Assembly (NCBI GenBank): GCA_024276125.1
Contig: JAJRXT010000129.1
Span: 1-64,000, forward strand
Reading direction: 5' to 3'
Source: a bacterium
GTDB taxonomy: Bacteria; SZUA-182; SZUA-191; JAJRXT01
DNA: 64,000 nt
The notes below the pieces were generated by a model, which worked only from the letters and a program-made list of their open reading frames with translations, was not told the DNA's origin and did not search any database. Below are positions 1 through 64,000 of the stretch, piece by piece; position 1 is the stretch's first letter; the number at the start of each line of letters is the position of its first letter. The position numbers were made by a program, and so were the translations under genes.

Positions 1-18
1 GCCCTACTTTAACTTAAG

Positions 19-429
19 TTATATGGAACGTAGGCGCCGAGCCTCGGCAAAGGCCGCCTCAGCTTCAGCCTGTCGCCCTAATTTTTGCAAAGTCTCGGCT
101 TTGTCATTCCAATACTCATCATCATTGGGGTCAATTTCTATTGCTTTATTATAACAGATAACAGCCTCTTCATAATGTTCTAATTTAGCTAAAGCATACC
201 CTTTGTTATGCCAGACGCAGGCATCCTGCGGGTTTATACTGATAGCCTCATCATATGCGGCAATGGCCTGCTCATAGCGTCCTGATTTACGCAAGGTACA
301 CCCTTTGCCACACCAAGCGTAGGCATCTTGCGGGTTTATGTCTATAGCCTTATCATATGCGGTAATTGCCTGCTCATAGCGCCCTAATTCATTCAAGGGT
401 ATCCCTTTGTTATGCCAAGTACCGGCCTC
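19..429 (-). pseudogene. TPR-repeat protein, 5'-truncated remnant
   Basis: Tandem TPR units (YEQAITAYDKAIDINPQDAYAWCGKG). The TPR-like frame continues upstream of the annotated TTG start (EAGTWHNKGIPLNELG) up to position 429, then hits a TAG at the border of a palindromic repeat. Confidence 0.75.
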
Positions 430-513
430 CTATGTTTCGGGGTGTCCCACCCCGAAACCAATACAGGGATGCGTTGCCCTTAACAGTTTCGGCTTGTCCC
501 CAAGCCGAAACAT
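430..513. repeat. Dispersed palindromic repeat, 'tatgtttcgg' family (family B)
   Basis: tatgtttcggggtgtcccaccccgaaacc ... tttcggcttgtccccaagccgaaaca; the same family recurs near 7860, 12942, 20611, 24812, 26162, 28370, 34376 and 37217. Confidence 0.8.
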
Positions 514-597
514 CGACAAAAACACTTATTGTGTTATCAGCTTTTTTTACGATCTTACTCATGAAAATTCTATAAAATGGTGCAGTATTACCAGGAA

Positions 598-1755
598 TCA
601 CTCATGTATCACTCGCTGAATAACTACTTTAAAGAGGTTTCCGTTATGGTCGTCTTCAAAATCAATATGAGGATATGCTTTCAACGCACGAATAATGCCG
701 CTTCCCAATCCCCGATAAGGCAGTATTTTGGTAGCATAGGATGCCAAAATCGGATTTCTGATGTTTGAATTTCCTCTTTTGATGTTTTCGATAGTCAGAT
801 TGTTTGGGAGATGTCCCGTACTGATGATTTCCAATCGGTTAGCAAATATAAACAGCCTAACTGGCGCTGAGACAAAATAATCGCGATGAATAAGTGCATT
901 GGCTACCAACTCCTCCAGGGTAATTCTTGGAATCTCCGGCTCCCCAGGGGTATTAACATTTTGTTCTCCCTGAATATGCCGGATGTTTCCAAGAACAAAA
1001 CTCATGCTTTTATGAAAAATATCCCCTAATTTTCCGGTAATATCCTGACTGTCGATGTAGTGTTCCTCATGGATTTCATTGCCGGGAAAAGCTATGGCTT
1101 TGACAATAAAGACAGGTAGTCTTGAACTGGGATTTTTGGCAAAAAGCAAGGCTCCGCTCCTGTTTAATACGCCATCTTTCATTAGGTTCATGTTTTTCAG
1201 TAATTCCGTCAGGGACATATCCTGCTTATCCAGAGATTCACCAAAGTTCCGTTCATAAAAGGTTTTGAAATAGTCAGTGTCCAAGTCAGCTACAGTCAAA
1301 CCGGGAACCGGAATCTCATCGCCATGAATCAAACCTGCGCTCTGATACATTCGCTGAATCTCTTCTCGGGATGTTGCCTTGCGCTTGTCTGATCCACTTT
1401 TGACCCAGATGACCCCGTTTTTGTCCATATAGGGTTTGCTGATACCGTCCGGGGCAACAACCCGCATAACCAGTCCGTCCGGTGCGGTGATGTTTTCCGT
1501 TTGTGGATTGATTGGGGGCCTGACCTGCTGGGATGCCGCATTGGAAACAAGTTGATTCAATCGTCCCATGTCCTTACGTGTCAAACCGGCAAAGGTGCCG
1601 TCATCACTAACACCGATAAATATTGTACCTCCCCCTGAATTGCTGAATGCTACCATTTCCTGAGCCAATGATGTTTCGTTTGTGACATTGGCTTTGAACT
1701 GGTGTTTACTATCTTTACCACGACTGATAATTTCTAGGAGTTCTGTGGTTTCCAT
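598..1755 (-). CDS. AlbA_2 (Schlafen AAA_4-like) domain protein with RecG-like/HATPase_c_4 C-terminus
   Basis: N-terminal E..ESKH-like 'GKDSKHQFKANVTNETSLAQEMVAFSNSGGGTIFIGVSDDG'; C-terminal 'LEELVANALIHRDYF...NRLEIISTG'. Overlaps the upstream ATPase gene by 22 bp. Confidence 0.85.
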   Translation of the reverse strand: METTELLEIISRGKDSKHQFKANVTNETSLAQEMVAFSNSGGGTIFIGVSDDGTFAGLTRKDMGRLNQLVSNAASQQVRPPINPQTENITAPDGLVMRVVAPDGISKPYMDKNGVIWVKSGSDKRKATSREEIQRMYQSAGLIHGDEIPVPGLTVADLDTDYFKTFYERNFGESLDKQDMSLTELLKNMNLMKDGVLNRSGALLFAKNPSSRLPVFIVKAIAFPGNEIHEEHYIDSQDITGKLGDIFHKSMSFVLGNIRHIQGEQNVNTPGEPEIPRITLEELVANALIHRDYFVSAPVRLFIFANRLEIISTGHLPNNLTIENIKRGNSNIRNPILASYATKILPYRGLGSGIIRALKAYPHIDFEDDHNGNLFKVVIQRVIHE

Positions 1756-4379
1756 ATTTCGTATCTCCTCTGGCGTTGTCTAAATGCTTCTTCACCGCCT
1801 TCCATAATATCCACGATTTCTTGCTGCAGTTTCGGACAGTCAATGCTGCCGCTTGTCACGTGAACGGTGTCATCAGAATAGGCGCAGGAAATAATTTGTT
1901 CTGCATCGCTAAGCACGGGAAAATTGGCATTATGGGTAGCAAAAATAAATTGCGTCTTTGGCTTGATGCTACATATCAATTTTATTACATCCTCATAAAT
2001 AGTTTGATTGTCCAGATCGTCTTCCGGCTGGTCGATGATAAAAAGATCGTTTTCCTGCTGGCTAAGAACAAAAAGAATTAAAGCTGATGCGCGCTGCCCC
2101 AGCGAATGGTGTTTCAGTTCATTGCCGCGATACTCGATAACAAACCGGTTGGGAACCTGCCATCTCAAAAGAGCAGATAGATTTTCAGTAAAAGATTGCT
2201 CAAAAACCGAAGCCGAAGCAGCAAGCTTGGTTTTGACGTTATCAAATTCTTTGTACATGGCTCCAAAATCGGAAAATTCTTTGATAAGTGATAAAAAAGT
2301 CACCTCCCGGATACGGCTGCCCCTAAAAATATCTTTTATAAAGGTAATGAAGGCGGCCTTGTCACCCTTGAATTCTGCTTTGATTTCAAGCGAAGAATGG
2401 CTGCTGTTAATTTTGTCGAGTTCTGCCTGAATCTCTTTGTATTCATCACGCCAGAGTTCGTTAAGTGCTGCCAGTTCTTGTAACAATTCCTGCTTCAGAC
2501 TTTTATGGACAGATTCCTGCTTATCCAAAGCCTGGAGCATTTGTGACGCTTGCTCCACTGTTTTACGAAGCTCGCGGAATTCATCCAGGCGTATTGCTTG
2601 TAATCCATCTTTTTGCAGTTGTTCAGCCAGTTTTCTTTCAATTTCTGCGAATTCTTCCTTGAGACTATTCTTGAGCTTCTCAAACTCCTCAGCTTTCTTT
2701 TTAAGCTCAACCAGTACCTGCTTACTTGTTGAGAGGGCTTCTCTGATGCTTGCAAAAGATACAATCAACCCGTCATATATGACAAAAAAATCGTCAAAGA
2801 ATTTCTTGCTTTGTTTTGATGTGTAGACACGCTGATTTTTCAAGTCGTCTTCATACTGGTCAATAAAAGATTCCAAATCCTCAAGATAGGATTTGGTAAA
2901 AGAAACAACCTGGGAGCGCTTTATGGAATCTGTATCAAAATCAACCTGCTTTTGCAGTTTTTCTTCCACACTGTGTTCTTTATAAAACCTCAGCCTATAT
3001 TCAGCGTCCAGCTTCTTGTCTTCATATTCATTTTTTCTCTCTTGCATATTGGAGAGTTTTTTCAATCGAGTAACTAGCTCAATAACTTTCCCGCGTTGTG
3101 CCTCGATGCGTGATCGAATCCCGGAAAGCTTCTCGCCGACTAATTTTTCCACCAGATCCTTTTCAAAACCCTCGCCTGTGGCGGATAGGTCTTTCTGTCC
3201 AAAATAAATGGGTTTGTGCAAAATGGTTTCCCGAATGGAGATACCTGGTTGAAGGATATCGTCAATATATACATCTGGTTTTTCCCTGTTTATACGGCGG
3301 ATTTCATATTGCCTGCCCCTTCTGTCAACGGCAGTAATAGTAACTTTGCCTCCACTGCCCAAGACATGGTTGACAAGGCGACTCTTGTACTCTTTGTCGA
3401 GAACCTTTTCCCCGAAAGGAATATCAAGTGTATACCGGATAGCCTCCAGAATGGATGACTTACCGCTTCCGCGGATGCCGATGAGGGTATTGAGTTCCGG
3501 CGCCAGATTGATCGTTTTACCCTTCAGTACGCCGCCGTCAAAAGATACGCTAAGAATGTGAGAATGGGTATAGTGGGGAATTTTCTTGGCAGCTAAGCGG
3601 TTTTTATAGTCAAGCAGAGCATACTTGACTGCTTCAAAGGTGAAATCACCGATTTTCAGATAACAGCGTTTTCCCTGCCCAATTTGATCAATCGCTTTCG
3701 GATCGGAACCTTCCACTTCCGCTGGATAGGCATCGCCAAACCATCCCTGTACTTTTACGCGGCATTTGCGCTCAGACACATCATGGGTTCTGACTTTTTG
3801 AAACGCCAAGCTTCTCTGACGGAAAAATTCATTCTTCCCCAGTTCCTCAAGGCGTCCACCATCCAATTCATGCCACAATCCGCAGTGTACTTCCACATGT
3901 GCAAAAACAAGAAAAAAATCCTTGTGATAGCCTTCCAGTCTTTTGATAGTATCGATTAATCCCGAAGAGCTGCGGCCGTTTTTATTCTCGTATTCTTCCG
4001 GGGTTTTACCTTCAAAAATAATATTCAGAAATTGATTTATATAATACTGACCGTTTGTCAACCATTCATCGTTGAATACAATAAGTGTGTGAATACCATT
4101 AGCTCCGTCATTTACCGACAGTTCCACCCCCGGCAGAAGAAATATCCCCTTTTTCTGTGCAGTTTTCCGTAATGCCTTAAACTCATCGAAATCAAACTTG
4201 TTATGATTGGTAATTACACCAACTTCGATTCCAGCGGACTTGAGCGCATTGATATAGTTTGAATAATAATAGTTTATATCGCTTGAATATGAAAATTCCT
4301 TATCTGCCTTGGTATGCAGGTGAAAATCAGCACGCAGCCAGCGGCTTCCGTTCAAAAAACTATTATTGCAAGATGCCAC
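1734..4379 (-). CDS. PHP-domain plus SMC-like AAA ATPase (TrlF-like)
   Basis: PHP motif 'RADFHLHTKAD', 'GVITNHNKFD'; Walker A 'GIRGSGKSS'; central coiled coil; ABC signature/Walker B 'SLGQRASALILFVLSQQENDLFIIDQPEDDLDNQ'; 'FATHNANFPVL'. Confidence 0.88.
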   Translation of the reverse strand: MASCNNSFLNGSRWLRADFHLHTKADKEFSYSSDINYYYSNYINALKSAGIEVGVITNHNKFDFDEFKALRKTAQKKGIFLLPGVELSVNDGANGIHTLIVFNDEWLTNGQYYINQFLNIIFEGKTPEEYENKNGRSSSGLIDTIKRLEGYHKDFFLVFAHVEVHCGLWHELDGGRLEELGKNEFFRQRSLAFQKVRTHDVSERKCRVKVQGWFGDAYPAEVEGSDPKAIDQIGQGKRCYLKIGDFTFEAVKYALLDYKNRLAAKKIPHYTHSHILSVSFDGGVLKGKTINLAPELNTLIGIRGSGKSSILEAIRYTLDIPFGEKVLDKEYKSRLVNHVLGSGGKVTITAVDRRGRQYEIRRINREKPDVYIDDILQPGISIRETILHKPIYFGQKDLSATGEGFEKDLVEKLVGEKLSGIRSRIEAQRGKVIELVTRLKKLSNMQERKNEYEDKKLDAEYRLRFYKEHSVEEKLQKQVDFDTDSIKRSQVVSFTKSYLEDLESFIDQYEDDLKNQRVYTSKQSKKFFDDFFVIYDGLIVSFASIREALSTSKQVLVELKKKAEEFEKLKNSLKEEFAEIERKLAEQLQKDGLQAIRLDEFRELRKTVEQASQMLQALDKQESVHKSLKQELLQELAALNELWRDEYKEIQAELDKINSSHSSLEIKAEFKGDKAAFITFIKDIFRGSRIREVTFLSLIKEFSDFGAMYKEFDNVKTKLAASASVFEQSFTENLSALLRWQVPNRFVIEYRGNELKHHSLGQRASALILFVLSQQENDLFIIDQPEDDLDNQTIYEDVIKLICSIKPKTQFIFATHNANFPVLSDAEQIISCAYSDDTVHVTSGSIDCPKLQQEIVDIMEGGEEAFRQRQRRYEIWKPQNS

Positions 4380-4740
4380 AGTTATTCCTCTTCTATTCTG
4401 ATTACCGCTACATTATACCACATTAACAGCTTGGCGTTTTTCTGGAGAATCTTTTCCGGGATATTGCGGGCTACAGCAATGATGGTGGCGTTTTATGTTT
4501 CTATAAATCTTGTAACATTCTGAATTTATACTGTCATTCTAAAGCGAAGCGAAGAATTTCTCAGACTATGCGAGAAGACCCTTTGCTTCACCCAGGGTGA
4601 CAGTTTAATCTGTCCGCATAACATTTTATCATACTGTTTTAACATCGCCAACCAATTTTTTAAAATTGACATGCAGACCAATAAATGCTACTCTCTGGTT
4701 TAGACTTAGTTTAAATTGCAATTAGAGTGCGGACGCAATT

Positions 4741-5190
4741 ATGGATATAACAGAAATAACAGAAGAATTTAAAAAATTCCTCCTGCATAAAAACCTTAAA
4801 TTTACCCCAGAGCGGCAAATTGTGCTTGAGGAAGTCTTTAAGATTCATGATCACTTTGAAGCTGAAGACTTATTGCTTAAAATCAGGCAAAACAGCCGCC
4901 GCGTATCAAGAGGCACTATCTATCGCACGCTGGAGCTGCTGGTGGAAAGCGAATTAGTGCGCAAAGTGGCCTTTATAGAAAAACATACGCATTATGAACA
5001 CGTATACGTACATAAACATCACGAACATTTAATCTGCCTAAAATGTAAAAAAGTAATCGAATTCTTTAGAGAACCCTTAGAAAAAGAGCTGACCCAAGTA
5101 TGCAAAGCCAATCAATTTGTTATGAAAAGCCATAAAATTGAAGTAACAGGCTATTGCAGGGATTGCAATATACAAAAGCCTAAAACATGA
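4741..5190 (+). CDS. fur: Fur family transcriptional regulator
   Basis: 'LKFTPERQIVLEEVF...SRGTIYRTLELLVESELV', His-rich metal site, C-terminal CxxC zinc motifs (CLKC, CRDC). Confidence 0.92.
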   Translation: MDITEITEEFKKFLLHKNLKFTPERQIVLEEVFKIHDHFEAEDLLLKIRQNSRRVSRGTIYRTLELLVESELVRKVAFIEKHTHYEHVYVHKHHEHLICLKCKKVIEFFREPLEKELTQVCKANQFVMKSHKIEVTGYCRDCNIQKPKT

Positions 5191-5420
5191 AATATACCCT
5201 AAACGACTTAAAACCGGGCGATACCTGCCGGATTATAAAATTAATAGGCCAAGGCGGATTCAGACGCCGCTTAATGGATTTGGGGCTGGTAAAAGGCGCT
5301 AGGCTCACCCTTAAAAAACTGGCGCCCTTAGGCGATCCTATTGAAATCGAAGTAAAAGGATATAGCCTGTCCCTGCGCCGGGCTGAAGCCGCAAAAATAT
5401 ACGTGGAAATATTAGTCTGA
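5187..5420 (+). CDS. feoA: Ferrous iron transport protein A
   Basis: SH3-like FeoA 'LNDLKPGDTCRIIKLIGQGGFRRRLMDLGLVKGARL'; ATGA overlap with fur. Confidence 0.9.
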   Translation: MKYTLNDLKPGDTCRIIKLIGQGGFRRRLMDLGLVKGARLTLKKLAPLGDPIEIEVKGYSLSLRRAEAAKIYVEILV

Positions 5421-5427
5421 TTATAGC

Positions 5428-5538
5428 CCAATGCTGTTGACTTAAGGTAGTTATCATTCTGAACGAAACGAAGTGGAGTGAAGAATCTGTCCCCGTATAG
5501 CAAGCAGATTCTTCGGCTTTCAGCCTTAGAATGACAGG
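5428..5538. repeat. Family A palindromic element with left family G terminal repeat, between feoA and feoB
   Basis: cccaatgctgttgacttaagg followed by tatcattctgaacgaaacgaagtggagtgaagaatctg...cagattcttcggctttcagccttagaatgaca. Confidence 0.85.
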
Positions 5539-5643
5539 CTAAGAAAAGTCTTTTAAACAGATATTTTTTTGCCGCATAATTTATACTGTGTCTAAGTTGC
5601 AATTAGTCTCTTCGGGGCTGAATATCAAAAGGAATATCAATAT

Positions 5644-7743
5644 ATGGCGGATAGAAAATATAAAAAAATCACTATAGCGCTTGCCGGTAATCCCAATTCC
5701 GGTAAGACCACCACCTTTAACAGCTTAACCGGCGCCCGCCAGAAAGTGGCCAATTACCCGGGCGTTACCGTAGAAAAAAAAGAAGGCCGGCTTACCTATA
5801 AAGATTATAAAATTAAAGTGGTGGACCTCCCCGGCACATACAGTCTGACCGCTTATTCTATTGACGAGCTAATCGCCCGTAACTTCATATTAAATAAAAG
5901 ACCGCAACTGGTGGTGGATGTAATGGATGCCGCCAATCTGGAGCGGCATCTGTATCTGGCTGTGCAATTTATAGAGCTTGAAATCCCCATGATTATCACC
6001 TTAAATATGATAGATACGGCCAAAGCCAAGGGCTTTGATATAAATGTAGAGCAACTGTCAAAACTCATGGGTATACCCATTATACCGACCGCAGCCAAGA
6101 CCAAAAAGGGATTACCCGAATTATTGGAGCAAATTGTAGATACAGCGGAGCATCCGAAAAAATATAAAAAACCGCAGATAAGCTATGGCGAGGAATTAGA
6201 CGAGGAAATAGATAAATTACAAACGATAATGATTGATGATAATGAGTTATCTCGAAAATTCCCCATTCGATGGTTAGCTATAAAATTATTGGAAAATGAC
6301 AGCCAGGTTATAAAACATATAAAAAATACAGCGCAGCAGCCTGATGTGATATTGGATACCGCTGAAAAAAGCCGGCGGCATATAAAAAGTATTTTCGGCG
6401 AGGATGCGGAGACGATTTTAGTAGACCGCAGATATGGTTTTGTGGAAGGGGCTTATCATGAGGCGGTAAAAAGTACGCCGCAGGAGCGTGTGGATATATC
6501 CGAGGTAATAGACCGCATTCTGACTCATAGGGCGCTTAGCCTGCCCATATTTTTTACTCTGATGTGGATGGTGTACAATCTGGCTTTCGCTGTTACTGAA
6601 GGCCCTACGCGATGGCTGGAGGGTGGAGTATCATTTTTAGGGCATATAGTAGGCGGGGCGCTGCCGGTTGGTTTTTATCGTTCTTTGATTGTAGACGGTA
6701 TTATCGGCGGGGTGGGTAATGTTTTGGTATTATTACCCCCCATATTGGTGTTGTTTTTAGCCATTGCCATATTGGAGGACAGTGGTTATATGTCACGGGT
6801 GGCCTTTATTATGGACAGGATTATGCACCATATCGGCCTGCATGGTAAGTCGGTTATCCCCATGCTAATGGGATTCGGCTGCGCCGTGCCGGCTATTATG
6901 GCCACTAGGACGCTGGCCAGCAAGCGTGACCGTATCGCTACTATGCTTATTATACCATTTATGAGCTGCGGCGCTAAGCTGCCGGTTTATGCGGTATTTA
7001 TTACGGCTTTTTTTAAAAGCAGTGCAGCGGGTAATGTTTTATTCTCAATATATATTCTGGGAATTCTAATGGCTGCTATTGTAGCCAAAATATTTCAGCA
7101 TACTTTATTTACCGGAGAGTCCACGCCCTTTGTAATGGAGCTGCCTCCGTATAGACTGCCGACGGCAAAGGGTCTGCTGATTCATATGTGGCAGCGCTCT
7201 CGATTGTATATAAAAAAAGCGGGTAAGGTAATCCTGCTGGCTTCTGTTGTCTTATGGTTTATGAGTAATATTTCGCTTGCTCCCAAATCAGAGCAAAGCT
7301 TACCCTTAAAACCGGCTGACGCCCAAATGCAGGCTAGTCTAAAATTGAAAAACAGTCTGGCGGGTTATTTGGGGCGGGGGCTGGCGCCGTTTTTAAAACC
7401 GATTGGCTTGGGAGACTGGCGAGTCGGGGTGGCGCTTTTTTCTGGTTTTGTGGCCAAAGAAGTCGTCATCTCCACCATGGCTACGCTATACAGCTTGGAA
7501 GACGTAGGCGAGGATGCGGCGCCGCTTAGGGAGGCTATAGCGAAAGACCCTTTCTTTACTCCATTGAGGGCTTATACCCTGATGGTTTTTGTTCTGCTGT
7601 ATTTACCCTGTATGTCTACCATTGCTATTATGAGAAAAGAAACCGGCGGATGGACCTGGCCGGCTTTTACAATGGTCTATACTACCGCTATTGCATGGAT
7701 AGTATCCTTTGCGGTATACCATGGCGGCAGTTTGTTTTTGTAG
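5644..7743 (+). CDS. feoB: Ferrous iron transport GTPase
   Basis: G1 'GNPNSGKTTTFN', G3 'DLPGTYSL', GATE domains and FeoB C-terminal membrane domains. Confidence 0.96.
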   Translation: MADRKYKKITIALAGNPNSGKTTTFNSLTGARQKVANYPGVTVEKKEGRLTYKDYKIKVVDLPGTYSLTAYSIDELIARNFILNKRPQLVVDVMDAANLERHLYLAVQFIELEIPMIITLNMIDTAKAKGFDINVEQLSKLMGIPIIPTAAKTKKGLPELLEQIVDTAEHPKKYKKPQISYGEELDEEIDKLQTIMIDDNELSRKFPIRWLAIKLLENDSQVIKHIKNTAQQPDVILDTAEKSRRHIKSIFGEDAETILVDRRYGFVEGAYHEAVKSTPQERVDISEVIDRILTHRALSLPIFFTLMWMVYNLAFAVTEGPTRWLEGGVSFLGHIVGGALPVGFYRSLIVDGIIGGVGNVLVLLPPILVLFLAIAILEDSGYMSRVAFIMDRIMHHIGLHGKSVIPMLMGFGCAVPAIMATRTLASKRDRIATMLIIPFMSCGAKLPVYAVFITAFFKSSAAGNVLFSIYILGILMAAIVAKIFQHTLFTGESTPFVMELPPYRLPTAKGLLIHMWQRSRLYIKKAGKVILLASVVLWFMSNISLAPKSEQSLPLKPADAQMQASLKLKNSLAGYLGRGLAPFLKPIGLGDWRVGVALFSGFVAKEVVISTMATLYSLEDVGEDAAPLREAIAKDPFFTPLRAYTLMVFVLLYLPCMSTIAIMRKETGGWTWPAFTMVYTTAIAWIVSFAVYHGGSLFL

Positions 7744-8147
7744 CTGCCGACTTTAAAGATCAGCCTGTTAGCCCTTAATAAGGCGGGTTTAAAAACCCGC
7801 GGCTACGAGTTAGTTTTAAGCCGATTTTTCGGCTTGGGTACAAGCCAAAATATATGTTGTAGGGATGTCTCATCCCGAAACACCTGCGCTTTAAGCAATT
7901 AGTTTCGGGGTGAGACACCCCGAAACATAAAGAACATAAAGGTCGGATTCAGGGACGAGCCCGACCTTTATGTTTCTGTATATCCCATGCCAAACATCAA
8001 ACATAAACTCAACCTGCTATAAACATACCCAAACAGACCCTCCAACGGCTAAGCATAATAAATATTTAATGGAATTTTTATTCTAAAACATAATCATAAT
8101 AATAAAGGACCCCCACATATAAAAGTAATGAATTAATATGAAGATTA

Positions 8148-8393
8148 TTGCAGTTAACGTTGGGGTACATTATGAAAAAGGGGACATTATTATGCTTTAT
8201 TGGCGTGGCGCTTATTTTTAAGGAATTCTCCGATACTATGGAGATTAAGGGCTCTGTTAATAATTTACTTGATAAAGATTCTGTCGATCCGGCATTGCCC
8301 GCCTTGCCGGATGATGAACCGCAGCCCGGAATGACCTGCACGCTGGTTGTAAATTATAAATTTCAATCTGAACCGGTTTGGAGGTTAGGATAA
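8148..8393 (+). pseudogene. Remnant of TonB-dependent receptor (signal-like N-terminus joined to last barrel strands)
   Basis: 'MKKGTLLCFIGVALIF' followed by 'KEFSDTMEIKGSVNNLLDKDSVDPALPALPDDEPQPGMTCTLVVNYKF', resembling the C-terminal strands of TonB-dependent receptors (NLFDKDYVDP...PGRTFxLGVxYKF). Confidence 0.6.
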
Positions 8394-8401
8394 ATTAAGA
8401 G

Positions 8402-9316
8402 ATGAAGAAACGGACTGTATTAGCCCTTATTAACTTTATTTTTTTAACTATATTGTATAAGGGAGTAGTGTGTTCGGCGGAGGTGGTTATTATAAAAAGT
8501 AATGATATAGCCCCTTATAATCTGGCGATAAAGGGATTTAAACAAGTTGTAAAAACTGGTGTTAGGGAATATAATTTAAAAGGAGACGCAAAAAAGACAG
8601 ATAAAATAATGCGGCAGATAAAACAAAAGCGCCCTCAATTGGTTTTTGCTTTAGGCGCCTTGGCTGCCTTGGGCGCTAAGGGAAACTTAAATCACAAGAT
8701 ACCGATAATTTATAGTCTGGTACTGTCTCCTAAAGATAAGGATTTGTCAGGAGATAATATATTTGGTATTTCTATTGAAGCGGATATAAAAAAACAATTT
8801 GAAATGTTAAAAAAAATTATGCCTAATGCCAATAAGATAGGGGTATTGTATAGCCGGCAAACGGAAAATTATATTCGGCATGCCGGGCGCGCCTGCAATA
8901 TATTGGGATTAAAACTTGCTTCTGTAAAGCTTGCATCCTCCCGGGATGTGCCGGATGCAATTGTTAAATTGCTGGCAAGAGTTGATTCATTGTGGCTTAC
9001 TCCTGACAGTATTGTGGCTAATCAGGCATCGCTTAATTATATTCTTCTGCTTACATTAGAAAATAATATTCCTTTTATGGTATACAATAAAAATTTTGTA
9101 AGAGCCGGGGCTCTTTTTTCATGTGGAATAAATTATACTGATATTGGTAAACAGGCCGGTTCATTAGGACGGCAGATTTTAGAAGGTAAAAAAACACCGG
9201 CTGTTTTGTCTTCGTCTACCAAAATAGAATGGGCTATAAATTTGCGGACTGCCCAAAATATGGGACTAAAAATTTCTAACGGCTTGTTAGATAAATTCAA
9301 GTATGTTTACAAGTAA
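8402..9316 (+). CDS. ABC transporter substrate-binding protein (ABC_sub_bind/TrpX-like)
   Basis: 'RPQLVFALGALAALGAK', 'KIPIIYSLVLSP', 'NANKIGVLYSRQTENYI', 'YNKNFVRAGALFSCGINYTDIGKQAGSLGRQIL'. Confidence 0.85.
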   Translation: MKKRTVLALINFIFLTILYKGVVCSAEVVIIKSNDIAPYNLAIKGFKQVVKTGVREYNLKGDAKKTDKIMRQIKQKRPQLVFALGALAALGAKGNLNHKIPIIYSLVLSPKDKDLSGDNIFGISIEADIKKQFEMLKKIMPNANKIGVLYSRQTENYIRHAGRACNILGLKLASVKLASSRDVPDAIVKLLARVDSLWLTPDSIVANQASLNYILLLTLENNIPFMVYNKNFVRAGALFSCGINYTDIGKQAGSLGRQILEGKKTPAVLSSSTKIEWAINLRTAQNMGLKISNGLLDKFKYVYK

Positions 9317-9422
9317 GTTACCTTACGTAAAATTATAAGGTAATTGTCATTCTGAACGCAACGGAGTGAAGTGAAGAATCTGCCCCCCATATGCGAGCAG
9401 ATTCTTCATTCCGCTTTGCTTC

Positions 9423-9574
9423 GAGGCTGTGTCGCAATTGCTTAAAACCTGAAAAATGCTCTCAATCTGTCATTCCTGCGAAGGCAGGAATCCAGTATTT
9501 TAAAGAAGTTATGGATTCCCACCTTTGTGGGAATGACAGGAAAAAAGCGGTTTTTCCGGTTATGACACAGCCTC
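9423..9574. mobile_element. MITE-like family E element (inserted inside a family A palindrome)
   Basis: Terminal inverted repeats gaggctgtgtc / gacacagcctc; internal 'tgtcattcctgcgaaggcaggaatcc...ggattcccacctttgtgggaatgaca'. Confidence 0.75.
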
Positions 9575-9665
9575 TTTGTTCGAGAATGACAGTTGCCTTG
9601 TTTAGGCTTGAGATAAACCAACACCTAAATGACAGCGTACGCTATTAACCGTACCAGAAAATAAA

Positions 9666-10025
9666 ATGTTTGGAAAAAGAAAAAAACAGAGAGTGGCTTT
9701 GGGACTACAGCCCAAATTTATGACCTATATTGTTTGCATTATAGTTTTAACCAGCGCTTTGTTTGCCGGACATCATATTCATAAACTGGATACTATCCTA
9801 ACCCGCGAGTTAGAGGAAAAGGGACAAATTATAGCTAACAGCTTGACATATAATACTAAATACGGAGTAATGACCCAAAATACTAAAATCTTAAATAAGT
9901 TGTTGGCCTGGATTATTCAAGAAGAAGATGTCGGCGCTGCGGTAATTTATGATGTTGACGGAGTGGTTTTGGCTAAAAAATCCAGATTCAAACAGAATAT
10001 ACCGATTTTAGTCATAAAGAAATAA
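9666..10025 (+). CDS. Sensor histidine kinase, N-terminal fragment (frameshifted)
   Basis: TM segment plus periplasmic sensor 'THKLDTILTRELEEKGQIIANSLTYNTKYGVM' type; continues in another frame into the 10031 ORF. Confidence 0.75.
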   Translation: MFGKRKKQRVALGLQPKFMTYIVCIIVLTSALFAGHHIHKLDTILTRELEEKGQIIANSLTYNTKYGVMTQNTKILNKLLAWIIQEEDVGAAVIYDVDGVVLAKKSRFKQNIPILVIKK

Positions 10026-10030
10026 AACAG

Positions 10031-12409
10031 ATGGAGTTTAAAAATAACCATCAAATATCTTATGACAAAAACCGTGAAATACCTTTTCTAAACATTTTAA
10101 CTCCTATAAGAACCAACAGTACAGTAAAAAAACAGCCCGATTTAAGCCAGGATGACCGGCTTTTGGAATTGGAACAAAAATTTGAGCCGCCATTTCCACA
10201 AGAAGATACGGGTAAAATAATCGGTTATAGCCAACTCAGCATATCTTTAGAAAAATTAATCTATGAAAAACAGGGAATACTACACGCCGGTTTCCTTATC
10301 GCTCTGACCATTATAGCGGTGGGGACTATTTTTTCCTTTGCCTTTGCCCAGATGATGGTTGGACCTATTCTGGCGATGACGCGCACCACGACGGAAATAG
10401 CCAAAGGCAACCTTAAATTAAGGGTCAATAAATATGCTAAGGATGAAATCGGCGTACTGGGGGAGTGCTTTAACAGCATGGTGGACTCGCTGGAAAAAAG
10501 GGATACTGAAATACAAAAACTAAACAAAAGCTTAGAACAAAAGGTGAAAGAAAGAACTAAAAAATTGGGTATATTAAACATGCAATTACGCCAAGAAAGA
10601 GATAAAACACAAAGCTATTTAGATATTGCCGGAGTAATGATCGTTGTTTTGGATGTTAATTATAATATTATGCTTATAAATAATAAAGGATGTGAGATTC
10701 TAGGATATGAATACAATGAAATTATAGGTGAAAATTGGTTGGATAATTTTATCTTTCCCCAAAACAGGCAGCAACAAAAGACTATTTTTGATGGATTGAT
10801 GGCCGGTGAAATTAAATCATTTGAATATAATGAAGCAGTATTATTAACCAAAGACGGTCAGGAAAGAATTATTTTATGGCATAATTCATTACTAAAAGAT
10901 GAAAATAAAAAGGTGGTGGCAATTTTAGCTTCCGGTGAAGATATTACTAAACGTAAACATGCTGAACAGGAATTAAAGAACTATCGTATTCGCCTTGAAG
11001 ATTTAGTAAAAAAACGTACCGTTGAATTGATAAATATCAACAAACAATTGTTGGAAGAAATAAATGAAAGAAAAAAAGCGGATGATGCCTTGCAGCGCAA
11101 ACATCATATTCAAAGCGCGCTTAATAGTATGTTGAATATCTCCATAAAACCTTATAACTTAGAAGAAATGCTGAATAAGATATTAAAACACATAGTATCC
11201 ATTCCCTGGCTGACTCTGCAATCACGCGGCGCTATCTTTTTGGTTGATAATACTACCGGTAAGCTTGTTATGCAATCTTATTGCAGGCTGCCTGAAAATT
11301 TGCAGATTATGTGCGCTCAAATTCCTTTTGGCAAGTGTCTTTGCGGCAAGGCTGCCATATCTAAAAAAATACAGTTTGCCAATACCCTTGATGAATGCCA
11401 CGAAAACAGAAAAGAGGGAGAGCTGCCTCACGGACATTATTGTATTCCTATTATATCATCAGATAAGATTTTAGGCGTGCTGAACCTTTATGTAAAAGAG
11501 GGGCACCGCCGTACTAAAGATGAAGAGGAATTTTTTATGGCTATTGGTAATGTGCTTGCTGGAATTATCAAACGCAAACAGGCCGAAGAGGGGTTACGTA
11601 AAGCTCGCGATGAATTAGAGCTGAGGGTTGATGAGCGAACGGCTGAATTAAAAACCATTCATGAACAGCTTTTGCATATAGAGAAACTAAGCGCTCTTGG
11701 CAAATTGGCCGCTTCAGTTGCTCATGAATTTAACAATCCGGTGTATGGAATAAGCATGGTTTTAGAAGAATTGGCTGAAAATAAATATTTGGACTTGCGC
11801 GATAAAAAATCCATTTCTCTGGCGATAAGGGAATGCGGTAGAATCTCGCGCCTGATTAACAGTCTTCAGGATTTTTATCGTCCCTCCAGCGGGTTGGCCA
11901 GTTATGTGAATATACACCAGCTAATTGATGATATACTGCATTTTTGCGGCAAAAAACTGAAAATAAGCAAGGTAAAAATCATAAAAGAATTTACAGAAGA
12001 TATGCCTGAGATTTTTGTGGTAACAGATCAAATAAAACAGGTTTTCCTAAATATTATTACCAATGCGGAAGAGGCAATGCCTCTTGTAAGCGGATGTTTG
12101 AGTATTCAAACCAGGGTCTTAAAAGATAAAATACAGGTTATATTTAAGGATAATGGACGCGGAATCAGTAAAAAAAATATGGATAAAATATTTGAGCCGT
12201 TTTTTACTACCAAGGGAACTGTAAAAGGAACCGGCTTGGGACTTTCGGTAAGTTACGGAATTATTAAGGGACATAAAGGCGATATTTTTGTAGAAAGCAA
12301 CTCGGATGCTGGAACTACGTTTACTATTGAGCTACCGATAAAACAAAGTAAACCGCAAGTTGAACAAGCCGTGGCGCCAATGTATTATTCTATGGGCGGC
12401 GGTATTTAA
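10031..12409 (+). CDS. Sensor histidine kinase (HAMP-PAS-GAF-HisKA-HATPase), main fragment
   Basis: HAMP 'GPILAMTRTTTEIAKGNLKLRV'; PAS; GAF; H-box 'LAASVAHEFNNPV'; N/G boxes 'NIITNAEEAM', 'GRGISKKNMDKIFEPFFTTK'. Confidence 0.92.
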   Translation: MEFKNNHQISYDKNREIPFLNILTPIRTNSTVKKQPDLSQDDRLLELEQKFEPPFPQEDTGKIIGYSQLSISLEKLIYEKQGILHAGFLIALTIIAVGTIFSFAFAQMMVGPILAMTRTTTEIAKGNLKLRVNKYAKDEIGVLGECFNSMVDSLEKRDTEIQKLNKSLEQKVKERTKKLGILNMQLRQERDKTQSYLDIAGVMIVVLDVNYNIMLINNKGCEILGYEYNEIIGENWLDNFIFPQNRQQQKTIFDGLMAGEIKSFEYNEAVLLTKDGQERIILWHNSLLKDENKKVVAILASGEDITKRKHAEQELKNYRIRLEDLVKKRTVELININKQLLEEINERKKADDALQRKHHIQSALNSMLNISIKPYNLEEMLNKILKHIVSIPWLTLQSRGAIFLVDNTTGKLVMQSYCRLPENLQIMCAQIPFGKCLCGKAAISKKIQFANTLDECHENRKEGELPHGHYCIPIISSDKILGVLNLYVKEGHRRTKDEEEFFMAIGNVLAGIIKRKQAEEGLRKARDELELRVDERTAELKTIHEQLLHIEKLSALGKLAASVAHEFNNPVYGISMVLEELAENKYLDLRDKKSISLAIRECGRISRLINSLQDFYRPSSGLASYVNIHQLIDDILHFCGKKLKISKVKIIKEFTEDMPEIFVVTDQIKQVFLNIITNAEEAMPLVSGCLSIQTRVLKDKIQVIFKDNGRGISKKNMDKIFEPFFTTKGTVKGTGLGLSVSYGIIKGHKGDIFVESNSDAGTTFTIELPIKQSKPQVEQAVAPMYYSMGGGI

Positions 12410-12463
12410 GGCGTAAGTTCCCTGCGCCAATTAGGGGGATTCCCCCTTCGCTTCCGTTGGTCT

Positions 12464-12922
12464 CTACCCCCTTTTTTCCGCAAAGAAATTTTTTATTAAT
12501 TTCCGCGATGAGCCGGCTAATACGCCCGATATAACCTCTATTCGGTGGTTAAGCTTATTATTTTGTACAATATTAAATATAGAGCCGGCAGCCCCCCATT
12601 TAGGGTCGTCAGCTCCATATATCAGGGCTGATATACGCGCAAGCACCATGGCTCCCGCACACATAGGGCAGGGCTCTATGCTAACGTATAATTTGGCGCC
12701 TGATAACCGCCAGCCTCCCAATTTTTGCGCAGCCTGACGCAGCGCCAGTATTTCAGCATGCGCCGTGGGGTCGTTACTTTGCTCTCTTAGGTTATATGCT
12801 GCGGCAATTACCTGATCATTCTTTGCGATTACCGCACCCACCGGCACTTCGCCTATACGATAAGCTTTTTGCGCTTCCTCCAGCGCAAACTGCATGAATT
12901 TTATGTTATTGTTGTCGTGCAT
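12464..12922 (-). CDS. tadA: tRNA-specific adenosine deaminase
   Basis: 'TAHAEILALRQAA' and 'EPCPMCAGAMV'. Start placed at internal ATG (MHDNNNIKFMQFAL); the longer ORF start at 12970 reads through a family B palindrome. Confidence 0.9.
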   Translation of the reverse strand: MHDNNNIKFMQFALEEAQKAYRIGEVPVGAVIAKNDQVIAAAYNLREQSNDPTAHAEILALRQAAQKLGGWRLSGAKLYVSIEPCPMCAGAMVLARISALIYGADDPKWGAAGSIFNIVQNNKLNHRIEVISGVLAGSSRKLIKNFFAEKRG

Positions 12923-13050
12923 TGTTTGTAGCCGTTTTTTAATGTTTCGGCATGTCTTGTGCCGAAACATTAAAACCCATCCCTTGTACGGATACTATAC
13001 GGTTTATTTGTAGGGGCGGGTTTCAAACCCGCCCCTACGGGGTAATAAAA

Positions 13051-13977
13051 TCAATAACATTTATCCAATACCTCACCCCAAATGCCGGTCAGATTATTCA
13101 AAGAATACTCGTATTTATAATCAACTCGTATTTTTAACGCATTTTGAGCTAGTTGACTATAAAGCCCTTTATCCGTAAGCAGGCCTGCAATAGCGCCGGC
13201 AAACGCATCAGGACTAGGTTGCTCTACCAGTATAGCATTTACCCTGTTTTTAGCTACAGTAGCAATATCGCCTACATTTGATACAATAACCGGCAGCCCG
13301 CAGGACAAGGCCTCAATCATAGCCATGGGCAGTCCTTCTGTTCTGGAGGTAAGCATAAAGATTTTCGCCTTGCAAAGATAATCCGCTACATTACTTTGTG
13401 TCCCCAAAAAACAAACATTATCGGTTATACCTAGCTTATCCGCCAATGATACAAGCGTATCTTTCAATTTACCGTCTCCCACTATAGCAAGTCGAATATC
13501 GGGTATTTTGGATTTAACTGTCGCTACGCTTTTAAGCAGAATATCCATTCTTTTATCAGCTACCAGCGAACCTATGGTTATTAAATCATATTCCGGCGTT
13601 TTTTGCTTTGGAGAATATTTTCTAAAATCAAATACATTAGGCGGTATAAATATCTTTTGGGCGGCTATACCGCTTTTCATTAAATATGTTCTGGAATTAT
13701 CGCCTCTTACTCCGATAAAATCAGTTTTTTTAAGTAGAGTAAGCCATAAGTTACCATGTTTTGGTCTTATGATATTCCAAAATAAATCAGTTCCCAGAAG
13801 TAATTGAGCGGTTTTTTTATTTAAAAAAAGCCCAAAAGGGCAATGTATATTCCATGAGGAAAAAAGTATATACCAATTAACAGACCAAAATTTATTTTCA
13901 GGCATAAATAAATTAAAGTAATTATCCTGTATAACTCGCAAAAAATTATATTGCCGGCTAAGAATGCCGGCGGACAA
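13051..13977 (-). CDS. Glycosyltransferase family 4 (GT1 superfamily), C-terminal fragment
   Basis: 'DLITIGSLVADKRMDILLKSVATV...IVGDGKLKD...VCFLGTQSNVADYLCKAKIFMLTSRTEGLPMAMIEALSCGLPVIVSNVGD'. Confidence 0.88.
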   Translation of the reverse strand: MSAGILSRQYNFLRVIQDNYFNLFMPENKFWSVNWYILFSSWNIHCPFGLFLNKKTAQLLLGTDLFWNIIRPKHGNLWLTLLKKTDFIGVRGDNSRTYLMKSGIAAQKIFIPPNVFDFRKYSPKQKTPEYDLITIGSLVADKRMDILLKSVATVKSKIPDIRLAIVGDGKLKDTLVSLADKLGITDNVCFLGTQSNVADYLCKAKIFMLTSRTEGLPMAMIEALSCGLPVIVSNVGDIATVAKNRVNAILVEQPSPDAFAGAIAGLLTDKGLYSQLAQNALKIRVDYKYEYSLNNLTGIWGEVLDKCY

Positions 13978-14114
13978 AAACAGATTATCTTATTAGCGGC
14001 GATATTCCGACGGCGCACAATATAGATTTTATCCACTTTAGGGGATGCAATAAGCTGCGCCAGTTTGGATAGCAGCTTGGCGTTACTTAACCCGCAGGCG
14101 ATTAATATATTCAT
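13821..14114 (-). CDS. Glycosyltransferase N-terminal fragment, frameshifted relative to the 13051-13977 ORF
   Basis: 'MNILIACGLSNAKLLSKLAQLIASPKVDKIYIVRR...FPHGIYIALLGFF'; joins 'LNKKTAQLLLGTDLFWN' of the other frame across a T7 run. Confidence 0.65.
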   Translation of the reverse strand: MNILIACGLSNAKLLSKLAQLIASPKVDKIYIVRRRNIAANKIICFCPPAFLAGNIIFCELYRIITLIYLCLKINFGLLIGIYFFPHGIYIALLGFF

Positions 14115-14323
14115 TGGCAGCTTGCCTTATACGAAACAGGTAATATATGACTACAGAGGACACAAAGTGTCACAGAGAAAAATAAACAAACCAATGTTTC
14201 GGATTGAGGACAAACCGAAACATCTGATAATAGGTTTTAAAAGCCTGTCATTCTGAGGCCTAAAGCCGAAGAATCTGCTCGCTATTGCAGGGGGAGATTC
14301 TTCATTTCGCTTCGCTTCACTTC

Positions 14324-14441
14324 GAGGCTGTGTCGTAAGCCCTTTCGATAAGATTTACCGTCTATATGTAGTAGGTTTGCAAAAACTTACCTGCCGCATA
14401 TGGTAGTCGACCTACCCAAAATTGAGTTATGACACAGCCTC
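14324..14441. mobile_element. MITE-like element with family E termini but a different core, inside a family A palindrome
   Basis: gaggctgtgtcgtaa ... ttatgacacagcctc, flanked by family A halves (cttcgcttcacttc / ttcattcagaatgacag). Confidence 0.7.
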
Positions 14442-14581
14442 TTCATTCAGAATGACAGCTACCTTAAGTCAACAGCATTGGGCCTAGCCCGTATTATGAA
14501 AGAAATATACTTGCACACGTTATCTGATAGCTGTTTAATCCACCCTGCAATGGTGTTGTTAGTTTTTTTGCGTAACATCAG

Positions 14582-16504
14582 TTAATAATAGTCCCTAAGC
14601 TCAAAAGACGGATTCTCAAAATCATTATTGTCTATAAACATCTGATGCCATATCTCAAGCCCGATAAGCATCCATAAAAACATATAATGCCAGCGCATAC
14701 GAGGATGCGGCGGGTAATTTAAAATCTTTTTTATGTATTCATAATTAAACAGGCCGCGTTGTTTAATCCGCTTTGGGGTTAATATCGCCTCAGCCGTAGA
14801 TTTTAGGTCTTTTTTGAATTGATGATAGGGATTTATCGCAAAACCCCATTTTTTCTTACCTATAATATCAGCCGGCAAAAAAGGCTGCATCGCTTGTTTG
14901 AAGATATATTTTGTATGCTTACCTTTTATTTTTAGTTCAGCCGGTATACCAAAGGCGAATTCAACCAAATCTTTATCCAGAAAAGGCGCTCTTACCTCTA
15001 ATGAATTAGCCATGGACATACGGTCTTCGTTTAATAGGAAATCATTTACCAGCTTTGTATTAAACTCCGCCAGTAATACCTGATCTAAGTAGCCCCGTTT
15101 GTCGGATGCAAAATATGGCGCATATAGTTCTTTTACCCTTCTTAGCTTCTTATAATCATAGCCTTTTTGATAAATATGCGAAAAATTGGCGTCTTCATAA
15201 TCCCAAACATTGCGCAAAATAAGATAATATCGGCGCCTGTCACCCAATGATAAGAGCATCTGTACGCCCCTGCTGTATTCATCCCACTGTAAGTAACCCG
15301 ATTTATCCTGCAATGAAAAGATAAATTTATCCAAATTTGTAAGGACATATTTAGATACCAACTGCGGCATAATTGCATGAAATGGTTGAGATTGGGCAAT
15401 AAAGCGATTGGTAACATAACCCGCAAAAAGTTCATCCCCGCCTAATCCGCCTTGCACTGCCTTTACATATTGTGAGGCGAATTTTGATATAAGATAGCCT
15501 TGTAACAGATTTACCTTTGGTTCTTCAGCATGCCAGATGACTTTAGGCAGGTATTTTAGGGGGTTAGGGGCGATATTTATTTCATGATGCTTGGTATTAA
15601 AGCGCTTGGCGATAATCTTGGCGTCAGATAGCTCATCAGTCGGTTCGCCGAATGCCATACAAAATGTATTTATCTGCGCATTGGTCAGCTTGCTCATAAG
15701 CGCAACAATAGAGCTTGAATCCATGCCGCCGGATAAATATACTCCCACAGGCACGTCGCTTAAAAGCTGGCGTTTTATAGCTTGACTTAGATAATGTACA
15801 ATACCGTCCTGATAATCGGATATACTATAGCCGGTAACTAGCTTTGGTTTAAGCTGCCAGTATTTTTTTATTTTTATTTTTTCTGATTGATATGTAAGCA
15901 GACTTGAAGGCGGTAGTTTTTTTATATCGCAAAACAAGGTGTCTTCATTGGGGATAAAGCGCAGATTTAAAAAATAATGCAACGCTTGAGCATCAAGCTT
16001 TCGTTCTATGTGTTTATTTAATAGGAGGGCTTTTATTTCTGAAGCAAAAAAAAGATAACCGTTTTTAAAAAAATAATAAAGCGGTTTAATCCCGAATTGG
16101 TCTCTTGCAAGCAGGAGCTTCCTGCTTTTTTTATCCCACAGAGCAAAGCTGAAAATACCGTTTAAGCCGGCGGCCATATCCTCGCCGTATTCTTCGTATA
16201 AATGTACTAATATTTCCGTATCTGATGATGTATAAAACTTATGCCCCTTAGCCTCCAGCTTGCGTTTAATCTCAGGGAAATTGTAAATCTCACCGTTATA
16301 GACTACGCATATGCTTTTATCTTCATTGTATATAGGCTGATGCCCGCCCGCAAGATCAATAATACTTAACCGGCAGTGCCCCAATGAAACATGCTCGTTT
16401 TCATAATAACCAGTATCATCCGGCCCGCGATGAGCCAATATACGAATCATCCGTTTTAATAAGGCGTTATCTTTTAATCCGGTAAATCCGCAAATTCCAC
16501 ACAT
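14582..16504 (-). CDS. asnB: Asparagine synthase (glutamine-hydrolysing)
   Basis: 'MCGICGFTG', 'RGPDDTGYYEN', 'SGGMDSSSIVALMSK', 'GYVTNRF', 'EVRAPFLDKDLVEFA'. Confidence 0.93.
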   Translation of the reverse strand: MCGICGFTGLKDNALLKRMIRILAHRGPDDTGYYENEHVSLGHCRLSIIDLAGGHQPIYNEDKSICVVYNGEIYNFPEIKRKLEAKGHKFYTSSDTEILVHLYEEYGEDMAAGLNGIFSFALWDKKSRKLLLARDQFGIKPLYYFFKNGYLFFASEIKALLLNKHIERKLDAQALHYFLNLRFIPNEDTLFCDIKKLPPSSLLTYQSEKIKIKKYWQLKPKLVTGYSISDYQDGIVHYLSQAIKRQLLSDVPVGVYLSGGMDSSSIVALMSKLTNAQINTFCMAFGEPTDELSDAKIIAKRFNTKHHEINIAPNPLKYLPKVIWHAEEPKVNLLQGYLISKFASQYVKAVQGGLGGDELFAGYVTNRFIAQSQPFHAIMPQLVSKYVLTNLDKFIFSLQDKSGYLQWDEYSRGVQMLLSLGDRRRYYLILRNVWDYEDANFSHIYQKGYDYKKLRRVKELYAPYFASDKRGYLDQVLLAEFNTKLVNDFLLNEDRMSMANSLEVRAPFLDKDLVEFAFGIPAELKIKGKHTKYIFKQAMQPFLPADIIGKKKWGFAINPYHQFKKDLKSTAEAILTPKRIKQRGLFNYEYIKKILNYPPHPRMRWHYMFLWMLIGLEIWHQMFIDNNDFENPSFELRDYY

Positions 16505-16603
16505 TATAAGAGTATACCATAATTGCTTAAGATCTGTAATACCAGGTTAGGTCTTTGCATTTTTTGTCATTAATGTGTGAAAACTCCTGATTATTAGTAT
16601 AAA

Positions 16604-17977
16604 TTATTTTATTAATTTATCTTGTATAATTTTGTTATAAAAATTCGTAGCCACTACGTTGTTGCCTTCTGTGCTGAAATGTACAAAATCAGTGAAATAA
16701 TTTGATTCGCTTAACAATTTGGCATTATCCAATATGGGAACTTGCAGTCTTTTGGCCAACTGTTTTACATCATGGTTATATTTTGTAAATCCTTCCAAGA
16801 CTCCCTTAAAAGTCAGGCATTCCTGCATATCCGTTGCATTACGCGCAGCCTTTTCATTATGAGCATAAGTAGCCAATAATATTTGTGCATTATTAATACG
16901 ACAAAGCCCTATTATAGAGGTTATGTTTCTTATATAAGCATTTAACCCGCCCTCTGTTATAGAGTCATATCTTTTAAGTCCCCACTTATGAATAACTGTT
17001 CTTATCCTTTGAGCGAAGATACTATAATTCATAAAAAAATGTTCAATAGTGCCGGGGGTTATCATCCCGGTTTTCCAATGCGAATAATCGCTTTTAAAAT
17101 TTGGCCAGCGATTTGTTTTTAGATCGTTTTGTAATTCAAAAAATATCACTAAATCAGGGGAAATATCCAGCGCTCTAAGCTCCAGATTAATTAAACATTC
17201 AGCAGTCGTCCAGCCGGCTACGGCTGTATTTATAACTTGAATATTTTTATCAGGAAAATCCGCTCGCAGTAAATCTTGTAATTGTTTTGACCAGCAAGCA
17301 TCATACCCCACGTCTAAACCATAAGCCGCCGACCCCCCTAAAATAACGATTCTATATGTATTTGCAGGCTTTTTTATGGTAACATCAGGGTCACATCTAA
17401 AGTTGTAACGTTCAACAAGTAACTTGGTTTCATCATTAAGCGGTTTATATACCAGTCCAAGGTATGGGTGGGAAATAGCAGCGGCATGTCCAAAATTACA
17501 AGCCCAGCCTTTATTCCCATATAATAACCATATGTGCATTCTGGCGGCAAATTCAGCCAGAAGAAAGATACTTGTAATTAATATGAGAGTAAAAAACAGT
17601 TTTTTACCGCAAGAAAGCTGAAGCTGCGGTTGAGTATTCGCAGTAAGTTTTGTCGTTTTATTTTCTGTCGGTTTGTTTGTTTGTTTAATAGGTCTTTTAT
17701 TGAGCCATGGTTTTAGTAAATAGATTACAATTCCTGGAAGAATAAAAAATATAATGGATATTGCCAGTACAAAACCATTAAGGTACTCTCTAAAGACAAT
17801 ATAATGGTAGTAAAAATGATACGAAGAAATAGCGAATAAACCCGTTAATAAAAGAGCAAGAACCCATCCCTTCTTAGAAAAACCCTCTTTAATTAAAAAA
17901 ATAGCTTTAAAAGCCAGATAAAAAATTAATAATAATTCTATAAAGATAGTAATAGAACTGGCTAAGAGTCTGCTCAT
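16604..17977 (-). CDS. Membrane-anchored SGNH/GDSL-hydrolase-like protein
   Basis: N-terminal TM helices; 'IVILGGSAAYGLDVGYDACWSKQLQDLL', 'VINTAVAGWTTAECL', 'YFTDFVHFSTEGNNVVA'. Confidence 0.75.
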   Translation of the reverse strand: MSRLLASSITIFIELLLIFYLAFKAIFLIKEGFSKKGWVLALLLTGLFAISSYHFYYHYIVFREYLNGFVLAISIIFFILPGIVIYLLKPWLNKRPIKQTNKPTENKTTKLTANTQPQLQLSCGKKLFFTLILITSIFLLAEFAARMHIWLLYGNKGWACNFGHAAAISHPYLGLVYKPLNDETKLLVERYNFRCDPDVTIKKPANTYRIVILGGSAAYGLDVGYDACWSKQLQDLLRADFPDKNIQVINTAVAGWTTAECLINLELRALDISPDLVIFFELQNDLKTNRWPNFKSDYSHWKTGMITPGTIEHFFMNYSIFAQRIRTVIHKWGLKRYDSITEGGLNAYIRNITSIIGLCRINNAQILLATYAHNEKAARNATDMQECLTFKGVLEGFTKYNHDVKQLAKRLQVPILDNAKLLSESNYFTDFVHFSTEGNNVVATNFYNKIIQDKLIK

Positions 17978-18062
17978 TTGTACTTTTAACCTTTATTTAC
18001 AGATGATTAAGCTAGGATTATACGGAGGTGTTGTGCCCAAATTAATTTGATATCAACGCCCC

Positions 18063-18269
18063 TTATACCCTGTCGATGTAGCTTATTTTGGCGCCGCATT
18101 TCGGGCAGAAATATTTTTTGAAGATGCGCCCCTTTTTACAGTTATCCGGCAGGCAGTCAAAACACACATAAGTGTCGCATTTATCGCAATGATACATTGT
18201 GGTCATGGTATATACGCCGGTTTCTTTGCCGCAATAGGAGCAGGCTTCTTTTTTTACCTCTTCAGACAT
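18063..18269 (-). CDS. Small zinc-ribbon protein, function unknown
   Basis: 68 aa with multiple CxxC pairs (CSYCGK, CDKCDTYVCFDCL, CPKCG). Confidence 0.6.
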   Translation of the reverse strand: MSEEVKKEACSYCGKETGVYTMTTMYHCDKCDTYVCFDCLPDNCKKGRIFKKYFCPKCGAKISYIDRV

Positions 18270-18491
18270 AATCCTTTTCCTTGTTTGGTAATTTAACCCA
18301 AGTTGCCACCTATGGTAAAGTTGTTCATTTTTGTCATTCTGAGGCCGAAGGCCGAAGAATCTCCTCCAGCAATAGCGAGTAGATTCTTCACTCCACTTTG
18401 TTTCGTTCAGAATGACATGATTAAAACCTATTATAGAAACTTAAAAGTCGGCGGCTGCATTGGTATATTGGATATTTTTAAGCCGATTGTC

Positions 18492-19652
18492 CTATTTACC
18501 CATTCCAACGTGCTGCTGCTGCTGGAAAACCTTACCCTCGCTTTTTATGGCCGGTGCGATGATTAGCTCTGTTACCTGCATCTCTCGTATATTTTGGGCG
18601 CCGCAGTTCCCCATTGAAGTTCTTAATGCGCCGATTAAATTTTGAGAACCATCATCTAATACCGCCGGTCCGAACAAAATTTGTTTTAAAGAACCAGTGC
18701 TGCCTACTTTGATTCTGGTGCCTCTGGGAAGATTTGCATGCGGAGTGGCCATTCCCCAATGATGTCCGCGCCCCGGCGCTTCGTGCGTTTTAGCAAAAGC
18801 AGAACCCACCATAGCCGCATCCGCGCCGCTGGCGAATGCCTTGCAGATATCCCCGCCGGTACTCATGCCGCCGTCTGTAATAATCGGCACATATCGGCCT
18901 GACTGTTTGTAATAAAAGTCGCGGGCAGCAGCCGCATCAGCGGTTGCTGTAACTTGCGGTACTCCTATACCCAGCACCCCGCGGGTGGTGCAGGCCGCGC
19001 CCGGTCCTACGCCTATTAACAGGCCGTCTATTCCGGTCTGCATAAGCTCCAGCGTAGTATTATAAGTCACGCAATTCCCGACTATAATAGGAATAGAGAG
19101 CATTTTCTTTAATTTAGTAAAATCAACCGTTTCGTATTCGGTGGATATATGTCGAACGGTAGTTACTGTAGACTGTACTACCAATATATCAGCGCCGGCG
19201 TCTTCGGCTATTTTACCCAATTCATAAGCCCGCTGCGGAATAGTAGATACTACCGCCGGTACCCCTGCGCTCTTTATTTCTTTTATTCTGGAGGTGATCA
19301 GCTCTTTTTTTATAGGCTCAGTATATAAAGTTTGCAGAATATGAGTCGCCTCATCAGCAGAAGTATTGATGATTTTTTCTACTATTTCATACGGGTTTTC
19401 ATAACGAACATAAACCCCCTCCAGATTCATAACCGCTATTCCGCCTAATTTACCCATAGCAATCGCAAATTTGGGGTCTACCACTCCGTCCATAGCGGCG
19501 GCTAAAAGAGGAATATCAAATTTAATCCCCCCTACTTCCCAGTGAATATCCACTTCATTTGGATTTATGGTTACAGAACCCGGCACCAGCGCCACCTCAT
19601 CGAATCCATAACAACGCCTGGCCTTTCTGCCACGGCCAACCCACATACCCAT
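18492..19652 (-). CDS. guaB3: GuaB3 family IMP dehydrogenase-related protein
   Basis: 'LVPGSVTINPNEVDIHWEVGGIKFDIPLLAAAMDGVVDPKFAIAMGKLGG', 'GVGPGAACTTRGVLGIGVPQVTATADAAAARD', 'IITDGGMSTGGDICKAFASGADAAMVGSAFA'. Confidence 0.9.
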   Translation of the reverse strand: MGMWVGRGRKARRCYGFDEVALVPGSVTINPNEVDIHWEVGGIKFDIPLLAAAMDGVVDPKFAIAMGKLGGIAVMNLEGVYVRYENPYEIVEKIINTSADEATHILQTLYTEPIKKELITSRIKEIKSAGVPAVVSTIPQRAYELGKIAEDAGADILVVQSTVTTVRHISTEYETVDFTKLKKMLSIPIIVGNCVTYNTTLELMQTGIDGLLIGVGPGAACTTRGVLGIGVPQVTATADAAAARDFYYKQSGRYVPIITDGGMSTGGDICKAFASGADAAMVGSAFAKTHEAPGRGHHWGMATPHANLPRGTRIKVGSTGSLKQILFGPAVLDDGSQNLIGALRTSMGNCGAQNIREMQVTELIIAPAIKSEGKVFQQQQHVGMGK

Positions 19653-19765
19653 AAAATTTCCCCTTCCTTCTTTTTGGTATAATTAAAACCTAACCACTAT
19701 AGAACAGTGGTGTTATTTTTTCACATTATTTTATACAAATTTAAACATTACCTGTTATTTAGGTC

Positions 19766-20557
19766 TTATATTTTACATTTTTTAGTCTGCTCGCGATAGT
19801 CTTGTGCCTCTATTTCCATTTCCTGACACATCTCATGTAATCTGGAGCGCAGCCTAACCCCAATACGATCAGCTAGGGTCTCTTCGTCTTTTTTCTTAGG
19901 ATTATCCATCCAATTAGAAGTAATAATGGTGATTAAACTGTCATTATAGCGTTTATTTATAATATAATTTACTATATCCCGCACCCAATCGGAAATTTTC
20001 CAGGCGCCCAAGTCATCAAGTACCAAGATTTCTTTGGTTATTACCGGCTCTAAAACCGAAAATTCCGATATGGGAGAGTTTGGATCATAGCTAAAACGTA
20101 TATCTTTTAATAAATCCCTGAAATCATAAAATAGGCATGGTATGCCTTTGCATAAGGTAAGCTCGCTTATTATAGCAACAGCCAGATGTGTCTTTCCAGC
20201 CCCGCAATTACCCATAAAAAATAATCCCTTACTCAAGTTCGGATATTTCCTGACAAATGTTTTGGCTAATTGACAAGAGCCTGATAAGTGGTGATTAAGT
20301 TTTTTATTCTTTCCATATCCCTCGTGGACTGTAAAATTATCCAGCCGGCAATGGCGGAATTTTTTGGGTATTTTGGCGTCTTTGTACAAATCCTGCCGCT
20401 TTTGTTCCAAATAGCAGTCACAGCGGTTTACTACCGACTTATCGTCTATAATATTTACTTCCCAACCGGTGCCGCCGCAATGCTTGCAGATAGATTCATC
20501 CGGCTCGTCAATCGGGACGGGATTCTTTATGTTTTTTATGAAAGATTGAATGTCCAT
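19766..20557 (-). CDS. DnaC-like AAA ATPase (putative helicase loader)
   Basis: N-terminal zinc-binding Cys (CKHCGGTGWE..., CDC), Walker A 'GNCGAGKTHLAVAI', Walker B 'ILVLDDLGAWKISDWV'. Confidence 0.85.
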   Translation of the reverse strand: MDIQSFIKNIKNPVPIDEPDESICKHCGGTGWEVNIIDDKSVVNRCDCYLEQKRQDLYKDAKIPKKFRHCRLDNFTVHEGYGKNKKLNHHLSGSCQLAKTFVRKYPNLSKGLFFMGNCGAGKTHLAVAIISELTLCKGIPCLFYDFRDLLKDIRFSYDPNSPISEFSVLEPVITKEILVLDDLGAWKISDWVRDIVNYIINKRYNDSLITIITSNWMDNPKKKDEETLADRIGVRLRSRLHEMCQEMEIEAQDYREQTKKCKI

Positions 20558-20656
20558 GCTGTTGTATTTAATGTGCTTTAGGCATAAAACTAGTTAATTT
20601 TATTAAATCGTATGTTTCGGGGTGTCTCACCCCGAAACTAATTGCTCACCGCAAGA

Positions 20657-20807
20657 AGACTGTGTCACAACCAGAAAAATCGCTTTTTTTCTGTCATTTC
20701 TGCGGAGACAGGAACCCATAACTCATTGAAAAGGCTGGATTCCTACATCAGCAGGAATGATTGGTTGAGAGCATTTTTATGGTTATAAACAGTTGTGACA
20801 CAGCCTC
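20657..20807. mobile_element. Family E element lying between family B palindromes
   Basis: agactgtgtcacaacc ... gttgtgacacagcct; flanked on both sides by tatgtttcggggtg(t/a)... family B units. Confidence 0.7.
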
Positions 20808-20886
20808 CATATGTTTCGGGGTGAGACACCCCGAAACATAAACATAACTCTAATAGCCATTTTCATAAATGCCGGCTTGCCCCGCC

Positions 20887-21549
20887 TTACAATTGATACA
20901 TCTCGAATTGCGGCACATTATACTCTTGGCTTATCATATCGTCAAGCAATTCTTCGCAGGTGATCTTATATGCCTCCGGCAGCATTTGCCGGCGATAGCC
21001 TTTCAGGGTTCGTTCTACCTTGCTTTTTAACTCTGCCAATTCGGTTTGCGGCAGGTTGGCTTTAACTTCTTTTAATGTTGCTCGTCTAATAGCAAGCAAC
21101 GTCAACTCCGCCTCGGCTAGCGATGTTTTTTTGTTTTCCAATTCGCCTAATAGATTATAAGTTTTTTGCCAGATAAAAAAAAGGGGGTCGCCTTTTATTA
21201 AGTTATTTTTTAGCGTTTTTTTTAGTTTTAATATATGTTCTTTTATAAATTGATTATCATTGTTCGGTGAATTATCTTCTATTGTGGTTGAACCCACATA
21301 TTGCTGTTTGAAAAAACGCCAGGATTTATTTACCTGAGTTTTGCAGTAGGCCAGGAAATTTATCTCTTCTTTTATTTCTGTTTTATTGTTAAATGTATTA
21401 TCAATGCCTCGCAGTATGACCCTAAGCGGTATGCCTTGCTCTTCCCACTCGTTCATAATCTGCCAGTCTTTGGGCGATAGTATCAGTCCGCTCCCCCTTT
21501 TTTTTAGAAAATATCGTTCTATCTCTGCGTAGTAAGTCATATCAAACAA
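20887..21549 (-). CDS. Hypothetical protein
   Basis: 220-aa ORF with no family I can name; just upstream of the DnaC-like gene on the same strand. Confidence 0.65.
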   Translation of the reverse strand: MFDMTYYAEIERYFLKKRGSGLILSPKDWQIMNEWEEQGIPLRVILRGIDNTFNNKTEIKEEINFLAYCKTQVNKSWRFFKQQYVGSTTIEDNSPNNDNQFIKEHILKLKKTLKNNLIKGDPLFFIWQKTYNLLGELENKKTSLAEAELTLLAIRRATLKEVKANLPQTELAELKSKVERTLKGYRRQMLPEAYKITCEELLDDMISQEYNVPQFEMYQL

Positions 21550-21615
21550 AAACGTATATTTATTTTTCGGCGTATCTTTGACCGAAAATTTGTTGGCAAC
21601 AATGTGTTTTTATAT

Positions 21616-22395
21616 TTAGGGGTTTTTATCCCCTTGGTTTCGCTGGTGAATATAATACAGCCCCTGTAAGGTAAGCCACGGCTCTATTATATTTATATAT
21701 TTGGAATAATGCCCTATTTTATCAGCTAATCCGCCGGTGGCTACCACTTTGGGTATTCCGCCCAGTTCGGCGCCGATACGTTCTATCATTCCGTCAACTG
21801 AGCTGATACAGCCGTAGAATAAACCGGAATGCAGGCTGTCTACGGTGTTTTTACCGATTACGGTATCAGGCTTTATGACGTCTACTTTTGGCAGTTGGGC
21901 TGTATAGCTGTATAGCGCTTGCGCTGAAATCTCAACGCCAGGACAGATTGCCCCTCCCAGATAATTACCTTTAGAGTTTAGCGCGCAAAAAGTGGTAGCA
22001 GTACCGAAATCTACGATAATCAGGGGAGCGCCATGTTGTTTATATGCGGCAACGGCATTTACCAGCCTGTCTGCGCCAACCTCTTTAAGATTATCATAGC
22101 ATATCTGAAGCCCTAAATCTACAGATGAATCTACCAATAGCGGGCTAAGTTTGAAATAGCGCCTGCACATACTAACTAGTGAATCGGTCAGCGGCGGTAC
22201 TACTGAAGAGATAACGGCGCTTTTTAGCTGGGAGATATAATCTGTTTCCGCCTTTAACAGCTGCAAAAAAAGCGCTCCCATCTCATCTGCCGACTGCGGA
22301 TAGCGAGTGGAAATACGCCAATGATTTATCAATTGTCCCTTGGCAAATACGCCAATTACAATAGTAGTATTGCCTAAATCAATAGCTAATAACAT
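21616..22395 (-). CDS. coaX: Type III pantothenate kinase
   Basis: 'MLLAIDLGNTTIVIGVF', 'GADRLVNAVAAY', 'IIVDFGTATTFCALNSKGNYLGGAICPGVEIS'. Confidence 0.93.
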   Translation of the reverse strand: MLLAIDLGNTTIVIGVFAKGQLINHWRISTRYPQSADEMGALFLQLLKAETDYISQLKSAVISSVVPPLTDSLVSMCRRYFKLSPLLVDSSVDLGLQICYDNLKEVGADRLVNAVAAYKQHGAPLIIVDFGTATTFCALNSKGNYLGGAICPGVEISAQALYSYTAQLPKVDVIKPDTVIGKNTVDSLHSGLFYGCISSVDGMIERIGAELGGIPKVVATGGLADKIGHYSKYINIIEPWLTLQGLYYIHQRNQGDKNP

Positions 22396-22445
22396 GTTTA
22401 TAATTTTATCTTTAGATATTGTTTTTGTGGTTGGTTTAGATAGTA

Positions 22446-22648
22446 TAACCCAAGTTGTTACCTATAGGTTTATTTTTGAAATATTTGGTTTTACATACCC
22501 GTCATTTAAAACGAAGCGAAGCCCTTCGCTTTGCTCGAGGATAAACTCCGTGAAGAATCTGCTCGCTGTTGCGGGGGGAGATTCTTCAGCCTTCGGCTTC
22601 AGAATGACAAAAATGGATAACTTTACCATAGGCAGCAACTTGGGTTAG
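22446..22648. repeat. Composite palindrome: family A core with a third type of terminal inverted repeat
   Basis: Outer arms tataacccaagttgttacctatagg / ccataggcagcaacttgggttagtata around a family A core (gtcattt...cagaatgac). The left-arm type also appears at 18292. Confidence 0.75.
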
Positions 22649-22775
22649 TATATGAGTCCAGTTTTTTCTTATGTAGCCGCGGGTTTTTAAACCCGCCATT
22701 GCGGGAGTCTTTCCCGATACGCCAAATAGGCCGACCTAAAGGTCGGCGACTACATGTTCTGCTATCTGTTATTTT

Positions 22776-23618
22776 CTATTGCCAGCCGGAATAAATGGCG
22801 TCCATGTGTTGTTGTTGTGTATAGTTTATGGTTATACGGCCTTGGTTTATCCTGCGGATAATTTCACCGGTTCTTATTATTAAGTCTGCGTTTTTATCTA
22901 TTCCCAGCACTTCTCCTTCAAAACGCTGCCCCAATGATACGACTTCAACCCAGCCTCCCGGGCACTGAACCAGTTTTTGCAGGCGTTTCCATAACTGGTC
23001 AAATCCTTCATTACAATATATTATATACCATTTTTCCAATTTTATTAATAGTTCTTTAATTAATTCTTCCCGCGAAAATTCTTTTTTGCTTTGTATGGCA
23101 ATTGAGGTGGCTGCATCTACGCCCTTTGGCGGGAACATCTTAAGCGTGTGATTTACGTTTATACCTATTCCGACAACAAGATGTTTTACTTTTTCTTTTT
23201 TCCACTGCGTTTCCACTAGGATACCGGCCAGCTTGCGCCCGTTTACTATAACGTCATTAGGCCATTTTATGCCGGATTTTATACCGGTATGCGAGTTTAT
23301 CGCTTCACAGGCGGCAATGGCGGCCAGCAGCGTTATCTGGCGGATATTTTCCACCAAAGTTTTCGGCCTTAGTATAATGGAAATATATATACCTACTTTG
23401 GGCGGTGAAAACCACTTCCGGCCATGGCGCCCGCGTCCTTTGGTTTGGCTGTCGGCTATTATTACCGTTCCTTCCGGGGCGCCTTCTTGGGCTAAGGTCA
23501 TAGCTGTTTCATTGGTGGAGTCGACTTCCTTAAAGGAAAATATTCTTGAGCCTATTATTCTAGTCGGCAGGCAATATAAGACAGTCGGTAATTTTAGTAA
23601 ACTATAATTACTTTGCAT
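22776..23618 (-). CDS. birA: Biotin--[acetyl-CoA-carboxylase] ligase
   Basis: 'FKEVDSTNETAMTLA', 'GRGRHGRKWFSPP', 'IKWPNDVIVNGRKLAGILVE', 'VVGIGINVN'. Confidence 0.9.
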   Translation of the reverse strand: MQSNYSLLKLPTVLYCLPTRIIGSRIFSFKEVDSTNETAMTLAQEGAPEGTVIIADSQTKGRGRHGRKWFSPPKVGIYISIILRPKTLVENIRQITLLAAIAACEAINSHTGIKSGIKWPNDVIVNGRKLAGILVETQWKKEKVKHLVVGIGINVNHTLKMFPPKGVDAATSIAIQSKKEFSREELIKELLIKLEKWYIIYCNEGFDQLWKRLQKLVQCPGGWVEVVSLGQRFEGEVLGIDKNADLIIRTGEIIRRINQGRITINYTQQQHMDAIYSGWQ

Positions 23619-24024
23619 GAAGTTATACTCTTAATGTTAGTTATACTGCAAAAGTTCATAAACTGTGATTTGTAAATATCAACAGTCCTTATGAAACAAG
23701 AAGTCAGGAGTCAGAATTCAGAAGAAAACGTCACTGACTCCTGACTCCTAGATTCTAAATTCCTCTTACCTGAATCACTATTTATGGGCTTCTTGAGTAT
23801 AGTGTTTAGGGAAATTAAGATGTTTATGGATACTTTATCTTGTGGAAATAGCTAATAAGAACAACTAAAACGGTATGTTGTATAAAACAGGGCTTTATCT
23901 TGAACGTGCCATCTCTTTGTCCACAATATGTAGTACATATCTAGCACATGTTAACTAGATGGCTTAAAATTGTCAAGTAAAAAATAGAATTTTGTCAAAA
24001 AAATAAAAATTTTTGTTTTATCCG

Positions 24025-24065
24025 TTGACACAACCCGTACTTTTAGACTAAACTAATTTAGTCTA
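24025..24065 (+). promoter_or_regulatory. Putative promoter with overlapping perfect palindromic operator upstream of the export gene
   Basis: TTGACA (24025-24030), 18 bp spacer, TAAACT (24049-24054); perfect inverted repeat tagactaaa-ctaa-tttagtcta at 24044-24065. Confidence 0.5.
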
Positions 24066-24144
24066 TATCTGCTGTAGCTTGCGGCGGATGTTCTTAAATA
24101 AGCATATAAAACAATTAGTTAACAGTCTTTAGGTGGTTTAGTAA

Positions 24145-24768
24145 ATGAAAAAAAGTATTATTTTTGTCCTGATTACGTTTTTTAGTTTTGTCGGTGGGAT
24201 GCGTCAGTATAATCTGATTCCGCTAAATTGTGCAGTTGCTGATGATAGCTCTGCTGTTGCGGCTAAAGATGAGGTAAGTAATGATTATCTGCTTCAGATT
24301 GCGGATGTGCTTAGTATAGAGGTTTGGAAGGATGATAATTTGACCAAAAAGGTTTTTGTAAGGCCTGACGGTAAAATATCATTTCCGCTTATTGGCGATG
24401 TTTTAGCTAAAGGGCGTTCAGTGGAGGAGTTACGTGCGGAAATAACTCAAAAACTTACCGAATATATCCCTGATGTAGCGGTTACTGTAATTGTAAATCA
24501 AATAAGCGCTACTGCTTACAAGGCTTATGTATTGGGTAAGGTCAATCAGCCGGGTGAATACGAGATAAAAGAAGATACCAGGGTTATCCAGCTTTTGTCT
24601 ATGGCTAAGGGCTTGATTACATTTGCTTCTCCTGAAAAAATTATAATTATAAGGCAGCAAGTGCAGGCACAGGTAAAAATTGATTTTAATTATGAACAAT
24701 TCGTAGATAAAGGCGAACTTAGCCAGAATATAAAATTAAAACCGGATGATGTGATAATAGTGCCCTAG
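24145..24768 (+). CDS. Polysaccharide export protein (Wza-like, Poly_export/SLBB)
   Basis: 'DYLLQIADVLSIEVWKDDNLTKKVFVRPDGKISFPLIGDVLAKGRSVEELRAEITQKL', 'YVLGKVNQPGEYEI'. Confidence 0.9.
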   Translation: MKKSIIFVLITFFSFVGGMRQYNLIPLNCAVADDSSAVAAKDEVSNDYLLQIADVLSIEVWKDDNLTKKVFVRPDGKISFPLIGDVLAKGRSVEELRAEITQKLTEYIPDVAVTVIVNQISATAYKAYVLGKVNQPGEYEIKEDTRVIQLLSMAKGLITFASPEKIIIIRQQVQAQVKIDFNYEQFVDKGELSQNIKLKPDDVIIVP

Positions 24769-24930
24769 TGCGAATAATTCGGGAGTTAATCTGACGCAAT
24801 GGTTACCTTTTGTGTTTCGGCATGTTTGATATTTCGGCTTGTCTTGCGCCGAAACCGGTAAGACGATGTATTTGCATAACAGTTTCGACTTCAGGAGAAG
24901 CCGAAATATAAACAAATCGGATAAATATAT

Positions 24931-26103
24931 ATGTATTTTTCTAATGTAAAATTGTATATAAGGTTAATGGCGGCTTTATTGTGCCTGCTGATTTTATTGT
25001 GTGTTCCCGGCGCTGCTTCGGCCAAGGATATTGTGGTTGAGCCTAAGCTTAATCAGGGATTCAAGTATAATGATAACCTTTTTTTGGATGATTCTCATGA
25101 AGTTGATGATTTTATTTCAGATACCCTGTTTGAGTTGAAATTGGGACATAGTAATGACACCTCAAATACTAAGATAAAAGCCCTTTGGGAGGGCTATAAA
25201 TATATGGATAATGATGATCTGGATACCATTGACCAGTATTACGAGCTTGATTTGAACTACCGCTTTGTTCCTAAAGTGAGATTTGAGCTTTTGAGTTATT
25301 ATTTAAATGACACCTATCAGGCGCAAAGCTATCAATTGGAAGAAGAGGGAGGGATTTTGCTTATACAGGAGGAGCGGGAAAAATATAATATAAGCCCCGG
25401 CATAAACTTTGAGCTTACCGAACTTGTGGCATTAAAACTGGAATACAATTTTAGCAATAACCGCTATACCGGCTCTAAGCTGGAAGATTATAAATTAAAT
25501 AAAGAATTAGCTGAACTTAAAATCCGCTTAAAGGATGAGAAAACCAGCCTGATTACCAGAGTTGATCATGGTTATTATGATTTTAAGAGCGGTTTTTTCA
25601 GGAATTATAATTTTATGACCGGGTTGAAATATCAATTACTGGAAAATGCCTCTTTTGAGTTTTTTGGAGGTTTTAGATATACAGATATAGATTTTACTTC
25701 CAAAAAAGAAAATGAAGTGGGATTTATTGCCGATGCAGCCTTAGATGTAGATTTGGAAAATGTGTCGTTTAACATTTGGGGCAGCCGGAAACTAATCGGC
25801 AGCGCTATTGGTAAACCATTATTAAGAAATGCGGTAGGCATTAAAATTACGCATAATTTTTCTGAAACATTCAGCGCTTTTTTAGAAGGAAAATTTTACG
25901 AAGATGAAAAAACCGGTTCTTTATCGAAGACAAAATATAATATATTTATAATCAAACCGGCGATAAGGTATTATATTAATAAATCCGTTTTCTGTGATCT
26001 TAGATATAGATTTGTTGGTATGGAAGATGATGTTGATAATTCAAATGCTTATAGTAATGAAGTTACCGCTTCTGTAACCTTTGATTTGGCAAATCTTTTT
26101 TAG
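24931..26103 (+). CDS. Outer-membrane beta-barrel protein of exopolysaccharide locus
   Basis: Signal peptide; alternating beta-strand pattern 'VVEPKLNQGFKYNDNLFLDDSHEVDDFI...'; follows the export gene. Confidence 0.75.
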   Translation: MYFSNVKLYIRLMAALLCLLILLCVPGAASAKDIVVEPKLNQGFKYNDNLFLDDSHEVDDFISDTLFELKLGHSNDTSNTKIKALWEGYKYMDNDDLDTIDQYYELDLNYRFVPKVRFELLSYYLNDTYQAQSYQLEEEGGILLIQEEREKYNISPGINFELTELVALKLEYNFSNNRYTGSKLEDYKLNKELAELKIRLKDEKTSLITRVDHGYYDFKSGFFRNYNFMTGLKYQLLENASFEFFGGFRYTDIDFTSKKENEVGFIADAALDVDLENVSFNIWGSRKLIGSAIGKPLLRNAVGIKITHNFSETFSAFLEGKFYEDEKTGSLSKTKYNIFIIKPAIRYYINKSVFCDLRYRFVGMEDDVDNSNAYSNEVTASVTFDLANLF

Positions 26104-26302
26104 TGTCGCGTCAAGTTTAAATTGACGGTTAAATCTGTCGGCTGGAGTTATTCCCCCTTTGATGTTTCGGCTTGTCTTGCGCCGAAACCGTTGAGGGCGT
26201 ATATAACTGTTTCGGTTTGGGGACAAACTGATACATCAAACACTAGTCTGCTTTATTAAATCAGATAAAACAAACTTAATCTAAAAACAAGGAGATTAAC
26301 TT

Positions 26303-27754
26303 ATGAAGCGGTTATCTCAAAGTGGGTTATTGGGACTGTTTGCGGCTGTATTGGCGGTTTCTTTGGCAGTTGAGGCACAGGCGGCAGCGCTTCATGTACC
26401 TGCTGATTATGCGCGTATTCAGGATGCTATAAATGCGGCTGTAAGCGGTGTTCATAATGTATTGGTGGATGACGGAGTTTATTCAGAGAGGATAACTTTT
26501 GGCGGTAAAGCTATAATTGTGGCTTCAGTAAATGGGGCGCAAAATACCATTATTGACGCGCAGGGGCTGGGTTCGGCGGTTGTATTCAGTAATAGCGAGG
26601 CTAATAATTCGGTATTGAACGGCTTTACCGTAAGGGGCGGGGCTGCAACCTATGGCGGAGGTATTTACTGTATGGGGGCTTCGCCTACTATTGTAGATTG
26701 TATTATTCAAAATAATACCGCCTCATATGGCGGAGGCATTGCTTGTAATCAAAACGCTTCGCCTGAAATTATAAATGTAATGATTTTAAATAATAACGCA
26801 CAGGATAGCGGCGGCGGTATTTATGCCGAGGCCAATTCCATGCCGCAGATTACAGGTTGTGTTATCAGCGCTAATGTTTCCGCTGGAAATGGCGGAGGTA
26901 TAGTTTGTTATCATTCTTCTTCTATTGGGATTGTTAACTCTAATATCGTTAATAATACGGCGGGGGGAGACGGCGGGGCGGTTTGCGCGCAATGGGGCAG
27001 CTATCCAAGTATTACAAATTGTACTATAGGCAATAATGCAGCCGCCGGTAATGGCGGGGCGCTTTATGCGGCCTTTTCTTCTGTTTATAATGTAACAAGC
27101 AGTATCCTTTGGGGAGATAGCGCTGGCGGTATTCCTAATGAGATTTCACTAGGAGCTACCGGCGCAGGGGCGTCTGTAAGCTATAGCGACATTGAAAACG
27201 GCTGGAGCGGTACTGGTAATATCAATACCGACCCGCTGTTTGCGGGAGCTGGCGATTATCATTTGACAGCTTTATCTCCATGTATTGATGCGGGTTTGCC
27301 GGCAGCCTATCCGCCTGACGATATAGACGGTGATCTGCGTCCGCAGGGTGCCGGTTATGATATGGGCGCTGATGAATATACGGAATATACGGTGAGGACT
27401 GCGGTTACTATCGGACAGCTTTATACTGAAGATGCTGCCGGTGACTGGAATATGGCATTCTCGTCAGGCGAGGCTGTTACTATAAATGAAGGTATAACTA
27501 TAGATGGAGACCCTGGGCTGCTATATGATTTACAGGTGCGCTATTTTCTAACCGATGCTTCGGGCAAAAGCTCTCTGTTGGGCGCTCGTTTATATCGCAA
27601 TTATAGTCCGGGGATATATTATATATATCTAACCGCTGAAATACCGCCGGGCGCTACTGTGGGTTTGGCCGGGGTGCGTAGCGCTGCGCTGCTTGCTCAA
27701 GGCGGGAATTTACTTGATAGAAGTACACTGGCCGGTTATGTAAATATTGAGTAA
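26303..27754 (+). CDS. Secreted right-handed beta-helix protein with C-terminal domain X
   Basis: Signal peptide; 'IQDAINAAVSGVHNVLVDDGVYSERI', repeated 'NNTASYGGGIACNQNASPEI'; 'DIDGDLRPQGAGYDMGADEY'; C-terminal domain X from about 27401. Confidence 0.88.
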   Translation: MKRLSQSGLLGLFAAVLAVSLAVEAQAAALHVPADYARIQDAINAAVSGVHNVLVDDGVYSERITFGGKAIIVASVNGAQNTIIDAQGLGSAVVFSNSEANNSVLNGFTVRGGAATYGGGIYCMGASPTIVDCIIQNNTASYGGGIACNQNASPEIINVMILNNNAQDSGGGIYAEANSMPQITGCVISANVSAGNGGGIVCYHSSSIGIVNSNIVNNTAGGDGGAVCAQWGSYPSITNCTIGNNAAAGNGGALYAAFSSVYNVTSSILWGDSAGGIPNEISLGATGAGASVSYSDIENGWSGTGNINTDPLFAGAGDYHLTALSPCIDAGLPAAYPPDDIDGDLRPQGAGYDMGADEYTEYTVRTAVTIGQLYTEDAAGDWNMAFSSGEAVTINEGITIDGDPGLLYDLQVRYFLTDASGKSSLLGARLYRNYSPGIYYIYLTAEIPPGATVGLAGVRSAALLAQGGNLLDRSTLAGYVNIE

Positions 27755-27784
27755 CTCATGTTACGCAAAATCTAAGAAAATACC

Positions 27785-27976
27785 GTAGGGTGGATTAAGG
27801 GGTTTTATATAGATGATATACATCATAAATTAAAGATAATAAAATTATACAATGATTACTCCGAATCCACCACACCTAGCGGTGAGCATTGGTGGTGGAC
27901 CCGCAATTATTTAGAAAACGTAAGCCCAACATATTTTATATAGGCTCTTTTCTTATATAGGCTTGATCCACCCTAC
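27785..27976. repeat. Family F long inverted repeat
   Basis: gtagggtggattaagggg ... ccgaatccaccacacctagcggtgagcattggtggtggac ... cttgatccaccctac. Confidence 0.75.
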
Positions 27977-28171
27977 ATGTAAAAGCAAGTTTTGCGTAAT
28001 ATGAGTGAGTAATATTCTGTTTTGTGTTTATAGCGATAATGCCGCTTGGTATTAGACGGTTTTTGTTTAAATGAGTTATTTATTTGATCTTGACTTTATT
28101 AATACTATGGCGCAATAATATAGCAGAAGTCTAAAAGACAAGTAATGTTGAATGTTCCTTGAACTTTATTT

Positions 28172-28342
28172 GAGATTGTGCCGTAACTGCGTAGAATCTG
28201 AAAAATGCTTTCAACCTGTTATTTCTGCGGAGGCATGAATCCAGTTTTTTAAGTAACTTATGGATTCTCGTTTTCCGTTTTCATGAGGACAAGCTTTACG
28301 GGAATGACATGAAAAAACAAATTTTCTGATTATGACACAGTC
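28172..28342. mobile_element. Degenerate family E element
   Basis: gagattgtgccgtaact ... gaaaaatgctttcaacctg ... gattatgacacagtc. Confidence 0.6.
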
Positions 28343-28444
28343 CGCGAAGCGTATTCGCAAAAGAACAATTCGTTTCGGCTTGAGACAAACCGAAACATAT
28401 AAATGAGATATTCCGAAACATTGATTTTATAAGAGAGGGAATTT

Positions 28445-29095
28445 ATGAGAGGATTATTTGAAAAAAGGATTGTTTTTGTATTGCTGGCTGCTATTTGTTT
28501 GTTTGGCTGTGTAGAGACCAAAACTTTGGTTAAAAGCGATGTGCCGGTAGCGAATATAGAAGTGCAGAAGGTTGATGAGGTGTTACCGAATATTGATATA
28601 TCGGGCGCTAAGGAAAACAGTATTGTGGTTAATACGCGTTTTTTGGCTGAAGATAAGGTGGCTATAGATTTTTTGGCGTATAAAATAAATGTGGAACCTG
28701 TTTTCGGAACAGCGATTAATTTGAGCTATGATTCTGGTATATTGGAATATGTCAGCTATAAAAGGGGTAATTTCCTTGAGCAGGCCGGTGAAGATATAGG
28801 TGTTTCCAAACCGACGTATATGATAAGCACAACCGATGCTCCCGCATCTTCGGCGCAAGCCGGTAATACTGCGGCTAAGGGTTTAATTATTGGAGCTACT
28901 TTGTTTAGAGGGACGCCGGGAGTTATTGGTACCGGCCGTTTAATCAGCTTGCTTTTTAATATTCAGCCGAAAACTGCTACCCAATTATTTTTTAGCAAAA
29001 AAAAATTAAAAAATTTAAAAGCCGGAGATATTAGTGGAATAATTTGGCCGGATAAAATCATCATAGGTAAAGAGAGTGTGCTTGAAGGAAGCTAA
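28445..29095 (+). CDS. Lipoprotein with cohesin-like domain
   Basis: Lipobox 'AAICLFGC'; 'AINLSYDSGILEYVSYKRGNFLEQAG', 'GTGRLISLLFNI'. Confidence 0.65.
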   Translation: MRGLFEKRIVFVLLAAICLFGCVETKTLVKSDVPVANIEVQKVDEVLPNIDISGAKENSIVVNTRFLAEDKVAIDFLAYKINVEPVFGTAINLSYDSGILEYVSYKRGNFLEQAGEDIGVSKPTYMISTTDAPASSAQAGNTAAKGLIIGATLFRGTPGVIGTGRLISLLFNIQPKTATQLFFSKKKLKNLKAGDISGIIWPDKIIIGKESVLEGS

Positions 29096-29594
29096 ACGCA
29101 ATAAAAATTTTTGCGGCTTATGAGCCACTGTTTGCGCTTAGGCAGTGTTTTAAATATATCTTTAAAATGTTGAAGTTTATTTTGGATGATAGAATATCGC
29201 TTTGTTTTATAAGTAATTTTGGTGTTTTTTTGTTAAAATTTGCGAATCTTCAGGTTAAAACCGTTTACTGCTTAGGAAATTTTTAGGTTTGATATGTAGA
29301 TATTTTGTGCTACTATAATATTATATGTACCTAAAGAAGCGGCTATTTTATTCTGAATTATGAACACACCACTCGTGTTGGAGCAACCCTACCGCATTTT
29401 ACTGTCCCTGTTGGTCTTTAGGTTTTAGCCCCTCGAAAAAAATAAGGACTTATCCATATAATAACGTGAGTCTGATATAAGAAATGTTTACATGTTATTA
29501 TATCTCAAGTGATTGATGCAAATTTTTCCTGTAGAGGGCGGGGTTTGTTCTGATGCTGTTGATAGGTTAGGCAAAAAAATATAACACTGCTGCT

Positions 29595-29686
29595 GTAGAG
29601 TGGATTAAGGGGGCTTGTGCAATAGATGTAAATCGCAAATTAAAGAGCCTTGCACTGTATGTTGACTACCCCGAATCCACCACACT
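29595..29686. repeat. Family F half-element
   Basis: gtagagtggattaaggggg ... ccgaatccaccaca. Confidence 0.6.
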
Positions 29687-29890
29687 TGCACTTGTTTATA
29701 AGCCAACTTAAGGCTACTGTCATTCTGAGGCTGGAAGCCGAAGAATCTGTGCGCATATGCAGGGAGATTCTTCACTCCACTCCGTTTCGTTCAGAATGAC
29801 AATTTTCTTTAGAACAAAGATACAGAATTAAATATGTTTTAATATGGGGTATAACAAAACCTAAAATTTAGGCTGGAGATTAAATAAATC

Positions 29891-31147
29891 GTGGAAATGA
29901 GATTTGGAGCCAAAAATCATAGTAAAGATTTTTGGTTAAGAAGAAGAAAACAGTTGATTATTCCTTTTTTGGTTATCAGCTTATTGGCGCTTGGCATAGC
30001 TTTATGGTTGCCGCCGGTATATACATCTAAAGTTTCCCTGCTGGTTGAGCATTCACAGGTTCCGGGTAATTTGGTTGATATAAGTTTTAGTGAATTTGTA
30101 GAGCATCGAGTGCAATATATTACTCAAAAAATCATGAGCCGCAGTAATTTGCTTAATATTATTAAAAAATATAACCTATATAGTAATATGCGCGCTGATA
30201 ATTCTATGCAGCAGATAGTGGATAAGATGAGAGATGATATTACATTAGAGACGGTAAGCAGTCAACTGATTAATAAAAGTACAAGTAAACCAATGGATTC
30301 GATTATTGCTTTTAGTATTTCCTATGAGGGCGAGCAGCCGTTGATTACTCAAAAGGTGGCCAGCGAACTGGCCTCTTTATATCTGAGCGAAAATGAAAAA
30401 CAGACCAAGCAAGCGGTTTCTTCTACCACTACTTTTTTAGAAAAAGAGCTGAAATCCCTAAATGATAAGATTGTAAGATCAGAGATCAAATTAGCGGCTT
30501 TCAAGGAAGAACATGTTGGTGAGATGCCCGATGACCTAGTTATAATTGTTGAGGCTATCAGGGAATACGGCAGGGGTATTGCCGAGGTTAACCAGAGGAT
30601 GAATTCACTAAAAGACCGCCGGATTTATTTAAAATCTCAACTTGCGTTGACAGAGCCGGTGTTACCTCAAACTGAGGCGCCTGCGCCAAGATATATAGGG
30701 AAAAAGACTGATGTCAACACTAAGTTGGAAGATATGAAACTAAACTATTTGGAACTTGCGGCTACGGTTTCTGAGAAACATCCCGATATGATAAAGATGG
30801 ACAAGGAATTACAAGAGTTGGAAGATAAAGTTAACCAAAAGCAGGACTTAGAGGGAAAGCTCAGCCTGCTTGAGGAATTAAAGGCTGAAGTTATACTGTT
30901 GCGGGCAAAGTTTTCTGACAAACACCCGGATGTGAAAAAAATGGAACGCGATGTTATTCTGCTACAAGAAGACATCGATAATTTAAAACAAGATGGTTTT
31001 CTTGCAACTGAAACAAAAGAAGAGGCACAAGAACAGGAAGTGGTTTATAATCCTGTTTATTTAAGTTTAAATGATCAAATTACCGCTTTGGAGATAGAAA
31101 TTAAAAGCCTGATGGAAAGAAGTGATGAATTAAGAATACTTCGGTAA
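29891..31147 (+). CDS. Wzz/GNVR chain-length determinant, N-terminal part (in-frame TAA at 31145)
   Basis: 'LWLPPVYTSKVSLLVEHSQVPG', coiled coil; frame continues after the TAA into the 31181 ORF. Confidence 0.85.
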   Translation: MEMRFGAKNHSKDFWLRRRKQLIIPFLVISLLALGIALWLPPVYTSKVSLLVEHSQVPGNLVDISFSEFVEHRVQYITQKIMSRSNLLNIIKKYNLYSNMRADNSMQQIVDKMRDDITLETVSSQLINKSTSKPMDSIIAFSISYEGEQPLITQKVASELASLYLSENEKQTKQAVSSTTTFLEKELKSLNDKIVRSEIKLAAFKEEHVGEMPDDLVIIVEAIREYGRGIAEVNQRMNSLKDRRIYLKSQLALTEPVLPQTEAPAPRYIGKKTDVNTKLEDMKLNYLELAATVSEKHPDMIKMDKELQELEDKVNQKQDLEGKLSLLEELKAEVILLRAKFSDKHPDVKKMERDVILLQEDIDNLKQDGFLATETKEEAQEQEVVYNPVYLSLNDQITALEIEIKSLMERSDELRILR

Positions 31148-31180
31148 GAATTTCGCGGGAAACTTAGTCTAATACCTAAA

Positions 31181-31621
31181 GTGGAACAACAATATCTTTC
31201 CTTGGTTCGTGATTACAATACTACTCAAAAAAGATATGATGAGACATTAGAGAGCTTGATGGATGCTCGTTCTGCGGTGGAAATGGAACAGCTCCAGCGC
31301 GGTAAGACCTTTACTGTCATGGACCCTGCCAATTATCCTGAAAAGGAAACAGCGCCTAATAGGGGGCTGATAATATTTATCGGTTTGATCGCCGCTTTGG
31401 GGATAAGTATAATTTTTGCGACTATAGCCGATTTTACCGATACAGCGATAAATACGGTGGATGAGTTGTTGGCTGCCGTTCCTGCTCCGGTTTTAGGGCT
31501 TATTCCGGTTATTGAAACCAGGGGTGATGTTAAAATGCGCAGGGTAAGGAAAGCGATTCAATATATGTTGCTGGTGGCAACCGGTGTGGCAATTGCAGTT
31601 TATTTTATTATGGTCTTTTGA
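31181..31621 (+). CDS. Wzz/GNVR chain-length determinant, C-terminal part
   Basis: 'PKVEQQYLSLVRDYNTTQKRYDETLESLMDARSAVEMEQLQRGKTFTVMDPANYPEKETAPNRGLIIFIGLIAALG', same frame as the upstream ORF. Confidence 0.88.
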   Translation: MEQQYLSLVRDYNTTQKRYDETLESLMDARSAVEMEQLQRGKTFTVMDPANYPEKETAPNRGLIIFIGLIAALGISIIFATIADFTDTAINTVDELLAAVPAPVLGLIPVIETRGDVKMRRVRKAIQYMLLVATGVAIAVYFIMVF

Positions 31622-31814
31622 TTTTTTTTTATAGCGAGCGTTCAAATTAATGTTATAGTAGTTTCCTCCTTTTAGCTGTAGTCATTAGCTCTGACCTGCT
31701 TATAGAATTTGGTGGGTTTTCTCCTAAGATTCCCACAAAAACAAAACTTGCCTAAAGGGCGCGTTGTTGTTCTATCTCACATAAACAAACAATCAAAATA
31801 AAGAGTGTGTTTTT

Positions 31815-32606
31815 ATGATGCATTTATGTCCTAAATATGTTCAAACAAGGGTGGAGCCTGTTGACCCTAAACATTTGCTGGAACAAAGGTTGGTAACAAC
31901 CTTAAATGGTATACCAGTAGGAAATGAGTATAAACTGATTCGTACCAGGATTATTCAGCAGATTATAAAAGACAAGGCTAACACTATAATGATAACCAGC
32001 CCTTCCGCCGGTGAGGGGAAGACTGTTACTGCGGCCAATTTGGCGGTTACTTTTGCCAAAGAACTGGGGCATACGGTTTTGCTAATAGATTGTAATCTGA
32101 CTAATCCGTATCTGGCTGATATGTTTAATTTAAGAAGACAATCCGTTTCCGTGCAGAACGATGGCGGCGCGCCGGATTATTTTGCGCGGGATAAGTCCCG
32201 GGTATCAGAGATGTTTAATTTAAAAAGTGAAGCCGGTTTAGTTGACTGTCTGCTGGATGATATGCCGTTAAAAGAGACGCTGGTTAATCCGGGGATTGAC
32301 AAATTACTGATTTTACCTGCCGGCAAGAGGATATTAAATTCGGCGGAATTGTTGAATTCTTATAAAATGAGTGCGTTGTTAAAGGATATAAAGGGCAGGT
32401 ATAAGGACAGGTTTATAATAATTGACGGGCCTCCTGTTTTAAGGAATGCAGATGCAATAATACTTTCTAATTATGTTGACGGCATTATATTGGTAGTTGA
32501 AGCGGGTAAAACCAGGGTTGATCAACTACAAGAAGCGGCAGACCTTTTGATGGACAAAAGAATTTTAGGCACGATTTTAAATAAGGCCAAGTATAACAGG
32601 AACTAG
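31815..32606 (+). CDS. CpsD/CapB-type tyrosine-protein kinase (BY-kinase)
   Basis: 'NEYKLIRTRI', 'MITSPSAGEGKTVTAANLAVTFA', 'VLLIDCNLTNPYLADMF', 'FIIIDGPPVL'. Confidence 0.9.
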   Translation: MMHLCPKYVQTRVEPVDPKHLLEQRLVTTLNGIPVGNEYKLIRTRIIQQIIKDKANTIMITSPSAGEGKTVTAANLAVTFAKELGHTVLLIDCNLTNPYLADMFNLRRQSVSVQNDGGAPDYFARDKSRVSEMFNLKSEAGLVDCLLDDMPLKETLVNPGIDKLLILPAGKRILNSAELLNSYKMSALLKDIKGRYKDRFIIIDGPPVLRNADAIILSNYVDGIILVVEAGKTRVDQLQEAADLLMDKRILGTILNKAKYNRN

Positions 32607-32617
32607 CCTCGCTATTT

Positions 32618-33400
32618 ATGGGTACAAGCAAAAGAATTGCTAAAAATTCCAGTGTGAAATTTTTGGCTACAATTATTTCTATAGCCATAAATATAATGGC
32701 TATGAGTCTGTTGGGCAAGTATTTGGGTGTAGCGGGTTATGGGGATTATTCCTTCTGGTACGCTATGGTCTTTATCATACAGTTTTTCTCTGATTTGGGT
32801 TTGCAGACGATAATTGTACGTGAGATTGCCAGAACGCCGGATAAGCTGTCGGTTTATTTCGGGGATGCAATTGTTCTTAAGGGGTTTTTGTCGGTTATTG
32901 TGCTTGTTTTGGTGTGGGTTGGCGCCAGCTTGTTTTTGAGCGCCGATAAGCTGTTATTGGCTATGGTGGTTGCTGGGGTTGCTGTTATTGCCATATCCGA
33001 GGATATTTCTATCTGGATATTCCGCGGGATAGAGCGTATGGAATATGAAGCCTTGCTGGTACTTGTTACTCAGGGCTGCTGGATAGGTTTTATCTGGCTT
33101 TTTATAAAGTTAAAGCTTGGTTTGGTTTATCTTTTGGGAGCCAGCCTGCTAGCGTTTGCGATAAGGAGTCTAACCGGTTTTGTTTTACTTTATGCCAAAG
33201 GGATTGTACCTGAATTTTCTTTTGATATTAAGCGTTACAGCTTTTTATTAAAGGAATCCTGGCCGGTTGGTATATCTTTTATTGTTTTTGTAGTCTATCA
33301 AAAGATGGATACGGTTTTATTAAAGTGGCTTTCGGATGCGCAAAGTGTGGCCTATTTTAATGTTGCTTTGCTGCTTTCTTCTGCTTTTTCTTTTATTTAA
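32618..33400 (+). CDS. Oligosaccharide flippase (Wzx-like), N-terminal part (in-frame TAA at 33398)
   Basis: 'NSSVKFLATIISIAINIMAMSLLGKYLGVAGYGDYSFWYAMVFIIQFFSDLGLQTIIVREIAR'; polysaccharide-synthase/MATE-like TM pattern. Confidence 0.87.
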   Translation: MGTSKRIAKNSSVKFLATIISIAINIMAMSLLGKYLGVAGYGDYSFWYAMVFIIQFFSDLGLQTIIVREIARTPDKLSVYFGDAIVLKGFLSVIVLVLVWVGASLFLSADKLLLAMVVAGVAVIAISEDISIWIFRGIERMEYEALLVLVTQGCWIGFIWLFIKLKLGLVYLLGASLLAFAIRSLTGFVLLYAKGIVPEFSFDIKRYSFLLKESWPVGISFIVFVVYQKMDTVLLKWLSDAQSVAYFNVALLLSSAFSFI

Positions 33401-34054
33401 GTGGTTTTTAGCACTTCTATTTACCCTGTTTTTTCTAGTTTTGCGTATTCTGCAAAGGAACGTCTGCCGAAGTTTTATAAGGTTATCTCCAAGTATCAGC
33501 TTATCGTCAGCTTAGCTATTGCGGCAGGTTTGTTTGTATTAGCCGATCAACTTGTTTTGTTGGTCTTTAATAAAGATTTTTTGGCTTCCGGTACAAATAT
33601 CAGGCTGCTTTGCCTGGTCCTACCGGTAGTCTTTTTTAATATGATGTTTAAATTTATTTTGTCCGCCGCCAATTTGCAAAGGACTTTTTTAAAAAGTGTG
33701 GGTATTGGCGTGCTGGTCAATTTTGCCGTTGCGGTTGTTTTTATACCTTTTTTAAAGTCAATAGGCGCTTGTATTGCTTATATGGTAAGTCAGGTGGTGG
33801 TTTTTGCCATAAATTATAAAGCCATGTCTAGGGAGATTGCCGAGTTAAATCCCATGGAGCTTGCATTAAAACCCTTTATTTGCGCTCTTATTATGGGTGT
33901 GGCGCTTTTTAGTTTGGGGAGTATGAATATATTTTTAAAAGCGCCTATAGGTATGCTGGTTTATCTGGCGGCTCTTATGGCATTTAAAACATTTTCGTCT
34001 GAGGAAATAGAAGGTTTTAAGAGGATTTTATTTTCCCGGAGTTCCAAGGCCTAA
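33401..34054 (+). CDS. Oligosaccharide flippase, C-terminal part
   Basis: Same frame, GTG immediately after the TAA; 'VFSTSIYPVFSSFAYSAKERLPKFYKVISKYQLIVSLAIAAG'. Confidence 0.85.
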   Translation: MVFSTSIYPVFSSFAYSAKERLPKFYKVISKYQLIVSLAIAAGLFVLADQLVLLVFNKDFLASGTNIRLLCLVLPVVFFNMMFKFILSAANLQRTFLKSVGIGVLVNFAVAVVFIPFLKSIGACIAYMVSQVVVFAINYKAMSREIAELNPMELALKPFICALIMGVALFSLGSMNIFLKAPIGMLVYLAALMAFKTFSSEEIEGFKRILFSRSSKA

Positions 34055-34125
34055 GGTTAGCTGTTGTTGGGGGAACAATGTTCCCCAATGCTGTTGACTT
34101 AAGGCGCCTGTCATTATTTAACGGA

Positions 34126-34275
34126 GAGGCTGTGTCGCAACTGTTTACAACCTGAAAAATGCTCTCAATCTGTCATTCCTGCGAAGGCAGGAATTCAGTA
34201 TTTTCAAGAAGTTATGGATTTCAGTTTTCACGGGAATGACAGTAAATAAGCGGTTTTTCCGGTTGTGACACAGTC
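34126..34275. mobile_element. Family E element
   Basis: gaggctgtgtcgcaactgtttacaacctgaaaaatgctctcaatctgtcattcctgcgaaggcagg ... gttgtgacacagtc; also within family A sequence. Confidence 0.75.
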
Positions 34276-34375
34276 TTGGAGCGAAGAATTTCCCCCTGCA
34301 ATAGCGAGTAGATTCTTCGGCCGAAGGCCTTAGAATGACAGGCGAAGAAAAGTCTTTTAAACACAAAATGTTTTT

Positions 34376-34450
34376 ATGTTTCAAGGTGTCTCACCCCGAA
34401 ACACACCTAGCGGTGAGCATTGGTTTCGGGGTGAGACACCCTGAAACATA
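34376..34450. repeat. Family B palindrome
   Basis: tgtttcaaggtgtctcaccccgaaacacacctagcggtgagcattggtttcggggtgagacaccctgaaaca. Confidence 0.8.
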
Positions 34451-34598
34451 CACATAAACAGGTTGAAACATCGAATTGTCATTCTGAACGAAACGGAGTG
34501 AAGAATCTTATTGCTGTTAGCGGGGGGATTCCGGCCTGCGGCCTCAGAATGACAGATAAATTGGTCGGGGCGGATGCGCCCTTTTGGTGAAAGATTAA

Positions 34599-35819
34599 AT
34601 GGAAATAGGTTTAATAGCGGGTATTATTTTTATATTTGTTTTTGTATATACCAATATTTTATTGCTTGGTTGGGGTAAAGTTGCGCCTGACAAATTGCTT
34701 TTATTTTATTTGGTGGTAGGCTTACCATTAACGTATACTGCGAAGATAACGCCGAATTATCCGCTTAATGTCGGTGTTTCGGATATGGCGGTTTTTGCTA
34801 TAGGGATATATTTGCTGGTTAAGTTTTTTAAAGGTAAAACGCTTAATTTCCCGATAGTTTCGCTTTTATGTGTCTTTTTATGGTGGGTAGTGCTTTCTTA
34901 TCTGATTGGTATGTATAAGCTTAAGTTGGAGATTAATGATTTAACCGTTTATGCGGAGCTAAGTAAATTTTTAATCCTTTATTTATATTTTTATGCGGTG
35001 GTGAATCTTTTAAAAGACAGGCAAAACCTGATTTTTGTAACTAAAACCTGGCTGTGGATTAGTGTGATAATCTCATTATTTGGGATTGCCGGCTCGCTTT
35101 TATTTACGGTTTTTCATATAAGCACGTCTCTTGCGGCCGGTTATAGAGCCACGGGAACATTTCAGAACCCTAATATGTTTGCCTCTTATGTATCGCTTAG
35201 TTTTTATATTGGGTATTTATATTATGAACTTACAGGTAGAAGGCACAATTTTTGCTACATATTGTTTGCAATATTGGGTATGGCGGTCTTTTTTACCGCT
35301 TCCAGAGGGGCGTTGATAGCTTTATTCGGAGGCGTTTTCTTGCTGTTCTTGTCTAGGCTGCATCATTGGTGGCTGGCTAAGGTGTCTATCTGTTTGGTTA
35401 GTATAGCTCTTTTAACTTTGGTCTATGTTTCGGCCAATAAGATTGGTATGCCCCAGTTGACTCGTCTTATATCTATTACCGATGTTGGCAGTCATGATTA
35501 TGAAAAAAGGTATTCTTTGTGGGAGCCGTCTATAAAATTGTGGGAAGCAAACTATATTACAGGGGTTGGCCGCGGAAATTTCGGCAGATTCGATGTTGCC
35601 AGCGCTGAGAAGAAGGAGAAAAATCGCCCGCGTATACATAATACCTATTTATCATTGCTTTGTGAAACCGGTACCATTGGTCTTTTATTATATTTAGCGA
35701 TTATCGGATATTTTGTTTTGGGCGCCTTTTTACCCATTTTTTCAAGAGGGGTTCAATCTGAGAACTATTTTGTGTTTAGCATTTTGTTTTGTGCATTAAT
35801 TACTATTATAATTCACTGA
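34599..35819 (+). CDS. O-antigen ligase/polymerase family protein (in-frame TGA at 35817; homologous frame extends to 35978)
   Basis: Multi-TM; 'GYRATGTFQNPNMFASYVSLSFYIGYLYY', 'SRGALIALFGGVFLL', 'ITGVGRGNFGR...RPRIHNTYLSLLCETGTIGLLLYL'. Confidence 0.88.
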   Translation: MEIGLIAGIIFIFVFVYTNILLLGWGKVAPDKLLLFYLVVGLPLTYTAKITPNYPLNVGVSDMAVFAIGIYLLVKFFKGKTLNFPIVSLLCVFLWWVVLSYLIGMYKLKLEINDLTVYAELSKFLILYLYFYAVVNLLKDRQNLIFVTKTWLWISVIISLFGIAGSLLFTVFHISTSLAAGYRATGTFQNPNMFASYVSLSFYIGYLYYELTGRRHNFCYILFAILGMAVFFTASRGALIALFGGVFLLFLSRLHHWWLAKVSICLVSIALLTLVYVSANKIGMPQLTRLISITDVGSHDYEKRYSLWEPSIKLWEANYITGVGRGNFGRFDVASAEKKEKNRPRIHNTYLSLLCETGTIGLLLYLAIIGYFVLGAFLPIFSRGVQSENYFVFSILFCALITIIIH

Positions 35820-35987
35820 ACGATAACCAATGTAGAGAATTTTAAGGGATATTGGGTGTTAATGGGGATTGTTTATTGCAGCAGACAAATTTTATTGGGT
35901 AAAAGCAGGTTGTTTGTTCGTCCGCATTTGGGGGCGCCGGATATTGCGGCTTACAATTATAATGGAAGAATATTCTAAGGCCTTGTT

Positions 35988-37187
35988 ATGAGAATAAGAG
36001 ATGATTTTCTGCCGTATCATTGCGCATCTATTGATGATGATGAAATAGCTGAGGTTACGGCCTGCCTGAAATCGGGCTGGCTTACTACGGGGCCTCGTAC
36101 CATGAGCTTTGAGCGGGAATTTAAGCATTATGTCGGTTGCCGGCATGCTGTGGCGGTTAATTCCGGTACGGCGGCCTTGCATCTGGCTTTGGATGTTATT
36201 GGCTTAAAAAATGGAGATGAGGTACTCTTGCCTACGCTGACCTTTGCCGCAACAGCCGAGGTTGTCTGTTATTTTAATGCGCGTCCGGCGCTTATTGATA
36301 TTGAGCCGGAAACCTTTAATATATACCCTGAAAAAATTAAAGAGTATATAGCCTCCAAAAGCCCTGCTGAAAGAAACAAGATAAAGGCCATAATTCCGGT
36401 ACATTTTGCGGGACTGCCTTGCGATATGGATAAAATAGAAGAGATTGCCGCAACATATGATTTAAAAATAATCGAAGATGCGGCTCATGCGCTTCCTACG
36501 TTATATAAGGGTAAGAAGGTAGGTACAATAGGCGATATTACCGCTTTTTCCTTTTACGCTAATAAGAACATTACTACCGGCGAAGGCGGTATGATTACTA
36601 CTGATAATGATGAATGGGCGGATAAATTCAGGATATTACGCTTACATGGAATAAGTAAAGACGCCTGGAGCCGATATGATAAAAACGGTAAATTCTTCTA
36701 TGATATTATCCGGCCGGGTTATAAATATAATCTTACTGATATTGCAGCCTCTTTAGGTATACATCAGTTAAAAAAATCTGACAAATTTTGGCAGCGCAGG
36801 CGCGATATTGCCAAATTATATGCCGGCGGGCTTGACTCGATACCAGAGGTTATACTGCCGCAGGCCGCTTTAAATGTTGCATGCGGCACTCAAACCGCAT
36901 GGCATTTATATGTTATTCACTTGAGACTTGAGCAATTGACTATTTCACGAAACTGCTTTGTGGAGGAATTAAAAGCCAGAAATATCGGCGCAAGCGTGCA
37001 TTTTATGCCCCTGCATCTTAGCTCGTATTATATGAAAGCGTTTAATTATAAAAAAGGGGATTTTCCCGTAGCTGAGGATTTTTTTACTCGCTGTATTTCA
37101 CTGCCGATTTATCCAAAGATGAAGAACGAGGATATAGAATATGTGGTAGAAGCAATAGCTGATATTGTAAGACAGTATCAAAAATAA
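35988..37187 (+). CDS. DegT/DnrJ/EryC1/StrS family aminotransferase
   Basis: 'LKSGWLTTGPRTMSFEREFKHYVGCRHAVAVNSGTAALHLAL', 'IEDAAHALPTLYKGKKVGTIGDITAFSFYANKNITTGEGGMITT'. Confidence 0.95.
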   Translation: MRIRDDFLPYHCASIDDDEIAEVTACLKSGWLTTGPRTMSFEREFKHYVGCRHAVAVNSGTAALHLALDVIGLKNGDEVLLPTLTFAATAEVVCYFNARPALIDIEPETFNIYPEKIKEYIASKSPAERNKIKAIIPVHFAGLPCDMDKIEEIAATYDLKIIEDAAHALPTLYKGKKVGTIGDITAFSFYANKNITTGEGGMITTDNDEWADKFRILRLHGISKDAWSRYDKNGKFFYDIIRPGYKYNLTDIAASLGIHQLKKSDKFWQRRRDIAKLYAGGLDSIPEVILPQAALNVACGTQTAWHLYVIHLRLEQLTISRNCFVEELKARNIGASVHFMPLHLSSYYMKAFNYKKGDFPVAEDFFTRCISLPIYPKMKNEDIEYVVEAIADIVRQYQK

Positions 37188-37479
37188 CAGCAGGTAACTT
37201 AATGGAAGCAAACTTATGTTATGTTTCAGGGTGTCTCACTCCGAAACATAAGATATAAGGATGAGCAACTTGCTTCGGCATGAGACATACCGAAGCATAG
37301 CTATATTGTAATGAAAAGCTTTTTTAAAACCTGTCATTCTGAGGCCGAAGAATCTACTTGCATATGTGAGGAGATTCTTCACTTCACTTCACTTACGTTA
37401 CGTTCAGAATGACAGTCCTCTTAAGTCAACAGCATTGGGCGTATAGTCTTGGTAGGTACAATTTAACGTAAACTGGATT

Positions 37480-39030
37480 ATGGTGAACATGAAATTATTT
37501 AAGACGCAACGCATTAATAGGTTTTTATTAAAAGAGATCGGCAAACCGAAATTTGGGATGTTGTTTTTTCACGTACTTATTTTTAGTTTTTCTTATATAT
37601 TTGCTTTTTTATTGCGCTTTGACGGGGTTATTCCTACTCCCTATCTACTTAATATACCCAAAACAATCTTTTTGGTAATATTTATACGTTTTGTGTTTTT
37701 TAGTTATTATGATATGTTTAATATCTTGTGGGGCTATATAAGTTATCGCGATTTGGTTAAAACATTAAAGGCGGTGACTTATAGTTCTGTTGTGATTGTT
37801 TTGGCGATGGTGGCTATCGGGGTGCGTCCTCCTTCCCGCTCGGTTGTGTTGCTGGACTGGTTTGTGCTGATTTTTATGGTGGGCGGAATAAGGATGCTTG
37901 CGCGTTATATGAGAGAACGCCTGGGAGCGCCTAAAACAAAAAATACGGGCAGGAAAAAGGTTTTAATAGTGGGAAAACTGGAGAATACGGAGTTTTTAAT
38001 AAAAGATATTGAATATAATTCTTCGTCTCCCTATGTTTTGGCGGCTATTATTGAAGAAGATGATTTGAAAAAAGGCTATTCTTTTAGCGGCATACCTATA
38101 CTGGGCGGTCTTTGTGATATGGACAATATTCTGTCTAAAAACCAGATAGATGAGGTATTAATCCATTTGCCGGATGCTGATAAAACTGTACTAAACCAAA
38201 TAGCCTTAACATGTGATAAGCATAAAAAGAATTATAAATTTTTACCGAAGGTATCAGATGGATTCAGCCCGCCAAAGAAATTGGAGGTGATTAGTGAAAG
38301 ACAGGAATTAAAGGTTGAGGCGCTTATTGATAGAAAACAAATTCGTTTTGAAACTGAGGGGATTAGAAGATTTATTGAAGATAAGGTGGTTTTTGTAACC
38401 GGCGCCGGCGGGTCCATCGGGTCTAAATTATGCGAATACATCGCCCGGTTTAATCCTAAGCTGCTTATTTTACATGAGCGTTTTGAAAATAATCTATATA
38501 ATATTGAGTTAAAATTATCTGAGGAATTTCCCGATTTAAGAATAAAGCCTCTGTTGGGTACAATTAATGATTTTTACGGGCTAAAGAAATTTTTAACCAA
38601 AGTTCCTACGGATATAATTTTTCATGTAGGCGCCTATAAACATGTTCCCTTGCTGGAGAAAAACCCTGTTGAGGGGGTTTATAATAATATTTTGGGTACT
38701 AGGAGCGTAGCGCTGGCCGCAGAGCAGACCGGCGTTAAAAAATTTGTATCTATTTCAACGGATAATGCGGTATCGCCGAGTTGTGTAATGGGTCTTACCA
38801 AGCGCATTGTAGAGATGTATATACAGGCGTTAAATACTACCAGTCACACTAAATTCATTACTGTGCGTTTTGGTAATGTATTAAACAGTGTTGGCAGCGT
38901 GGTGCCGCGTTTTATAAAACAGATCACAAAGGGCGGGCCTATTACCATTACTCATCCTGATATGGATAGATATTTTATGACAATCCCTGAGGCGGTTTAC
39001 TTAATTTTGAAAAGCGCTATTATGGGTTAA
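37480..39030 (+). CDS. Nucleoside-diphosphate sugar epimerase/dehydratase (CapD/FlaA1-like), main part (in-frame TAA at 39028)
   Basis: TM N-terminus; 'VFVTGAGGSIGSKLCEYIARFNPKLLILHERFENNLYNIE', 'VGAYKHVPLLEKNPVEGVYNNILGTRSVA', 'FGNVLNSVGSVVPRFIKQITKGGPITITHPDM'. Confidence 0.93.
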   Translation: MVNMKLFKTQRINRFLLKEIGKPKFGMLFFHVLIFSFSYIFAFLLRFDGVIPTPYLLNIPKTIFLVIFIRFVFFSYYDMFNILWGYISYRDLVKTLKAVTYSSVVIVLAMVAIGVRPPSRSVVLLDWFVLIFMVGGIRMLARYMRERLGAPKTKNTGRKKVLIVGKLENTEFLIKDIEYNSSSPYVLAAIIEEDDLKKGYSFSGIPILGGLCDMDNILSKNQIDEVLIHLPDADKTVLNQIALTCDKHKKNYKFLPKVSDGFSPPKKLEVISERQELKVEALIDRKQIRFETEGIRRFIEDKVVFVTGAGGSIGSKLCEYIARFNPKLLILHERFENNLYNIELKLSEEFPDLRIKPLLGTINDFYGLKKFLTKVPTDIIFHVGAYKHVPLLEKNPVEGVYNNILGTRSVALAAEQTGVKKFVSISTDNAVSPSCVMGLTKRIVEMYIQALNTTSHTKFITVRFGNVLNSVGSVVPRFIKQITKGGPITITHPDMDRYFMTIPEAVYLILKSAIMG

Positions 39031-39054
39031 GGGGGCGAGGTATTTGTTCTGGAA

Positions 39055-39441
39055 ATGGGAAAGCCTATAAAAATTTATGATTTAGCCAAAAGATTAATTA
39101 ACCTGCATGGAAAAACATTGGACGATGATATTGGAATTACTTTTGTGGGTACCAGACCGGGCGAAAAACTTAGCGAGGAGTTGTTTAATTCTCATGAACA
39201 TAAATTTCCGACTGCCTGTAAAATGATTAATATGGCCAAATCAGAACCTATAGATTATGAAGTTATAAATAAACAAATCCTTATATTGCAGGAACTTGTG
39301 CAAAAAAGAAATGAGCGTGTCTTGGTCGACATGCTAAATAAAATAGTTTTAAGAGATTATCCGGTATTGGATGATTATGATGATACCAAAAAGGTTGAGT
39401 TGGACCTGCCGGGTTTAAAGTATGGGGGAAGCATTGGGTAA
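39055..39441 (+). CDS. CapD/FlaA1-like epimerase, C-terminal part
   Basis: In frame after the TAA: 'GGEVFVLEMGKPIKIYDLAKRLINLHG...GTRPGEKLSEELF'. Confidence 0.9.
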   Translation: MGKPIKIYDLAKRLINLHGKTLDDDIGITFVGTRPGEKLSEELFNSHEHKFPTACKMINMAKSEPIDYEVINKQILILQELVQKRNERVLVDMLNKIVLRDYPVLDDYDDTKKVELDLPGLKYGGSIG

Positions 39442-41095
39442 AAGTAAGGTTTTTGTAATTGGTTTGGATGGAGCGAGCTTTGATTTGCTGGCGCCATGGA
39501 TGCAGCAAGGTAAACTGCCGAATTTGGCTAATATCCTTAGGCAGGGTACAAGCGGCGTATTGCAATCGGTTATTCCTCCGATAACTACGCCGGCTTGGGT
39601 TTCGTTTCAAACTGGAAAGAATCCGGCTAAGCATGGCTTGTTTTCCTGGGTTAAACGCGAGGCGGACAGCTATCGCGTGGCGCCGTTTAATTCGAGTAAT
39701 ATTGGAGCAGAGACGATTAGCTCCATGTTGAGCCGTCATGGTCGTCGGGTAGGGTTGATTAATGTTCCCTGCACCTTTCCGCCGGCTCCTGTAAATGGAT
39801 TTGTAGTAACCGGTTTAGAGACGCCTAACAGAAACAGTAATTATACTTATCCTGAAAAACTGGCGCATGAATTAATAGATAGATTTGATTATGAAATTGA
39901 GCGTACGCAAAAATATAAACAGGGTAATGAGGATAGTTTTATCCAGGCGGTGGAATCGGTTGAGCATAAGCGAGCTAAAGCTGTATTATATATGATGGAT
40001 AAATATGAGTGGGATTTTTTTATGACCGTCTTTAGAGGAACGGATATTTTATCCCATGCCTTCTGGCGTTTTACCGATCCGGAACATCCTAGATACGATG
40101 CTCAATTAGCCGAAAAATATGGAAATGTACTGCTTAATCATTATCAGGGTATGGATAAAATAGTCGGTGAATTGGCGGCTAGGCTGGATGATGATACTGA
40201 TGTTATTATTATGTCTGATCACGGTTCGGGGCCTACTTGGCGCTATGTATATCTGGATAATTATTTTATTAAATTGGGAATAACCAAATTAAAAAGAAGC
40301 CTTTATACTGATGTACGCTATAGTTTATTCAAAATGGGGCTTACGCCGAAAAATATTTTAAAGCTATTATCCGCCCTTGGATTACGCAACTTAAGCCGCC
40401 GCCTGCTTCCCGGTGATTTGCGGGCTAAGATCAATTCTCATATGACGCTGAATTCCAATATAGACTGGAGCCGTACCAAGGCATACACCATGGGTGGAGT
40501 GGGGCAGATATATATAAATCTAAAATGGCGCGAGCCGCAAGGGTGTGTGGAGGCCGGCGCTGAATATGATGAGCTGACGGCTTATATTAAAGAACAGCTT
40601 TATAAATTAACCGATCCGGGGACCGGTCAAAAAATGGTTAAACGGATATTGGATAAAAACGAGCTTCCCGGCGGAGCCGAGGGCTTTCCCACTCCTGATC
40701 TTTATGTGGAATGGGTGAATGATTTGTATGCTGATCTGGGTATATTGGGTTATTCCAGCGAGCTTATGTCTGAGTATTTAACTGAGCCTTCCGGCGGGCA
40801 TACTATGCGTGGAATATTTATAGCTAAAGGCCCCAGCTATAGACAGGCTGAACAAGTTACTAACGCTAAGATTACAGACGTACTGCCCTGTATCCTGTAC
40901 GGATTGGGTCTGCCCATACCTGATGATCTGGACGGAGCGCTCTTAAAAGATGCTTTCAGACCGGAGCTGCTTGCACAGCGTCCCGTGGAATATGAGAAGA
41001 CAAACTATAAAAAACAGGATGATGAGTATTCATATTCCCAAGACGAGCGGGATGAGGTAAAAGAACGGCTGAAAGCTCTGGGATATATTGCCTGA
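39422..41095 (+). CDS. Alkaline phosphatase-superfamily phosphodiesterase/nucleotide pyrophosphatase
   Basis: 'VFVIGLDGASFDLLAPWMQQGKLPNLANILRQGTSGVLQSVIPPITTPAWVSFQTGKNPAKHGLF', 'MSDHGSGP', 'GGHTMRGIFIAKGP'. Confidence 0.9.
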   Translation: MGEALGKSKVFVIGLDGASFDLLAPWMQQGKLPNLANILRQGTSGVLQSVIPPITTPAWVSFQTGKNPAKHGLFSWVKREADSYRVAPFNSSNIGAETISSMLSRHGRRVGLINVPCTFPPAPVNGFVVTGLETPNRNSNYTYPEKLAHELIDRFDYEIERTQKYKQGNEDSFIQAVESVEHKRAKAVLYMMDKYEWDFFMTVFRGTDILSHAFWRFTDPEHPRYDAQLAEKYGNVLLNHYQGMDKIVGELAARLDDDTDVIIMSDHGSGPTWRYVYLDNYFIKLGITKLKRSLYTDVRYSLFKMGLTPKNILKLLSALGLRNLSRRLLPGDLRAKINSHMTLNSNIDWSRTKAYTMGGVGQIYINLKWREPQGCVEAGAEYDELTAYIKEQLYKLTDPGTGQKMVKRILDKNELPGGAEGFPTPDLYVEWVNDLYADLGILGYSSELMSEYLTEPSGGHTMRGIFIAKGPSYRQAEQVTNAKITDVLPCILYGLGLPIPDDLDGALLKDAFRPELLAQRPVEYEKTNYKKQDDEYSYSQDERDEVKERLKALGYIA

Positions 41096-41393
41096 GATAA
41101 TCGTTAAAGAGTCCATTTTTCTCTTTGTAGCCGCGGGTTTTTAAACCCGCCCCTAATGGCAATGTTGTTGACTTAAGGCGCTGGATAATATTTGTTTTAA
41201 TAGCTGTCATTCTGAACGAAGCGGAGCGCAGTGAAGAATCTTCTCACGTAGGCTGTAGATTCTTCGGCCTTTGGCTTCAGAATGACAGGCTAACAAAGAT
41301 TTTCTTGTAAAATTAATAGCCTACAATAACATTGGTTTCTAACAGACTGATCTTTCGGTCGGCGCCTACATTTGTGCTTAACTAAAACAATCA

Positions 41394-42602
41394 ATGAAAA
41401 AAAAAATTAAAGTAGTTCATTTAAGTAATTTTGATGTGGGTATTCAGATTCATATGCGCAATCAGATGCTCTATCTAAGAAAACAGGGCTATGATATATC
41501 CATAATTTGTAATCCCGGGCAAATTGTAAAAGGCGATATGTATACTCCGGACGGTATATTTGTAAAAGCTATTGCCTTCTCACATAAGATTACCCCTTTT
41601 AAGGATTTGGCTGCGCTTTTTAAATTAATTTCCTATTTCCGCAAAGAAAAATTCGATATTGTACACACCCATACCATAAAGCCCGGGTTATATGGACGGC
41701 TGGCCGCCCGAATAGCCGGAGTACCTATTGTTCTTCATACTATTCACGGCTTTCATTTTCATGATGAGATGCACCCTTTGGCTGTTTTTATATATAAATG
41801 GGTGGAGAAATTCGGCGCTTTTTTTTCCGATTTAATATTTTCGCAAAATAGAGAAGATATTGCTGTCGCCGAAAAAAGCGGGATAGCCCCTGCCGGTAAG
41901 TTAAAATATTTGGGAAACGGTATTGATATAGATACTTTTAATCCGGCTAGGGTCAGCCCTGCTCTGGTGAGCAAAAAACGCAGTGAATTGGGGTTTAGCG
42001 AATCGGATAAGATAGTATGTATGGTGGGCAGGCTGGTTGCTGAGAAGGGATTCAGGGAATATTGCGAGGCTGTGCGCATTATATCTAAAAAAGGACTGCC
42101 GATTAAATTTATTGCCATTGGAGCGGTACATCATAAAGCCGGCGCATTAGACCCTCGGGAGTTAATCAAGAAAAATAAACTTGAGGATACCATGTTTTTT
42201 TTAGGCCGGCGCAATGATGTAGCCGATATCATGGCGGCGGTTGATCTGGTGGCGCTACCTTCTTATGCCGAGGGCATACCGCGGGTTTTGATGGAAGCCG
42301 GCGCAATGGGTAAGCCGGTGGTGGGCACTGATGTACGGGGTACGCGCGAGATTGTGAAGGATAATATAACCGGCAGGCTGATACCGGTTAAGGATGCGGT
42401 GAGTCTCGCGGATGCTATAGTGGAAATTATATCTGATCCGAATAAAATGCAGAATATGGGAGCCGCCGCCCGGGAATTGGCGCTTGATATGTTTGATGAG
42501 CGTATATATTTCAGGCGGACGGATAGGGAATATCGACGTTTGGTTAAAGATAAAATATCAGAAGATAAATTAGAAGGACTCAAACCGATTTTGGTGAAAT
42601 AG
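41394..42602 (+). CDS. Glycosyltransferase family 4
   Basis: 'FDIVHTHTIKPGLYGRLAARIAGVPIVLHTIHGFHFH', 'VCMVGRLVAEKGFREYCEAV', 'ALPSYAEGIPRVLMEAGAMGKPVVGTDVRGTREIV'. Confidence 0.94.
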   Translation: MKKKIKVVHLSNFDVGIQIHMRNQMLYLRKQGYDISIICNPGQIVKGDMYTPDGIFVKAIAFSHKITPFKDLAALFKLISYFRKEKFDIVHTHTIKPGLYGRLAARIAGVPIVLHTIHGFHFHDEMHPLAVFIYKWVEKFGAFFSDLIFSQNREDIAVAEKSGIAPAGKLKYLGNGIDIDTFNPARVSPALVSKKRSELGFSESDKIVCMVGRLVAEKGFREYCEAVRIISKKGLPIKFIAIGAVHHKAGALDPRELIKKNKLEDTMFFLGRRNDVADIMAAVDLVALPSYAEGIPRVLMEAGAMGKPVVGTDVRGTREIVKDNITGRLIPVKDAVSLADAIVEIISDPNKMQNMGAAARELALDMFDERIYFRRTDREYRRLVKDKISEDKLEGLKPILVK

Positions 42603-42620
42603 GATAGGGCGGGGTTACTT

Positions 42621-42780
42621 CCAATGCTGTTGACTTAAGGAAATTTTGTGCTTAAAAAAACTTTTCTTAGTCTGTCATTCTGAGGCTGGAAGCCGAAGAA
42701 TCTTATTGCATATAGAGACAGATTCTTCACTCCACTTTGTTTCGTTCAGAATGACAGCTACCTTAAGTTAACAGCATTGA
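42621..42780. repeat. Complete composite element: family A core with family G terminal inverted repeats
   Basis: ccaatgctgttgacttaagg ... tgtcattctgaggctggaagccgaagaatct...agattcttcactccactttgtttcgttcagaatgacag ... ccttaagttaacagcattga (160 bp). Confidence 0.85.
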
Positions 42781-42852
42781 GGCTTGTCCTCTCCCATTGA
42801 TTCTGGCGGGGACAAGCCGCCGCCTCTACAGGTTAATAATAAGGGAAACACC

Positions 42853-43749
42853 TTGAATTTAGAATATATGAGGCAATTCTACGAACGTTCCGGTTATAAA
42901 GTTATTAAAAGTAAAAATTTTTATTGGCTGGAGATGAGTAATAACTTTTATCAGGCTATGCCTCCTTCAGGAATTATAGAACCTGAGCCTGCGGAAATAC
43001 AGGAATTGTTTCGTAAACACCGTATATGGGGTTTAAAATACAGTACCAAAAGCGCTGGATTGGGTCAGGAGGGTTATTTATACTGCTGTTATGATAAAAC
43101 CTATGATTTTAAAAATATGGGCGCCAGTACCAGAAGGAATATGAGGAAGGCGCTTAAAAAATGTAGTGTTGAACCTATTGATTTTGATTATCTGGCTAAA
43201 GAGGGTTTTAAATTAAATACTGATACTCTGGGCAGGCAGAAGCGTCATGATCCGGCTTTTTTAGATTATAAGCGCTGGAGCGCTATGTGCCGCGCCGGTA
43301 AGGATACTGCCGGGGCTGAAGTTTGGGGGACATTGGTTGACGGCAAATTGGCCTCATATATGATTGCTTTTCAGGTGGGTAAGGTGTTTGAAATACTGCA
43401 TCTTATGTCGCGAAGCGATTTTAGGGCTTATTATCCCAATTATGCTCTATTGTATACAGTGTTAAATAATGTACTCAACAAAAGGCCGGAGGTTGTTTGT
43501 GTATGCGGCGGGACCAAATCTATAAGACCGATTAAAGGGGTAAATGATTATAAATTAAGGGTGGGTTTTGATAAAAAACCGGCTAATTTTGTCGTAATAT
43601 TAAATCCATGGTTGAAATTCTTTTTACTTAACAAGCTTAGTCAACTGACTTTTCAGGGTATGTTTAAGCTTTTTCCTAAAAACGATCGGGTGCGCCTAGC
43701 CTATGGTATGGTCGGTATGGCTCATGAATCCGGCGGTTTTTATAAGTAA
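42853..43749 (+). CDS. FemAB-like/GNAT-fold acyltransferase
   Basis: 'GASTRRNMRKALKK', 'GTLVDGKLASYMIAFQVGKVFEILHLMSRSDFRAYYPNYALLYTVLN'. Start moved from 42784 to TTG 42853 after aaggga. Confidence 0.7.
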   Translation: MNLEYMRQFYERSGYKVIKSKNFYWLEMSNNFYQAMPPSGIIEPEPAEIQELFRKHRIWGLKYSTKSAGLGQEGYLYCCYDKTYDFKNMGASTRRNMRKALKKCSVEPIDFDYLAKEGFKLNTDTLGRQKRHDPAFLDYKRWSAMCRAGKDTAGAEVWGTLVDGKLASYMIAFQVGKVFEILHLMSRSDFRAYYPNYALLYTVLNNVLNKRPEVVCVCGGTKSIRPIKGVNDYKLRVGFDKKPANFVVILNPWLKFFLLNKLSQLTFQGMFKLFPKNDRVRLAYGMVGMAHESGGFYK

Positions 43750-43755
43750 TTCGGT

Positions 43756-44376
43756 ATGAATAATTTGTATCAATTTTTAAAACGTGGTCTGGATATTTTT
43801 AGCGCCGGTTTCGGATTGATTCTTTTAATGCCGATATGGGTTATTCTTATCTTGCTGGTTAAGCTGGATTCAGATGGCCCCGTGTTTTATTCGGCTGCCA
43901 GAGTCGGTAAAGGCGGCAGAGAATTCGGTCTGTTAAAGTTTAGAACCATGATAAAGGATGCGGATAAAATAGGTCCTCAGGTGACTTATGGCGCCGATAC
44001 TCGCATTACAAAAGCCGGCAGATGGCTGCGCAGGTTGAAACTGGATGAGACGCCTCAGTTGATTAATGTATTAAAAGGCGATATGAGTCTGGTGGGACCC
44101 CGGCCGGAATCCCCGTTTTTTGTGAAACATTATAGCCGGCAAGACCGTAATGTCCTTTCCGTAAAACCGGGGATGACAAGTCTGGCTTGGGTTAGGCTGC
44201 ATAATGACTTTGACGAAGAAAATACCTTTGAGGCTGAAAATTGGAAAGAGCATTATTTAAATGTTTCCATGCCGCGTAAACTGGCGGTGGATATGGAGTA
44301 TATAGAAAAAAGGTCTTTTTGCGGGGATATAAAGATAATTTTACAGACGGTTTTTGCGCCTTTTTTAGATAAATGA
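43756..44376 (+). CDS. Polyprenyl-phosphate sugar transferase (bacterial sugar transferase family)
   Basis: 'KRGLDIFSAGFGLILLMPIWVILILLVKLDSDGPVFYSAARVGKGGREFGLLKFRTM', 'LRRLKLDETPQLINVLKGDMSLVGPRPE'. Confidence 0.95.
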   Translation: MNNLYQFLKRGLDIFSAGFGLILLMPIWVILILLVKLDSDGPVFYSAARVGKGGREFGLLKFRTMIKDADKIGPQVTYGADTRITKAGRWLRRLKLDETPQLINVLKGDMSLVGPRPESPFFVKHYSRQDRNVLSVKPGMTSLAWVRLHNDFDEENTFEAENWKEHYLNVSMPRKLAVDMEYIEKRSFCGDIKIILQTVFAPFLDK

Positions 44377-44516
44377 TGTTTTTTAAATTTGTTATGTACG
44401 AAAAGGGCGTTTCTTAGCCTGTCATTCTGAGGCCGTAGGCCGAAGAATCTGCCTCCGCTATTGAACGGGAGATTCTTCACTCCGCCTTGCTTCATTCAGA
44501 ATGACAGTTTAAAAAT

Positions 44517-44715
44517 GTAGGGTGGAACAAGCCCATATTGGAAATAAGACTACAAAAAAAATATGTTAAGCCTGCGTTTTTTATAGTTGCGGTTCCACCA
44601 TCGTTATTTTATAACTAATTGTAATTGTGGTGGATTCGGGGTGATTTTTAGGCTGTTGGGCGTTCTTTACTTTTTTAAGATAATCTGTTATATAAGACCC
44701 CTTAATCCACCCTAC
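44517..44715. repeat. Family F long inverted repeat
   Basis: gtagggtggaacaagccc ... gttccaccatcg ... gtggattcggggtg ... cttaatccaccctac. Confidence 0.7.
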
Positions 44716-44842
44716 GGCTGCGGCAAGGTTTTTGTCCTTTTTGCTAAAATACCTTAAGTCAACAGCATTAAGTTCTCCCTCCGCGATTGAACGGGAGATT
44801 CTTCACTCCGCTTCGCTTTATTCAGAATGACAGGGTTAGGAC

Positions 44843-45043
44843 GCTATAGTAACCTGAGTTCGACATAATAAAAACTAAAATGTTTTTATATATCAGCTAG
44901 TTGGTGTTTTGTATAGATTTGATTGACGTAAAATTTTTGTAGAAGAGTGACATATCTCCTCTCGCTGTAGGGGCGGGTTTCAAACCCGCCCCTACAAGAT
45001 AACAAAATCAAGAACTTTTATGTCGAACTTACGTTATAGTAGT
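44843..45043. repeat. Family H element with nested gtaggggcgggtttcaaacccgcccctac hairpin
   Basis: ctatagtaacctgagttcgacataataaaa ... ttttatgtcgaacttacgttatagtag, containing tgtaggggcgggtttcaaacccgcccctaca. Confidence 0.8.
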
Positions 45044-45085
45044 TTCGGCTTTGAGATAAGAAACATAGACAGGAATAAAAACAAT

Positions 45086-46069
45086 ATGTCTACATGGAAT
45101 ATAAGGCAGTTTACTGCCTCCGATATAGAAAATATCATTGAATTGATTAATCTGGTACAGCCGCACGCTCCCTTTACCGAAGAACGCTGGCGCTGGGAAT
45201 ACATGAGTAATATTGATTATCCGGCCAAAGCTTGGATTGCTGAAGACAAGGGTAAGATTGTCGGGCTATACGGTCTTACGCCTTTTAAGTGGCAGGTTGA
45301 CGGGCAGGAGGCTAAGTGCTATGTGCCGGTGGATGCTATGACTCATCCTGATTACAGACGCATGGGAATGCACGCGGCCATGCTTAAAGCGGATATGGAG
45401 CATATTCATGAGTCCGGTATTCCCCTATGTTATGTATTACCCAATGAAAAATCATTAAAAGGAGCGCTTAATAATAATTGGCGTTGTGTGTTTGAAATAC
45501 CCTTCATACAAAAAGAATTATCCAAAGAGGTTGTTTCAAAAAAAATAAAATCAGATACTTCCATAAATATTGTAGAAGTAAAGCATTTTGATGCGGGCGT
45601 GGACAGGTTGTGGGATCAGGTAAGCGGTATTTTCACCTATGTTTGCGAGCGCAAGGCGGCTTATCTCAACTGGCGCTACGTGAAAAAGCCGGATGATGAT
45701 TATCGTATTTTTATAGCCTATGACGGCGGTTTGGTTTTAGGATATATGGTCTATAAAAAATTTGATAAAGATACTGTGGGTAGTAAATCACATATTGTGG
45801 ATTTGCTTATAAACCCTATGCGGTCGGAACTAATTGAATTTTTTATTGACAAAGCTGTTTTTTTATCTACAATAGATAAAAGCGTTAGTCTTTCCGCCTG
45901 GATGTTACAGCAGGCGCCTTATTTTGATTCTTTTATAAATAGGGGCTTTATAAAACAAAAGACGGAGCGGTTTTTATTGGCATATGTTAATCCCAAAATG
46001 CTATCGTGGGAGCAAGCCTTAAATAATGGTAATTGGTATGTGACTATGGGGGATTCGGATGTATACTAG
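45086..46069 (+). CDS. GNAT family N-acetyltransferase
   Basis: 'WNIRQFTASDIENIIELINLV...PFTEERWRWEYMSN', 'AWIAEDKGKIVGLYGLTPFKW', 'DAMTHPDYRRMGMHAAML'. Start set at internal ATG because the 45020 start lies in a repeat arm. Confidence 0.82.
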   Translation: MSTWNIRQFTASDIENIIELINLVQPHAPFTEERWRWEYMSNIDYPAKAWIAEDKGKIVGLYGLTPFKWQVDGQEAKCYVPVDAMTHPDYRRMGMHAAMLKADMEHIHESGIPLCYVLPNEKSLKGALNNNWRCVFEIPFIQKELSKEVVSKKIKSDTSINIVEVKHFDAGVDRLWDQVSGIFTYVCERKAAYLNWRYVKKPDDDYRIFIAYDGGLVLGYMVYKKFDKDTVGSKSHIVDLLINPMRSELIEFFIDKAVFLSTIDKSVSLSAWMLQQAPYFDSFINRGFIKQKTERFLLAYVNPKMLSWEQALNNGNWYVTMGDSDVY

Positions 46070-46715
46070 GGCTATAAAAAATGTGTTGGTTTTTGTAGCT
46101 CATGCTGATGATGAAACCTTAGGCTGCGGCGGATATATTCCGCTTTTAATAAAGCGCGGCTGCCGTGTTGACGTATTGATTGCCTCAGACGGGCTGCTTA
46201 TTGCTCGTGATGGAGCGCCGAATAATCGCCCGCATGTTTATGATGCGGCTAAGGTGTTGGGATTGTTGCCGGAGAACCTTTATTTTTTGGATTTACCCGA
46301 TCAGGGATTTGAAGCATTTTTGATTAAAGATATTGTGAATAAAATTAAACAATTCAAATTTGACCCCGATATGATTATTACTCATTCGGCAGGCGATTTA
46401 AATCGTGACCATAGGATTGTCCATGAGGCGGCCTTGGTTTACGGCAGGTCTATAGATAAACGTATCTCTCTTTTGGGCTGTGAGATTCCCGCGCAGGCTG
46501 AATATTTTGCAGGAGCCTTTACGGCCAATTTTTACGTGAATATAGAAGAGAGCATTCAATTAAAACAACAGGCCTTCACCTGCTATCCTAATGAAATCCA
46601 TCCTTTTCCTCATCCTTTTTCTATAGAAGGCATTCAAACAAAAGCTAAGCAGCGCGGTATGGAGATTGGATGTAATTATGCCGAAGGCTATAGAGTTATT
46701 CGTTGGTTTGATTAA
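46059..46715 (+). CDS. PIG-L family deacetylase
   Basis: 'VLVFVAHADDETLGCGGYIPLLIKRGCRVDVLIASDG', 'MIITHSAGDLNRDHRIVHEAAL'. Confidence 0.93.
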   Translation: MYTRAIKNVLVFVAHADDETLGCGGYIPLLIKRGCRVDVLIASDGLLIARDGAPNNRPHVYDAAKVLGLLPENLYFLDLPDQGFEAFLIKDIVNKIKQFKFDPDMIITHSAGDLNRDHRIVHEAALVYGRSIDKRISLLGCEIPAQAEYFAGAFTANFYVNIEESIQLKQQAFTCYPNEIHPFPHPFSIEGIQTKAKQRGMEIGCNYAEGYRVIRWFD

Positions 46716-47054
46716 TCTGTGAGCAGTTTTTTCCCTAAAAATAATTTTTTGATTTTTGTTGGTATTCAAGGACATTAATTTGTGGTTTTGGGTCTTTTTT
46801 AGTTTATGTTTGTCATTTTGAGGCCGCAGGCCGAAGAATCTCCCGTCCGTACGCGTGCAAATTCTTCACTGCGCTTTGCTTCTCATTCTTCAGCTTTCAG
46901 CCGAAGAATCTCCCCCCGCAACAGCGAGTAGATTCTTCACTGTGCTTCGCTTCGTTTAAGAATGACCGTTAGCTTAAGTCAACAGCATTGGGGGCTTGTT
47001 CCCTACAGTATAACAAAATCAACAAGTTTTATGTAGAACTTAAGGTTATCTCTT

Positions 47055-47753
47055 ATGAGCCGCTTATACAAATTAACAGCTCTTATTACCTCGCGCTTTA
47101 TACACATAAGCAGGCAGTATATGTATAAATTACCTTTGGTACGCGTGTCTGCCCTTAGCGCTACTATGCCGGAAGGGATTGTTGCAGAGAGGGTTACGCC
47201 GGCTAATGTACATAAAATCAGCCCATGGAAAGGCGCTTCATATGTACGTAAATTCAGACGTTATTTAAACCGCGGGGATGTGGGGATATATTTATTTAAA
47301 GACAATCAAGTGGTTTCATACTATTGGGCTAAAATAACGCAGGGCGTTCCCGCTTTTTTTTCTCATGATATGATTGATTCCGGCGAGGTATTATTACATC
47401 GCTTGGAAGTAAACCCGAATTTTAGGGGTTTGGGGTTTGGTACATATACTACGTACAGATTGCTTCAGCTTATATATGATGAGAGCGAGCATAAAAAGGA
47501 TAAGCAGATCTGCGTGAGCGTTATGCGGGATAATTATACTAATCAGCACATACTTACCAAATTTGGTTTTACCAAGGTAAAGCATGTCTTTTTGGTTGTT
47601 TTGTGCAGTAGTCTGGTCTTTGCCAATGAACGCTATTTAACCGGCGCAAGCGGCATTAAAATAAGATTTAGGATACCGGAGTCGTTTTGGGCGCCGGCTT
47701 TTAATTCTATAAGGTCTTGTTTTGTTTTTATGGATAAGGGAGTCTGGATTTAA
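47055..47753 (+). CDS. GNAT family N-acetyltransferase
   Basis: 'LLHRLEVNPNFRGLGFGTYTTYRLLQLI', 'NYTNQHILTKFGFTKVK'. Confidence 0.8.
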   Translation: MSRLYKLTALITSRFIHISRQYMYKLPLVRVSALSATMPEGIVAERVTPANVHKISPWKGASYVRKFRRYLNRGDVGIYLFKDNQVVSYYWAKITQGVPAFFSHDMIDSGEVLLHRLEVNPNFRGLGFGTYTTYRLLQLIYDESEHKKDKQICVSVMRDNYTNQHILTKFGFTKVKHVFLVVLCSSLVFANERYLTGASGIKIRFRIPESFWAPAFNSIRSCFVFMDKGVWI

Positions 47754-48189
47754 TTTAATAGTATATGAATTACATTTTTCCCCTTTGTAGCTGCCGACCT
47801 TTAGGTCGGCAGCTACGACAGGTTATGTTTCTATAATAACCTGAGTTCGACATAAGAGTTGTTGAATTAAGGAAATTGTCATTCTGAACGAAACGGAGTG
47901 GAGTGAAGAATCTGCCCGCAACAGCGAGCAGATTCTTCGGCCTGCGGCCTCAGAATGACAGACTAAAAGAGACTTTTCAGTGTCAACGTATCTTAAGTCA
48001 ACAACATTGCCGTAATTTGGGAGGGGACAAGCCTCTCCCTTACTGTAAATCTATGTTAATTGTTTGATATGTAAGAGTCTTATACTCTTATTCTGCCGAC
48101 TTTAAAGCTCGGATTGTTAGCCCTCAAGAGGGCGGGTTTAAAAACCCGCCGCTACGAGTTTGTTTTGAGTTTGATGGCCGGCCTAAAGG

Positions 48190-48462
48190 TTGGCATCTAC
48201 AGACATAGGATTTAAATTGAATTTTAAGCGTAAATTACCGATTATAGCTGTTTTAGCGTCTATTATGTTGCTTATCGTTTGGGGCGGGCGGCTTTATGCC
48301 TTGGCTGGCCGCGTAGAAGCGCCCAAGCAAGCAGCTATTATGGAGGTGTTTTATCCTGAACAGTTGTCCGTAAATCTACCGGAGGAATCATTTTCCCCAA
48401 CTAAATTATGGGGCGCTGCCCCTGAGTTGAAAATAAGAGCAACTCCGGGCGAGATAGATTAA
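48190..48462 (+). CDS. DUF4091-like/glycoside-hydrolase-like protein, N-terminal part (in-frame TAA at 48460)
   Basis: TM/signal; 'KLWGAAPELKIRATPGEID' then TAA ATG; frame continues. Confidence 0.65.
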   Translation: MASTDIGFKLNFKRKLPIIAVLASIMLLIVWGGRLYALAGRVEAPKQAAIMEVFYPEQLSVNLPEESFSPTKLWGAAPELKIRATPGEID

Positions 48463-50037
48463 ATGGTATTCGGTATTAGGGGCTTGGAGGATTTGGGGAA
48501 AATCCGTATAAGTTTTTTAGGCGCGCCCAGATATATTGTCTCCGGTTTGGCGGGTGATTTAAGGCTGGTGACTAAAATACCTCGTTCGTCTAGGTGGATG
48601 TCTATGCTGGGCGATGATAATAGCGCCGAGCGGCTTGTGCCTGATATTTTGGTTTATAATGAAGAGGGCTTTTACCGGCAGGTTGATAACTGGTCAAAGG
48701 GACAGCTTATTTCTATTAATGACCGCGATTTTGTATATACTGAAATTAAAAAAAACAAGGCTAAATACTTTGTGCTGAACGTAAAATTACCGTCGGATAT
48801 TACGCCCGGGATATATGAGCTTTTAGTAAGGCTGGAGAGCGTCACTTTCAGCATGATAAAAAAAGAGATTACCATAAAACTTGAGGTTTTGCCTTTTGCT
48901 CTTGATCCTGCGGATAAATATATACTGGCGATGTCTAATGATTTTGGTACTCCGAGAAGTAAATATTTTGAGGCGGCGCTTATCGATCAGAGCGAACATG
49001 GTATGAATGCTACGCGCATGAGGCGTTTGGTGAATAAAGATGATCCTGAAAAATACTATCAAATACTTAAAAAAAATGGATTTCATACTGTTATGCACGA
49101 TGATGCTCCCGTTAATAAAGACGCAGCCGTACATAAGCGTTATGGCATTAAGCAAATTTTTTACGGAATAGACGAGCCGCAGCCCAAACGACGATTTAAT
49201 AATTCATGGAACAGGATGCTGAAACATCTGGAATTATCGCGGCGGATTCATCAAATGGGCGGTTTGGTGGGTACCTCCCTGCCTTATTTATTCGGGGTGC
49301 AATTGCGTGTTCCGGGCAGTTCGGTTTATGTAAAATTACCCTCTCATAAGCTAAAACAAAAAAATCTGTTTGAACCGCTTGACTGGGCGAATTATCCTTT
49401 AGCTGTACAAAAATTGGGGATAAAAAGAAGACGTCCGCTAAATCAGGATTTATGGCAGTATATTAAAGGACTCCAGCAGGAATATGAAACCGGTCAAATA
49501 GAACCAAACGGCAAACCCTCATCCAAACATTCATGGAGCGAGACATATTATCTGCCCTTGGGCTTTTTAAGATATCCATTTTATGCCCGCCTGTTATATG
49601 GTTTTTATTTGTTTAATTCTCACTTAGACGGCGTTTGTGCCTGGACGTATTATCGCCCCAAAGGCAATCCATTTGATGATTCCGACGGGATTGACGCCAC
49701 CTTGGCATATCCCACACTTGAAGGGGCTATTGCTTCTACATATTGTTGGGAGGCTGTAAGTAAAGGCGTAAATGATTTGCGCTATGCCCTAACAGCACAA
49801 AAATTAATAAAAGAATTGAAAAAAATTAAAAGCGCAAGTAAAAGTGAACTGGCTTATAAATTGGAAAAAGAATTTCTGCGTATTCTGGCTCCTTTTAAGT
49901 CTTTGGAAATACGCGATGATACAGATACAAAACGAATTGATAAGGTTTTTTCTAATAAGGATTTGCAGCGGGCAAGGGAGAAGTTAATTGGTATTATCTT
50001 AAAAGCTTCTCAGAGTTTAGGGACGGCCCTTAAGTAA
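48463..50037 (+). CDS. DUF4091-like/glycoside-hydrolase-like protein, main part
   Basis: 'MVFGIRGLEDLGKIRISFLGAP', 'DITPGIYELLVRL', 'YFYGIDEPQP'-like 'IFYGIDEPQP', 'LDGVCAWTYYRPKGNPFDDSDG', 'YPTLEGAIASTYCWEAVSKGVNDLRYALTAQKLI'. Confidence 0.75.
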   Translation: MVFGIRGLEDLGKIRISFLGAPRYIVSGLAGDLRLVTKIPRSSRWMSMLGDDNSAERLVPDILVYNEEGFYRQVDNWSKGQLISINDRDFVYTEIKKNKAKYFVLNVKLPSDITPGIYELLVRLESVTFSMIKKEITIKLEVLPFALDPADKYILAMSNDFGTPRSKYFEAALIDQSEHGMNATRMRRLVNKDDPEKYYQILKKNGFHTVMHDDAPVNKDAAVHKRYGIKQIFYGIDEPQPKRRFNNSWNRMLKHLELSRRIHQMGGLVGTSLPYLFGVQLRVPGSSVYVKLPSHKLKQKNLFEPLDWANYPLAVQKLGIKRRRPLNQDLWQYIKGLQQEYETGQIEPNGKPSSKHSWSETYYLPLGFLRYPFYARLLYGFYLFNSHLDGVCAWTYYRPKGNPFDDSDGIDATLAYPTLEGAIASTYCWEAVSKGVNDLRYALTAQKLIKELKKIKSASKSELAYKLEKEFLRILAPFKSLEIRDDTDTKRIDKVFSNKDLQRAREKLIGIILKASQSLGTALK

Positions 50038-50579
50038 AAAGTGTTTGATAAGGGGTAGCCGTCATTCAGAATGACAAGTTAACAGGCAGTATCTACAAGC
50101 GGTTATATTATGCACCTTTATTCGGCTTCAAGGAGGTGGTTTTTATAGATTAGGCTTATCAAGTTTGAAAAGAAGTTTGTAGCAGTTAGATTCAAGAGAA
50201 GTTTTTTTAGGTCTTTGTCCAGATATAGAAAATTATATAATCTATTGTGGGCAATCCTCTGCTGGCTAAAGGCCGACAGGGGGGTGGATAGATGTGGTAG
50301 CGGCTAGTAATAATTATTTCGCCGCGGGTAGTTTGTCCCTTCTTTTTTTGGTGTTTGAACGAAAAGTTGAAAACAGCTAATGGTAAACCTACTTGTTGTA
50401 AGCTGGATAGTTTTACAGGGTTCTCTTTTTTGTTAATAAAGAAAAGACGATATTGTTTTTTAGCGTATGTTGATGTGAAGCGGGATTTGGAATTTAGATG
50501 GGGCTAAAAAAAACGAGCAACTTTGAGATGGTCGGCAGTAGTAATTTAGTTGTCTACTAACTTTTAGGAGGAAAATTGT

Positions 50580-52610
50580 ATGAAAAGAACAGCGCTTCTG
50601 GGTTTATGTTTGTTGAGCCTATTGGCCTTTCTACCTGCCGCAGCCAGCGCAGCTTCTCCATCTGTTTCCTGGGTTCGTACCCATGATAGCGGTATAGATG
50701 ACTGGGCGGCCAGCGGCGGCGTAGTTGTGGATAAGGCGGGCGATATTGTGGTGGTTGGTCATGAGGGGATGATTGCTGATCTGCGTATTATAAAATACGA
50801 TACAGACGGTAATGAGAAATGGAATAGGCTATTTGACGGCGGCGGGGATGATTGGGCGACCGCTTCAGGGACTGTGTTAATCGATTCTGCGAATAATGTA
50901 GTAATTTCAGGTACCACTTGCGGCCCTGCTCCTGATTGGTTGAATTCTTATTTTGTGGTTAAATACGATGCAGATGGTAATTTATTGTGGAGTAATGTTC
51001 AATATTTAGGTAATTATGCCTGGGCCTGGGCTGCCAGCCTTGATGCCAATGATGATGTAGTGTTGTTAGGTTCAGCGTATAATGGGGCTGATTATGATTT
51101 TATGACCATGAAGTTTAGTTCAGCGGGCGCCTTTTTGTGGTCACAAACTTTTGACAGCGCTGCTGATGATTGGTGCGGCTGGGGCGTTGATATTGATTCG
51201 GCTAATAATATTTTGGTTACCGGTTCATTTTTTAATGGCGCCAATACTGATATATGTACTATAAAATATGACCCAAGCGGCGCTCTTGTTTGGGCGCAGG
51301 CATATGACAGCGGTAGTAAGGACGGCGGCTTTACGGTTACGGTTGATTCAATGGATAATGTTATTGTAGCCGGTTATTTTGATAATTCAGTGACTTCTGA
51401 CGTAAGACTTTTAAAATACAATTCCGCTGGAGCCTTGCTCTGGGAGCTTTCATATGATGATGGGGTCAATGAATATTTATATGAGGTGAAAACCGATTCG
51501 GCTGACCGGATAGTGCTTGCCTGCAGTTCTGATAATGGACTGAACAAGGATTATAGCGTGATAAAGTATACCGCTGGCGGCAGTATTTTGTGGAGCAAGA
51601 TTTATGATGGCGGTACAAACGAAAGATTCTGGAATCTGGCTATAGATGCTAGAAATTACATAGTAATTACCGGTGAGTCAATAAATACTGTTACCGGCAA
51701 TGCAGATATTTGTACTGTAATGTATGATCCCGGCGGCGGAGAGTGCTGGGTTGCTACCGTTGATAAAGGCGTTGATGATTATGGTACTGGAGTAGCCATT
51801 GATCAATATGCTAATGTTATTGTTTTAGGCTCTACGTTTAATGGCACGGATTACGATTTTTATATTTCAAAATACGATAGAATCTATGTGGAAGCGGAAC
51901 AAGTGTTCACTAAGGATGTAACAGGCGCTTGGAATGCTGTAGTTGCACCCGATGATACGGTAAAGGTTAATCTGGCAATAACCATACATGGTAATCCGGC
52001 TGAAGAGTATAGTTTTCAGCTTCGCACCTTTTTTGTGGATGCGCTTGGAACACAAAGCCTGATGCGTTCAAAAACATATGGAGGCTATGCTCCAGGAACA
52101 TATTATGTGGCCTTTGATTGCACAATACCGGCGGCAATCGCTACCGGTAAGGGAGAGATTCTAAATGTAGTTGCCTTGGGTCATGCTGATTGTGTGTTTG
52201 ACAGAAAAAAAACATCCTGTTACGTGCATTATCCCAGCGGTAGTATGTTGACGGCTGGCAGTATAGATCAGGTATACACGGAAGATGCGACGCCGCATTG
52301 GAGCGCTATTTTTGCGCCTGGCGATAATCTTAGCGTTAATCTGGCGGTTAATATAGAGGGTGACCCTTCAAAGTTATATGACTTTAATATCCGTACATTT
52401 CTTACTGATGCAGACGGGGTTGAAAGTTTGCTGGCAAATCGTACTTATGGGGGCGCTACACCAGGGACATTTTATCTTTCCAGGGATGCTGTAATGCCTG
52501 CTGCGGCAGCCAGCGGTCGGGCTACTTTAAGTCATGTACTTTTTGTTGCTGAGCAAGGCGGTCCGATTGCCGTTCGTGATCGGCTGGTTAATTATGTAAA
52601 TGTAGAGTAA
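50580..52610 (+). CDS. Secreted SBBP-type beta-propeller protein with two C-terminal copies of domain X
   Basis: Signal peptide; repeated 'YDSGADDW..GVDIDSANNILVTGSFFNGANTDICTIKYDPSGALVWAQAYDSG'; domain X near 51882-52233 and 52246-52607. Confidence 0.88.
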   Translation: MKRTALLGLCLLSLLAFLPAAASAASPSVSWVRTHDSGIDDWAASGGVVVDKAGDIVVVGHEGMIADLRIIKYDTDGNEKWNRLFDGGGDDWATASGTVLIDSANNVVISGTTCGPAPDWLNSYFVVKYDADGNLLWSNVQYLGNYAWAWAASLDANDDVVLLGSAYNGADYDFMTMKFSSAGAFLWSQTFDSAADDWCGWGVDIDSANNILVTGSFFNGANTDICTIKYDPSGALVWAQAYDSGSKDGGFTVTVDSMDNVIVAGYFDNSVTSDVRLLKYNSAGALLWELSYDDGVNEYLYEVKTDSADRIVLACSSDNGLNKDYSVIKYTAGGSILWSKIYDGGTNERFWNLAIDARNYIVITGESINTVTGNADICTVMYDPGGGECWVATVDKGVDDYGTGVAIDQYANVIVLGSTFNGTDYDFYISKYDRIYVEAEQVFTKDVTGAWNAVVAPDDTVKVNLAITIHGNPAEEYSFQLRTFFVDALGTQSLMRSKTYGGYAPGTYYVAFDCTIPAAIATGKGEILNVVALGHADCVFDRKKTSCYVHYPSGSMLTAGSIDQVYTEDATPHWSAIFAPGDNLSVNLAVNIEGDPSKLYDFNIRTFLTDADGVESLLANRTYGGATPGTFYLSRDAVMPAAAASGRATLSHVLFVAEQGGPIAVRDRLVNYVNVE

Positions 52611-52914
52611 ATATTTTGTTTGATACGGAAGTTAGTTTGATTTCTGTAGGGGCGGGTTTCAAACCCGCCCTTTGTATCTTGAAATTTGTGTTTTATTTTT
52701 CGGGGTGAGACATCCCTAAAAATATGACTTTTTATAACTGTCATTCTGAGGGAGGCGCAAGCCGACCGAAGAATCTGCTTGCATATGGGAGTAGATTCTT
52801 CACTCCGTTGCGTTCAGAATGACAGTTCTCTTAAGTCAACGGCATTGGCGGCTAAAGGCGGGTAATCCGCACCCTAGCTACGCTAAATTTTATTATTTTA
52901 TCAGGTAATCGTAT

Positions 52915-54645
52915 ATGAAAAAATTGTTGTCCGGCAATGAAGCTATTGCCCGCGGGAGTTATGAGGCCGGAGTTAGGTTTGCGACTGCTTATCACGGTAC
53001 TCCCAGCACTGAAATATTGGAAGAATTGGCAAAATATGATCAAGTTTGCGCTGAATGGTCGATTAATGAAAAGGTAGCCTTGGAAAAAGGAATAGGCGCC
53101 GGTTTGGGCGGAGCAAGGAGTTTGGTTGCCATGAAGCACGTAGGGTTGAATGTAGCAAGCGATCCATTTATGATTTTAGCTTATACCGGCGTGTGCGCGG
53201 GTATTGTCATTGTAAGCGCTGATGACCCTTATATGCACAGCTCTCAAAGCGAGCAGGATAACCGGAATTATGCCAAGTTTGCTAAAGCGCCTATGTTAGA
53301 GCCGGCGGACAGCCAGGAGGCTAAAGATTTTACCAAACTGGCTTTTGATTTAAGCGAAAAATTCGATACTCCGGTTATGCTTAGGACTACTACCAGGATT
53401 TCTCATTCAAAATCCGTGGTAGAGCTTGGCGAAAGACATGAAGTAATCCACCCGCCGTTTGATAAGGATGTGGCTAAATATGTGATGATTCCGGTTTTTG
53501 CCCGTAAAAGGCGCCTTATTATGGAAAATCGTATGCAGCAGATAGCCGGTTTAGTTGAAACGATTGGGTGTAACAGGGTAGAATATAATAATCGGCGCTT
53601 GGGTATAATATGCAGTGGAATTGTCTATCTGTATGTAAAAGAGGTAGTACCGCAGGCCTCTATACTTAAGTTGGGTGTAACTTATCCATTGCCGCAAAAT
53701 AAGATCAAAGAATTTTGTGCATCGGTGGATAAAGTCTATGTTATAGAAGAGCTTGATCCATTTTTGGAAGAGCAGATAAGGGCTATGGGATGCTCAGTTA
53801 TCGGAAAAGAAGCGATACCCTCAGTGGGCGAGCTTAATCCTGATATAATAGCGGATGCTTTGGGGATAAGGCGTAAGGCTGCCGATGTTTCGGATAAATC
53901 ACACTTACCGGCCAGACCGCCTAGTTTTTGTCCCGGCTGTGCTTATCGCGGGGTGTTTTATTTCTTAAAGAAATTAAAAGTTAGGGTAATGGGCGATATT
54001 GGCTGCTATACTTTGGGAGCGCTGCCTCCTTTAGAGGCGATTGACGCTGTTTTTTGTATGGGGGCGAGCATTGGCTGCGCTTTGGGTTTTGAAAAGGCGG
54101 TGAGTGATCCCGATGTAAAAGCGGTGGCTGTAATTGGCGATTCCACTTTTTTTCATTCTGGTATTACAGCTCTTATTGATGTAATTTACAATAAGGGAGT
54201 TGGTACGGTTATTGTTTTGGATAATCATACTACTGCTATGACCGGTTTTCAGGATCATCCGGGCACGGGCAAGACTCTTAAAAGAGAGGGTTCTCAGGCG
54301 GTTGATTTAGTCAAATTGGGTGAGGCGGTCGGTTTTAAAAGGGTGATAACATTTGACCCATATGATATGGATACTGTTTATAAGGTATTAAAAGAGGAAA
54401 TTAAAAGGGAAGAACCCTCGCTTATTATTTCAAAACGAAGCTGTTTATTGCTGGATAAAAAAAGGAAATATCAAAAGCGTAAAATAGATGCGGCAAAGTG
54501 TAATGGCTGCGGGGTTTGTCTTGGGCTGGGGTGTCCGGCTTTGGGTGAAACAGATAATAAAAAAGTAAAAATAGAACCTGTAATGTGTAATGGCTGTCCT
54601 GTTTGTGAATATGTATGCCGGCAGGGGGCTATTGAGAGTGCTTAA
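52915..54645 (+). CDS. iorA: Indolepyruvate ferredoxin oxidoreductase, alpha subunit
   Basis: 'LLSGNEAIARGSYEAGVRFATAYHGTPSTEILEEL', 'MGASIGCALGFEKA', TPP site 'VIGDSTFFHSGITALIDVIYN', C-terminal 4Fe-4S 'CNGCGVCLGLGCP', 'CNGCPVCEYVC'. Confidence 0.95.
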   Translation: MKKLLSGNEAIARGSYEAGVRFATAYHGTPSTEILEELAKYDQVCAEWSINEKVALEKGIGAGLGGARSLVAMKHVGLNVASDPFMILAYTGVCAGIVIVSADDPYMHSSQSEQDNRNYAKFAKAPMLEPADSQEAKDFTKLAFDLSEKFDTPVMLRTTTRISHSKSVVELGERHEVIHPPFDKDVAKYVMIPVFARKRRLIMENRMQQIAGLVETIGCNRVEYNNRRLGIICSGIVYLYVKEVVPQASILKLGVTYPLPQNKIKEFCASVDKVYVIEELDPFLEEQIRAMGCSVIGKEAIPSVGELNPDIIADALGIRRKAADVSDKSHLPARPPSFCPGCAYRGVFYFLKKLKVRVMGDIGCYTLGALPPLEAIDAVFCMGASIGCALGFEKAVSDPDVKAVAVIGDSTFFHSGITALIDVIYNKGVGTVIVLDNHTTAMTGFQDHPGTGKTLKREGSQAVDLVKLGEAVGFKRVITFDPYDMDTVYKVLKEEIKREEPSLIISKRSCLLLDKKRKYQKRKIDAAKCNGCGVCLGLGCPALGETDNKKVKIEPVMCNGCPVCEYVCRQGAIESA

Positions 54646-54661
54646 AAAAAAGAATTATAAA

Positions 54662-55234
54662 ATGGATACAAAAAGTGTTTCTATCGTTGGTATAGGCGGT
54701 CAGGGTATTATTATGGCCAGCGAAATAGTTGCTTGCGCTTTGATGCTCGCTGGTTTTGACGTTAAAAAAAATGAAATAAAGGGTATGTCGCAGATGGGCG
54801 GCAGCGTTAGCTCTTGTCTTAGATTTGGTCAAAAGGTGTATTCTCCGCTGCCTCAAAACGGGCAGACTGATATTTTATTGTCTTTTGAACTAATTGAAGC
54901 CTGCCGCAGCATAGACTGCTTAAGAGCGGATGCTCCGGCGATTATAAATAATTTTAAGCTTAATCCTATGGGCAGCTCCAATTGTGAATTGGATTTAATT
55001 GGGCAGTTAAGGCAGAGCGGGCGGAATATAATTTTGGTGGATGGTATAAAGCTGGCCTTAGAAGCGGGGAATATTAAGGCGGTAAATGTGGCCTTATTGG
55101 GAGTTTTGGCTAATTATTTATCATTAGAAAAAGATGTTTGGCTTCAGGCTGTTGCACAATTGGCGCCTAAAAAAACTTATAAGATAAATGAAAAAGCTTT
55201 TATGCTGGGTTATCAGAATGACAGTTGTGTCTAA
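54662..55234 (+). CDS. iorB: Indolepyruvate ferredoxin oxidoreductase, beta subunit
   Basis: 'SIVGIGGQGIIMASEIVACALMLAGFDVKKNEIKGMSQMGGSVSSCLRFG'. ATG at 54662 preferred over 54590. Confidence 0.92.
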   Translation: MDTKSVSIVGIGGQGIIMASEIVACALMLAGFDVKKNEIKGMSQMGGSVSSCLRFGQKVYSPLPQNGQTDILLSFELIEACRSIDCLRADAPAIINNFKLNPMGSSNCELDLIGQLRQSGRNIILVDGIKLALEAGNIKAVNVALLGVLANYLSLEKDVWLQAVAQLAPKKTYKINEKAFMLGYQNDSCV

Positions 55235-55602
55235 GTAGATGCGGGTTTTTAAACCCGCCCCATGGGGCTGAGCTTTTTGGCCGGCGGCTACAATAGCCCG
55301 CACCGGCAGGCGCGCTAATTTGAAAAAACAAGTAATAACTAATTAGTTGAGTTGTATGATAACTTTAGTGGTAAAAATAAAAAGGTCAAAAAATAGTTAC
55401 TTTTTTCTTGCAAAATGCTTGTCCAGCCTATATTATATTAATATAAAGTAATATATTCTTTTCCAGAAAAAATCAGAGCCTAAAATTGAAGGAAGTTTCT
55501 TTCCTCTTTTGCTTTAATTGGAAAGAAGGGAATACTCTTGTCAGCCGCTCTTGTGGTGATAAGTGTTCCTTGATTAACTTGTTGTATCGGCTGTTTATTT
55601 TA

Positions 55603-55938
55603 ATAACGTGAGTTCGACATAAAATTTGTTGAATTCATTAAACTGTAGGGGCGGCGGCTTATCCCCGCCCATGATTTGGGAGGGGATAAACTCCAATGCC
55701 ATTAAGTTAAGGAAATTGTCGTTCTTAAACGAAACGAAGTGGAGTGAAGAATCTGTATGCGTATGCGAGTAGATTCTTCGGCCTCCGGCCTCAGAATGAC
55801 AGGCTAAGAAGAGCTTTTCATTATAGTATAAAGCTTAAGTTAACGGCATTGGGGATAAACTCCTCCCCTACAGTAAATTTATATCAATTGATTGATATAT
55901 AAAACCTTTTAGTGTTCTTATGTCGATCTCACGTTTTA
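55603..55938. repeat. Nested repeat: family H arms enclosing hairpins and a complete family G-A-G element
   Basis: aataacgtgagttcgacataaaatttg ... ccaatgccattaagttaagg[A core]cttaagttaacggcattgg ... ttcttatgtcgatctcacgtttt. Confidence 0.8.
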
Positions 55939-55971
55939 ATCAGCAGCCTTTAAGTTGTTTGTGTAGGGGAG

Positions 55972-56460
55972 GTGAGTTTGTTGTTTTCTAGTGGTAAGAA
56001 GTTATTTGTTTTTTTTGTGTGCGTAGGTTGTTTACTCGTATTTACTAAAGGCTCTTTTGCAGAAGATAAATCTGAAACTGATCAGAATAAAGGCGGTGAA
56101 GTTGTTTATCAGGCCTGCCTGCCGGGTTCTGTTTATAATGTTTCTTTAAGTCGCGGCGGTCGATTTATAATGCAGGATTGTTTTCATTTTGAAATGGACG
56201 GGACTTTTTTCAAACAGTCGCATACTTGTAGCGCTTCTACTTATTTGATGTGTAATGATATTGCAGGAATAAAATGTTATTTTACAGCGCAGTTGTTGTT
56301 TCCGGGTACTACCCTGATTGTTGACGGGACTGTTTCGGCTGATTGTCAGAGCATTGAAGGCACTGTCTTGGACGCTGCCAGAAACAGGGTTTTTGATTTT
56401 ACCGGCGTAAAAAGTGTGAACTGCACTTTGGGGCAAACCGGCATAGATACTTGTGACTAA
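55972..56460 (+). CDS. Secreted hypothetical protein
   Basis: Signal peptide 'LFVFFVCVGCLLVFTKGSFAE'; no family recognised. Confidence 0.65.
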   Translation: MSLLFSSGKKLFVFFVCVGCLLVFTKGSFAEDKSETDQNKGGEVVYQACLPGSVYNVSLSRGGRFIMQDCFHFEMDGTFFKQSHTCSASTYLMCNDIAGIKCYFTAQLLFPGTTLIVDGTVSADCQSIEGTVLDAARNRVFDFTGVKSVNCTLGQTGIDTCD

Positions 56461-56921
56461 GATTTGTTGAATATGTTTCGGTATGTCCCATGCCGACTTT
56501 TTATAACTGTCATTCTGAGGGAGGCGCAAGCCGACCGAAGAATCTGCTTGGATATGCTAGTAGATTCTTCGCTTCAGAATGACAAACTTAAAACCTATTA
56601 TAGAAACACACCTAGCGCTTAAGCAATTGTTTTGGGGTGAGACACCCAGAAACATAACCCGCAGCAGAAGGTGCGATATGTTAATTGTAGAGGAAATTCC
56701 ATTTTATTGTAGATGCCGACTTTTATATCGGCCTGTCAAAGGTACAACAAACTTTAAGACCGGCGTAAGCGATACTCGACCTAAAGTTCGGCATCTACAG
56801 AAATTCGCGCCAAAGGTGTGCTAATTTAATTAGGAGGTGATCCTCGGGCTAATTAGGATTTGTATTTATTGGGAAGTGGTTTTAATTTAAATGTAGTTTT
56901 TTTTTAACAGGAGGCATTATT

Positions 56922-58739
56922 TTGAAAAATAAATCTTTAAAATTTGCGGTGATGTCAATTGCTGCTGCGATGTTATTAAGCAGTTCTCTGGCATTTGCCG
57001 GCGGGGCGGCCTCAGACAGCGCCGGTCCCGGCGCCGGCGGGGCGCGTATAAACGATAATACAGCGGCTGGTACAGTTACTTATACCGGTCAGAACACGCC
57101 TATTCCGGCTACTGTAGGGATGACTTACAATACGGATACCGGTTCTTTGTGGCTTTTTGAACATTCTACTCAAAATGTTTGGGAGTATAATTTGGCTGGA
57201 TTGCCTACGGGAGGCGGTTTTACTTGGCCTTATGCAGAAGCTGATCCGGCTCATGGTTTAACCTTTAATCCGGTAACCGGTACATTTTTTGCCTCAAGCG
57301 CCAGTAGTGCAACGGTAACAGAATCGGATTATGCCGGAAACCCGCTTAGCCTTTTCCAAACCAGCAGATCAGATCAGACCGGTATTGCCGCTAATCATAA
57401 TACCGGCAATCTGTATGTTACCCAATACGCCGCTGGTACTATTGAAGAATATACCTCAGCCGGCGTCTTGGCGGGTACATTTGCCGCTATGACCACCCCT
57501 CTGGGGATGCACTATGATCCTTGTACAGATCATCTGTGTGCTGTACATAACAATGGAACAGATTTGATTGAAATGGACCTTACAGGCACTATTTTGGCTA
57601 CGTATAATCTGCCGGCTATAATTGGAGTGTCCGTAAGAATCCGCGGTTTGGCCTTTGATTATGACAATGGTTTCTTTTACGCAGCAAATGAGTTGGACGG
57701 CGTCTTATATCAGCTTAAGTATGATGTATCCTGCGGCGGCGGTATTCCTGCCGGTGTTGATATTGATCAGCTCTATACTTTTGATGGAACCGGCGCATGG
57801 AGTGCGGAGTTTGCTCCCGGCGATGTGATAACCGTAAATGAAGCTATTACTATTGTAGGCGATCCTGCTCAGGTTTATGATATGCAGGTGCGTTATTACT
57901 TTACTGATGCCGCTGGTAACAATTTCTTGTTAGGCAAACAATTATATCGTAATTATAGTCCCGGTACTGTGTATGTATCCTTAACCGGCGCTGTACCTGC
58001 AAATGCAGCTCCCGGCAGAGGCGCTGTAAGAAACGCCGCTCTGCTGGCACAAGGTCCTGTTTTGCTTGACAGAGGTACTTTGGCCGGATATGTGAACATT
58101 AGCGGAGCCGGCGGAGCCTATGGATTTGTTGAGGACTTTAATGACGGCGCAGCCGATAATTGGGTAGACGACGGCAGCGGACGTTGGAGTGTGACTAATG
58201 AGTATGTAATGAGTGGAAACAGCTCTCTTACTTGGGGAACTAGCTCTTACAATGACACTTACAGTGACTTTGTTTATGAAGTGAGCTTACAAAAGACCGC
58301 TGGTGACGGGACATCCATGGGGTTGTTGTTTAGGGAAAATGACTACTTCGGCGCCGCTGGGGATGGCTATGGTTTTTGGATTACTAGCACTGGAGACTGT
58401 AGCGTTTGGAAACACGTAGGCGGCGTTTCCAGCACCCTAGTGCCTTGGACTGCGTCAGCATTTATAAATCAGGGTCTGGGCGCTTGGAATACACTCGCAG
58501 TGGATGTCAATGGCAGTACCTTGACTTTTTACATTAATGGTAACCTGTTGACCTCTCTTGTGGACAGCTCTTTTGCTTCCGGTAAGGCTGGCGTGGCCGT
58601 CTATGATAGTTCACCGGATGTGGTGCATTATGATAATGCCTCATTGACCTGCGGCGGCGGTCCTGCTGCGGTTGCTCCGGTTGCGGTTACTCCTATTGAT
58701 CCGGTTGCTGCTGGTATTCAGGAACACATTTCCGAGTAG
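56922..58739 (+). CDS. Secreted protein: NHL/propeller-like N-terminus, domain X, LamG/ConA-like domain
   Basis: Signal peptide 'FAVMSIAAAMLLSSSLAFAGG'; domain X 57757-58100; 'FVEDFNDGAADNWVDDGSGRWSV...GVAVYDSSPDVVHYDNASLTC'. Confidence 0.85.
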   Translation: MKNKSLKFAVMSIAAAMLLSSSLAFAGGAASDSAGPGAGGARINDNTAAGTVTYTGQNTPIPATVGMTYNTDTGSLWLFEHSTQNVWEYNLAGLPTGGGFTWPYAEADPAHGLTFNPVTGTFFASSASSATVTESDYAGNPLSLFQTSRSDQTGIAANHNTGNLYVTQYAAGTIEEYTSAGVLAGTFAAMTTPLGMHYDPCTDHLCAVHNNGTDLIEMDLTGTILATYNLPAIIGVSVRIRGLAFDYDNGFFYAANELDGVLYQLKYDVSCGGGIPAGVDIDQLYTFDGTGAWSAEFAPGDVITVNEAITIVGDPAQVYDMQVRYYFTDAAGNNFLLGKQLYRNYSPGTVYVSLTGAVPANAAPGRGAVRNAALLAQGPVLLDRGTLAGYVNISGAGGAYGFVEDFNDGAADNWVDDGSGRWSVTNEYVMSGNSSLTWGTSSYNDTYSDFVYEVSLQKTAGDGTSMGLLFRENDYFGAAGDGYGFWITSTGDCSVWKHVGGVSSTLVPWTASAFINQGLGAWNTLAVDVNGSTLTFYINGNLLTSLVDSSFASGKAGVAVYDSSPDVVHYDNASLTCGGGPAAVAPVAVTPIDPVAAGIQEHISE

Positions 58740-58841
58740 TTTTGGTTGTTGTTAATTAGTTTGATATGGGGCGGGAGAGCCGGCGGTAAAGTTATTTCCG
58801 GCTCTCTTTTACCATATTTACTTGAGGAGACCAGGGCCGAA

Positions 58842-59996
58842 ATGAGAAAAATGCTTTATATCGCAATTAGCGCATTTGTAGTTTTAGGGGTAATTAGCAG
58901 CGCTTATGCCGTAAGTTCTGACGCTGTGGTTTTTGAAGGCGATAGCGGACAGGTTGTAGTACAAGATGCGCCTGATATGCTTTCGATTGATGCAATAGTT
59001 GCACCCGAAATCAATATTGACGAAATATATACCTTAGATGCAGCCGGCGCTTGGAGTGCGGAATTTGATCCCGGCGATGAGTTAACCGTAAACGAAGCGA
59101 TTACAATTGCAGGCGATCCGGCTCAGGTTTATGATATGCAGGTGCGTTATTACTTTACAGATGCAGCCGGTAATGATTTCTTGTTAGGCAAACAATTATA
59201 TCGTAATTATGCTCCCGGTACTGTGTACGTATCCTTAACCGGCGCTGTACCGGTAAATGCCGTCCCCGGCAGGGGCGCTGTGAGAAACGCCGCCTTATTG
59301 GCTCAAGGCGCTACTTTACTTGATAGAGGTACTTTAGCCGGTTATATTAATGTTGGCGATGGATGCGGATTTACCGAGGATTTTAATGACGGCGCTGCCG
59401 ATAACTGGGTTGATGACGGCAGCGGACGCTGGGGTGTTGCCGGCGGCGAGTATGTGATGACGGGAACCGGCGCTATATGGGCTAATACAAGCTATATGGA
59501 AACCGGTAATCAGGATTTTGCCGATTTTAGCTATCAGGTTGATATAAATAAAATATCCGGTAATGAATTATCTTCTATGGGGGTTATTTTCAGATCAGAT
59601 GGCGCAGCTCCTAAAGCCGGCAATGGTTATGCTTTTTACATTACTGCATACGGTGATTATTCCTTGTGGGAATATACTGAGGGAGCGGTAACAGCCCTTA
59701 TTCCATGGACAAATTCTCCGTTGATCAATACTGGAATAGGCGCTGTAAATACCGTAAAGGCAACTGCCTGCGGAGCCAATATCGAGCTTTATGTTAATGG
59801 TTCGTATTTAAACGGAGTAACTAATACCGCTCATGCTTTCGGTCTTGTCGGTCTTCAGGTTTATGACGCATCAATGGATGTGGTTTTGTTTGATAATGCG
59901 TCTTTGGTTTGCGCATGTTCCATGCCGTATGCCGGCGCTAAAGTAAAAAGCGGCGCTGTAAATGCTGCTGTTGGTGATGACAGCTCATCTCGGTAG
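58842..59996 (+). CDS. Secreted protein: domain X plus LamG/ConA-like domain
   Basis: Start set at ATG 58842 (MRKMLYIAISAFVVLGVISSAYA); domain X 59008-59355; 'FTEDFNDGAADNWVDDGSGRWGV...LQVYDASMDVVLFDNASLVC'. Confidence 0.85.
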   Translation: MRKMLYIAISAFVVLGVISSAYAVSSDAVVFEGDSGQVVVQDAPDMLSIDAIVAPEINIDEIYTLDAAGAWSAEFDPGDELTVNEAITIAGDPAQVYDMQVRYYFTDAAGNDFLLGKQLYRNYAPGTVYVSLTGAVPVNAVPGRGAVRNAALLAQGATLLDRGTLAGYINVGDGCGFTEDFNDGAADNWVDDGSGRWGVAGGEYVMTGTGAIWANTSYMETGNQDFADFSYQVDINKISGNELSSMGVIFRSDGAAPKAGNGYAFYITAYGDYSLWEYTEGAVTALIPWTNSPLINTGIGAVNTVKATACGANIELYVNGSYLNGVTNTAHAFGLVGLQVYDASMDVVLFDNASLVCACSMPYAGAKVKSGAVNAAVGDDSSSR

Positions 59997-60126
59997 TTAT
60001 AGTGAGTTAGACTTATTAAACGCAGGATATTATGAAGTGTTTGGGTGATGGTTGCCTTTTATGATTATTATTATCTGTAATGGCTATTGAGTTCTCTTGC
60101 GAAACCAAAGCTATTTAATTTTATTA

Positions 60127-60212
60127 GCTGTCATTCTGAACGAAACGAAGTGGAGTGAAGAAGCTGCCCACGTATGCTCACAGATCCTTCGGCCTACGGC
60201 CTCAGAATGACA
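60127..60212. repeat. Family A palindrome
   Basis: gctgtcattctgaacgaaacgaagtggagtgaag ... ccttcggcctacggcctcagaatgaca. Confidence 0.85.
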
Positions 60213-60276
60213 GAATGTAATTATTTTCGGAGTTAACTCTAGTAGCGCATTATCTATCAAGGAGACTAAGACTAAA

Positions 60277-61422
60277 ATGAGAAAAATGCTTTATATGGCA
60301 GTTAGCGCATTTGTAGTTTTAGGAGTTATGAGTAGCGCATATGCTGGAATGGATGTAGAAGGCGAGGTTGGAAAAATAGTTATTAAAGAGGCAGCCGAAG
60401 CGGGAGCGCTGATTGTGCCGGAGGTTAAAATTGATCAACTTTATACTCAGGATGCTGGCGGTAATTGGAGCGTAGGTTTTAGCGCGGCAGATGAGATAAC
60501 CATAAATGAAATAATTACCATTACAGGCGATCCAGGCCGGCTTTATAATTTAAAGGTTTGCTATTTCTTTACGGATTCAGCGGGTAATGATTATTTATTA
60601 GGGAAACAAGTATACCGCAATTATCCCCCCGGCGCTGTTTATGTACATCTGAGTACGCCAGTACCGCTTGGCGTGACTAGTTGTAGGGGAACGCTTAGGA
60701 ATGCCGCTGTTTTAAGTTACGGCGATGTTGTGCTTGATAAGGGGACTTTAGCGGCTAAGATAAAGATTGCCGGATGTTGTCCGGGCGGGTTTAATGAAGA
60801 TTTTAATGACGGTATTGCCGATAACTGGATTGATGATGCAACAGGACGCTGGGATGCAGCCGGCGGAGAGTATGTAATGACCGGTAATAGTTCAGGATGG
60901 GCGAATACAAGCTATAAGCAGTTTGGTAATCAGGATTTTGCTGATTTTAGTTATCAGGTTGATGTAAAAAAGACGGCTGGATATGAGTCTGATTCAATGG
61001 GGATTATTTTTAGAGCAGACGGGGCGGCTCCTAAGGCTGCCAATGCTTATGCCTTCTACATTAGCGCAGATGGTGAGTATTCCTTATGGAAATACACTAA
61101 CGGGACTTTTTCTAACTTGATTCCATGGACAGTGTCGCCATTATTAAATATTGGAATTGGCGCCGTTAATAATATCAGGGTATCTGCCAGCGGAGCTAAT
61201 ATATCTCTTTATGTGAATGGTTCATATTTGGACGGGGCGGTTGATTCTACTCATACCTCTGGCATGGTTGGGTTTCAGTTATATGAAGCAACAAACGATG
61301 TAGTGGTCTATGATAACGCAGTGTTGATATGCGGGGCTCCGCCCATGCCTGGCGGCAGGGCTGGTGAGCCTAGCGGTAGTACATTGATTGCTAGAGGGGG
61401 TGGTGATAGCGGTTGTAGGTAA
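60277..61422 (+). CDS. Secreted protein: domain X plus LamG/ConA-like domain (paralogue of the 58842 gene)
   Basis: Near-identical signal peptide MRKMLYMAVSAFVVLGVMSSAYA; domain X 60424-60769; 'FNEDFNDGIADNWIDDATGRWDA'. Confidence 0.87.
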   Translation: MRKMLYMAVSAFVVLGVMSSAYAGMDVEGEVGKIVIKEAAEAGALIVPEVKIDQLYTQDAGGNWSVGFSAADEITINEIITITGDPGRLYNLKVCYFFTDSAGNDYLLGKQVYRNYPPGAVYVHLSTPVPLGVTSCRGTLRNAAVLSYGDVVLDKGTLAAKIKIAGCCPGGFNEDFNDGIADNWIDDATGRWDAAGGEYVMTGNSSGWANTSYKQFGNQDFADFSYQVDVKKTAGYESDSMGIIFRADGAAPKAANAYAFYISADGEYSLWKYTNGTFSNLIPWTVSPLLNIGIGAVNNIRVSASGANISLYVNGSYLDGAVDSTHTSGMVGFQLYEATNDVVVYDNAVLICGAPPMPGGRAGEPSGSTLIARGGGDSGCR

Positions 61423-61617
61423 TTTTTAAGTAGTTATAGTTTAGTTGTACAGTTTTTTTAAAGTTGTAGCTATGCGGGGTTTTAAACCCGCATATTGGCC
61501 GACCTAAAGGCTGGTTTTGGGGTAAGATATCCCCAAGCATAAAAGATTAGGCTGCTACAATGGATGGTTCGCACTAAATGTGCGGTATGTTTTTTATTGT
61601 TTTATGGAGGTTTTATT

Positions 61618-62631
61618 ATGAAGATGAAAAAATTATTGGGTATGGCGGTTAGCGTATTTGCCGTTTTCGGTCTTTTAAGCAGCGCATATGCCGGAAATTT
61701 TGATGGAGCAGCGGTTGAAGGTGATACCCAGCGGGCGGTTATAGAAGAGACGCCGGACATAATTGCGCCTCCGCCGGGCGCTACAATTATTAATTTTGAT
61801 GATACTGTTGAACCGTGTGTGTTTGCTTCTACTGTAGCGCTTAGGGCTAAATATGCTGCGCAGGGCGTTACATTCAGCGGCGCTGCACCCTTAGACGGCG
61901 GCGCTATCTTAGATGAATGCGGTAATTTTGGCGTTAGCGGTCACAGCTCTCCCAATTTTTTAGCCATTAATTGCGGGTCAAGCCTGTCAGACGGCGGTAT
62001 TCCTCAGAATCCAGAATATTTAGATTTTAATCCGCCGGTTGATTATGTACAGATTAATGCGGGTTCCGGTTCAGGCGCCGGTACTACTGTTATCATGAAT
62101 GCCTATGATGCAGCCGGTAATTTGATTGGTTCTGACAGCTTAATTATGGCTAGCGTTCTGGATACTTTAAGTATTGCCGCAGCCGGTATATCCAGAGTGG
62201 AGATTACCTCTGCTGCCTGTATTCTTGTATTGGATGATTTGGCATTTACTTCAGGCTCTGTAGTTGTGCCGCAAGTAGATATTGATCAATTATACACTGA
62301 AGATGCCAATGGGCAATGGAATGTGATTTTTGCTCCGGGAAATACTATTGAAGTAAATGAAGCTATTACTATTGTAGGCGATCCTGCTCAGGTTTATGAT
62401 ATGCAGGTGCGTTATTACTTTACTGATGCCGCTGGTAACAATTTCTTGTTAGGCAAACAATTATATCGCGATTATGCGCCGGGCACTTATTATGTAGCTT
62501 TATCTGCGATAGTACCGGCAGGCGCCGCAGCCGGCAGGGCTGCCGTAAGAAACGCCGCTTTGTTGGCGCAAGGCGCTACCTTGCTTGACAGGGGTACATT
62601 GGCTGGCTATGTAAATATTGTTACTCCATAG
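61618..62631 (+). CDS. Secreted protein with C-terminal domain X
   Basis: RBS tggagg upstream of ATG 61618; 'MKMKKLLGMAVSVFAVFGLLSSAYAG'; domain X 62266-62628. Confidence 0.85.
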   Translation: MKMKKLLGMAVSVFAVFGLLSSAYAGNFDGAAVEGDTQRAVIEETPDIIAPPPGATIINFDDTVEPCVFASTVALRAKYAAQGVTFSGAAPLDGGAILDECGNFGVSGHSSPNFLAINCGSSLSDGGIPQNPEYLDFNPPVDYVQINAGSGSGAGTTVIMNAYDAAGNLIGSDSLIMASVLDTLSIAAAGISRVEITSAACILVLDDLAFTSGSVVVPQVDIDQLYTEDANGQWNVIFAPGNTIEVNEAITIVGDPAQVYDMQVRYYFTDAAGNNFLLGKQLYRDYAPGTYYVALSAIVPAGAAAGRAAVRNAALLAQGATLLDRGTLAGYVNIVTP

Positions 62632-62996
62632 TTGTTGGTTTAACAGGTATTTTGATAGTATAGGGAATTCTCTTTTCCCCTCTTCTGTATGGGCGGGTTT
62701 TAAACCCGCCCATACAGACCGACCTAAAGGTCGACATCTACAAGATGTTGTTTGCGCTGTATATGCGGGGGGGGCTTCGGCTTCCAGTCTCAAGAATGAC
62801 AAACACAGGAATAAACCGTCTTGTGCTTGAACTCTAAATGAATATTTGTTATGCTGGTTATATAAAAAAATAAGGGGGTGAACAAATAATACGGTATAAT
62901 TAAGTCATGCTATCAATATTGTGTAGCAGTTTTTTTGGTGGGGAGTTTTTGTTTTTGCTCCCTTAGTGTTTTATTTTTTTATTGTTGGAGGTTTGT

Positions 62997-64000
62997 ATGA
63001 AGTTTATGTCAGGATTTAAAAAATATGGTCTTATGTTGACCATGGGGGCTTTTATCAGCCTGATGTGTTTGCCTGCTGCTAAGGCAGAGGTTGGCGTTGC
63101 AAGCTCGGTTCAGCCGGCTTATTCTTCTTCTCGGATATTGGTAAGATTTAGAGAGGGCAACACTAATGCAGGCGGAGCCAGCGCTTCTGCTGTTGCATCG
63201 GCGTTAGCATCGGTAAGCGGTGTAGTGACCCGCACCTATAGAGTTCCCGGTTTAAAGCTGGTAGAACTTAGCGGCAATGTATCTGTAAATGATGCAATCA
63301 ATACTTTAAGCGCTAATTCAAGCGTATTATACGCATCGCCTGATTACAGAGTAACTACTCAGGCTATACCTAGTGATCCCAGCTTTGGTTTACTTTGGGG
63401 AATGAATAACACCGGTCAGACCGGCGGCACTCCTGACGCGGATATTGACGCGCCGGAGGCTTGGGACTTGAGTACCGGCAGCAGCAGTATTGTAGTAGGC
63501 GTAATTGATACAGGCGTTGATTATACTCATCCTGATTTAGCCGCTAATATGTGGACTAATCCTGGCGAGGTTCCGGGTGATGGTATTGATAATGACGGTA
63601 ATGGTTACATTGACGATGTACACGGTATCAATGCAATTACCGGCACTGGCGATCCTATGGATGATCATTATCATGGTACGCATTGTGCCGGTACTATCGG
63701 CGGCGTGGGTGATAATGCTATCGGCGTAGCCGGCGTTAATTGGAACGTATCCATTATGGCTCTTAAGTTTCTGGATGCGTCCGGCAGCGGTTGGACAGCC
63801 GATGCGATTACTTGCGTAGATTATGCCGCCGCTATGGGAGCTAACCTAACCAGCAATAGCTGGGGAGGCGGAGGTTTTAGTCAGGCGCTTAAGGATTCCA
63901 TTGAAGCTGCCAATATGTTATTTGTAGCAGCAGCCGGTAATTCTGGCGTTGATACTGATCTTACTCCTCATTATCCGTCTTCTTACACTTCTCCTCAGGT
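62997..64000 (+). CDS. Subtilisin-like S8 family serine peptidase (truncated by window end; not in ORF track)
   Basis: RBS ggagg then ATG 62997; signal peptide, I9-like propeptide 'ILVRFREGNTNAGG...', Asp motif 'VVGVIDTGVDYTHPDLAANMW', His motif 'HGTHCAGTIGGVG', 'NLTSNSWGGGG'. Confidence 0.93.
   Translation, partial: MKFMSGFKKYGLMLTMGAFISLMCLPAAKAEVGVASSVQPAYSSSRILVRFREGNTNAGGASASAVASALASVSGVVTRTYRVPGLKLVELSGNVSVNDAINTLSANSSVLYASPDYRVTTQAIPSDPSFGLLWGMNNTGQTGGTPDADIDAPEAWDLSTGSSSIVVGVIDTGVDYTHPDLAANMWTNPGEVPGDGIDNDGNGYIDDVHGINAITGTGDPMDDHYHGTHCAGTIGGVGDNAIGVAGVNWNVSIMALKFLDASGSGWTADAITCVDYAAAMGANLTSNSWGGGGFSQALKDSIEAANMLFVAAAGNSGVDTDLTPHYPSSYTSPQ

Follow-up and report, generated by a model that had tools for sequence, protein, structure and literature searches.

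A lineage-specific, mostly C-terminal domain on unrelated secreted proteins of an uncultured bacterium: a possible surface-retention or sorting module

Several sorting systems were first recognised through a lineage-confined C-terminal domain family carried by many unrelated exoproteins. Lineage-specific paralogous C-terminal families, in which a suffix is carried by part of a protein family, have been described as a sign of such systems (Haft and colleagues, PMC3237569). In the PEP-CTERM/exosortase system, a tail common to diverse signal-peptide proteins is linked to an exopolysaccharide (EPS) locus (PMC1569441), while in T9SS the tail is a C-terminal Ig-like sandwich of seven strands in which the beta3-beta4 loop and the C-terminus are conserved (PMC11285876).

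We analysed a stretch of 64,000 nucleotides (the window; positions 1 to 64,000 of contig JAJRXT010000129.1) that encodes a repeated domain, here called domain X, with likenesses to both systems. As with PEP-CTERM, X is a tail on diverse signal-peptide proteins and has a link to an EPS locus; unlike PEP-CTERM, it is predicted to be a folded domain, it has no PEP motif, and exosortase was not detected in the genome. The PEP-CTERM combination of a short motif, a transmembrane helix and a basic tail was not found in X. The T9SS C-terminal domains (Por_Secre_tail, TIGR04183, PF18962) share with X the C-terminal position, the seven-stranded Ig-like fold (predicted for X) and the occurrence on many unrelated exoproteins per genome. 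In contrast to them, X is sometimes internal or tandem and not always at the extreme C-terminus (14 of 17 carriers), and it matched none of the Pfam and NCBIfam tail models; we do not count it as a member of the T9SS family.

The initial annotation of the window had reported X as a seven-fold domain of six proteins, and translation, alignment and a genome profile search placed all seven copies, on the forward strand, where they had been described. The six carriers also translate as described, each with a ribosome-binding site and a signal peptide. Copy A (27392-27751) closes a beta-helix and choice-of-anchor Q protein (26303-27754) encoded within an EPS locus, while copies B (51879-52235) and C (52245-52607) stand in tandem at the C-terminus of a delta-60/SBBP-type propeller protein (50580-52610). 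Copy D (57747-58103) is internal in its carrier (56922-58739), between an NHL/SdiA-regulated-like propeller and a ConA-like domain (PF06439). Copies E (59001-59357) and F (60418-60774) are internal as well, in carriers 58842-59996 and 60277-61422, in both cases between a short N-terminal stretch and a ConA-like domain (PF06439 in the latter), and copy G (62266-62622) follows the jelly-roll-like N-terminal part of its carrier (61618-62631) as the C-terminal domain.

Domain X is about 117 residues long; the alignment of its seven window copies covers 119-121 residues and has 16 invariant columns and a mean column identity of 66%. Searching the whole genome with the seven-copy profile yielded 12 further copies at E = 2e-50 to 1e-32, so the pattern is not a product of chance, and the set is larger than the seven copies of the initial annotation: eight contigs hold 19 copies in all, spread over 17 proteins. 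The window's own contig has an eighth copy just past the window end (64938-65288), at the C-terminus of a subtilisin (PF00082) whose gene starts at 62982 on the forward strand and runs on beyond position 64000. The closest pair of copies has a dN of 0.10 and a dS of 0.56, and in all measurable pairs non-synonymous distance is well below synonymous distance, which indicates that X is under constraint. A tree of the 19 copies had too few supported branches for timing the duplications.

The description of X as unrecognised held when single carriers and all 19 members were searched against Pfam, NCBIfam, PHROGs and the PDB: no family exceeded its cut-off, no PDB sequence match was significant, and a well-described domain family did not appear. 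Among the Pfam models, Wzt_C matched one of the 19 members at E 0.033, the best values for PKD and PPC were 0.074 and 0.21, and CARDB gave no match; none of these is significant. Sub-threshold matches to herpes gE, TumE and others were dismissed as chance or generic Ig-like similarity. Across about 650 sampled genomes, including eight others of the same class, one of them from the same family, X was not found, nor was it found among plasmids, phages and viral contigs; a weak match in one genome (G038, E 0.0098) was rejected as partial and low-scoring. Two scans of GTDB representatives with conserved peptide and DNA patterns, a procedure less sensitive than a profile search, gave no confirmed relative. 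The lineage specificity of X is well supported, and we make no claim of uniqueness, since the sample may omit very near genomes. X looks to be a previously undescribed domain family, specific to its lineage in both sequence and usage, and a curatable family model would re-annotate 17 proteins at once.

AlphaFold2, run on the seven-sequence alignment, returned a model with seven strands and a mean pLDDT of 93.6, from which X is confidently predicted to be a seven-stranded Ig-like beta-sandwich, a generic fold. Foldseek against the PDB listed many Ig-like sandwiches at best TM values of about 0.4-0.66, among them Wzt carbohydrate-binding domains, GH3 enzymes and CARDB, and a viral structure library gave generic matches only. 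The Wzt C-terminal carbohydrate-binding domain (PF14524) is one of the nearest solved structures by fold (TM 0.56-0.66), but Wzt is a cytoplasmic ABC subunit, and the homology suggested by the structure search was ruled out by profile comparison, with an hhalign probability of 2% for X against a profile of Wzt_C domains from the same class. CARDB, PKD and PPC are, like X, Ig-like accessory domains of secreted proteins, and CARDB 3idu is among the structural matches; they show no significant profile match to X. The most conserved positions over the 19 copies are I35, G37, D53, L60, P71, G72 and P83, followed by Q7, L61, G89 and R108. By the strand assignment of the model, the best-conserved positions would mostly be turn and core residues, and we saw no obvious catalytic set or cluster among them. 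A predicted structure of X together with the ConA-like domain was set aside for its low confidence (pLDDT 43.7).

The carriers were said to be secreted without exception, and a signal-peptide-like start, called by a hydropathy check rather than by SignalP, is indeed present in 16 of the 16 carriers with a complete N-terminus; the 17th is cut by a contig edge. Wide occurrence of X in non-secreted proteins, which would have spoken against this, did not appear. What the initial annotation lacked is the usual placement of X: in 14 of the 17 carriers it is the extreme C-terminus, with 1-4 residues between it and the stop codon. In the other three, the neighbour genes starting at 56922, 58842 and 60277, a ConA-like domain (PF06439) comes after X, and two carriers hold X in tandem. 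No clear C-terminal transmembrane segment was found in the carriers (maximum 17-residue mean hydropathy 1.64). The attached modules differ as had been noted, comprising beta-helices (Chlam_PMP repeats, choice-of-anchor Q), a delta-60/SBBP propeller, an SdiA-regulated/NHL-like propeller and ConA-like PF06439 domains; carriers outside the window add full SBBP proteins, another propeller pair, a jelly-roll-like protein and the subtilisin. With X left out, about eight unrelated groups can be told apart among the 17 carriers: beta-helix proteins (n=6), SBBP proteins (n=2), the other propeller pair (n=2), the X-ConA group (n=3), the delta-60 propeller, the subtilisin and two unrelated jelly-roll-like proteins. 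Next to the carriers there is no recurrent gene family, conserved partner genes were not found, and a sigma-54-type -24/-12 motif, as described for PEP-CTERM genes, is not a shared feature upstream of them.

The slot occupied by X is filled differently on sister proteins. The subtilisin starting at 62982 is 62% identical over 350 residues to a paralogue on another contig (C113), the former ending in X and the latter in CFI-box-CTERM (NF041770), which, by its NCBI name, is probably a sorting tail. The choice-of-anchor Q domain (NF041518), whose NCBI name indicates that varied anchors follow it, has 14 matches in the genome; X comes next in six of them, and two lie in proteins that end with CFI-box-CTERM. 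CFI-box-CTERM thus takes the same slot as X on both the sister subtilisin and choice-of-anchor-Q proteins, and X and a CTERM-type tail are alternatives downstream of one and the same domain, in keeping with the NCBI choice-of-anchor usage. In sequence the two are unrelated: CFI-box-CTERM is about 70 residues long and preceded by a Gly/Ser-rich linker, and X gave no match to NF041770. This swap indicates that X is a suffix that can be traded for an already known C-terminal module, a pattern of the sort that has led to the inference of sorting systems (PMC3237569). The remaining choice-of-anchor-Q proteins end with MopE-like repeats, cohesin/dockerin, multicopper oxidase or nothing more, which means that the tail slot is not reserved for anchors, and in class relatives CFI-box-CTERM or other tails come after choice-of-anchor Q. 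Read by eye, cohesin/dockerin-like and MopE-like repeats end the choice-of-anchor-Q beta-helix proteins L114 (contig C13), L113 (C37) and L112 (C32).

The carrier at 26303 is flanked by forward-strand exopolysaccharide genes of XrtA/PEP-CTERM type (24145-32606; export, outer-membrane barrel, chain length and tyrosine kinase), whose best matches, TIGR03027, TIGR03016, TIGR03007 and TIGR03018, are all below the curated cut-offs. The whole exopolysaccharide locus, with its XrtA/PEP-CTERM-like export, chain-length and kinase genes, spans 24145-43749. Exosortase was found in six of nine genomes of the class and was not detected in the X genome, in its family mate or in its order mate; as the genome is 94% complete, the enzyme is likely to be truly absent. 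The type II outer-membrane secretin GspD is present, while SprA gave no match in a search that had no positive control, none of the control genomes having given a signal. Neither a cognate enzyme nor a translocon for X was found.

X being nearly always the last part of unrelated secreted proteins suggests a shared tag for surface holding or sorting. The role had been offered earlier as attachment, glycan binding or sorting; we too can only infer it, and both the place of X at the C-terminus and its swap with CFI-box-CTERM speak for surface retention or sorting. We therefore propose, at a probability of roughly 45%, that X is specific to this lineage, has no catalytic role and serves exoproteins as a C-terminal module for surface retention or sorting. 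It would work like a T9SS-type tail without belonging to that family. X is appended, mostly as the last module, to proteins of a bacterium with an outer membrane, and these would leave by Sec export and then probably by type II secretion. Outside, X would hold unrelated exoproteins (beta-helices, propellers, subtilisin, lectin-like proteins) at the cell surface or within the exopolysaccharide, in the role that PEP-CTERM has in exosortase genomes and that CFI-box-CTERM probably has on sister proteins here, and it would have spread by duplication and segment exchange between genes. Counting in favour of this proposal are the occurrence of 19 copies on 17 carriers whose architectures are of about eight unrelated types, the signal peptides (16 of 16 testable), the flush C-terminal position (14 of 17), the GspD secretin and the structural-looking conserved residues with no obvious catalytic set; the differing tails of sister proteins and the apparent lack of exosortase in a genome that yet has XrtA-like EPS genes around an X carrier also point this way. 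What speaks most against a strict sorting signal at the C-terminus is that X is internal in three carriers and tandem in two, which keeps our proposal tentative. The generic Ig-like sandwich, the negative results for a cognate enzyme or translocon and for a recurring neighbour family, and the varied choice-of-anchor-Q tails also count against it. If correct, X would offer a defined, confidently predicted handle on how this uncultured phylum places proteins on its surface.

The internal and tandem copies and the ConA-like partners would suit a CBM-like accessory module that binds carbohydrate or matrix and docks exoproteins, from any position, on the cell's own or a foreign polysaccharide. An Ig-like sandwich whose top structural matches include Wzt carbohydrate-binding domains (TM up to 0.66), GH3 and CARDB agrees with such a role, as does the carrier encoded within the EPS locus, and we regard it as possible, if doubtful: X is not homologous to Wzt_C at the profile level, its best-conserved residues look structural, and it favours the extreme C-terminus more strongly than a CBM would be expected to. 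Conserved residues of this kind, mainly turn and core, together with the generic fold and the recombination of adjacent copies, would also fit a domain that has no specific partner and a structural role in spacing, capping or folding, its copies having multiplied through duplication and recombination. We consider this unlikely, because a pure spacer is not expected at the extreme C-terminus of 14 out of 17 proteins, nor would it alternate with CFI-box-CTERM on sister proteins.

Two further explanations would make X a signal in the narrower sense. It could tag an undescribed C-terminal sorting system, in which a folded Ig-like tag is read by dedicated outer-membrane machinery or a receptor, with exosortase missing and a T9SS-like logic of independent origin; we hold this to be quite improbable. 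Less probable still, and by our estimate a long shot, is that X acts as a true secretion signal for an undescribed or highly diverged T9SS-like translocon. The seven predicted strands, the invariant D53 and conserved G56 at the strand 3-4 loop and the position usually flush with the protein end recall T9SS tails, but their models give no match to X, SprA was not found (in the search with no positive control), some copies are internal, and a T2SS secretin is present. The retention or sorting role remains the reading that we prefer.

The initial annotation also held that X had been shuffled among exoproteins, and DNA identity mosaics bear this out for the neighbour genes starting at 56922, 58842 and 60277. 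Between 56922 and 58842, identity reaches 93% across X and falls to about 50% in the LamG/ConA-like part; the high-identity tract runs from 57750 to 58190 on the forward strand, matches 59000-59440, has flanks at about 50%, and points to recombination or gene conversion of X. Between 58842 and 60277 the pattern is reversed, with 85% identity in the signal peptide, about 70% in the ConA-like/LamG part and just 51-76% in X. Synonymous distances, rough where above 1, agree: 0.56 for X vs 2.4 for ConA in the former pair, and 1.95 vs 1.2 in the latter. Both measures indicate that X moved between neighbours separately from the rest of the gene, and, judging by these mosaics, X is exchanged by recombination among neighbouring carriers, a clear case of module exchange. 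Separately, a signal peptide with a short acidic N-terminal stretch is common to 58842-58914, 60277-60349 and 61618-61696, at 38-55% identity and independent of the rest of the proteins.

Other features of the window were recorded in passing. Three of its proteins have no Pfam match: 48463-50037 (524 residues), 42784-43749 (321) and 55972-56460 (162). Repeats of about 60-150 bp, often in inverted pairs ending in TTCAGAATGACA, are dispersed between genes and match the window 33 times against 0.4 expected, with examples at 22596-22609, 41274-41287, 47877-47960 and 60129-60212; they have no Rfam match, and the same repeats occur on other contigs. An IstB-like ATPase of an IS21-type element is encoded at 19766-20557.
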